A DNA stretch of 37,268 nucleotides from Cytophagaceae bacterium. GTDB taxonomy: Bacteria; Bacteroidota; Bacteroidia; Cytophagales; Flexibacteraceae. Numbering within the stretch: the first letter of the stretch is position 1; each line of letters opens with the position of its first letter. The DNA lies in the NCBI GenBank assembly GCA_027487695.1, contig JAIYDB010000078.1, positions 1-37,268 on the forward strand, written 5' to 3'. Made by a program: the position numbers and the translations under genes. Under the pieces are notes generated by a model. That model had not been told where the DNA came from and searched no databases. It saw only the letters and a program-made list of their open reading frames with translations. Positions 1 to 37,268 of the stretch are shown here, piece after piece.

Positions 1-31
1 AACTGTACCCTGCAAAAAGCAAAGTACAGTT
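1..31 (-). terminator. Possible hairpin 3' of the outer-membrane protein gene
   Basis: An 8-bp inverted repeat (AACTGTAC at 1-8, GTACAGTT at 24-31) encloses a 15-base loop and lies just past the stop codon of the minus-strand gene that ends at 54. It may be part of a terminator cut by the window edge. The loop is large and the U-tract would lie outside the window, so this is weak. Confidence 0.25.
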
Positions 32-53
32 CTTTTAGGAAGCTGGTCAATAA

Positions 54-734
54 TTACTTACCTGCTCCAAAACGATAACTTAAACCAAATGTTAGAGAAC
101 TTGGGATAATGTTAAAGTTAATTTCAGAGTTTTTGGTTTCGTTATTACCTAGCTTCTCGGTTAAATTTGAAAAGTTCAACAAACCAAAAGAAGCATCTAA
201 AGCAAAGCGATCTGTAAAGAAATAGGTAACACCTGGTCTGAAACCAACATTGAATGCCGATAAATCAGACTCTGTCTTTGTTTCAGTAGTTTGGGTACCT
301 AAGAATGTAGTAACAGTTGTAATAGTGTTTTCTACTTTACCTGAAGTAAACCCAAAGCCACCTTGACCATAGAAATAAAACTTCTGACCTAGTGGAATGT
401 AATACCTTACAAAAGGCGATAAACCTAAACCACTCGTAACTTCTTTAGTAGTTGTGGTTCTAGAGCTTGTTACATCAACTACCTCAGAAGAAAGTCTTGA
501 ATATCCTAGTTCCAAGCCAACTGCAAATCGGTCAGAAAGAAAATAGGAAACATTAGGAATTATTGAAAATGTACTTGTAGAAGGACCATCGGTAGTTTTA
601 CCTGCAATGGTATTTTCTTGTGAAGTACTTCCCACAGAAAAGGCACCCGTAACTAATAGGTTTCCTTTAGAAAGTTGCGCAAAGGCAAAATTGGTAGCAA
701 ATAGCATAGCCACCATTAGTAAAAATTTTTTCAT
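54..734 (-). CDS. Outer-membrane beta-barrel protein
   Basis: A protein of 226 residues that should sit in the outer membrane as a small beta-barrel of the OMP_b-brl / OmpA-like type. I start it at the ATG at 734, where a clean signal peptide begins (MKKFLLMVAMLFATNFAFAQ, cleavage before Q); the frame is open to 785, but that would put 17 polar residues before the signal. The body alternates glycine, aromatic and polar residues (YFLSDRFAVGLELGYS, FYFYGQGGFGF, TYFFTDRFALDASFG) and ends in LTFGLSYRFGAGK, as expected of transmembrane strands. The number of strands, probably eight, is inferred from length. It is the last minus-strand gene on the left; a terminator separates it from the lipoprotein gene upstream. 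Ligand and role are unknown. Confidence 0.8.
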   Translation of the reverse strand: MKKFLLMVAMLFATNFAFAQLSKGNLLVTGAFSVGSTSQENTIAGKTTDGPSTSTFSIIPNVSYFLSDRFAVGLELGYSRLSSEVVDVTSSRTTTTKEVTSGLGLSPFVRYYIPLGQKFYFYGQGGFGFTSGKVENTITTVTTFLGTQTTETKTESDLSAFNVGFRPGVTYFFTDRFALDASFGLLNFSNLTEKLGNNETKNSEINFNIIPSSLTFGLSYRFGAGK

Positions 735-886
735 GGTATTTAGGAACTTGTTAAGGTGTGTTAGATTTAGGCAGTTCCTACGCAATTATATTAAGAAGAA
801 TTAGTATTTACAAGAGTTAATGAAGAATAAAAGTACAACTATTGCGAAAGGACGATTTCGTAATAGTATATTGCAATAAACCCAAC

Positions 887-912
887 AAAAAAGCCCGCAA
901 TGCGGGCTTTTT
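887..912 (-). terminator. Rho-independent terminator of the lipoprotein gene at 932-1480
   Basis: AAGCCCGCA (891-899) is complementary to TGCGGGCTT (901-909), flanked by an A-run on the left and a T-run on the right, so the hairpin can work in both directions. It lies 20-45 bases past the stop codon of the minus-strand lipoprotein gene and insulates it from the beta-barrel gene. Confidence 0.75.
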
Positions 913-931
913 CAAAATTGATATATTTTGG

Positions 932-1480
932 TTATTTCAACCTTACGTTATTGAACTTGCCTTCAACAATAGTAGTTGATTTTCCGTTTCTTGTCCAAAC
1001 TAAGTTCTTCACATCTACAGTTGCTCTTTTACTTGTAGCACTGAAGTTAGATACTGTAAACTCGCCTACTGAACTATATTCACCTGGGTTAATAGCAAAC
1101 TCTCTTTCATCGGCAGCAGTGCCAAAGAAAATAAGATCGCCGCTAGGACTATTTGGATTAAAGTTAGCAGTGTATGTTTTGTTCGGTGTGGTTCTATCTA
1201 AGGTAATCGAAACAATAAAGTGAGAAGCCAACACTTTAGTACCTGGGTTATACTTAACCGCTTCAAGATCTAATACTCTTGAAGTTGCATTGTACGATGC
1301 ATCTATTAAGCTATCGGCAAACCATTCGCCAGTAGAAAGTTTTGCACCAACTTTACCATCGGCAACGGTAAATGTTGGGGTTTGGTTACCTGGAGCTGGA
1401 TCATCCTTCTTACAAGAAGTAAAAACTAACGATGCAGCTAACAATAATAATGAAGAGTACTTTAACATTGTATTTTTCAT
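932..1480 (-). CDS. Lipoprotein with a DUF6252-like beta-rich domain
   Basis: A protein of 182 residues with a lipoprotein signal (LVFTSC, lipid Cys23) followed by KKDDPAPG, a charged Pro-rich linker. The rest is beta-rich, with the layout of small Bacteroidota lipoproteins such as DUF6252: a segment for reading an input property (GAKLSTGEWFADSL), a central sheet, and a last strand pair ending in GKFNNVRLK. A start four codons in (ATG at 1468) would also give a good signal peptide. The C-terminal EGKFN followed by a short tail resembles the EGRFDY ends of the two lipoproteins at 4829-5934, which may be distant relatives. It is likely envelope-anchored; function unknown. It stands alone between a terminator and the divergent epimerase operon. 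Confidence 0.75.
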   Translation of the reverse strand: MKNTMLKYSSLLLLAASLVFTSCKKDDPAPGNQTPTFTVADGKVGAKLSTGEWFADSLIDASYNATSRVLDLEAVKYNPGTKVLASHFIVSITLDRTTPNKTYTANFNPNSPSGDLIFFGTAADEREFAINPGEYSSVGEFTVSNFSATSKRATVDVKNLVWTRNGKSTTIVEGKFNNVRLK

Positions 1481-1580
1481 ACTGAGGGAAGGAATTTATA
1501 AGGGATAGGTTTAATATGGTTTTAGCTCGTAAATATGTAAAATTTATCAATACCATCTACCTTTATGCCGCTATATTATT

Positions 1581-1615
1581 TTGCAGCTAAAGTTTTCTGC
1601 ACTTTTCTACCTTTG
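1581..1615 (+). promoter_or_regulatory. Candidate promoter of the epimerase operon
   Basis: TACCTTTG at 1608-1615 matches the Bacteroidota -7 consensus TAnnTTTG exactly. A TTG at 1581-1583 could be the -33 element, but the spacing (24 bases) is longer than usual. Transcription would start about 15-20 bases before the ATG at 1639. Confidence 0.4.
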
Positions 1616-1638
1616 GGGCTGTTATTCAATTGTTACCT

Positions 1639-2790
1639 ATGATTAAGATTGTTACCGTTATTGGTGCCCGACCACAAATTATAAAGGCAGCCGCTATTAC
1701 TCGTGTTTTTAGGCAGCAATATGCAGGACAAATAGAGGAAATAATGGTGCATACTGGGCAGCATTACGACCAGAATATGAGTCAGGTTTTCTTCGATGAA
1801 CTAGAAATACCGCAAGAACATTATAATTTACAAGTAGGAAGTGGTAGCCACGCCAAGCAAACTGCTGCTATAATGGTTGCCTTGGAAGAGGTATTGCTAA
1901 AGGAAAAACCCGATTACTTATTGCTTTATGGCGATACCAATAGCACCCTTGCAGGTGCGGTAGTAGCTGCAAAAATGTTTATCCCAATTATCCATATAGA
2001 AGCTGGAGTTAGGGCAGAAAACAAAACCAACCCTGAAGAGCTGAACCGAATTGTGTGCGATCATTACGCATCGCTACTGTTTTATTATACCGATAGTGCT
2101 TTGGTTTATTTGAAGAAAGAAGGCTTTCCGCTAGACAATAAGGCACCGTTCCATATCAATAACCCTGGGGTGTTTTTGTGTGGCGATATTATGTACGATA
2201 ACAGCCTCTATTTCCGTGAAAAGGCAAATAGAGTAAGTACTACTATTGCAAGTTTAGGTCTTACCGATAAGCCTTTTGCGCTAGCTACTGCCCACCGCGA
2301 TATCAATACCGATAAACCAGAAAGGTTGTTAGGACTTGTACAGGGGTTTGATGCAATAAGCAAAGCTTTTGATTTAGACTTTATAATCCCGTTACACCCA
2401 CGTACCACCAAGCTTTTACAAAGTGCAGAAAATGCAGAGGCCAATGCCGTTTTACAAGCAAACCCGAAGTTGCATTGCATAGGTCCGGCAAGTTATTTAG
2501 ATATGGTGGCTCTAGAAAGTGGCGCAACCCTAATCCTTACCGATAGCGGTGGCGTACAAAGAGAAGCCTACTTCTTTGAGAAGCCTTGCATTATTTTGAA
2601 TGAAGAAACCCCTTGGCCAGAACTATTAGAACACGGATCTACCTTATTGGGAAGTACCCAACCTGAGCAACTTTTAGCTTGTGCAGAGCAACTGATGGCG
2701 GTGAAAGATAGCCTTCACTATCCACCCATTTTTGGCGATGGCAAAGCAGCAGAGTTTATTGTGGCTACCATTATGGAGAGCCACGGTTAA
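1639..2790 (+). CDS. UDP-N-acetylglucosamine 2-epimerase family (non-hydrolysing)
   Basis: A cytosolic enzyme of 383 residues that epimerises C2 of a UDP-HexNAc sugar, such as UDP-GlcNAc to UDP-ManNAc, for surface polysaccharide synthesis. It opens with the family signature VTVIGARPQIIKAAA. Likely catalytic acids are Asp99 in YGDTNST, Glu121 in HIEAGVR and Glu133 in NPEELNR; TAHR and PLHPRT carry phosphate/UDP-binding residues, and LTDSGGVQREAYFF is the C-terminal UDP-binding loop. That loop, with PCIILNEETPWPEL after it, looks more like the WbpI branch (acting on diacetamido-uronic acid sugars) than classical WecB, so the exact substrate is open. I chose the ATG at 1639; a TTG at 1630 is in frame. 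Length fits the family. It leads an operon with the next two genes (3-bp gap, then a 4-bp overlap). Confidence 0.92.
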   Translation: MIKIVTVIGARPQIIKAAAITRVFRQQYAGQIEEIMVHTGQHYDQNMSQVFFDELEIPQEHYNLQVGSGSHAKQTAAIMVALEEVLLKEKPDYLLLYGDTNSTLAGAVVAAKMFIPIIHIEAGVRAENKTNPEELNRIVCDHYASLLFYYTDSALVYLKKEGFPLDNKAPFHINNPGVFLCGDIMYDNSLYFREKANRVSTTIASLGLTDKPFALATAHRDINTDKPERLLGLVQGFDAISKAFDLDFIIPLHPRTTKLLQSAENAEANAVLQANPKLHCIGPASYLDMVALESGATLILTDSGGVQREAYFFEKPCIILNEETPWPELLEHGSTLLGSTQPEQLLACAEQLMAVKDSLHYPPIFGDGKAAEFIVATIMESHG

Positions 2791-2793
2791 CCT

Positions 2794-3126
2794 ATGGTAA
2801 GCTTAACTCAATTTGCGGAAATGTCGCTTGCAATGCCCAATGCAAGCGAACATCCGCATTTTGAAAATATATCATTTAAGGCAAAGAATAAGATTTTTGC
2901 TACCTTAAATCCGATTGAAATAAGGGCTTGTTTAAAGTTAACGGCTGAACAGCAAGCCCATTATTGCGCGATAGTCGAAAACCTAATTTTTCCCGTTCCC
3001 AATAAATGGGGAACCCACGGGTGGACCTTAGTAAACCTTAAATTGATAAATACAGCCTTACTACAAGAAGTATTGGATTTGGCTTATAAGAATGTGGTGC
3101 AACCTAAACCTAAAAAGGTAAAATGA
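2794..3126 (+). CDS. YjbR/MmcQ family protein (CyaY-like fold)
   Basis: A protein of 110 residues matching the MmcQ/YjbR family (DUF419), small cytosolic proteins with a CyaY-like fold often called DNA-binding, though the role is not settled. Diagnostic features are the start (FAEMSLAMPNASEHPHFE), the strand KAKNKIFATLN, and the late motif WGTHGWTLVNLKLINTALL, which carries the conserved Trp-Gly-x-x-Gly-Trp pattern. It starts 3 bp after the epimerase stop and overlaps the next start by 4 bp (ATGA), so the three genes should be co-transcribed. The pairing with a sugar-nucleotide epimerase does not itself suggest a shared pathway. Confidence 0.88.
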   Translation: MVSLTQFAEMSLAMPNASEHPHFENISFKAKNKIFATLNPIEIRACLKLTAEQQAHYCAIVENLIFPVPNKWGTHGWTLVNLKLINTALLQEVLDLAYKNVVQPKPKKVK

Positions 3127-3575
3127 AGAATTTAATACTTATTGCTTTAGGTTTAATATGGTTGTTAACAGCTTGTAAAACAATTCCAAAACAAGAGGTT
3201 GATCCTTATACTTTTAATATAAAAGCAATATTTTACAGGCAACATAAAAGTTTTGAAAATCCAACCTATGTTTTGAAGGTGGTAAACAGTAATCTTATTG
3301 CTGTTTGTAATAACGAAAAAGAATCAACACAAACTTCCATAAAGCTGAGCAAGGCAGATTTAGATTCTATTCAATTTTTAAGCAGCCAAATAACCACTGG
3401 CGATACGAGCGGGTTATGGATGTCACATAGCTGGGGAGCAAACTTGTATATCAACGAACAGTTACTTTACAATCATCAGGTTTACAAATCAGGTGATAGT
3501 AGCGTCCACAACAAATTGATTTTATTTTTAAGGAGAAAGTCGCCAGTTAATATTGAATTCTACAGCCGTTGGTAA
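3123..3575 (+). CDS. Lipoprotein of unknown function
   Basis: A protein of 150 residues with a clear lipoprotein signal (LIWLLTAC, lipid Cys18). I do not recognise the mature domain. It has a probable beta-sandwich or half-barrel pattern (FNIKAIFYRQHKS, TYVLKVVNSNLIAVCN, WGANLYINEQLLYNHQVY) and ends FYSRW. There are no acidic residues right after the lipid Cys, so it probably stays in the periplasm-facing leaflet rather than at the surface; this is inferred from lipoprotein export signals known in this phylum. Its ATG overlaps the stop of the YjbR gene, so it is translationally coupled to it and is the last gene of the operon. Confidence 0.75.
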   Translation: MKNLILIALGLIWLLTACKTIPKQEVDPYTFNIKAIFYRQHKSFENPTYVLKVVNSNLIAVCNNEKESTQTSIKLSKADLDSIQFLSSQITTGDTSGLWMSHSWGANLYINEQLLYNHQVYKSGDSSVHNKLILFLRRKSPVNIEFYSRW

Positions 3576-3760
3576 TTGAAATTTACTATTGATTTCTTTA
3601 AAAGCAACATGTCCTACGCCCTGCAATTAGTATTGTACTGCCGTTATTTAATATATCCAAATATAAAAGGTAGCGTTTATTCAACAACGCCCTCGTCACT
3701 ATGCTACGGAAACACCTCAGTAATTCGGCAAACTAGTGAATTATACAAAAAAGTTTAAAA

Positions 3761-4750
3761 TCAATATCTAATTAGAATAGATCCAATTGAAAAACCTGCC
3801 GATGTCCCAATAAGCCAGCAGGTATCCCCTCTTTTTAACTCTCCACTTTCTATAGCATCGTGCATGGTAAGTGGTATTGAGGCTGCTATGCAATTTCCAT
3901 ATTTATGTAAGGTTTCTTTTACACGATCATTAGGGAGATTATTTTGCTTTTTAAACAAATTCAAACCCGCCTTTGAAGCTTGGTGAGGTATAATTACATC
4001 TACATCGGTCATTGTTATATCCATATTTTCAAAAAAGCTGTTTGTAAATATTTCCAGTTTGCTGAGTGAAAGCCGCAACAGATTCCTTCCGTTCATACTG
4101 AATGAATGTAGTGTTGGGCTATAATCCTGATACCAATTGCGGGAGCCTCCACCCTTAAGCATTGTATCGGCAACGCCTTCGCAAAAATTCATATTCACTC
4201 CCTTTATAAATTGAGAGTCAGTTTCTTCATCATATTCCAAAATAGCCGCTGCGGCACCATCACCGAAAAGGGTAAGTACTTCCCAATTCTCGGTATTTAG
4301 TCCTATAGAGGCTATCTCAGAACTTACAATTAATATTCGGCGGTATTGCTTACCATTTAATAGCGAAGCTGCAAATTCAAATGCCGTTACAAAACTAAGG
4401 CAGGTACTATTAATATCAATCGCTGGAATAGTACTTGCAACGCCATCTTTTATTTCACTTTTAATCATGCTTGCACTATTTGGTATGGGGTAATCATAAG
4501 TTGCTGCCGCCGAAATCAACATATCCACATCAGCCAGTTCAAGACCGCATTTAGAAAGGGCATTTTCAGCAGCCCGCGCTCCCATATAGGCGTTTGATTC
4601 AAAAGTAGTCCTGTGCCTTGATGCCACCCCAGAATTGGTTTCGGACCAACCAGCAGGAAGTCCATTTTGTAGCTCAATGACCTCAGAAGGCATGCACTCA
4701 GGTAGGTATTTGCCCATACCAAGTACTTTAATTGGTTTTGAGTAGCTCAT
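3761..4750 (-). CDS. 3-oxoacyl-ACP synthase III (KAS III / FabH-like)
   Basis: A thiolase-fold condensing enzyme of 329 residues. The full KAS III triad is present: Cys117 in INSTCLSF, His256 in IIPHQASK and Asn286 in HKYGNCIAAS (E. coli FabH uses Cys112, His244, Asn274). LFGDGAAAAIL and the C-terminal GTSAGFSIGSILI are further family marks. Length is slightly above housekeeping FabH (about 317). The window has no other fatty-acid or secondary-metabolite gene: no acyl carrier protein, reductase or plsX neighbour. It is therefore probably a secondary KAS III paralogue acting on a special acyl group rather than the housekeeping initiator of fatty-acid synthesis. OleA-type head-to-head condensation is a less likely alternative. 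It lies downstream of the two duplicated lipoproteins on the same strand, 78 bp away. Confidence 0.88.
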   Translation of the reverse strand: MSYSKPIKVLGMGKYLPECMPSEVIELQNGLPAGWSETNSGVASRHRTTFESNAYMGARAAENALSKCGLELADVDMLISAAATYDYPIPNSASMIKSEIKDGVASTIPAIDINSTCLSFVTAFEFAASLLNGKQYRRILIVSSEIASIGLNTENWEVLTLFGDGAAAAILEYDEETDSQFIKGVNMNFCEGVADTMLKGGGSRNWYQDYSPTLHSFSMNGRNLLRLSLSKLEIFTNSFFENMDITMTDVDVIIPHQASKAGLNLFKKQNNLPNDRVKETLHKYGNCIAASIPLTMHDAIESGELKRGDTCWLIGTSAGFSIGSILIRY

Positions 4751-4828
4751 TTCTAATTCTTTTTAATGTTGTTTCATTTTGCACTAGCAACTTGATGTCA
4801 GTAAATGAATAGTTTTTTCATAGGATTA

Positions 4829-5380
4829 TTAATCAAATTGTTTGTAATCAAACCTGCCTTCTGTAATAGTAATTCGTTTACCCGATCTTTTATCTAAACC
4901 AGTAAACTGATAGGTACCTGAGTATATGAAAGTCGTACTATCTGCTCGAGTAAATATTACTGTTCCAGTGGCATTTTCATTAGTCATAAAATAGCCTTCT
5001 GGACCACTATAAGAGCAATAATTTTTAAATTCAAGCCAAGCAGGTGTAGGATTTGTTGATGTATTACATTTATAGACTTGACCAACTTTAGGTCTTCCAT
5101 CTAAATAAATAGTAACAACTGTTCTATTTACACGGTCGGTCATCCACATCCAATAATACAATCTATTTAAAGAGCCTGAGCCCCAAAGACCTCCATCAAT
5201 CTTTGGAAGATCATTTAAACTGTATGAATCATCCCTAGCGTACCATAATTTCCCATCCACATAACAACCAGCGGTATTTAAACCTTCGGTGGTGGCTGCT
5301 GGTAAGCCTGGTTCTTGGTCTTCTGTGCAAGCAGTTAAAAAACTGCTTATGAGAAGTATTAAAATGAATAGGTTTTTCAT
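4829..5380 (-). CDS. Lipoprotein, downstream copy of a tandem duplicate
   Basis: A protein of 183 residues with lipoprotein signal FLTAC (lipid Cys18) followed by TEDQEPGL, an acidic start that fits the surface-export signal of Bacteroidota lipoproteins. It is clearly homologous over its full length to the adjacent upstream gene; long stretches are identical, such as the one ending NTAGCYVDGKLW and the motif PEGYFMTNENATGTV. It ends TEGRFDY plus a short tail, like DUF6252-type lipoproteins. Besides the lipid Cys it has Cys39, a Cys in the YKC strand and one in NYC. It starts only 2 bp after the stop of its twin, so the two are co-transcribed and possibly coupled. Function unknown. Confidence 0.8.
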   Translation of the reverse strand: MKNLFILILLISSFLTACTEDQEPGLPAATTEGLNTAGCYVDGKLWYARDDSYSLNDLPKIDGGLWGSGSLNRLYYWMWMTDRVNRTVVTIYLDGRPKVGQVYKCNTSTNPTPAWLEFKNYCSYSGPEGYFMTNENATGTVIFTRADSTTFIYSGTYQFTGLDKRSGKRITITEGRFDYKQFD

Positions 5381-5382
5381 AT

Positions 5383-5934
5383 TTATTCAGGATTTAAGAT
5401 ATTGTAATCGAACCTGCCTTCGGTAACAGTAATGGTTTTACCAGTTCTTTTGTCCTTACCTATAAAATTGAAAATGCCAGAAAATATACCTGTAAGACTA
5501 TCAGCTTTTGTAAAAGTTACGGTTCCAGTTGCGTTTTCATTAGTCATAAAATAGCCTTCTGGTCCACTATATTCACAATAATTTATAAACTCACAATACG
5601 CAGGTGTTGGGTTGGTTGATGTTTTGCAGGTATAAGTTTTACCTTTTTGGGGCATCTCATCTAAGTAAATGGTTATAGATCTATTATCAATTCGATCTGT
5701 CATCCACATCCAATAGTACAATCTGCCACCTAATTCCCATACTCCTCCATCAATCTTTTGAAGGTCATTAAAGCTATAAGATTCCTTTCTTGCTAACCAT
5801 AACTTGCCATCTACATAACAACCTGCGGTGTTTAAACCTTCGGTGGTTGCAGCAGGTAGGCCTGGTTCTTGGTCTTCCATACAAGCAGTCAAAAAACTGC
5901 TTAGTAGAAGTATTAGAATGAATAGCTTTTTCAT
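5383..5934 (-). CDS. Lipoprotein, upstream copy of a tandem duplicate
   Basis: A protein of 183 residues, paralogue of the downstream gene. Its signal peptide ends FLTAC with lipid Cys18, followed by MEDQEPGL. The core motifs are shared with the twin: YYWMWMTDR, TIYLD, TSTNPTPA, GPEGYFMTNENATGTV and TEGRFDY. Divergence is concentrated in the strand after the lipobox region and in the segment GKTYTCKTS versus GQVYKCNTS. It is first in the pair and carries the likely promoter upstream. Probably a surface lipoprotein; I know of no function for this family. Confidence 0.8.
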   Translation of the reverse strand: MKKLFILILLLSSFLTACMEDQEPGLPAATTEGLNTAGCYVDGKLWLARKESYSFNDLQKIDGGVWELGGRLYYWMWMTDRIDNRSITIYLDEMPQKGKTYTCKTSTNPTPAYCEFINYCEYSGPEGYFMTNENATGTVTFTKADSLTGIFSGIFNFIGKDKRTGKTITVTEGRFDYNILNPE

Positions 5935-6019
5935 AGGTTATAGGTTTAATTTTTTGCACTTTTCAAAGAAATATTATCTTGAAATAGTGCAATTATTTGA
6001 GCTGTCTTACAGTGTGTTG

Positions 6020-6049
6020 TAAATGTATGCAAGAACTATAACACAACAA
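6020..6049 (-). promoter_or_regulatory. Candidate promoter of the duplicated lipoproteins
   Basis: On the minus strand, TACATTTA (6027-6020) is one base off the TAnnTTTG -7 consensus, and a TTG (6049-6047) lies 19 bases upstream as a -33 element. It is about 85 bp before the ATG at 5934. Supported by pattern only. Confidence 0.33.
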
Positions 6050-6134
6050 TAAAAAATCTAAAAATAAATTTCTTGACTTAAGGCTATTTTACCTTAAATT
6101 GAGTATTAACTATTTTATTTACAGGTGATTACAT

Positions 6135-6175
6135 AACCAAGAAGCGCGCTGCCTATGGCAGCGCGCTTCTTGGTT
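6135..6175 (-). terminator. Strong perfect hairpin downstream of the CobW gene
   Basis: A 19-bp perfect stem (6135-6153 with 6157-6175) with a 3-base loop TAT; the GC-rich centre is GAAGCGCGCTGCC. It lies 48-88 bp past the stop of the minus-strand CobW gene and is the likely transcription end. The U-tract is short (TT then ATGT), so it could instead act mainly as an RNA 3'-end stabiliser. Confidence 0.6.
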
Positions 6176-6222
6176 TAATGCAAAACCTATGGTTAGAATA
6201 AACTATGCATATTCATACATTA

Positions 6223-7458
6223 CTATCCTTCTATAGGCCAAGGATCGGTATATTGAGAAGTATTACTAATATCCCAGGTTTCTAACTCATCGTCAGTAAG
6301 CAAACATTGCTGCATTTCTATTTGAATTTTCGCTGCGTTCATAACCTGACCTATTATTACAAGCTCAGTTTCTCTATCGCCAAATAAGGGGTCCCATTTA
6401 GAAAGTATGTTTTTCCTGTTGGCAATAAATTCTGGGTGTGTTTCTCTTTCTAGCTTTTCTAAAGCTACCCACCAATAACCCGCAGGTTCCATTCTGAGCG
6501 AACCACCACTTTGGTTCCAAAGTAGGGCTCTTTCCGGTCTGCTGGCAATCCAAAACAATCCTTTAGAACGTACTATTTCAGGGTGCCATTTTTGATTGCA
6601 ATAATCAAAAAAGCGTTGAGGATGAAACGGACGTCTGCTTCTGAAAACAAAACTACTAAAGCCATAGCTTTCCGTTTCTGGCGTGTGATTACCTTGTAGG
6701 GCTAATTCCTTCTGCCATATCTCGGTATTGCTGGCTTCTTCATAATCAAAAAGTCCTGTTCCTATAATTGTATCTAAAGATACTTTTCCAAAACTTGAAT
6801 TAATGATTTTAGCTCTTGGATTCAGATTTTTTAATAGTCCTGTAATGTTATTAACCATAGCTGGCGAGGCTAAATCGGTTTTATTTAGAATAATAACATT
6901 GGCAAATTCAATTTGGTCAGTCAATAGATTTACTATAGGACGCACATCGTCTGGGTCGGCATCATTCAAATCCATTGATGCTACTGTTTCTATACCTCCA
7001 AAGTGTTCAGGAAAATTAAGAGCGTCTACAACGGTAACCATTGTATCAATTTTTGCAAACTTGCTTAAATCCGTCTTGCCATCTTCACTCACAAAAGAAA
7101 AAGTTTGGGCTACTGGCACAGGTTCAGATATACCAGTAGATTCTATAAGTAAGTAATCGAATTTGTTTTCTTTGGCTAGTTTTTCAACTTCTATCATTAA
7201 ATCTTCTCGCAAGGTGCAGCAAATACAGCCATTGCTCATTTCAACCAAGCGTTCTTCTGTTCGAGAAAGTTGTGTTTCTCTGCCTATTGTAACTGAATCA
7301 ATATTCAATTCAGACATATCGTTTACAATTACTGCTACTCTTAGTCCTTCCTTATTATTGAGTATATGGTTAAGCAACGTAGTTTTACCAGCACCCAGAA
7401 ATCCTGATAGTACAGTTACTGGCAAAAGTTTCTTTGTATTTGTTCTTTGGCTAATCAT
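6223..7458 (-). CDS. COG0523/CobW-family GTPase, zinc metallochaperone type
   Basis: A G3E-family P-loop GTPase of 411 residues, expected to carry and deliver a metal, most likely zinc, in the cytosol. Visible motifs are Walker A GFLGAGKT (19-26), the metal-binding CxCC motif C78-I-C80-C81, ESTG (106-109), and NKTD (192-195) for guanine recognition. The C-terminal CobW_C half contains [18 protein letters not shown] and ends near [10 protein letters not shown]. No His-rich loop is seen. The ZagA/YciC-like subgroup is normally induced by zinc starvation through Zur. That fits the palindrome directly upstream (7477-7515), which covers the predicted -33 element. The predicted transcription start falls within a few bases of the ATG, so the mRNA may be leaderless. 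It follows the TonB receptor gene on the same strand, with a 77-bp gap. Confidence 0.9.
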
Positions 7459-7462
7459 TTAA

Positions 7463-7493
7463 CAAAGCTAAAACAAAGAAATCCAAAATGCAA
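7463..7493 (-). promoter_or_regulatory. Predicted promoter of the CobW gene
   Basis: On the minus strand, TAGCTTTG (7470-7463) is an exact TAnnTTTG match, with TTG (7493-7491) 20 bases upstream. The -33 TTG lies inside the centre of the palindrome at 7477-7515. The -7 box ends 4 bases before the ATG, which implies a leaderless or nearly leaderless transcript. Confidence 0.5.
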
Positions 7494-7515
7494 CATTGTT
7501 GCATTTTGGATTTCT
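7477..7515. promoter_or_regulatory. 39-bp perfect palindrome, candidate Zur-type operator (and possible terminator of the TonB gene)
   Basis: The sequence is perfectly symmetrical about base 7496: 19 bases on each side of one central T. Its core TGCAACA-T-TGTTGCA (7489-7503) has the 7-1-7 form typical of Fur/Zur/PerR operators. It lies 18 bases before the CobW start and overlaps the predicted -33 element, where a repressor would block transcription. As RNA from the TonB gene it would form a 39-base hairpin followed by TTGTTTT, so a terminator role is also possible; the two roles are not exclusive. Confidence 0.55.
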
Positions 7516-7535
7516 AATTGAGGGCAGACAAGAGC

Positions 7536-9932
7536 TTAGTTAAAGGTTACTCTATACTGCACCAATGGGAATAGTCCTAACTGATAAGTAGTGCCCACTC
7601 TGTTCTTTTGCGCATCGTAAGTTTGGGAGAATACGTTACGGTTGTTAAACAGGTTCTGTAAATCCAGATACCATTCTTGCATTAATCGCTTGCCGTTTCT
7701 GCGGTAGGTAATCTTAAAATCGGTACGGAAATACGCCTTAGAAACATCTGAAAAGGCTTTATCGTCCATATATATCGCTTCGCCCTTAGCTGCACTGGCT
7801 TGTAGGTCTATCGGGGTTAAACGTCTTCCACCAGCTGCGGTTAGTTTAATATCCAAGGCAATGGTATTCTTCTCGCCAAACTTCCATTCTTTACCCGCCA
7901 ATAAGTTGGTTACATAGTTACCATTGAAGGCGGTATTGCGCCATACTTTATCGCTGCCTTGGTATTCAGATTGGTACAAACTATTGCTGAACAAGAAGTA
8001 ATACCCTTTGGTAAAGAATCGCTCTAAGGTTAGTTCTACCCCGTAGTTTCTACCAATGCCTTTGTTTACAAGGCTATCTTTATCGACATAGTTAAAATCG
8101 GCTCCATCGTTTAATAGGCTGGTGCTGCTGCTTTTCTGTTCTACTGGCACATTGGATAACGACTGATAGTAAGTTTCTGCTTTCAAACGCAAGTTGCTAC
8201 CCAAACTGCGCTTATAACCCAACACAAAATGATGCGCTTTGGTAAGTCCTAAATCGGTATTCGTTCTAAAGGTACCGCCTTGCCCATCTCTGGTTTCATA
8301 AAAGTAAGCAGATAGCGGCTGCATTTGGCTGTGCATCCCATAGCCCGCATTCAAGCTGCTATTTTCGGTCAGCTTGTAAATGGCTCCTGCTCTTGGTTCC
8401 ACAAAAGAAGCCGACTGGTTCAATGCTAAATAAGTGCTATGCAAACCTGCATTAAAGGTCAATCGCTCAGTGGCTACATATTGCCCTTGCACAAATGCCT
8501 GGTACAAAAAGGTACTGCCTTCTTCCTTTTTTAAGGGCTGCCAATAGGTTCTGGCGCCTTCGGTTCTTAATACACTATCTTGGAAGGAATAACCTAATCT
8601 ATCTACAAATACGCCTCCGCTCAAAGTAGTGCGCACATTCAATTTATGATTCAAGAAATACCTTGCAGAAAACCTGTTGGTCTGGCTGTTATCTCTGTAA
8701 AAAGGTATCAGATTATTGTAATCAACCTTGCCGCTTCCGTTGGTTTCTAAACCAATGCTATCGTTTTTGGCACGGGCGGTATTCCCACTTGCCGAAAGGA
8801 CTATTCTCTGGTAGGTACGCTCATTAAAGAACTGCTTAAATACCAAACCTGTGGTTCCCATACGGGTTCTATAATCTAGATTTTGTCTGGCACCGCTGTA
8901 AAAACTTGTAGTATCGGCATCTTTACCAAGGAAGTTAATCTTACTAAAACCACCGATACCATACCAACTTAAACTGGCATTCTTGCTCAGTTCAAAATTC
9001 ATTTTAAAGCTAAGGTCTTGGTAATAAGGCACTGCGCTACCTGTACCTAAGTTAAAGCCTACTGCCTGAAAAGCGGCTAAGGTGCTATAACGATAATTAA
9101 TCAAGTAGCTTGAACGACCTCCTTTTTTGAAAGGACCTTCCAAACCTGCTTCAAATCCATTAAACCCGATCTGACCCATATACTCACGCTTATCTGAATT
9201 GCCCTTACGCATTTTAAGGTCGAATACCCCAGCATAGGTATTGCCATAGCCTGCAGGGAAGGCACCCGTTAAGAAATCTGATTGGTCTAATACGTTATAA
9301 TTCAGCATACTTACTGGCCCGCCAGTAGCACCTAAAGCACCAAAATGGTTTGGGTTGGGAATATCTGCCCCTTCCATACGCCACAACACCCCAGCAGGAG
9401 AATTACCACGGATAATGATATCGTTACGAGAATCGTTATTGCTTACTACGCCAGCGAAGTTTGCTGCCATACGTCCTGGGTCGTTACGACTACCAGCATA
9501 GCGACTGGTTTCTTCCATATTTAAGGTAGAAGCAGATACGGTAACAAATTCATTATTAATCAATTCACGTTTGCTTTCCTTGGCGGTTATCACCACATCA
9601 GCAGAGCTTACTAGGCGTTCTTGCAAGCCAATATTGAGGGTAAGTTCCTTGCCTGAAGTAAGCAGGATATTCGGGATAACCCTTTCTTCATAACCAAGCA
9701 TTGATATTTTGATAGCTTGCCTGCCTTGCGGTACTTTTTCCAGACGAAAATTCCCGTTAATATCAGTTGTGGTGCCTTGTAATGGATTGGAGTTAACCAC
9801 TACAATTACTGCCCCTACCAATGGGTAATTACTTTGGGCATCGGTTACTTGTCCGCGAATGGTTTGCACGTTTTGCGCCCAAGCACCAAGACTTGTAAGC
9901 AATACTAAGAGTGTTGTAAATACTGATTTCAT
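7536..9932 (-). CDS. TonB-dependent outer-membrane receptor with carboxypeptidase-regulatory-like domain
   Basis: A receptor of 798 residues for energy-dependent uptake across the outer membrane. It begins with a signal peptide (LTSLGAWAQ), then a CarboxypepD_reg-like beta-sandwich at about 22-110 (IRGQVTDAQSNYPLVGA, TDINGNFRLEKVPQG), a plug at about 115-245 (RNDIIIRGNSPAGVLW, GYGNTYAGVFDLKMRKG), and a 22-strand barrel ending LVQYRVTFN. No TonB-box-like C-terminal signal or SusD partner follows, so it is not a SusCD system. The substrate is not evident. The CobW gene downstream and the putative Zur site between them raise zinc or another metal as a possibility, but plug and barrel show no Cys- or His-rich metal site. 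It is transcribed toward CobW; the 421 bp upstream hold its promoter region. Confidence 0.9.
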   Translation of the reverse strand: MKSVFTTLLVLLTSLGAWAQNVQTIRGQVTDAQSNYPLVGAVIVVVNSNPLQGTTTDINGNFRLEKVPQGRQAIKISMLGYEERVIPNILLTSGKELTLNIGLQERLVSSADVVITAKESKRELINNEFVTVSASTLNMEETSRYAGSRNDPGRMAANFAGVVSNNDSRNDIIIRGNSPAGVLWRMEGADIPNPNHFGALGATGGPVSMLNYNVLDQSDFLTGAFPAGYGNTYAGVFDLKMRKGNSDKREYMGQIGFNGFEAGLEGPFKKGGRSSYLINYRYSTLAAFQAVGFNLGTGSAVPYYQDLSFKMNFELSKNASLSWYGIGGFSKINFLGKDADTTSFYSGARQNLDYRTRMGTTGLVFKQFFNERTYQRIVLSASGNTARAKNDSIGLETNGSGKVDYNNLIPFYRDNSQTNRFSARYFLNHKLNVRTTLSGGVFVDRLGYSFQDSVLRTEGARTYWQPLKKEEGSTFLYQAFVQGQYVATERLTFNAGLHSTYLALNQSASFVEPRAGAIYKLTENSSLNAGYGMHSQMQPLSAYFYETRDGQGGTFRTNTDLGLTKAHHFVLGYKRSLGSNLRLKAETYYQSLSNVPVEQKSSSTSLLNDGADFNYVDKDSLVNKGIGRNYGVELTLERFFTKGYYFLFSNSLYQSEYQGSDKVWRNTAFNGNYVTNLLAGKEWKFGEKNTIALDIKLTAAGGRRLTPIDLQASAAKGEAIYMDDKAFSDVSKAYFRTDFKITYRRNGKRLMQEWYLDLQNLFNNRNVFSQTYDAQKNRVGTTYQLGLFPLVQYRVTFN

Positions 9933-10353
9933 TGTACGTATTGGGTAAAGATACTGAGTGAGTTTATATTGATGATCGGGGTTGTTTGATTACCGATTGC
10001 AAAGTTGAGCAGCCCCCAACCCACTGGTATTATTGGCGGGATAAAAACAAGCTTTGGGACGAATGGAGGGACAAAAACAGTGTTTGCGGCACTTTGAGCA
10101 CGTTGTGGGATGAAGGGATGGGATGAAAGTTAAACTCAAAATGAAAAATGAAGGAATCGGCTTTTTGTCTGAACTGTTAACCAGCAGATTTATTTGAGTC
10201 CTCAAACAAAAAATGTATGCTTGTAAATTGCGCTTAAGTAAGCGATGGATTTCACTTACCCTGTTTGAAGTCTAAGTATTAAGTTTGCTAGATATTAACC
10301 CTTGAAAATAAGAAACCGATAGTTTCAGCAACCAGCACTAATTTTCACAAAAA
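9933..10353. other. Intergenic region between the TonB receptor and the VOC lipoprotein (divergent)
   Basis: No convincing gene is seen. It must hold both divergent promoters. On the plus strand, TAAGTTTG (10280-10287) matches the -7 consensus 66 bp before the VOC start, but no well-spaced -33 element is visible. Around 10040-10085 there are two imperfect direct copies of a GGGA(T/C)AAAAACA unit, and 10107-10128 holds three close GGGATG(A/G) repeats; their meaning is unknown. Confidence 0.4.
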
Positions 10354-10845
10354 ATGAAAACAACCTTTTCTATTTTAATAGCATTTGGCGTAGTCCTTTT
10401 CGCCCAGATCCTGACCTCCTGCTCTGAAACTCCTAAAATAAGTACCACACTGTTAGCTCCAGATACTATGGAAAACCTACCAAATCCAGTGGTGTATTTT
10501 GAGATACCCGTAACCGATATAGAAAGAGCAAAGCAATTTTATAAGGCAGTATTCAATTTTTCCTTTGACAAAGAAAAGATTGATAATAATGAAATGGCAC
10601 TCTTCCCATTTCATGAAAAGGCTACAGGTATTTCAGGGGCTTTAGCGAAGGGAGAAATATATAAACCGACCATTGAGGGCGTTTTAATATATTTCAACAC
10701 CCCAAATATTGACGAAACCTTAAAACGAGCTACCATGCACGGTGCTAAAGTGTTATACCCAAAAACTGACAACGGAATAGGTTTTGTTGCAGAGTTTCAA
10801 GATTCAGAAGGGAATAGAATAGCCTTGTTTCAAGTATATAATTAG
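10354..10845 (+). CDS. Lipid-anchored VOC (glyoxalase/bleomycin-resistance fold) protein
   Basis: A protein of 163 residues with a lipoprotein signal (QILTSC, lipid Cys23, then SETPK) joined to a single VOC domain at about 41-163. The VOC part is typical of the short glyoxalase-like family: the betaalphabetabetabeta start VVYFEIPVTDIERAKQFY, the second half EGVLIYFNTPNIDETLKRA with GAKVLYP, and the end EFQDSEGNRIALFQ. Close relatives are usually cytosolic proteins of about 125 residues that begin at a Met matching Met39 here (ATG at 10468). Here the frame is open and the signal peptide intact, so I keep the long form. His/Glu metal ligands of true glyoxalases are only partly present (Glu in VYFEIP and in EGNRI), so substrate and metal are unknown. 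Confidence 0.83.
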   Translation: MKTTFSILIAFGVVLFAQILTSCSETPKISTTLLAPDTMENLPNPVVYFEIPVTDIERAKQFYKAVFNFSFDKEKIDNNEMALFPFHEKATGISGALAKGEIYKPTIEGVLIYFNTPNIDETLKRATMHGAKVLYPKTDNGIGFVAEFQDSEGNRIALFQVYN

Positions 10846-11069
10846 GTAACTGAAGATTTGAAAAAAAACCTTTTACCATAAGCTCTTCTAATATTCAATT
10901 AGCAATTACCTCCAATTCCAGGTTTTAGGTAAAAAGAAACATTCACTCTATCAACAAACCAATACACAAGATTTTGGTTAAAAAGTTAAAACGATTTCTT
11001 GTCTAAATTATACTACTACAAAAGCAATATCGTTTCGTTCAAAACCCTAAATACCCTTAATCTTTCCCA

Positions 11070-11918
11070 ATGAGATTCTATTCAAAACTACTTACACTAG
11101 TGGTTTTCACTACACTAGGTACCTTGTTATCGTCTTGCAACAACGATGAAGGCTCAGCCCCAAACACTCTAACTTGTAACCTAGCATCGGCTACAATTGT
11201 AGATAGTGAAGGATTTTATAGTGCAGCCTTTAACTATAACAACCAAAGGCAAATAACAGGATTTAATGATTCTGAAGGTAACGTAGTTCTTAATTACCAG
11301 CCAGATAAGGTATTCGCAAACATTGACTCCGGTGCTTTTATCGATACAATGTTCCTTCAGAACGGTCAATGGTCTAAGTCAGTTTCCAGATATCCTTTCG
11401 AAAGCAGTAATAGACCTGGCACTTTATATAATAGAATTATTACCACACCCGTAATTGCTGATGGGCTTATTACCCAACTTAATGTACTCACCATTGAAGA
11501 AACAGAAGAAAATGGTCAAATAGCTACGCGAGATAGTTCTTTAGCTACCTACAATCTTACCTATAATGCCTTTGGCAATGTAACATCAATTAGAAATGCT
11601 GCTAACCAAGAAGGTGGAAACATTGATTTCGTTTATGCTGATAGCACCAAAAACATAAAATCTAATAGTTACTTTAACTTTATATTTCTGGCAGAATATT
11701 TCTTAGAAGATAATCTGGTAGCTGTATTAACAGGTAAAATAAATCTGTTCAGAAACCCACCATCTAGGATTACTAATGCCGATTTTCCTTCAGATAGAAT
11801 TACCTTTATTGGCATAAAAGCCGATGTAAATAATAACTTGAAAGAAATAAATGGCACCAGGGCAGAAAACCCTGGACCACCTTCAGAAAGATTTTCTTTC
11901 ACTTATGATTGTAAATAA
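11070..11918 (+). CDS. Lipoprotein 1 of a five-gene paralogous array (YD-motif beta-rich)
   Basis: A protein of 282 residues with lipobox LSSC (lipid Cys23) followed by NNDEGS, an acidic surface-export-type signal. The mature part is beta-rich: NNQRQITGF, then a YD-like motif (LTYNAFGNVTSI), and a repeat-like C-terminal sheet (NNNLKEINGTRAE) ending FSFTYDCK. It shares with its four neighbours a cysteine just after the linker (Cys36) and one at the penultimate position (Cys281), suggesting a disulphide tying N- and C-termini. The layout resembles DUF4595-type Bacteroidota proteins. Function unknown; likely surface-exposed. It is 70 bp before the next gene with no terminator between, so the two are probably co-transcribed. 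Confidence 0.8.
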   Translation: MRFYSKLLTLVVFTTLGTLLSSCNNDEGSAPNTLTCNLASATIVDSEGFYSAAFNYNNQRQITGFNDSEGNVVLNYQPDKVFANIDSGAFIDTMFLQNGQWSKSVSRYPFESSNRPGTLYNRIITTPVIADGLITQLNVLTIEETEENGQIATRDSSLATYNLTYNAFGNVTSIRNAANQEGGNIDFVYADSTKNIKSNSYFNFIFLAEYFLEDNLVAVLTGKINLFRNPPSRITNADFPSDRITFIGIKADVNNNLKEINGTRAENPGPPSERFSFTYDCK

Positions 11919-11988
11919 GGGCGTAACACAGCCAATTTAAGTTCTAATACACTATTAACTAAACCAATAAACCCCACTTCTAAATAGG

Positions 11989-12822
11989 ATGTTCAACAAA
12001 TCAAAAGCAGTTTCCTTAGCCCTAATTGCAGCACTAGGCACCTTTCTTTGGTCTTGCAACGACGATGAAAGCTCAACCCCAAACACCCCAACTTGCAACT
12101 TGAAAACAGCAACCACAGGCCTAGGAGCAGATGCTGAACTTCTTAATTTTACTTATAATACTCAAAACCAGCTTACTAGCATAGCAAGTCCTAGCATAAA
12201 TGGCAATCTGATTTACCAAAACAACCGCGTTATCCTTAGCCTCCCAGGAGTTGGCATTGCCGATACTATGCTTTTACAAGGAGGAAAATGGTTTAGCTCA
12301 TACAGTTCTTCTGAATTTGAGGAAGATGATTCAACGGTTACTAAAATTAATACTAAAATTACCCCAACTTTTACAGGTAATTTGGTTACTCAAATAAAAT
12401 CTGTTTCTATTGAGGAAACTCGGGTTAACGGTGTTCTTGAATCCACTGATAAGGATAGTATTATTACTACTTTAACTTACAACGATAAAGGAAACGTAAT
12501 TAGAATTGCCCAGCCAGGAAGAGGCAGTTATGAATTTTCCTATTCAGATACTACAGCCAATGTTAAAGTTAACAACTACTTTAACGGTTCCTATTTTAGT
12601 GAATTCTTAGGTGAAGGAATTATTCTGCCTTTTCTAACAGGTAATTTAAAACTTTGCATTGCCCCACCATCGTCAGTCTTTAATTCACAAACTCCAAATG
12701 AAAAAGAGTTTTTTAGAGGAATAAAGTCCGATGCCAACAAAAACCTTACGGAAATCAGTCTGTATGAAGGCATAAGCACCAATCCATTTGATACCTATAA
12801 ATTCACTTACGATTGTAAGTAA
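11989..12822 (+). CDS. Lipoprotein 2 of the five-gene array
   Basis: A protein of 277 residues and the closest relative of lipoprotein 1: lipobox LWSC (Cys23), then NDDESSTPNTPTC, and the same order of segments (NTQNQLTSI, GVGIADTMLLQGGKW, SIEETRVNG, LTYNDKGNVIRI, NYFNGSYF, FRGIKSDANKNLTEIS), ending KFTYDCK. The paired cysteines are Cys36 and Cys276. The shared phrase order shows a recent duplication from lipoprotein 1 or the reverse. A strong terminator lies 25-57 bp downstream and closes this two-gene unit. Confidence 0.8.
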   Translation: MFNKSKAVSLALIAALGTFLWSCNDDESSTPNTPTCNLKTATTGLGADAELLNFTYNTQNQLTSIASPSINGNLIYQNNRVILSLPGVGIADTMLLQGGKWFSSYSSSEFEEDDSTVTKINTKITPTFTGNLVTQIKSVSIEETRVNGVLESTDKDSIITTLTYNDKGNVIRIAQPGRGSYEFSYSDTTANVKVNNYFNGSYFSEFLGEGIILPFLTGNLKLCIAPPSSVFNSQTPNEKEFFRGIKSDANKNLTEISLYEGISTNPFDTYKFTYDCK

Positions 12823-13173
12823 CAAATGCCCCAACCTAAATAACTCAAAGCACCGCCCATAGCGGTGCTTTTCCTTTTCTTGAAATAGTTAAACCCTATA
12901 ACAAGTCAGTAAGCTGGTTTACGCGGTTTTAGAGGTCCCTCATTTTGCTATAAAATTTTTATCCATATGCATATAAATCCTTTATTATTGATTATCAATT
13001 ATTTAGTATTATCTTTACTTATTAACTCACTAAAATTTTAAGGAATTTTTATTGTCTTAAGCAACCTTCACTGGCATTGTAGCATTTACTAACCTGAAGA
13101 CACTTGCCGGCGTCCTTCAAAAAGTACAAGTTCAAAACTCGAATTTCATTACCACAAAATCTTTCTAATAACA
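12823..13173. other. Intergenic region between lipoproteins 2 and 3
   Basis: It holds the terminator at 12847-12880; the rest, very AT-rich between 12950 and 13060, is the probable promoter region of lipoprotein 3. A TATCTTTA at about 13009-13016 is one base from the -7 consensus, but no clear -33 is seen. No gene or RNA is recognised. Confidence 0.4.
12847..12880 (+). terminator. Rho-independent terminator after lipoprotein 2
   Basis: AAAGCACCGC (12847-12856) pairs with GCGGTGCTTT (12862-12871) around a 5-base loop CCATA, followed by a T-rich run (TTCCTTTTCT). It lies 25 bp after the stop codon. Confidence 0.8.
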
Positions 13174-14019
13174 ATGAAAACTATTTTCCGTCCCTTCTTA
13201 CTCCTTGCAGTTCTTGCTCCTACCATTTTCCTTTCTTCTTGCGGTGGCGACGACGATACCCCATCTACGCCAAGTACTCCATCTAATGAGTGTGTAATTG
13301 CAACCGATTCTTCAAGCGAAGGTGTTGCTATAATAACTGTCAACTCAAACAACCAAATTACAGGTATAAGCAGTGCCTTGCTTAATGCCACCTTTACCTC
13401 AGCTGGCGATAGCACCTTCTTCAACATTAATTCAGATACACTGCAATTGAGAGAAGTGCTGTATAAAAACGGCTCTAATTGGGCCAGATCGGTTCAAACT
13501 ATAGCTTTCCAAAGTCCAGATTTTCCTGGTACAATGTTCCAAAGCATCACCACTACAACTCCTACCTATAACTCAGGTAAAATTAGCAGCTTAAGAAGTG
13601 TACAAGTTTCAGGTGCTAAGGTGGGTAACTTGTTTACTCCTATTGGTTCTGCAATAACTTCTGATTATGCATTTACTTATAATGCCGATGGTAATATTAC
13701 CAGAGTATCTGTTACTGAAGCTGGTTCAACCACCAACTACAACTACACTTATGCTACCAACACCGTAAGTAAAGCCAATGTGTTCTTGTTTGAAAATGCC
13801 TTTAGCGCATCAACTCCAAGCAACTTCTTGCCAATTGTTTTAGGATACTTTGTTCCTTTCAATAAAATGATAACCAAAATGGAACATCCTGATGGTAGCT
13901 TAACGTTCAGCAACGTAACTACCGATTCTAAAAACAATGTAAGCCGTTATACAATGACTGGAACAGGCGATGAGGAAGAAAACAGCAGTGCTGTTAAAAC
14001 TACTTACGTTTGTAAATAA
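13174..14019 (+). CDS. Lipoprotein 3 of the five-gene array
   Basis: A protein of 281 residues with lipobox LSSC (Cys23), then the acidic GGDDDTPSTPSTPS linker. Family segments in order are NNQITGI, SGKISSLRSVQVSG, FTYNADGNITRVSV (YD-like motif) and DSKNNVSRYTM, ending TTYVCK. Its paired cysteines are Cys40 and Cys280. The internal region AGSTTNYNYTYATN has Tyr-rich strands as in RHS-type YD repeats, but there is no long RHS array or toxin part, so it is not an RHS protein. It sits between two terminators and is a single-gene transcript. Function unknown. Confidence 0.8.
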   Translation: MKTIFRPFLLLAVLAPTIFLSSCGGDDDTPSTPSTPSNECVIATDSSSEGVAIITVNSNNQITGISSALLNATFTSAGDSTFFNINSDTLQLREVLYKNGSNWARSVQTIAFQSPDFPGTMFQSITTTTPTYNSGKISSLRSVQVSGAKVGNLFTPIGSAITSDYAFTYNADGNITRVSVTEAGSTTNYNYTYATNTVSKANVFLFENAFSASTPSNFLPIVLGYFVPFNKMITKMEHPDGSLTFSNVTTDSKNNVSRYTMTGTGDEEENSSAVKTTYVCK

Positions 14020-14042
14020 GGTTTTTAGTAAATAAAACACCC

Positions 14043-14080
14043 AAAACCTAGCTATCAGTTAACTGATGGCTAGGTTTTTT
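14043..14080 (+). terminator. Rho-independent terminator after lipoprotein 3
   Basis: AAAACCTAGC (14043-14052) pairs with GCTAGGTTTT (14069-14078); the stem continues inward through TATCAGT / ACTGATG with one G-T pair. A run of six T follows. Confidence 0.8.
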
Positions 14081-14169
14081 ATTGGCGGCTATGGTAAAAA
14101 CCAAAGAAAATTAGTTGTATTTTGTTAAAATATTCATTTAATTTCGGTTCACTAATTAAAACTCCTTTC

Positions 14170-15018
14170 ATGAAAAAAGCATTACAATTACTATTGTTTG
14201 TTCCACTAGCCCTTTTTTATGGTTGTGGCGACGATCCTGCTCCTGCTGCTGAAAAAATAGACTGCCAAGCAAGCCAATTTACACTTTCAGCTGCTGGCTT
14301 TCAGCCTGCTACTATTACGGTGGGGCTAAATGCTAATAACAAAATAACTTCAGTTAATGGCGCAGGCTTAGCTCTAACCTTTACCCACGCAGGCGATAGT
14401 GTTTCCTATACTTCAGGTACCACCAAAGAAGTTGCTTTTATAGAAGGCGGCAGAGTAGTTCGTCATGAATACAAACCAGCCAACCCTGGCACTGGCGCAA
14501 GAATTGAAAACCGATTATTAGGCACCTTTATTTACAGCGGTAGCCAGCTAACAAAAGTAGTCTATAAGAACTTTAACTTCAGCTTCGGACCTACCAATAA
14601 CTCGATTTCAACCACTCAGTTAAACTCTACTGAATATACTTTTAAGTACGATGCTAACGGAAATTTAACAGGTGTAGACCATACACTAATACCAGTAGGT
14701 GGCGGTGCAGTACCAAATGCCTATAAAACAATGTTGCTAACCTATACAAACGTGGCTATGCCTCGTTCAGCAACAGTGCCATTCTTCTCTGTTAACACCC
14801 AAATTTTTGAATCGTACTTATTAGGCTTTAATACGCAACTTAAGTTATTCAAGAATATCCCAGCTACTTTTGGCTATACCGATAGGTCTCAAAATCCTGT
14901 GGAAGTAAGGGCATTTACCTTTACCCCAACCGTTAATGCCACAGGTAATATCAGTAAACTGCTTGAAGTTACTACTGCAAGAACCAATACTTTTGAATTT
15001 ACTTATAAGTGTCCTTAA
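14170..15018 (+). CDS. Lipoprotein 4 of the five-gene array
   Basis: A protein of 282 residues from the ATG at 14170, chosen because the signal peptide starts there (MKKALQLLLFVPLALF); the frame is open upstream to 14122. The lipobox is FYGC (Cys19), slightly atypical at -3, followed by the acidic GDDPAPAAEKIDC linker. Family segments are NANNKITSV, GSQLTKVVY and FKYDANGNLTGVDH (the clearest YD-like motif in the set), with a C-terminal sheet ending FEFTYKCP. Paired cysteines are Cys32 and Cys281. It is flanked by terminators on both sides, hence singly transcribed. Likely surface lipoprotein of unknown role. Confidence 0.8.
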   Translation: MKKALQLLLFVPLALFYGCGDDPAPAAEKIDCQASQFTLSAAGFQPATITVGLNANNKITSVNGAGLALTFTHAGDSVSYTSGTTKEVAFIEGGRVVRHEYKPANPGTGARIENRLLGTFIYSGSQLTKVVYKNFNFSFGPTNNSISTTQLNSTEYTFKYDANGNLTGVDHTLIPVGGGAVPNAYKTMLLTYTNVAMPRSATVPFFSVNTQIFESYLLGFNTQLKLFKNIPATFGYTDRSQNPVEVRAFTFTPTVNATGNISKLLEVTTARTNTFEFTYKCP

Positions 15019-15047
15019 TATTTAGGCACCTGTAAAAGAAAAAATAT

Positions 15048-15088
15048 AGGGGTAATAATGTTGTGCATTATTACCCCTTTTCGTTTTT
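15048..15088 (+). terminator. Rho-independent terminator after lipoprotein 4
   Basis: A 13-bp perfect stem (AGGGGTAATAATG at 15048-15060 with CATTATTACCCCT at 15066-15078), a 5-base loop TTGTG, then a T-rich run TTTCGTTTTT. Confidence 0.8.
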
Positions 15089-15181
15089 ATAAAGAGCAGT
15101 ACAACCAAATGACTAAATTTTGAGTCTTGGTAGTATAGTGAATTAACCACCAATTGTTTAGTTACTACAACCCTTATCACA

Positions 15182-16072
15182 ATGCTCCCGAAATTCAAAT
15201 TATCTCTTTTAGCGTCTGCTTTTTTTCTGGCTACTGTTCTGTTTTCATGTAAAGACAACGACCCAACACCTGATAATCCGAAGGAGGAAAAACCTTGCCT
15301 CATAAGTCAATCGGCAATGAGCGATTTTCAGCTTAATTATCTTTATGATAATAAGAGTAGGCTTTTGGAAGTAAACTCATCGTTCGGAGGCAAGCAAACA
15401 TTTAGGCATATATCAGATACGCTTGTGGAGGAAGGCAACTTAAATACCGCAATCAATTCAAACAGAGTTAGTTATTTACTCATGCCAAATGGCAACCTGA
15501 AATCAATTATTACTGAAATGTGGAACCCACAGTTTGGTTTTGGATTGGTTCAAGCCACAATCAGTAAGCAAGATTATGTTTACTTACCAAATGGAAACTT
15601 TTCAGAACTAATCACATACGATGCCAACTACTTTGTAGATAGTGCCACTGGTAGGCCTTTAGGCAATATAAGATTAAAGAAAAACGGCAAAACCATAGTA
15701 GGCTATAATACAGCAAATGAGATATTAACTGTAAGCTCATACTATATAAACCCAGATGGAACAGAATTTTTAAGTACCAACGAAAATGTAACTGCTTACC
15801 AAACTGACGAAACTGGCAATGCCAATGCCTTATCTGCTTATTGGTTGCAAATGAGCGGACAAAGCCGAAATGTGGCAATAGGTAAGCCTCTATTCTTGGG
15901 TAGTAAGGTGCCAAAGGTATTTGAATCGAATGGCGGCTTTACCAATTCCAAAAGAACGCTTACGTTCCGCTTAAACGAACTTAAGCAAGTGCAAACCATA
16001 GAAGAAGAAATGGATACCGATTTTGGATTTCCTTTCACCAATACAACCAACTTACAGTGGATTTGTCCATAA
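15182..16072 (+). CDS. Lipoprotein 5 of the five-gene array
   Basis: A protein of 296 residues and the most diverged member. Lipobox LFSC (Cys23), then KDNDPTPDNPKEEKPC. Family segments are NKSRLLEVNSS, LLMPNGNLKSII, YVYLPNGNFSELIT (two YD/NG-type motifs) and LNELKQVQTIEEE, ending LQWICP. The paired cysteines are Cys39 and Cys295, so the N-/C-terminal Cys pair is kept even though most of the rest has changed. It is convergent with hldD and they share a bidirectional terminator whose stem begins at this gene's stop codon. Likely surface lipoprotein; function unknown. Confidence 0.78.
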   Translation: MLPKFKLSLLASAFFLATVLFSCKDNDPTPDNPKEEKPCLISQSAMSDFQLNYLYDNKSRLLEVNSSFGGKQTFRHISDTLVEEGNLNTAINSNRVSYLLMPNGNLKSIITEMWNPQFGFGLVQATISKQDYVYLPNGNFSELITYDANYFVDSATGRPLGNIRLKKNGKTIVGYNTANEILTVSSYYINPDGTEFLSTNENVTAYQTDETGNANALSAYWLQMSGQSRNVAIGKPLFLGSKVPKVFESNGGFTNSKRTLTFRLNELKQVQTIEEEMDTDFGFPFTNTTNLQWICP

Positions 16073-16103
16073 AAAAGGGGAGCTTTCGCTCCCCTTTTTT
16101 ATG
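16068..16103. terminator. Bidirectional terminator between lipoprotein 5 and hldD
   Basis: A 16-bp stem (16068-16083 with 16088-16103) around the loop TTTC, with A6 on one side and T6 on the other, so it serves both converging genes. The stem overlaps the TAA stop of lipoprotein 5. Confidence 0.85.
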
Positions 16104-16116
16104 GTATTTAATTGTT

Positions 16117-17082
16117 TTATAAATACTTATGAGGTATAAGGTAATTGGTTACATAGTCAGTAACACCTTCTTCTAAGGTATGAAACTTATGTGGGTAACC
16201 AATACCAAATAGCTTGCCCATATTGGCTTCAGTAAAATATTGATAATTATCTCTAATATCGGCAGGGGTATCAATAAAGCCAATTACTGGTTCCTTTTCC
16301 ATAGCTTTAAAAGTACTGGTAACTAGGTCTAAGAAAGTACGGGCTTTACCACTTCCAAGGTTATAGATACCACTATTTTTGCGGTGGTGCATCAGGAAGT
16401 AACAAACGTTAATTAGGTCTTTCACATACACAAAATCACGCATCTGACCTCCATCGGTAAAGTTGGGGTTATGGCTTCGGAACAAGTTCATACTACCCTT
16501 TTCCTTAATTTGATTAAAAGCGTGCATAATTACCGATGCCATTCTGCCCTTATGATATTCATTAGGTCCGTAAACATTAAAGAACTTTAAGCCTGCCCAA
16601 AAGAACGGCTTTTCATCTTGTTCCAGCGCCCAAACATCAAAGTCCTGCTTCGATTGTCCGTAAGGATTAAGTGGTTTCAAGCTTGGAATATCAGCCTCGT
16701 TATCGTCGTAACCTAATTCGCCAAGTCCATAGGTGGCAGCACTACTCGCATACACTAGCGGTATTTGATAAGCACAACAAGCCTTCCATATTTGTTGAGA
16801 GTAATGCAGGTTTAGTTCATTGAAAATGTTTACGTCAAATTCTGTGGTATCAGTACGGGCACCAATATGGAAAATGAACTCTACTTCTTCGTGGTTGGCT
16901 TCTAACCAAGAATGGAAAACACTTCTTTCAACGCGCTCCTTAATTGTTTTGCCTTCAAGGTTTACAAGTTTCTCTGTCTTGGAGAAGTCATCAACAGCAA
17001 TAATAATTTTAAAGCCTTCACTATTAAGCTTTCCAATTAAAGCAGAGCCAATAAAACCTGCTGCACCAGTTACAACAATCAT
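16117..17082 (-). CDS. hldD: ADP-L-glycero-D-manno-heptose 6-epimerase
   Basis: An extended short-chain dehydrogenase of 321 residues that converts ADP-D-glycero-D-manno-heptose to the L-glycero form, the last step in making the heptose of the LPS inner core. It has the NADP-binding motif VTGAAGFIGSAL at the N-terminus, the diagnostic GARTDTTE, the catalytic Tyr-x-x-x-Lys in NPYGQSKQDFD, and FFNVYGPNEYHKGRMASV, all specific to HldD/RfaD. Length is normal for the family. It is divergent from the BtuF-like gene (46-bp gap) and works in the same pathway as GmhB, encoded about 1 kb to the right. Confidence 0.95.
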   Translation of the reverse strand: MIVVTGAAGFIGSALIGKLNSEGFKIIIAVDDFSKTEKLVNLEGKTIKERVERSVFHSWLEANHEEVEFIFHIGARTDTTEFDVNIFNELNLHYSQQIWKACCAYQIPLVYASSAATYGLGELGYDDNEADIPSLKPLNPYGQSKQDFDVWALEQDEKPFFWAGLKFFNVYGPNEYHKGRMASVIMHAFNQIKEKGSMNLFRSHNPNFTDGGQMRDFVYVKDLINVCYFLMHHRKNSGIYNLGSGKARTFLDLVTSTFKAMEKEPVIGFIDTPADIRDNYQYFTEANMGKLFGIGYPHKFHTLEEGVTDYVTNYLIPHKYL

Positions 17083-17128
17083 ATAATTTTAGTTCAGATG
17101 GGCAATTTCGTGTAAATTTCCCTACGAA

Positions 17129-18040
17129 ATGAAAACGAAGTTACTCCTGCCCATTATTTTTCTGTTTGTCTTAGTATTTACCGCCTGCAAAGAAGGTAAG
17201 TCTGGTATTAAACAAACAGAAACAACCCGTGTATTTACAGATGCCGTTGGTGATACTATTACAGTACATTCCCAGCAGCCAAAGGTAATGGCATTGAGTC
17301 CTGCCCTTACAGAAATGCTGTTTGCAGTATTGCCATATAGCCAGATTTTAGCAGTTTCCCAGGCGTGTAATTTTCCTGAAGCTGTAAAAAAGAAAAAGCG
17401 AATCAACACCTATCCACTTGATATTGAAGGTGTAATTGCCATAAAACCAGAGGTGGTTTTTTATGAAGAAGGCTTTATATCGGCTGAAAGTATAAGCCAG
17501 TTAAGAAGGTTTGGGATACAAACCTATGCATTTAGGTACAATAAAGTAGTTGATGTTTTTAGCTCTATTAAGCAAATTGGAATAATGTGCGGCTATCCAG
17601 AAAAGGCAGAAAATCTAGCTAAATCATTACAAAACCAAGCCGATAGCCTACAACTTTCTAACCCGAACCCATTAAAGACTTTGGCCATAATATCTGCACA
17701 ACCCGTTTACGTGTTTGGGAAAGGGACCATCTTGTCTGAAATAATTGAAAAGGTAGGCGGTTCAAACGTTGTTGATAGTGCCTATGGACGGTACCCAGAA
17801 ATACAACGAGAGGCCCTTTTAAAAATGAACCCTGAGGTGATTTTAGGTGGCACTTATGCAGAATTAGATTCAGCTTTATTTTCCAAGTATCCAGAACTGA
17901 AGGCCATTACTGCTTATCAGAATAAACAATGCTACCCTTTAACCTCAGATTTAGTAAGCCGACCTAGCCCTAGAATTGTTCAGGCAATGAAAGAAGTGAA
18001 GATGGCCTTAGAGTTAGCAAAAAAGCAAGTAGATAAATAG
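17129..18040 (+). CDS. BtuF-like ABC-transporter substrate-binding lipoprotein
   Basis: A binding protein of 303 residues in the helical-backbone TroA/BtuF class, anchored by a lipoprotein signal (LVFTAC, lipid Cys20). The BtuF-like features are PKVMALSPALTEMLF, then a segment aligning with the corrinoid-contact region (ILAVSQACNFPEAV), IEGVIAIKPEVVFYEEG, and the second-lobe marks GKGTILSEIIEKVGGSN and PEIQREALLKMNPEVILGG. The ligand is probably cobalamin; haem or a siderophore is possible. The transporter's permease and ATPase are not in this window. The gene sits between hldD and gmhB but has nothing functionally in common with them; it is divergent from one and convergent with the other. 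Confidence 0.85.
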   Translation: MKTKLLLPIIFLFVLVFTACKEGKSGIKQTETTRVFTDAVGDTITVHSQQPKVMALSPALTEMLFAVLPYSQILAVSQACNFPEAVKKKKRINTYPLDIEGVIAIKPEVVFYEEGFISAESISQLRRFGIQTYAFRYNKVVDVFSSIKQIGIMCGYPEKAENLAKSLQNQADSLQLSNPNPLKTLAIISAQPVYVFGKGTILSEIIEKVGGSNVVDSAYGRYPEIQREALLKMNPEVILGGTYAELDSALFSKYPELKAITAYQNKQCYPLTSDLVSRPSPRIVQAMKEVKMALELAKKQVDK

Positions 18041-18070
18041 CTAAACATCTTAAGTGAACTTTATTGGTTT

Positions 18071-18589
18071 CTAGCTATTAGCCAAAATATACTCTGCTGC
18101 CTCTAGTACAGAGCTTGCTACGGTTTCAGCCAGCGGGTGGTGGGTTTCTTTTAAGGTGGGCACTAAAATAGCCTTTACACCTATGCTTTGGGCTGCTTCA
18201 ATATCCCTACCTGCATCACCCAAAAGCCAGCAGTTTTCTGGTTTGGCATTATACTTTGCTAAACCACGTTCCAGCATTAGGCTACCTGGCTTTTTCATCA
18301 GGCTTTTGCTAGTAACATCGGTATAAGGAGCATAGTATAGATGATCCAATACATTATTACTTGCCTCCTGAAACTTCTGATGCAGCAGTTTTACTGCCTC
18401 AGCGGTATATAAACCTTTGCCAATACCACCTTGGTTAGTAACTACGACCAGTTTATAACCTGCATTTTTCAGCTTCCAGCAAGCTTTTATACTTCCTTCT
18501 GGAATGCGCCATTCTTCAAGTCTAAAAACGTAATCGCCTATCTCTTCATTCAAGATACCGTCACGGTCTAGGAAAACGATTTTATTCAT
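18071..18589 (-). CDS. gmhB: D-glycero-beta-D-manno-heptose-1,7-bisphosphate 7-phosphatase (HAD family)
   Basis: A HAD phosphatase of 172 residues acting before HldD in ADP-heptose synthesis. Motif I is FLDRDGILNEE (nucleophile Asp8, acid Asp10), motif II VVVTNQGGIGKG, and motif IV LLGDAGRDIEAA. Classical GmhB binds a structural zinc through Cys/His residues in a loop of the form YYCPHH...CxCRKP; here the loop reads YYAPYTDVTSKSLMKKP and has none of them, while the basic residues and the Pro that end it are kept. This zinc-less loop also occurs in other Bacteroidota relatives as far as I recall. The start codon follows a strong terminator of the porP gene by only a few bases, so it probably has its own promoter within or beyond that hairpin. 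Confidence 0.87.
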   Translation of the reverse strand: MNKIVFLDRDGILNEEIGDYVFRLEEWRIPEGSIKACWKLKNAGYKLVVVTNQGGIGKGLYTAEAVKLLHQKFQEASNNVLDHLYYAPYTDVTSKSLMKKPGSLMLERGLAKYNAKPENCWLLGDAGRDIEAAQSIGVKAILVPTLKETHHPLAETVASSVLEAAEYILANS

Positions 18590-18590
18590 C

Positions 18591-18624
18591 GTATAAAAAA
18601 GCCTTAATGATTTACTAAGGCTTT
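18591..18624 (-). terminator. Rho-independent terminator of the giant gene/porP operon
   Basis: AAAGCCTTA (18598-18606) pairs with TAAGGCTTT (18616-18624) around a 9-base loop; read on the minus strand it is followed by a run of seven T. It sits 23-56 bp past the porP stop and just before the gmhB start. Confidence 0.8.
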
Positions 18625-18646
18625 GGATATAAAGGTAAGAGCTATT

Positions 18647-19666
18647 TTAAAATGTAGGCCAAGGTGTATAACGCTTGCTCTTCATTTTCCTATACACATT
18701 GTTCTTATCGGCTTTAAAAGGAACAAGGTATGCAATGGCTATTTCGTGGCTATTGCCAAGTCTTGGGAACCTATTTGGATTGTTAAATGCAAAATCATAG
18801 CTATAGGATAAAGTAATACCTTTTAGCTTGTAGCCTGCCATTACACTAAAGGCATCGCCTCGTTCTTTGCTGGTGCCTGAATTAGAGCCTTGATAAAACA
18901 CCCCACTTAGCCAACGGTTAAAGAAAACATAGGTTCCAAACTCAAACCGCCTGAAAGTGAATTGGGTATTATAATTAGCTAGAATACCTATGGCGTTACT
19001 CTCATCGTCAAAGCAGTTATCTTGGAGGAAAATCTTATAACCTGCGTGCACTGTTGTTCTAATTGGCAGCCTATCTGTTCCATCCTGTAATAGACTTTGG
19101 TCTGGTTGGTTCAAGTGACGAGCAGAAACCCCTATCCAAAAATTGCGTTCGTAATACATACCGCCCAATCCAAGGTCAAAAAAACCTGTTTGTAAGTTAG
19201 GCAATACTTCATTAGATGGTCTGCCGCTATTGATTTCATCGTTAAACAGCAGGTTACTATAATTCAAATCTCTGCGGAAGTAGTTACCATATATACCCAT
19301 ACGGAAAAACTTATTCTTTTTAATTTGTAATTGGTAAGCATAAGTAAGTCCGGCATCGGTACTGCGGTAACCTCCAACACCCTGCTTATCGGTTTGCAAA
19401 GTGATGCCTACTCCACTATTGAAGTTTTCAATAAAGTAATCGGCAGTCAAACTGTAAGTAATAAACCTTCCTTGGGAATTAGTAAACTGATTACGGAAGT
19501 TATTGACTACCCTTGGCACATTGGTAGTACCAGCAAAAGCTGGATTCAACGATAGAGGTGATGCATAAAACTGACTAAATAGAGGGTCTTGTGCTTGTAC
19601 TGTAAGTGTGGCTAACAGGTTAACCACAAACAATAAAACTGAAAATTGAAGTATCTTTTTCATCAT
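18647..19666 (-). CDS. PorP/SprF family outer-membrane protein, T9SS partner
   Basis: An outer-membrane protein of 339 residues with a signal peptide (LLATLTVQAQ) and the family's hallmark N-terminus DPLFSQFYASPLSLNPAFAG; the rest is a beta-barrel (FRMGIYGNYFRRDLNY, FRRFEFGTYVFFN, GDAFSVMAGYKLKGITLSYSYDF). In Flavobacterium johnsoniae the relative SprF is needed for surface display of the giant adhesin SprB, and such genes often sit next to a gene for a type B sorting-domain protein, as here. It starts 19 bp after the stop of the giant gene and is the second gene of that operon. The start could be either of two adjacent Met codons. I infer that it is the dedicated secretion or anchoring partner of the giant protein. 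Confidence 0.93.
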   Translation of the reverse strand: MMKKILQFSVLLFVVNLLATLTVQAQDPLFSQFYASPLSLNPAFAGTTNVPRVVNNFRNQFTNSQGRFITYSLTADYFIENFNSGVGITLQTDKQGVGGYRSTDAGLTYAYQLQIKKNKFFRMGIYGNYFRRDLNYSNLLFNDEINSGRPSNEVLPNLQTGFFDLGLGGMYYERNFWIGVSARHLNQPDQSLLQDGTDRLPIRTTVHAGYKIFLQDNCFDDESNAIGILANYNTQFTFRRFEFGTYVFFNRWLSGVFYQGSNSGTSKERGDAFSVMAGYKLKGITLSYSYDFAFNNPNRFPRLGNSHEIAIAYLVPFKADKNNVYRKMKSKRYTPWPTF

Positions 19667-19685
19667 TTATAAAGGTGGTATAGTG

Positions 19686-22600
19686 TTAACGGATTAAAGT
19701 AACATCGCCGAATTTTACTTCGGTTTGGCCATCTGCAAATTGAACGTCTAAGCGATAGGTATAAGAACCTCCTGGGCAAAGTTTGCCTTGGTGGTAACCA
19801 TTCCAGCCCTTTTCTTTATCCTTGCTTTCAAACATAAGCTGTCCCCATCTATTGTAAATTTCCAATCGGAAGCTTACGGCCCCTCGGGTTACAGGATAGA
19901 ACACATCGTTCAATTCAGTATTGAAAATACTACCGTCGTTTTCGAAGTCAGGATTTGGCGTAAATGCATTAGGAATTAGAATACGCGCTGTTTTCTCTAC
20001 CTCAATTACATCTCTAATAGCAAATGTATCGGCACATCCATTGGCATTGTAGGCAATGAGTGTAACTGTATAGCGACCACTTTGCAAATACTTATGTTCA
20101 GGGGTTTCTAAGCTACTGGTATCACCATCGCCAAATTGCCATAAGTAACGGATAGCGCCTCTTGAGTTATTATTAAATACAACTCGCTCATCGGGCACTA
20201 CAAAGTTGTTCAATACATCAAAATTAGCTTCTGGTTTAGTTGAAATGGTGATAATGCCATTCTTAACTACATTGGTACTGCCACCTAAACCAACTACAGT
20301 TAGTCTTACAGTGAATGTACCAGGACGTAAATAAACGTGGGTAGGGTTCGGATCAAAGCTAGAACCACCATCGCCAAATTCCCATTGGTAAAACCTTGCA
20401 CTTACAGCTGTACTAGTAAAAGTAACTGGTAACCCAGGACAACCCCTGCCATTCGTAAAGGTAAAATCGGCTGCAGGTACTCCTTGGATTATCCTAACCA
20501 CTTGGCTGAATTCGCTACTACAACCGAGGTTATTAAACACCCTTTGGGTAATAGTGAATGATGTGTCTAGCGTACTTGTAATATTATAAGTATGCGTTAC
20601 TTGACTACCGTTATTAGTATCTAATCGGCTGCCATCGCCATAGTTCCAAACGCTTATATAGCCTTGCGGATTGATAGCCCGGTTCAGAATAGTTACTGTG
20701 GTTACAGGCTGGGTAAGCACAGGCTGCTGCAATTGGAATAGTGCCACTGGATTAGGCGTAACTCTTATGTTTCTGAATGAAGTATCGGCACAACCGAAAC
20801 CATTTCTCACAATCAATCGCACTCGATATACCTCATCTGAATTATTTCTATTGATGAATGTATGCACTGGGTTGGCTTGCAAACGCTCATCAGGACTGCC
20901 ATCGTCCCACGACCATTGTACTGAGGCAAATCTTGTACTTTGGTTAAAGAAGGAAATGGTTGTTCCACTACAAACCGCAGTATCCGAAGGTACGAAAGCC
21001 GCATTTGGCACACCAAAAATAGTGATGATACGAATTAGTGTATCAGTACAAACTATTTGACCGCCTTTACGAACGTTGGCGATGTAACGCAAGGTAAAGG
21101 TGGTATCGTCCGAACCAGTATAAGTATAAACCTTATTAGGCTGTGCCGTAGTTTGGTCTGGGCTACCATCGCCGAAAATCCAGCGTTGTTCGGTTGCACC
21201 AGTTGTTGCATTTGCCAAGTTTAAACGGAATGGACTACAACCAGTAATATTCAGATCGAAACCAATGTTAGTGCGCAAGGCAGGGTAAAGAGGTATTGTT
21301 TGTTCGGCAGTATCTGTACAACCAGAAGGAGAAGTAACAATAAGTCTGATGGTTCTACTTAAGGTATCTACACCATTGTTTCGGTACTGATAAATGAGGT
21401 TAGGACCACTAAATGTGCGCGTTCCTTCACCTACAAACCAAGTATAGCGGGCATTGGCAGGAGCTTCTACAGCATTGGCTTCTATGCCTACCACACCACA
21501 TTCATTGCCACCAATAAGGTTAAACTGAGCAATAGGTTTTGCCCTTACCCTAATGGTGCGTTCAGTAAATGAACTACAACCCGTAAATCGATTCCTTACA
21601 GAAAGACGAACGATATAAGTAGTATCTACAAAAACAGGAGAAGGGAAAATTACAACTGGGTTTCTGTTCACACTATCTATACGACCTGTGCCGAAATCCC
21701 AACGCCAATTGGTAACAGAGTTAGAGATAATACCCTGGAATTGAACAGGGTATGGCGCACAGCTTACGCTATCGGCAAGTAAAATTCTACTTACCAATTG
21801 TGGATTTACTACTACTGGTAAGGCAGCAGTATCTGAACAACCACTTATGCGGTTTACTGCAATTAACTTCACAATGAAGTTTTCTGGTCGGTCACTTAAA
21901 TGGCTGTAGGTATAGTTAAACCCAGCGGTATCTAATCTTGGACCTATTACATTGCCATCGCCCATATCGAAGAAGAACTCTTGGGCACCAAGAGTACCTA
22001 AGGCATTTACTCGCACTTGGTTACCAGAACATATAGGTGAACCAAAAATATTGAGCTGTGCCACAGGACGGGCAAAAATGCGGATAGTACGAGCAATAGT
22101 ATCGCCAGAACAAATGATGCTGTCTCCTTCTTGATACCAGCCTACATACTTTAAATTATAAGTAGTATCTCTTACTCCTGAATAGGTATAAGTTTTTGTT
22201 GGTTGACGTAGATTGCTCGTTGTACCATCACCAAAAATCCAAAGGTGTTGGTTGGCTCCAATAGTATTGTTAGTAAAGTTCAACGGAAGGTTAGCGCAAC
22301 CTGTTACAATGTTGGTTCCTGATAAGCGGGTTTGCAAGGCTGGATAAACTATTACCGATTGGCTGTATTCAGCAAAGCAACCGCTTATGCCTGTTACGCG
22401 CATTCTTACCAAATAAGTAATTGGCACATTAGTACCATTAAAGTAAGTATGGCTAAAGGTTGCGCTGTTTGTAGTAACCACAGTGCCATCGCCCATATCG
22501 TAACGGTAAATACGGTTGGCAGGAATGGCAGTAGCCAATAAGTTCACTTCCACATTGCCACAGAAACCACGAGAAGCAAGGGTAAAGAAAGCAATTGGGG

Positions 22601-25600
22601 CAGCCTTAACTCTAACTGATACACTGCTTTCAGAACGGCAGCCCGTAATTGTATTTTCAGCACGGAGACGAACTTGATAAACCGTATCGGCAGAGCGACC
22701 TGCATATTGGTAAGTTAAAGTGCGGTTGGTACTATCTTTAGTGCCATCACCAAAATCCCAAACAAACTTATCGGCACTGGCTGAAATTAAAGAATTGAAT
22801 ACCACTTGGTAAGGGGCACAGCCTGAAGTATCGCTGGTTTCTATCACTGCACTTACTTGAGGGGCCACAGTTACTAATACCGAACTAGTATCGGAACAGT
22901 TTGCCGCAGTATTGGTGGCAGTTAAAGTGACCCTAAAGGTGCGAACTACCGCAAGGTTATTTCTAAAATTAAAGTTTACAGCAGTATCTGAAGTAGTAAG
23001 GGTTTGTCCATCGCCGAAATTCCAAGTAAACTGATTGGCATTCCTACTTAATGAAGCACCCAAACGAACCACCGTACCATCACAAACATTATTGTTTGAG
23101 GCGGTTGCATTAGCGAAAACTTGCTTACCAACTCTAATTACTTGGGTAATGGAATCGCCTTCACAAACTACAGTACCTGCTGTTTCGGTCCACGCTACAA
23201 ACTTTAAGATATAAGTAGTGTCGGTACGGCTACCCGTGTAAGTATAAACCTTATTCGGGAATTGAGCTGCGCTAGTTGTACCATCGCCAAAGTTCCATAG
23301 GTAGCGGTTGGCACCTACTGTTCTATTAGTAATAGGCAAGGTAAATGGTGAACAACCATTGATATTCACGTTCGGACCTAAATCTGATTGCAGGCGAGGG
23401 TAAATGATAAAGGTTTGTTCGGTGGTATCTAAACAACCACTACCTGAGCGTACAATTAAACGGATAGTCCTGGTTAAAGTATCTGTACCAGAATTGATAT
23501 AGGTATAAACTGTTCCTGGTGAAGTGTTGCTCAGGGTGTTACCATCGCCAAAGTTCCAATCGTAGAACAAGTTGGCGGGACGCACTTCTGAATTTAATGC
23601 GACTCTTAAGCTACCACAGCCACCTGTTTCAGAAGCAGTAAATTGTGCCAATGGTTTCGCCCTAACTCTTATTAATTGTGTAACCGTATCGGTACATCCT
23701 GATGGTGTATTGATAGCAATCAATTGAACCAAATAGGTAGTATCTAAAGCACGACCTACATAGGTGTGGTCAGGTGCAAGATTGGTTGAATCAATAGTGC
23801 CATCGCCAAAGTTCCAATAGAACTTATTAGCAGCCGAGGAAATAATACCGCTAAATGTAGCCTTAAATGGTGCACAACCATCGGTAGTAGCAATGCCCAT
23901 TCTTGCTCTAATGGTTGGGAATACCGTAACTACCAATTGTGCAGTATCAAAACATCCTTCGGCAGTGTTTTCTGCTTTCAGAATTACACGGTATTGGCGA
24001 GGGGCTTCTTCTAAATTATCGTAAGCGATAGTTACCACACTATCGACAGTAACTTGCTTTACACCATTGCCAAAATCCCACTCAAAGCGGTTGGCACGTA
24101 AGCTGTTTTTAGCCGAGAAGCGATACACTGCTCCTGTACATTGAACGGTATCGTTTACAGTGAATCTGGCAACTGGTCCACGTACTAAACGAACTGTTTT
24201 AACTACGGTATCGGCATAAATGGTTACTGGCGAGTATATCTTATACGCTACCATGGTGAAGGTATAAGTAGTATCGTTCAAACCTTCATAACGGAAAAGC
24301 TGCCCTGGTCTGCGTTCGGTACTAAATGTGCCTGGCGCATTGCTAAAGGTCCAGTTAAGGGCATCGGCACTATCAGAAATAGAGGTTACCTGAGAAAAAA
24401 GTGCGTTACAGTCTGTAGTATCGCTTAGGGTAAAGTCAAATTCTATACGAGGGAAAACCGTAATATTTTGGATTGCAGTATCTAAACAACCATTCACATT
24501 ACGCGTTATCAACGAAACTGGGAATACCTGAGTTTGTCTGGTATTGTTAACTAAAGTATAGGTAAGGTTGCCACTGGTACGGTCAATCGTTCTGCCGTCA
24601 ATCAGGTAACGCCAAGCAATAATGCCTGCTTCACCACCTCTAAAGTTTACAGTGAGTGGAGTTATGCCTTCGCTTAAGTCAGTAATTAAGGTAGCGTTAG
24701 GTTTAGCACGAACTCTTATTGCCACAACTTGGGTATTTGAACAACCTAAAGCAGCATTAGCACCTGTAACTCTTACTTGGTAAATGGTATCTCTAGTTGT
24801 ATTATTTACGAAAGTATGGCTTGCATTGTTAGTAAATTCTTCAGCACTGCCATCTGCAAACTGGTAGGTAAATTGAGTTACTCCCGTACTTAAGCTAGAA
24901 TTAAAGTTCACTAAGAGTGGACTACAACCATCTGTTGTATTGGTAGAAATAATAGGTGCAACCACTGGTGCAACACGGATATTTAAGGTAGCAGTATCAA
25001 TACATCCGAAGCGACTTGTAGCGAATAGACGTACTGAGTAAATACGCTCATTTGGTGAATTATTGAAGAATACAGGATTCACACTGCTATCTGAGCGAGT
25101 AGTAAAGCTACTTCCTGAACCATAATCCCAACGGTATTCTACTGCTCCCCTACTGTTATTAAACAACCTATAAGGAACATTGGCACAAGCCCCCACCGTA
25201 AGTTCTGGTTCAAAGGCCGCCAATGGTTGCGGATATACTGTAATGGTTTGGAAAGTAGTATCTGTACAACCGCCAGCACTTGCCAAACTGCGAGCAATTA
25301 ACCGAACGCGATATTGAACGGTATCAGTTCCTTGGTTAGGGAAGGTAAATACTGGGTTACGTTGTGTACTTGTGCCTAAGCCAGCAAAATTCCATTGGAA
25401 GTTATCGGCTAAGAATGTGCTTTGGTTGGCGAATACTACGCGTAATGGTCCGCAGCCTTCGGTTACACTGGAATTAAACTCAGCCTCCAGACGAGGGTAA
25501 GCTGTTATACCTTGACGTAATGTATCGGTACAGCCATTAGGTAACCTAATTAAAACCTGTGCAGGATATACGATTTGCGTACTGTTTGCTGTAGCCTGAT

Positions 25601-28600
25601 AAGTATAACTACGTTGATTAGTGGAAACGAAACCACTTTGGTTACCATCGCCATAAATGAAGTTATAGGTGGCACCTGCTACCACATTAGCAGTAAACTG
25701 AACTGAGAATACCCCACATCCTGTTGTACGATTTACAGTTAAGGTATTATTACCCTTCGGCAACACAACTATGTTCTTTTGGAAGGTACTATTACAACCA
25801 CCTAAACCTGTTGCAGTTAGGCGAACTGTGAATACTCTTGGGGTAGTGAAGTTATTAGCAAATAACCTATTAGGTCTTTCTAATGTGCTAGTTTGTCCAA
25901 AGCCGAAGTCCCATAGGAACGATGTTGCTCCTGTTGTAGTGTTTGGAATGGCTAAACGAGTTCCACTGCAAAGCGTATCTGGTAAGTTGAAGCCTGCAGT
26001 TACTTCAGGATTTACTCTTATTCGTTTGGTAAGGGTAATTTCACAACCTTCGGCAGTAGTTGCTCTTACTTGTACATTATATACCTGCGATAAACTTCCT
26101 GTATTACGGAAGGTATGTCTTGCATTACCTACCGTAGTTGTTTCAGTAGTACCATCTGCATAGTTCCAAGCAAACGAAGTGAAGTTGCCTGTTGGCGCAC
26201 TAAAGTTTACATTGAATGGACCACAACCTACACTATCAGATGCTACCAAATCGGCTGCCGTGGCACCTAATGGGAATACCCTGATAGTTTGAGAAGTGGT
26301 ATTGAAACAGCCATTATCGCCAAAGGCAGTTAAACTAACGGTATAGGTAATTGGACTGCTGGTATTGTTTACCAAGCTAAAGGTTGGGTTGGTAGCTGTG
26401 CTTGTCGCCCCACCACCGAAGTTCCATAAATAGCTGCGGGCATTACTACTTGTATTATTGAACTGCACTTGTAATGGTGCACATCCAATAGCAGGGGCTG
26501 TAAAGTTTGCTAACACCCCAGGGTTAACAGTAATGCTTCTAAAAGCGGTATCGGTACAACCGTTTGCAGAAACTGCTATAACCTGAACATTATATGTTTG
26601 TGGTGCGCCGGTAGTATTACCAAATACCTTTTCTATAGAGGCAGTATTGGTTACTTGAGGGGCTGTGCCATCGTTAAAGTTCCAACGGTATTCTGAAATG
26701 TTAACTCCAGATGCGGTAAAGCGTACATTTAAAGGTGCGCAACCATTGCTAGCACTACTTACTAAACCAATATTAGGTTTGGCAAAAACCGTGTAGGTTT
26801 TACGGAATACTTTTGTGCAATAGGCAGCCGTAGCACGTAGCGTAACGGTGTATTGTTGTTGTAAACTAGTGCTACCATTGGTAAAAGTAGCAATAGGTTC
26901 AAAATCGGTACTAGTTTGTCCGTTGCCAAAGTCCCACGCTAATGTAGGCGCCGCAAAAAACGGATTGGTACTTGTTGTATTTCTAAATGCAACGACGAGC
27001 GGACTACATCCTGCAGAATTTAAGGTATCAAAACCTAAATCAATATTTGGGAAAACAGTGAGTGATATACTTGCAGTATCAGGACATCCATTTGGCGAGA
27101 AGGCTATTACCCTTGCGGTACGAACTAAGTTTTGTACTGAAGTAAGGTTGCTATAAGTATGTTGAACTGTGTTGGCTGTTGTTTCCAAACTATCGCCATC
27201 ACCAAAAATGAAACGATATCTAGTTGGTTGAATATTAGAAACATTAGCACGTAGTGTAATTAATTCTGGACCACAGAAGGCAGTTTGCGAGGCAGTAAAT
27301 GCAATGGCTGGCTGCTTTACCACCACTATTTGCTTGCTGATAGTTTGGCTGCACTGGCTATTACTTGCGGTAACACTTACAGTAAGGGTTCTGTCATTTG
27401 CTGTATTGTTGAAATACAGGGCTTGAACATCCCTAGTGGTTAAAGTTCTACCATCGCCTAGGTTCCAAGTAAAGTTAGTAGCTGAGGCATTGGTAGTATT
27501 AGTAAAACTGAAACGTGCAGGAGAACAAAGGGTATCGGCATTTACATCAAAGCCAACTTGAAGACTTGGTAAAACAGTAATTGGCGTTTCTGAAACCGAC
27601 TTACAACCGTTAGGACTAGTTACACTTACTCTTGGCCTTACCACAAATGAACCGTTGAAAGCGATTGCTACATTCTCAACCGACCAGTTATCAAAGCCTA
27701 CTCCTTCATTCACTAACTGAACCAAGCGAATACGGGTAGCTATAGTTCTTGCAGCTATTGGTAAAGCTTGACTAACCGTAGTCCAATTGGTAAACAATTC
27801 TAAATTTATGGTTGAAATGGTGTTCCAAGTTGTTCCCCCATTAGTACTGAACTGAATAAGTACTGGCTTGTTAGGTTCTGCAAAATCGCAGCCTGAACCA
27901 CCGCTACCATTTTTAAGAGCAAAACTAAGGGTTGCTCCATTCGTAAATTCAAAATCTTGGGAAACCAATTGTCTAGGTCCTGCCCCGTTAAAGTAAAGCG
28001 CATTACCATTTAAGGCACCGCAAGCTTGGGAGATAGTACCGTTATGGCTAGCCCAAACACGAGGGTTAACAGCCACATCAAAACTATCTGAAATTATGCC
28101 TGAAAAGGTATAATTAACGGTTGAACCTGTATTTGAACGAGTTTGTCCGTTGCCAAAGTCCCAATCAAAACGACTGCCAGCAATGGCATTGGTTGCGGTT
28201 AGGGTAGTAGCAAAAGGAGCGCAAGCAATTGTAGTAGTACTTGAAACTGCAACTATAGGACTAGGCAATACTGAGATTGTTCTAGTGATTACATTCGTAC
28301 AAGTGCCTGTTCCAGTATTGGTTGCTCTTAAGCTTACCTGTACATTTTGAGGTGCATTGGTATTATTGATAAAAGTGAAACTTGGATTAGCATCTGTGCT
28401 AGTGCCTTGACCACCAAAATTCCACAAATAGCTTTCTGCACTTGTTGAGGATGTATTAGTAAATGATAATGGTTCACCACTACAAACTGAAGCTAGAGAT
28501 GTAAAACCAGCTGTTACTCCAGGACGTACTGTGATTGTTTGCTTAATAGTATCGGCACAACCATAGGTATTGATTATAACTAAACTTACTGGAACAAGAC

Positions 28601-31600
28601 GATCGGCAGTATCGGTGTTGAGATAGGTACGACGTAATGTTTGGTCTGATAAGCTATTTAATTGATTTGCCTGTAAACGGAGGGTATCGGCGGCACCATC
28701 AAAGTTCCAGAAGTAGACTTCGTTGGTCCATGGTCTTGGCTCATAAGTAAATGAGATTGCCGCAGGTGAACAAGCCGAATTGGTATTTACTGTAAATGTA
28801 GCAGTACGTTGTGGCAATACCTTGAAAGTATGGCGTTGGATATCAGTACAGCCAGTTATGGTATTGGTAGCTTCAAGAGCGATATAATGCCAAACGGTAT
28901 CGTTCGGTAAACCTGAGAAATTGTAGTTAACCAAGTTTTGTGTGGTTGCCCTCAAAACACCGTTCACATACCAACGATATTGATTGGCATTCTTACTAAA
29001 GTTGAAGATGGTGGCCACACCACTATCACATAAAACAGTAGGTAAGTAGTAATTGGTATCAGCACCTACAATACTGCGAGAAAGCGCCATTTGAGGAATT
29101 ACCTTCGGCTGTAAGGTAAAGGTGGTTGGGTTACCTGCAACATTACAACCACCGGCATTTACTCTTATTGCTTGAATACTTGCCGTTTGAGCATTGTTTC
29201 CATTATTGGAAAGCACAACTTTTAAGGTTGGTTCTGTTGTACTAAATATTTGAGATACTGATCCATTCCTTGTAATCCATTTGTAGGTAGCACCTGCAAA
29301 AGCTTGGGTGGTGGCAACAATGGTATCTTCTGAACAATAAATGGTATTGTTAACCGATACAACTGGCTCAGCCGTTGGCTCTATGATAAATTGCTTATAG
29401 ATGGTATCTGAAACGCAACCATAAAAATTAGTGAGCAATAGCTTAGCTACAAGAGTCTGGGTAGTATTACTATTGTTTACATAGTTCTTTTGAATAGCCA
29501 AACGGTAAGCAGCATCCAATACATTTGGAGTTCCTACAGAGAATGGCGAATTAGCAACAGTAGTAGTACCATCGTGGAAGAATGCTTGCACCCTTGCAGT
29601 AGTTAATGGCACATAGAAATTAACGAAGGTATTTCCGCAGAAAGTGGAGTCGTTATTATCGTTTGAAAGTGGGCCTGTGCCAAGGTTTGTACCTGAAATA
29701 GTGGTATTAAAAGTCCAACTATCAATTTGAACATCAGCATTTACTGCAGGATAAAGCAATAAACTATCGGTCTTTGAGAAGCTGCAACCGTTAGGACTGG
29801 TAGCCGTTAAAGTGTATCTAATAGTTTGAGGAATGCCAGTGGTATTGTTAAGGATTACTGAATCTGATACTGCATTTGAGGTATACCCATTGCTCCAAAC
29901 CCAGTTATAGGTAGCTGCACCAATACTGGTATCGGCCCTAAAGTTTACCTTAGTAGTTCCGCAATTATTGAAAGAACCAACCGATAATATAGGTACCGCT
30001 CTGGTCGCAGGACGCACACGAATTACTCGGGTTAACCTACTTGCTTGGTTGGCGCAGTTAGTTGCCTTTAATTCTAAAGTGTAAAGTATTTCCCTTGATC
30101 TGTTAAGGCTGGCGGTATTGGAAACTTCATTTCTGTTTTCAAACAGGTAGGTGAAGTTTTGCATACGTCCCTGTACTAGGGAATCAATAATTACACCGCT
30201 TTGGTTTCGGATATACCAAGTATAGCCTGTGGCATTTAAGGTAGTATTTGTAATGGCAACATTAAATGCATTACAACCTTCTAAGGTATCAGTAACCGCA
30301 GTATTACCATTGATTGCGAAACTTGCAGATGGCAGTATAGTGGTGTTGTTTCTATTTACTGCAATCAATTTCACTACAGTATCAGAATAGCAACCAAAGG
30401 CAGATTGCACCACTAAACGGGCTTGTACCACTTGGTTATTGGTGCCGTTGTTTACATACACTTTGCTAAAGCTATTTGCCGAAGAGGTACTAGTGGTACC
30501 ATCGCCAAAGTCCCAAGCATAATTGACTGCATTGCTGCTTAGGTTGGTAAAGTTTACTGTTAATGGAGAACAACCACCATCTGCATCAATGTTAAAGTTG
30601 GCTCTTGGCGCAGGACGCACAATGATTTGCTTCCTCACTGTATCAGTCTCACAACCATTATTGCTAAAGGCAATGTATTCTATATTATAAATAGAATCGC
30701 TTCCAGCAACTGCGGTATTGGTAAAGGTTCTGGTGAAGGCATTTCTATTATTACTTGAAAGAATAGTAGCGCCATTTACTTTCCAAACGTGTCGGCTAGC
30801 GTTACGTGTATCGTTCAAGAATGTGGCATTTACCCTGCCGCAACCTGAAACTTGCGCTTGTAAAGATAACTGTGCAATCAAGGCGGGATTTCCTGCTCTC
30901 AATTGTACTTGTTGGGCAGGAGTTAGTGCATTGGTATCAATTACTGCAACCACAGCTTCTGGCAATTCATCAATTTGAATGATAGCTACATCTGTATTGC
31001 TGCAACTGAAGGCACTACCGCAAGTATCGGTACTAGTAGTTAATGCAACTGTATAAGTTCCACTTTGAGCAAAGTTCCAAGCAAAGTTTCTAGTACAGGT
31101 ATCTCTTAATAAAGTGCCGTTTCTACTTAATTGCCAGCGGTAGCCATCTGCCTTTCTAAAGGTTCTGCGATTAGTATTCCTAACTGTATCAGCGGCAAAG
31201 GGAACGTTATTTCCAGCACAAAGTCGTAGAGTATCATTAACGATATTTGATCTATAATCCAGACTATCAATTACAATGCTTGAAAATGGTCGGGGCTGAA
31301 CAGTTACTAATACCGCCTTCGTTTGCTGACAGCCATTAGCATCAGTACTGGTTAGGAAGTATTGCGTTGTTCCAAGTGGAGTTGCTATTACACTGGCTGT
31401 ATTAGCTGATGATAAACCAGCAGTAGGTCGCCAAGAATAGTTAACGCCACCCGTGGCAACCAGACTTGTATTGCCACCTTCGCAAATGGCAACATTAGGA
31501 CTTACAGCTAAAGTAGGCGAAGCTTCATTAAATCCATTCCAAATGCTAAATGAACGCCAAGAGTTAATTGAGGCATCAAATACCCATAATAAATAATTAG

Positions 31601-34600
31601 CATAACTAACATTAAATTCATTCGGAATTGATAGATTAGTAGGCAGGTTTGCGCTATCAGCAACCAAACCAGTTGCCTTATTAAAGAAGTAAATGCGGTT
31701 ATAACTGGTGTTGATTACTGCAATTTCTTTGTCTTTAATTCCTGAGTAAAGAACAGTTCTATTCCAATTTTGAGTACTTGAATTAGTTAATCCTGAAAGG
31801 TTAACGGTACCTACTAAAAGACCATCGGCTCTACTATATCTGGCAACCTGCAAACCATTCAAATAAAGCACTTCATTACTTGCAAAATCGTAAGCTCCAA
31901 CAGATTGAGCGCCAGGTTGCAACTGTCCTTCAAAAAGGGTAGTTCCACCACCTATTGCTACTTGGGCTGGATTTAATCTGGCAGCAAACCAGCCATTATC
32001 AAAGAAGCCATTTCCTTCTAATTGGTTGGTAGCAGGGTTCCACCACAAACCTCGGTAATCAAAACCTGCTTCAACATTATTAATTCTGCTGCCTGTGGCA
32101 TCGTAGGTGTTTAAGTCTAAAGTATCGTTACCAGCAACGGGTGAATAATATAATTGGGAAGTTGGGTTGTAGGCTACAGCAGTAACACCTGCACTTGCAT
32201 CCATTTGCAAACGTATAGGAGTTTCCACTGCGGTTAACCGCACATTACCTTCTGCACAATTGGTTGGTATACAACCTTGGGCAATATTATTTCTGGAATA
32301 AATAGTAAAAGTTCTGGTAGTAGTATCGGTACAACCGAGGGCACTGAATGCAATTTGCCTTATTGTTAGGAGGCTATCTCTTGTAGTAGTATTGATAAGT
32401 GTTCGGTTCACATTGGCCCTATCAAAAACAAAAACAGTATCGGTATTGCCAATTAAGTATTTGAAATAGGTAGCAGCATCGTTACTGGTATTGATAATTG
32501 CAATATCAGCTGGTGAACAACCACTTGCTCTACTTGTAGTAAATCCTGCAATAGGGTTTCTGTATAATTGAATGCTACGAGCAAAAGTATCGGCACAACC
32601 TTGGGTGTTCCTGGCAATCAGGCGAATTTGAACAAAGGTATCGGTCCTGTTTGGGGTGCGGAAAGTATAGGCAATAGGCAGGTTGGTAAGTGCTTCTACA
32701 GTATCGGTTCCGAAAATCCAAGTGTAGTTATTAGCACCAAAACTATTGTTGCGGAAAGTATTGGTAAGTGGACTACATCCTCTTAAACTATCAATAGTAA
32801 ACGAAGAAATAGGTCGTGGGAAAACAGGAACACTGAAAAACTGTGTATCGGTACAGTTTAGGCTATTTCTAGCGATTAAGCGAACCGTATAAATACTATC
32901 TCTACTTCTGAAAGGATTGGTAAATGTGAAACTAACTGGGCTAGTGGTATTTCTGTTTATGGTCTGGCCGTTACTAGCAGTCCATATATAGTTGCTGGCA
33001 TTCAGACTATTATTGGTAAAAGTAACGGTGGCACTGCCGCAATTCTGAGTGATAGCAGGAGTGGCAATGGCTTGAATTATCCCACGTACTCTTACACTAT
33101 CTAAAAATTCGCTTACGCAGCCAATATTGTTCGTAATCCTAAGTTTTATATATACTGTACTATCGGTTGTTGCTGCTCCTGTAAATGTGCGGATAAGATT
33201 AGCAGAGGCTGCTGTTGTAGTGCTATCAGTAAATCCATTACTTCCACCAAAGAACCAACGGGCAACAGTACCACCGCTACTTCTGTTGGCAAATGCAATA
33301 CGCAAAGGTGAACAACCCGAAGCCCCATTCTTTTGGAACCCTGCAATTGGTTGTGGTTTTACAATGATAGTACGCTCTAATGAGTCAATACATATATCAC
33401 TAGTCAATGAAATCAAACGGATAGTGTAAAGACTATCGGCTGTTGTACTAGTGTTTACCAATGGAAGGTTAAATGTGGCAGCGCTATTAGTGCCAAAGAA
33501 CTGAACACCATTTACTTTCCATAGATAAGTATTGGCATTGGTACTATTATTTGAAAGCGCTACCGAAGTTCCAGCACAAAATTCTTGGTTAGGAACAATG
33601 CTACCGTTTATAGCAAAATCGGCTCTTACCCTTCTGGAAATAGTGAGGGTAGTGAATGAGGTATCAAAACAACCACCAATATTCCTAGCAATTAAAGTAA
33701 CTGGAACTAGGCTATCATTTGCACCTATCAGGTCAAAATCTAGATTGAATGGTGCAGTTGATGATGTACTTACAACCCTTGAACCAATGAACCAAGTATA
33801 GCCATTGGCGGCATTACTTAAATTGGTAAACGTAATGGTTATTGGAGAACAACCACTTAAAACCGACGTTGCGAATGCTGCTGCTGGTTGCGGATCAACA
33901 ATGATGTTTTTTACAATGGTATCGGCACAGCCTTGGGCATTTATGCCAATTAAACGAACTGGGTAAGTAACAGCTTCCGTACCTCTGTTTACAAAGCGGT
34001 AGCTAAAATCTGAATTATTGAATCGGGCAGAATTAACGCCTTCTATTTGCCATTGGTATTGGAAAAGACCTCCCGTAATATCAGTGAAGTTTACCGTTAG
34101 AGGTGAACAACCATTAATTGAACCTAAGGCAGAATTACCATTGATATTAAAGTTTACAGTAGGTTCAGGATATACCAATAAATCAACTATTGTGCTATCT
34201 ATACAACCATTTGCAGACTGTGCAATAAGGGTAACAGGCACCGTAATGTTGGCATTAGAAGTGTTGATTAGGGTGTAATTCAACGACCCCAAATCGTTCC
34301 TCACGAAAGTGGCTAAAGTGCCTACTTTCCAAGTGTAGCGCACGCCACCTGTACTTAGGTTAGCTAATTGGATATTGAAAGGAGAACAACCACCTAATTG
34401 TGCTGCTTGAATAGATGCTCTTGGTTTACCAAAAATGGTGATGGTTTGTCCTACCGAATCTGAGCAACCGTTAGCCGTTACCGCCCTTAAAGTTACTCTA
34501 GTAGTTCTATCCGTTAAACTAGAAGGGAAAGTTCTGCTAACAGGACTTGCTGAAGTAGTTACTACAGAATCGGTTTCACTAAACTTCCAAACGTAACGTA

Positions 34601-36638
34601 TGGCAGGACCTGTTGTGTTGTTTTGAAAGTTAACTGTTAGTGGTCCGCATCCATCTAAAGGACTAGCAGCAAATGCCACATTTGCTCTTTCAGTAACCGT
34701 AATGGCTTGCTGTGCCTGGGTACTACAATTCAGAGAATTAAAAGCAGTTAAACGAACAGTATAAATCCCCGCTGTAGGGAAGAAATATGTGATTGAACTA
34801 TCACTTGTAGTTTCTAATGAATCGCCTGTACCAAAATTCCAGCGATAACGGATAGCCCCTGTGCTAAAGTTTTGTAATACAACAGCATTTCCATTACATA
34901 CATTCGCGGTTAAGGTTCTAATACCTGCAACTGCTTGGTTTATTACCTGAACTGTAACAAAATCTGTATCGGTACAAGAAGCTGTTCTGGCAATAAGTCG
35001 GACCGTATAAGTACCTGCTAATGGATAATTGAACACCACAGAATCGCCTATTGCTGTTGCACCATTTCCGAAGTTCCAATTATAAGTAACACCCGTAACG
35101 CCATTGGCAATATTGCTAGTTCTATTTGCTTTGAATGTAAATGCTGTACCCAAACAAACACTAGTTGGAACAGGCAAAATTGCTGCCGTTGGTTGTGCAC
35201 TAATGGCTACTGGGAAGTTTACTGTACTATCAACACAGTTTTCACCTGTGCTTACAATCACTTTATAGTTGCCTGGACCTGTAACAGTTAGCAAGGAATC
35301 GGCACCTTGTTGAACTATATTACCATCACGCTTCCAGATATAATTGTAACCTGCACGCCAAGCTGCTTTCAACAAAAGACTTTGTCCGTTACAGATATTA
35401 GTATTGCCTAATGCGGTAATTCTAGCCACTGGAGGCTGTAAAACCCTAATGGTAAGCGGAAACGATACCATATTGTAACCACCCGTATCAGTTACAGTTA
35501 CTTGATAAACTCCACCTTGGTTAATGTTGAGCAAACTATCAGTTGCTGAAAGGAATAAGTTATCACGCTTCCAGCTATAGAAAACAGTGCTTGCCGAAGT
35601 ATAAGCCTGCAAAGTGGTATTACCAGACGGACAAAATTCTGTTGCCCCAAAACTTCTTAATCGCACTACTGAACGCAAGAAATGCACCAACCCACCTGGT
35701 GAGGTAATCCATTTGTTTCCTCTGCTATCTACCTGAACAGAAAGTAATTGGTTGGTAGGAATAGAAGAATTACTGGTATTAAATCGGTGGTAATCTTTGC
35801 CATCGAAAGCTAGAAGTCCTGCCGTGTTGGTAGCTAGCCAGATTATACCAGCCCTATCTACGGCAATACCATTGATAAAGTTATCTGGCAATCCACTATT
35901 TAAAGCGGTATAAGGTTGCCAAAATCCAAAATTAAAAACGGCAAAACCACCTCCTGCAGTGGCTGCAAATACTACTCCGCCGCTATTACTAGTGATGGCT
36001 CTTATATCGTTACTCTGTAAACCACTATTAGAAATATTATAGGTTTGGAAGCTATTGGTTCCGACCTGAACTGCTATACCACCACCCACAGTACCTACCC
36101 AAACACGATTTAGGGCATCAATATGTACGGTACTAATGTTGCTAGAAGGCAAGGTGCTATTACCCGCATTTAAGGTGTTCCATCCAGTAGCATCTGAATA
36201 AAAGCTAAGTCCGAATTGGGTGGCAACTAATAAATTGTTCCCTTGGGTAGCTATGGAACGTACGTTATTACTAGGTAAACCGCTATTGAAAATGGTAAAG
36301 GTGCTCCACACACCACCGGAGAAACGTGAAAGTCCTCCACCATTGGTACCTACCCAAATATCGCCATTAGCAGTTTGCGCCAACGATGCAATGAAGTTAC
36401 TTCCTATTCCACTGTTACTTGTATTAAAAACTGTAGTAACACCACTAGAACTTACACGAACCAATCCTGCTCCTTGGGTACCAATAATTCTGCTTCCATC
36501 AGCCGACTGGAGGAAGGCAGTGGTAAAATCGGCAGGTAAGTTCCCATTTCTTGTATTATAAACATCTGCAAGTCGCTGAGCTTTCACAAAGCCACCAATA
36601 AAGACCAGCAAAATAAGAGAGAGTAATAGTTGCTTCAT
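19686..36638 (-). CDS. Giant multi-PKD T9SS-secreted surface protein (5650 residues)
   Basis: An uninterrupted coding frame of 5650 residues (about 600 kDa), probably a cell-surface adhesin. Order: signal peptide 1-20 (FIGGFVKA before Q); a seven-blade propeller at about 22-322; two Ig-like units; then about 50 PKD-type units with the core Y-x-W-x-F-G-D-G and usually two cysteines each (GCSPL before the Trp strand, GC-x-DT after it); and a T9SS type B sorting domain at 5551-5650. A beta-propeller-like segment (about 1456-1706) and a reelin-like jelly roll (about 2850-2990) are inserted. I counted 54 Trp-strand units in all. In the C-terminal third a four-unit superrepeat occurs four times. 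The porP/sprF gene follows after 19 bp, the arrangement of sprB-sprF in gliding flavobacteria; it is not a SprB homologue by domain. Ligand unknown. It is the first gene of its operon. Confidence 0.93.
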   Translation of the reverse strand: MKQLLLSLILLVFIGGFVKAQRLADVYNTRNGNLPADFTTAFLQSADGSRIIGTQGAGLVRVSSSGVTTVFNTSNSGIGSNFIASLAQTANGDIWVGTNGGGLSRFSGGVWSTFTIFNSGLPSNNVRSIATQGNNLLVATQFGLSFYSDATGWNTLNAGNSTLPSSNISTVHIDALNRVWVGTVGGGIAVQVGTNSFQTYNISNSGLQSNDIRAITSNSGGVVFAATAGGGFAVFNFGFWQPYTALNSGLPDNFINGIAVDRAGIIWLATNTAGLLAFDGKDYHRFNTSNSSIPTNQLLSVQVDSRGNKWITSPGGLVHFLRSVVRLRSFGATEFCPSGNTTLQAYTSASTVFYSWKRDNLFLSATDSLLNINQGGVYQVTVTDTGGYNMVSFPLTIRVLQPPVARITALGNTNICNGQSLLLKAAWRAGYNYIWKRDGNIVQQGADSLLTVTGPGNYKVIVSTGENCVDSTVNFPVAISAQPTAAILPVPTSVCLGTAFTFKANRTSNIANGVTGVTYNWNFGNGATAIGDSVVFNYPLAGTYTVRLIARTASCTDTDFVTVQVINQAVAGIRTLTANVCNGNAVVLQNFSTGAIRYRWNFGTGDSLETTSDSSITYFFPTAGIYTVRLTAFNSLNCSTQAQQAITVTERANVAFAASPLDGCGPLTVNFQNNTTGPAIRYVWKFSETDSVVTTSASPVSRTFPSSLTDRTTRVTLRAVTANGCSDSVGQTITIFGKPRASIQAAQLGGCSPFNIQLANLSTGGVRYTWKVGTLATFVRNDLGSLNYTLINTSNANITVPVTLIAQSANGCIDSTIVDLLVYPEPTVNFNINGNSALGSINGCSPLTVNFTDITGGLFQYQWQIEGVNSARFNNSDFSYRFVNRGTEAVTYPVRLIGINAQGCADTIVKNIIVDPQPAAAFATSVLSGCSPITITFTNLSNAANGYTWFIGSRVVSTSSTAPFNLDFDLIGANDSLVPVTLIARNIGGCFDTSFTTLTISRRVRADFAINGSIVPNQEFCAGTSVALSNNSTNANTYLWKVNGVQFFGTNSAATFNLPLVNTSTTADSLYTIRLISLTSDICIDSLERTIIVKPQPIAGFQKNGASGCSPLRIAFANRSSGGTVARWFFGGSNGFTDSTTTAASANLIRTFTGAATTDSTVYIKLRITNNIGCVSEFLDSVRVRGIIQAIATPAITQNCGSATVTFTNNSLNASNYIWTASNGQTINRNTTSPVSFTFTNPFRSRDSIYTVRLIARNSLNCTDTQFFSVPVFPRPISSFTIDSLRGCSPLTNTFRNNSFGANNYTWIFGTDTVEALTNLPIAYTFRTPNRTDTFVQIRLIARNTQGCADTFARSIQLYRNPIAGFTTSRASGCSPADIAIINTSNDAATYFKYLIGNTDTVFVFDRANVNRTLINTTTRDSLLTIRQIAFSALGCTDTTTRTFTIYSRNNIAQGCIPTNCAEGNVRLTAVETPIRLQMDASAGVTAVAYNPTSQLYYSPVAGNDTLDLNTYDATGSRINNVEAGFDYRGLWWNPATNQLEGNGFFDNGWFAARLNPAQVAIGGGTTLFEGQLQPGAQSVGAYDFASNEVLYLNGLQVARYSRADGLLVGTVNLSGLTNSSTQNWNRTVLYSGIKDKEIAVINTSYNRIYFFNKATGLVADSANLPTNLSIPNEFNVSYANYLLWVFDASINSWRSFSIWNGFNEASPTLAVSPNVAICEGGNTSLVATGGVNYSWRPTAGLSSANTASVIATPLGTTQYFLTSTDANGCQQTKAVLVTVQPRPFSSIVIDSLDYRSNIVNDTLRLCAGNNVPFAADTVRNTNRRTFRKADGYRWQLSRNGTLLRDTCTRNFAWNFAQSGTYTVALTTSTDTCGSAFSCSNTDVAIIQIDELPEAVVAVIDTNALTPAQQVQLRAGNPALIAQLSLQAQVSGCGRVNATFLNDTRNASRHVWKVNGATILSSNNRNAFTRTFTNTAVAGSDSIYNIEYIAFSNNGCETDTVRKQIIVRPAPRANFNIDADGGCSPLTVNFTNLSSNAVNYAWDFGDGTTSTSSANSFSKVYVNNGTNNQVVQARLVVQSAFGCYSDTVVKLIAVNRNNTTILPSASFAINGNTAVTDTLEGCNAFNVAITNTTLNATGYTWYIRNQSGVIIDSLVQGRMQNFTYLFENRNEVSNTASLNRSREILYTLELKATNCANQASRLTRVIRVRPATRAVPILSVGSFNNCGTTKVNFRADTSIGAATYNWVWSNGYTSNAVSDSVILNNTTGIPQTIRYTLTATSPNGCSFSKTDSLLLYPAVNADVQIDSWTFNTTISGTNLGTGPLSNDNNDSTFCGNTFVNFYVPLTTARVQAFFHDGTTTVANSPFSVGTPNVLDAAYRLAIQKNYVNNSNTTQTLVAKLLLTNFYGCVSDTIYKQFIIEPTAEPVVSVNNTIYCSEDTIVATTQAFAGATYKWITRNGSVSQIFSTTEPTLKVVLSNNGNNAQTASIQAIRVNAGGCNVAGNPTTFTLQPKVIPQMALSRSIVGADTNYYLPTVLCDSGVATIFNFSKNANQYRWYVNGVLRATTQNLVNYNFSGLPNDTVWHYIALEATNTITGCTDIQRHTFKVLPQRTATFTVNTNSACSPAAISFTYEPRPWTNEVYFWNFDGAADTLRLQANQLNSLSDQTLRRTYLNTDTADRLVPVSLVIINTYGCADTIKQTITVRPGVTAGFTSLASVCSGEPLSFTNTSSTSAESYLWNFGGQGTSTDANPSFTFINNTNAPQNVQVSLRATNTGTGTCTNVITRTISVLPSPIVAVSSTTTIACAPFATTLTATNAIAGSRFDWDFGNGQTRSNTGSTVNYTFSGIISDSFDVAVNPRVWASHNGTISQACGALNGNALYFNGAGPRQLVSQDFEFTNGATLSFALKNGSGGSGCDFAEPNKPVLIQFSTNGGTTWNTISTINLELFTNWTTVSQALPIAARTIATRIRLVQLVNEGVGFDNWSVENVAIAFNGSFVVRPRVSVTSPNGCKSVSETPITVLPSLQVGFDVNADTLCSPARFSFTNTTNASATNFTWNLGDGRTLTTRDVQALYFNNTANDRTLTVSVTASNSQCSQTISKQIVVVKQPAIAFTASQTAFCGPELITLRANVSNIQPTRYRFIFGDGDSLETTANTVQHTYSNLTSVQNLVRTARVIAFSPNGCPDTASISLTVFPNIDLGFDTLNSAGCSPLVVAFRNTTSTNPFFAAPTLAWDFGNGQTSTDFEPIATFTNGSTSLQQQYTVTLRATAAYCTKVFRKTYTVFAKPNIGLVSSASNGCAPLNVRFTASGVNISEYRWNFNDGTAPQVTNTASIEKVFGNTTGAPQTYNVQVIAVSANGCTDTAFRSITVNPGVLANFTAPAIGCAPLQVQFNNTSSNARSYLWNFGGGATSTATNPTFSLVNNTSSPITYTVSLTAFGDNGCFNTTSQTIRVFPLGATAADLVASDSVGCGPFNVNFSAPTGNFTSFAWNYADGTTETTTVGNARHTFRNTGSLSQVYNVQVRATTAEGCEITLTKRIRVNPEVTAGFNLPDTLCSGTRLAIPNTTTGATSFLWDFGFGQTSTLERPNRLFANNFTTPRVFTVRLTATGLGGCNSTFQKNIVVLPKGNNTLTVNRTTGCGVFSVQFTANVVAGATYNFIYGDGNQSGFVSTNQRSYTYQATANSTQIVYPAQVLIRLPNGCTDTLRQGITAYPRLEAEFNSSVTEGCGPLRVVFANQSTFLADNFQWNFAGLGTSTQRNPVFTFPNQGTDTVQYRVRLIARSLASAGGCTDTTFQTITVYPQPLAAFEPELTVGACANVPYRLFNNSRGAVEYRWDYGSGSSFTTRSDSSVNPVFFNNSPNERIYSVRLFATSRFGCIDTATLNIRVAPVVAPIISTNTTDGCSPLLVNFNSSLSTGVTQFTYQFADGSAEEFTNNASHTFVNNTTRDTIYQVRVTGANAALGCSNTQVVAIRVRAKPNATLITDLSEGITPLTVNFRGGEAGIIAWRYLIDGRTIDRTSGNLTYTLVNNTRQTQVFPVSLITRNVNGCLDTAIQNITVFPRIEFDFTLSDTTDCNALFSQVTSISDSADALNWTFSNAPGTFSTERRPGQLFRYEGLNDTTYTFTMVAYKIYSPVTIYADTVVKTVRLVRGPVARFTVNDTVQCTGAVYRFSAKNSLRANRFEWDFGNGVKQVTVDSVVTIAYDNLEEAPRQYRVILKAENTAEGCFDTAQLVVTVFPTIRARMGIATTDGCAPFKATFSGIISSAANKFYWNFGDGTIDSTNLAPDHTYVGRALDTTYLVQLIAINTPSGCTDTVTQLIRVRAKPLAQFTASETGGCGSLRVALNSEVRPANLFYDWNFGDGNTLSNTSPGTVYTYINSGTDTLTRTIRLIVRSGSGCLDTTEQTFIIYPRLQSDLGPNVNINGCSPFTLPITNRTVGANRYLWNFGDGTTSAAQFPNKVYTYTGSRTDTTYILKFVAWTETAGTVVCEGDSITQVIRVGKQVFANATASNNNVCDGTVVRLGASLSRNANQFTWNFGDGQTLTTSDTAVNFNFRNNLAVVRTFRVTLTATNTAANCSDTSSVLVTVAPQVSAVIETSDTSGCAPYQVVFNSLISASADKFVWDFGDGTKDSTNRTLTYQYAGRSADTVYQVRLRAENTITGCRSESSVSVRVKAAPIAFFTLASRGFCGNVEVNLLATAIPANRIYRYDMGDGTVVTTNSATFSHTYFNGTNVPITYLVRMRVTGISGCFAEYSQSVIVYPALQTRLSGTNIVTGCANLPLNFTNNTIGANQHLWIFGDGTTSNLRQPTKTYTYSGVRDTTYNLKYVGWYQEGDSIICSGDTIARTIRIFARPVAQLNIFGSPICSGNQVRVNALGTLGAQEFFFDMGDGNVIGPRLDTAGFNYTYSHLSDRPENFIVKLIAVNRISGCSDTAALPVVVNPQLVSRILLADSVSCAPYPVQFQGIISNSVTNWRWDFGTGRIDSVNRNPVVIFPSPVFVDTTYIVRLSVRNRFTGCSSFTERTIRVRAKPIAQFNLIGGNECGVVGIEANAVEAPANARYTWFVGEGTRTFSGPNLIYQYRNNGVDTLSRTIRLIVTSPSGCTDTAEQTIPLYPALRTNIGFDLNITGCSPFRLNLANATTGATEQRWIFGDGSPDQTTAQPNKVYTYTGSDDTTFTLRYIANVRKGGQIVCTDTLIRIITIFGVPNAAFVPSDTAVCSGTTISFFNQSTRFASVQWSWDDGSPDERLQANPVHTFINRNNSDEVYRVRLIVRNGFGCADTSFRNIRVTPNPVALFQLQQPVLTQPVTTVTILNRAINPQGYISVWNYGDGSRLDTNNGSQVTHTYNITSTLDTSFTITQRVFNNLGCSSEFSQVVRIIQGVPAADFTFTNGRGCPGLPVTFTSTAVSARFYQWEFGDGGSSFDPNPTHVYLRPGTFTVRLTVVGLGGSTNVVKNGIITISTKPEANFDVLNNFVVPDERVVFNNNSRGAIRYLWQFGDGDTSSLETPEHKYLQSGRYTVTLIAYNANGCADTFAIRDVIEVEKTARILIPNAFTPNPDFENDGSIFNTELNDVFYPVTRGAVSFRLEIYNRWGQLMFESKDKEKGWNGYHQGKLCPGGSYTYRLDVQFADGQTEVKFGDVTLIR
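19689..19988 (-). other. T9SS type B sorting domain of the giant protein
   Basis: Residues 5551-5650 carry the gliding-motility-associated C-terminal (CHU_C) signature: IPNAFTPN, DVFYPV, FRLEIYNRWGQLMFES, WNGYHQGKLCPGGSYTYRL, and a last strand ending DVTLIR. In this family it directs export through T9SS and is linked to PorP/SprF partners. Confidence 0.92.
21003..25220 (-). repeat. Four-unit superrepeat, four tandem copies
   Basis: Four consecutive blocks of four PKD units (A-B-C-D), about 350 residues each, with approximate boundaries at 25220, 24171, 23118, 22062 and 21003; the spacing is 1049, 1053, 1056 and 1059 bp. A units have C(S/T/D)G (less clear in block 1, CAN); the B-to-C junction reads RVRAKP in three blocks and RVKAAP in one; C units share a PAN motif in three; D units have DTTY and a late Val-Cys segment before IR(V/I). 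Residues about 3807-5212. Confidence 0.8.
25240..28530 (-). repeat. Two-unit alternating pattern in the middle of the PKD array
   Basis: Residues about 2700-3800 alternate between two unit types. Type alpha has LWNFGG-x-x-TST with NP-x-F and NNT. Type beta has (Y/F)G-DG-like turns followed by ETT or similar and a late NGC. Alpha units lie around 28430, 27440, 26930, 26420, 25910 and 25390, with beta units between; one beta unit carries the reelin-like insertion. Confidence 0.55.
27666..28091 (-). other. Reelin-subrepeat-like jelly roll inserted in a PKD unit
   Basis: Residues about 2850-2990 do not fit a PKD unit. They carry a sequence order close to reelin repeats: SQACGALNGNALYFNGAG, GPRQLVSQDF, a Cys after a Gly/Ser-rich loop, IQFSTNGGTTWNTIS, and a last strand with FDNWSVENV. 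A PKD core (DWDFGNGQT) precedes it and the rest of a PKD unit (RPRVSVTSPNGC) follows, so the module splits that unit. Similar modules occur in other Bacteroidota secreted proteins from memory. Confidence 0.7.
31520..32273 (-). other. Beta-propeller-like module inside the PKD array
   Basis: Residues about 1456-1706 have no PKD core. I see about five blade-like repeats with YNPTSQLYY, WWNPATNQLEG, YDFASNEVLYLNG, NTSYNRIYFFNKATG and NYLLWVFDASINSW. It starts after CIPTNCAEG and is followed by an Ig-like unit beginning ICEGGNTS. Role unknown; it could be a glycan- or protein-binding platform. Confidence 0.55.
35673..36575 (-). other. N-terminal seven-blade propeller of the giant protein
   Basis: Residues about 22-322 hold seven repeats of about 43 residues, each with a strand such as DIWVGTNGGGLSRF, VWVGTVGGGIAV or IIWLATNTAGLLAF and a loop of the form NSGLPSN. 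This is the Reg_prop-type repeat best known from the sensor part of hybrid two-component systems. Seven repeats suggest one closed propeller. Confidence 0.8.
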
Positions 36639-36910
36639 TCAGTATGCCTAAAGGCTTGAGAGTGTAAATTGTAAATGCGCTGTATGACTTTGAGTTATGC
36701 AGCTTCACTTCAATGATTTTGGTAAGCAAATAAACGAAATAGAAAACTACTTTACCTATTTTTTTACTAGGTATATTTTTTTCTAGCTCGTAGAAATCCA
36801 TGCTTTTACAAAATTGAATAATTGCACCAACTCAAACTCATCAACTTTTGCAATTAGCTTACATTCAGATTAATCCACTTTTTATGAGCATAATTCTTAA
36901 ACAAATGTTT

Positions 36911-36924
36911 AATGTTTAAACATT
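36911..36924. promoter_or_regulatory. Palindromic operator candidate for the Old Yellow Enzyme gene
   Basis: AATGTTTAAACATT is a perfect 14-bp palindrome ending 5 bp before the -7 box and covering the -33 region. That is where a repressor of a reactive-compound response (TetR, MarR or HxlR type) would act. Regulator unknown. Confidence 0.45.
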
Positions 36925-36929
36925 GTTTG

Positions 36930-36937
36930 TATATTTG
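36930..36937 (+). promoter_or_regulatory. -7 promoter element of the Old Yellow Enzyme gene
   Basis: TATATTTG matches TAnnTTTG exactly and ends 23 bp before the ATG. No good -33 TTG lies at the proper spacing, which may mean activator dependence or a weak -33. Confidence 0.5.
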
Positions 36938-36960
36938 TGAAACATAAACACACAAAAACA

Positions 36961-37268
36961 ATGTCGAAATCACTGTATTTACCCTACCACGAAAAGGGTT
37001 TACAACTTCAGAACCGTATTGTGCTTGCCCCAATGACCAGGAGCAGAGCCTCATCTGATAACGTACCCACGCCAATAATGGCAACCTATTACGGTCAACG
37101 TAGTTCAGGCGGTTTATTGATTACCGAAGGTACTAGCCCAAGTGCTAACGGAGTTGGTTATCCACGTATCCCAGGAATTTATACTGATGAACAAGCTAAG
37201 GCTTGGAAACCAGTAACTGAGGCAGCGCAAGCAGGTGGCGCAAAAATATTTGTGCAGTTAATGCATAC
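36961..37268 (+). CDS. Old Yellow Enzyme family NADH:flavin oxidoreductase, partial (cut by window end)
   Basis: The first 102 codons of a gene running off the right edge. The start follows the promoter box and has the family N-terminus: LQNRIVLAPMTRSRA (flavin-binding strand with the conserved PMTRSR), a TYYGQRSSGGLLITEGT segment, SANGVGYPRIPGIY, and IFVQLMHT, the start of the LxHxGR motif, at the window end. It matches the NemA/alkene reductase branch, FMN enzymes that use NAD(P)H to reduce activated double bonds, quinones or nitro compounds. Physiological substrate unknown. A palindrome upstream suggests inducible expression. No stop codon is reached in the window. Confidence 0.9.
   Translation, partial: MSKSLYLPYHEKGLQLQNRIVLAPMTRSRASSDNVPTPIMATYYGQRSSGGLLITEGTSPSANGVGYPRIPGIYTDEQAKAWKPVTEAAQAGGAKIFVQLMH

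Follow-up and report, generated by a model that had tools for sequence, protein, structure and literature searches.

The window analyzed here, a 37,268-nt stretch of DNA from a Cytophagaceae bacterium (contig JAIYDB010000078.1), encodes a giant protein in which PKD domains appear to recur in fours. This raises the question of whether a four-domain block was copied as one and whether four is a functional unit. An earlier sequence-only reading had proposed stepwise amplification of a four-domain block rather than of single domains and, perhaps, a functional unit of four.

A giant PKD protein with a type IX secretion signal

ORF calling and translation identified a 5650-aa open reading frame on the minus strand (19686-36638). 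Based on Pfam and NCBIfam matches and a map of its units, the protein contains a signal-peptide-like N-terminus, a Reg_prop beta-propeller, about 50 PKD units in arrays, a Reelin-subrepeat-like insert, and a T9SS type B C-terminal domain at its end. We ran the Pfam scan on two halves of the protein, which scored 458 and 123 bits for PF18911 (cut-off 27). The PKD units (families PF18911/PF00801) were delimited with an iterated HMM made from the protein's own units and are contiguous. Rfam gave zero matches in the whole window.

The sorting domain for type B type IX secretion (CHU_C/Bac_Flav_CTERM; 19719-19979, minus strand) matches PF13585 (E 1.2e-11, 45 bits, cut-off 27) and TIGR04131 (38.0 bits, cut-off 35). 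Directly downstream of the giant ORF lies a gene for a PorP/SprF-family outer-membrane protein (18647-19666, minus strand; PF11751, E 1.3e-50; TIGR03519, 211 bits), and the SprA translocon is encoded in the same genome (G000:C99, 2350 bits). The C-terminal domain above cut-off, the downstream PorP/SprF gene and SprA in the genome mark the protein, by sequence, as a predicted type IX type B substrate. Such substrates require and bind PorP/SprF-like partners, whose gene usually lies directly downstream (PMC12618676; PMC9143113), and the neighbor is the probable dedicated carrier for the giant protein.

Flavobacterium johnsoniae SprB, with its partner SprF, is likewise a giant surface protein with a type B C-terminal domain and an adjoining PorP/SprF-like gene. 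SprB filaments are about 200 nm long, and SprF is linked to GldK through a Cys-x-Cys C-tail that gliding requires (PMC12635249). Neither half of the window protein matches the Pfam SprB repeats at E ≤ 0.001, and the final 60 residues of its PorP/SprF neighbor lack Cys, hence no Cys-x-Cys C-tail is present; on these two grounds, we ruled out an SprB-type gliding adhesin. When the genome was searched for GldJ, the best TIGR03524 matches came in pieces, below the 458-bit cut-off.

PKD units recur in blocks of four

The super-repeat spans residues 3806-5211, with A-B-C-D occurring four times within 21006-25223, all on the minus strand. Block 0 (24174-25223, 1050 bp) comprises A0 (24960-25223), B0 (24699-24959), C0 (24444-24698) and D0 (24174-24443), followed by block 1 (23118-24173, 1056 bp) with A1 (23910-24173), B1 (23652-23909), C1 (23391-23651) and D1 (23118-23390). 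Block 2 (22065-23117, 1053 bp) comprises A2 (22854-23117), B2 (22596-22853), C2 (22335-22595) and D2 (22065-22334), and block 3 (21006-22064, 1059 bp) comprises A3 (21795-22064), B3 (21534-21794), C3 (21276-21533) and D3 (21006-21275). These lengths agree with the fourfold ABCD repeat of 1049-1059 bp period that had been read from the sequence. After block 3, a further PKD unit, A4 (20745-21005, minus strand), occupies the A position; its sequence is not A-like and has its best mates in u1189, u3718 and A0.

The four-unit super-repeat is confirmed as real. Ungapped self-comparison of residues 3700-5250 gave peaks at offsets of 352, 705 and 1405 aa. In unit-versus-unit global alignments of A0 to D3 plus A4, mean scores reached 128.6 at offset 4 and 121.6 at offset 8, compared to 46.7-63.7 at offsets 1, 2, 3, 5, 6 and 7. 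The period-4 statistic for these units was equaled by 0 of 20,000 permutations. At the DNA level, Tandem Repeats Finder and repeat searching recovered only short families; because the DNA copies are too diverged for detection in this way, the repeat is a protein-level one, and we ruled out an assembly artifact.

The PKD stretch upstream of the blocks (residues 3027-3805; 25224-27560, minus strand) has a two-unit period of about 171 aa (p 0.009), while a four-unit period is not significant there (p 0.13). No significant period was obtained for residues 484-1450 or 1709-2794, so the protein is not periodic in general. We counted these aperiodic stretches on the side of chance, by which some periodicity would be expected from about 50 similar domains; this explanation is refuted by the permutations and by the AU rejection of neighbor clades.

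On a tree of the units, phases A, B, C and D require 4 label changes (minimum possible 3; shuffled mean 9.8). Sister relationships between neighboring units, the outcome named beforehand as speaking against a copied block, are rejected: trees constrained to keep block 1, 2 or 3 together as a clade are worse by 67-78 log units (AU p ≤ 1e-5). The groupings expected by phase are compatible with the data, as the cost is 0.7-2.5 (p 0.29-0.38) when A, B or D is constrained to one group; C already forms one side of a branch. In the 17-unit tree, no complete phase group is strongly supported alone, and only D1-D3 reach 99/99.

Block 0, the copy nearest the middle of the protein, is the most diverged, as had been noticed: its mean scores to same-phase units of the other blocks are 81/136/66/73, compared to 102-202 for blocks 1-3. 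A0 and C0 match other units of the protein equally well or better than A1-3 and C1-3. Block 0 is a real part of the register, though much diverged; A-B-C-D is the best fit of 24 possible orders, and among 132 window-rotation placements lying outside blocks 1-3 the block ranks first.

The motifs that first suggested the register hold to different degrees. The B-to-C junctions, said to read RVRAKP or a close variant, are RVRAKP, RVRAKP, RVKAAP and RVRAKP. The C-x-G motif ascribed to A units is present in A1-A4 (CTG, CDG, CSG, CSG) and replaced by CAN in A0, and the common context claimed for the ends of D units holds only loosely.

Same-phase copies are about 31-48% identical, and fourfold degenerate sites common to same-phase units are 39% identical compared to 34% expected at saturation. 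The block duplication is ancient, with synonymous sites near saturation. The alignments and the tree bear out the proposal that a four-domain block, and not single domains, was duplicated; that this happened stepwise cannot be shown, because near-saturation of these sites has erased the order of the steps.

Alternating pairs are nested within the four

Within the blocks, pairing A with C and B with D gives a mean score of 71.5, while the two other ways of pairing give 58.4 and 47.2. The split of A+C from B+D has support of 79/83, with alternative splits not rejected (AU p 0.12-0.13). Linkers carry VxP from odd to even units and VxxxP from even to odd units, and this proline register alternates almost unbroken from A0-B0 through D3-A4. 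Alternating pairs are better supported than a functional unit of four.

PKD arrays in related genomes

Among 63 PKD arrays taken from related genomes, most of them picked by similarity to the window's own blocks, we found period 2 in 21, period 5 in six, period 4 in four and period 3 in two. Since periodic arrays mostly have period 2, and others 3 or 5, four is not a rule of the family.

These arrays bear on the hypothesis that the alternating pair is the real unit, with odd and even PKD subtypes and their distinct linkers forming a two-domain module conserved in giant surface proteins of Bacteroidota and the four representing one amplification of two modules. Across 53 arrays of at least 12 units, offset-2 similarity is highest on average (0.48 s.d., top offset in 21), followed by offset 4 (0.36). 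Odd/even classes are coherent across species, with a leading eigenvalue of 299 compared to 52-159 in 15 shuffles, although fewer units per array entered this null than entered the observed figure. Linker class agreement at offset 2 is 72% versus 65% when shuffled, but in many arrays the linkers do not alternate. The arrays agree modestly with the odd/even classes of the window (most contrasts lie at 0-18 score units, 2/24 being negative), and the selection of arrays by likeness to the window's blocks also weighs against the hypothesis. Taken with the A+C versus B+D division in the window, we regard a conserved pair as quite possible; it partly refines the block duplication instead of opposing it. 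Rather more doubtful is the broader idea that giant PKD fibers of Bacteroidota share a conserved alternating subtype pair with two linker geometries, that even-numbered super-repeats set fiber pitch or register, and that the window's four is independent of that in relatives.

Period 4 is significant in the window's array and in those of three mutually orthologous relatives of the same family (L023, L024 and L026, with frames of 3794, 3782 and 3775 aa), which have 15-19 units; a fourth relative, L025, shows it weakly. Like the window protein, the three orthologs have PKD arrays with a four-unit period about as long, and their C-terminus is of the T9SS type; in L026 it is 45% identical to that of the window protein over 99 aa. 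Unlike the window gene, which falls outside by its N-terminus, they form a single orthologous group, and their phases do not correspond to A-D; no rotation is preferred consistently, and we rejected homology of the phases. A PorP/SprF gene is absent among the neighbors checked beside L024 and L026.

The 35-unit architecture of the orthologs is identical between two genera, and the outer units of L023, L024 and L026 match position by position. Four-unit insertions separating them were ruled out by a unit-level alignment with no internal insertions or deletions. In L023, 18/19 array units resemble same-phase units of their own protein more closely than the best L024 unit, as expected if period 4 were maintained by ongoing unequal exchange or gene conversion among blocks instead of by a few old duplications. 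Between L024 and L026, however, each array unit has its nearest match in the ortholog at the same position, and in the window the low same-phase identity and near-saturated synonymous sites indicate no recent homogenization; we consider ongoing exchange very unlikely.

Selection for a functional four, preserved through duplication as one binding or assembly unit or one fiber turn, would account for the near-constant block length (1050-1059 bp), the period 4 of the orthologs (and, weakly, L025) and their unaltered architecture between genera. The phases of the relatives, being unlike those of the window, might reflect more than one origin of fours, but the lack of correspondence with A-D also speaks against a functional unit of four. 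Duplication of a plain four-domain block yields the pattern without selection on four, the block has a 2 x 2 structure of nested pairs, the A4 that closes the array is not A-like, and period 2 is the commonest in the 63 arrays. The functional unit of four that had been suggested is not borne out by these data, and we consider it unlikely.

Origin and role of the repeat

It is likely that residues 3806-5211 are a higher-order repeat produced by ancient in-frame tandem duplication of a four-PKD block and serving as the stalk segment of a surface adhesin or fiber. One PKD domain would have given rise to an alternating pair, then a four-domain block and then four fours, the odd units of the ancestral pair becoming A and C and the even units B and D, with their alternating linkers. 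Block 0 may be the oldest or the most freely drifting copy. We hypothesize that the array forms part of the stalk of a type IX-secreted, PorP/SprF-anchored giant adhesin or fiber, in which chained Ig-like domains would carry the propeller at the N-terminus, together with other binding modules, to a distance from the cell; what would count is how long and stiff the array is and how its inter-domain geometry alternates, not a four-domain binding site. A stalk is the most likely role on general grounds, but PKD domains also occur in enzymes and S-layers.

Multi-domain tandem duplication has been described in eukaryotes, with blocks of 7 in nebulin, 2-4 in zinc fingers, 4 in fibronectin III and 5 in cadherin (Bjorklund et al. 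2006, PMC1553488). As in those proteins, several domains were copied together in the window array, and a peak of similarity at a set spacing of more than one domain, together with the phase-wise tree, identifies a multi-domain super-repeat. In that study, unit size may vary along one protein, and two is the commonest unit overall, as in PKD arrays. The window array differs in being a bacterial, type IX-secreted PKD array; the study took in seven bacteria, and its text does not mention PKD. Our literature search, with most subscription journals outside its reach, yielded no publication on PKD-array super-repeats. Multi-domain super-repeats are already known, as in nebulin, and the window's is an added case in a bacterial PKD array. 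Bacterial giant adhesins can lengthen by block copying in a nebulin-like manner, the commonest block in the surveyed PKD arrays being the pair.

Predicted fold and comparison with GhpA

An AlphaFold2 model of A1-D1 (pLDDT 95, pTM 0.78) predicts PKD folds, with an rmsd of 1.2-1.4 Å to solved single PKD domains. Among solved structures, the model is matched best by four-PKD pieces of GhpA (Z ~14, chain-wide rmsd 9-10 Å), the grappling hook protein A of Aureispira sp. CCB-QB1 (PDB 9flp and others). GhpA is a PKD-rich giant (5,898 aa) like the window protein, is reported to be T9SS-secreted, where the window protein has a T9SS signal by sequence, and is reported to form heptameric hooks (review PMC11205867). 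A phmmer comparison of the N-terminal half of the window protein, which holds the propeller among other parts, with GhpA gave no match at E ≤ 0.01. The C-terminal half matches GhpA in PKD stretches. We ruled out orthology to GhpA, the likeness being confined to PKD units.

Should the geometry of odd units differ from that of even ones, domain order would encode the shape of a cell-surface fiber, which is testable now that solved pieces exist for PKD-rich giants such as GhpA. Two cysteines are present in 45/51 units, and these pairs probably form disulfides.

Repeat architecture of the giant PKD protein

The whole four-unit repeat lies within a single unbroken ORF (19686-36638, minus strand; 5,650 codons). 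By Pfam and NCBIfam, its product carries PKD domains all along its length. A propeller of the two-component-regulator type lies near the N-terminus and a Reelin-subrepeat-like module lies centrally; the C-terminal domain is of the type IX secretion type B class.

With an HMM built from this protein's PKD units, we mapped four A-B-C-D blocks to residues 3806-5211, with lengths of 350, 352, 351 and 353 residues (1050, 1056, 1053 and 1059 bp). Self-comparison gave peaks at 352, 705 and 1405 residues. The mean pairwise unit-alignment score was 129 at offset 4 and 122 at offset 8, compared to 56, 64 and 47 at offsets 1, 2 and 3, and the period-4 statistic was reached in 0/20,000 permutations, confirming, with small corrections, the higher-order repeat proposed in the sequence-only reading. 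Under the same permutation test, neither residues 484-1450 nor residues 1709-2794 showed a period; the adjoining PKD stretch (residues 3027-3805; 25224-27560, minus strand) has a two-unit period (p 0.009). For block 0 (24174-25223), A-B-C-D beats the other 23 unit orders, and among 132 placements outside blocks 1-3 this block ranks first; A0 and C0 score just as high against other PKD units. The unit following D3 in A position, A4 (20745-21005, minus strand), is not A-like in sequence.

Phase tree, paired units and age

On a tree of 17 units, based on 88 columns and therefore lacking strong support at most forks, the phase labels change four times, where three would be the minimum (shuffled mean 9.8). 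The AU test rejects clades formed by block 1 (A1-B1-C1-D1, p 5e-63), block 2 (A2-B2-C2-D2, p 1e-5) and block 3 (A3-B3-C3-D3, p 7e-6). It does not reject the A, B or D units of blocks 0-3 constrained as clades (p 0.29-0.38); C0-C3 already form one side of a branch, with support of only 31/0. In the tree of all 51 units, the B units of the four blocks form a group at 99/79 and their D units one at 86/67, with A and C less clean. Based on the label changes, the AU tests and the B and D groupings, units four apart, not neighbors, are sisters. The period-4 scores and the tree thus support the earlier proposal of block duplication; its suggestion of a functional unit of four is unsupported.

The data favor a pair over a set of four as the building unit. 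The A/C and B/D pairing gave the closest phases (71.5; other pairings, 58.4 and 47.2), and the A+C versus B+D split appears in the tree at 79/83, with other splits not rejected (p 0.12-0.13). Odd-to-even linkers read V-x-P (VFP, VYP, VNP, VAP) and even-to-odd linkers mostly V-x-x-x-P (VRAKP, VKAAP, IFARP), alternating from A0-B0 through D3-A4 almost without exception.

At 4-fold degenerate sites common to same-phase units of blocks 1-3, 39% are identical (82/209), compared to 34% predicted from codon usage alone. The block duplications are therefore old, and their order is not readable from synonymous sites.

PKD arrays in relatives

From 72 stretches fetched around PKD-rich genes in the same genome, family, order and class, we tested 63 contiguous arrays of at least 8 units (p < 0.05; 60 shuffles apiece, with windows scanned alike in shuffles). 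Among these arrays, which outside the genome itself were mostly found via similarity to the window's blocks and may favor similar arrays, period 2 was significant in 21, period 5 in six, period 4 in four and period 3 in two. The period-4 arrays are the window's and those of L023, L024 and L026; a fifth stretch, L025, showed a weaker period 4 in a separate test but period 2 in the survey. The PKD giants of L023 (346-11727), L024 (2147-13492) and L026 (3205-14529) are unit-by-unit orthologs from two genera with no internal unit gain or loss, so these cases are not independent. Their phases correspond among themselves and show no correspondence to the window's A-D, suggesting that period 4 either arose twice or diverged past recognition. 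These giants carry the four-unit array internally, and within L023 in-phase units are similar.

Mean similarity across 53 arrays peaks at offset 2 (0.48 s.d.), followed by offset 4 (0.36). Odd and even classes are coherent across species (299 vs 52-159 in shuffles), a margin that is approximate because shuffles used ≤3 units per class and the observed value up to six. The strongest two-unit period among the PKD arrays found is in L041 (2846, plus strand), where linker classes alternate unbroken over ~19 junctions. Strong five-unit periods occur in L069 (7991, minus), L036 (5193, plus) and L061 (7420, minus), with in-phase means of 269-318 vs 75-145.

Eukaryotic proteins are well known to contain super-repeats of several domains (PMC1553488); the literature we searched, with incomplete coverage, yielded no description of them in PKD arrays.

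Fold, secretion and proposed role

An AlphaFold2 model of A1-D1, built from an alignment with 75 other four-unit rows, reached pLDDT 95 and pTM 0.78. Among solved structures, the model best matches four-PKD pieces of the Aureispira grappling hook protein GhpA (Foldseek E 1e-14; VIA-align Z about 14, 309-319 residues, rmsd 8.5-9.9 Å); single solved PKD domains match at 1.2-1.4 Å. A profile of four-unit rows finds GhpA (E 7e-147), but in its N-terminal half the window protein shows no sequence match to GhpA. A review describes GhpA as a heptameric hook secreted by the T9SS (PMC11205867); by analogy, not membership, the window protein may serve as a fibre or hook. Exactly two cysteines occur in 45 of the 51 PKD units, each of which probably forms one disulphide.

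A cognate PorP/SprF-like protein, in most cases the product of the gene immediately downstream, recognizes type B substrates and retains them at the surface (PMC12618676; PMC9143113). The giant gene and its neighbor encoding a PorP/SprF-family outer-membrane protein (18647-19666; Pfam/NCBIfam) show this layout. The 2.9-Mb genome (129 contigs) encodes SprA and nine more PorP/SprF matches. In gliding, SprF is linked to GldK via a C-terminal Cys-x-Cys (PMC12635249). Unlike SprF, the neighboring protein lacks this motif, making an SprB-like gliding role unlikely. We hypothesize that the giant protein is a surface-anchored adhesin or fibre, that its PKD arrays would act as the stalk, and that the four-unit blocks would record block duplication of stalk segments.

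Other features of the window

The Reelin-subrepeat-B-like module (27663-28001, minus strand; PF21471 E 8e-23; phmmer against solved Reelin, E 8e-20) breaks up the PKD array and is possibly a ligand-binding module. The N-terminal Reg_prop-type beta-propeller (35679-36551, minus strand), at the protein end farthest from the secretion signal, matches a solved hybrid two-component sensor (E 1e-22). Elsewhere, two adjoining, very similar lipoprotein-like genes of 183 aa each (4829-5934, minus strand) are apparently a recent tandem duplication. Four more in a run (11070-15018, plus strand; ~277-298 aa) look like a tandem family, with a possible fifth member at 15182-16072.
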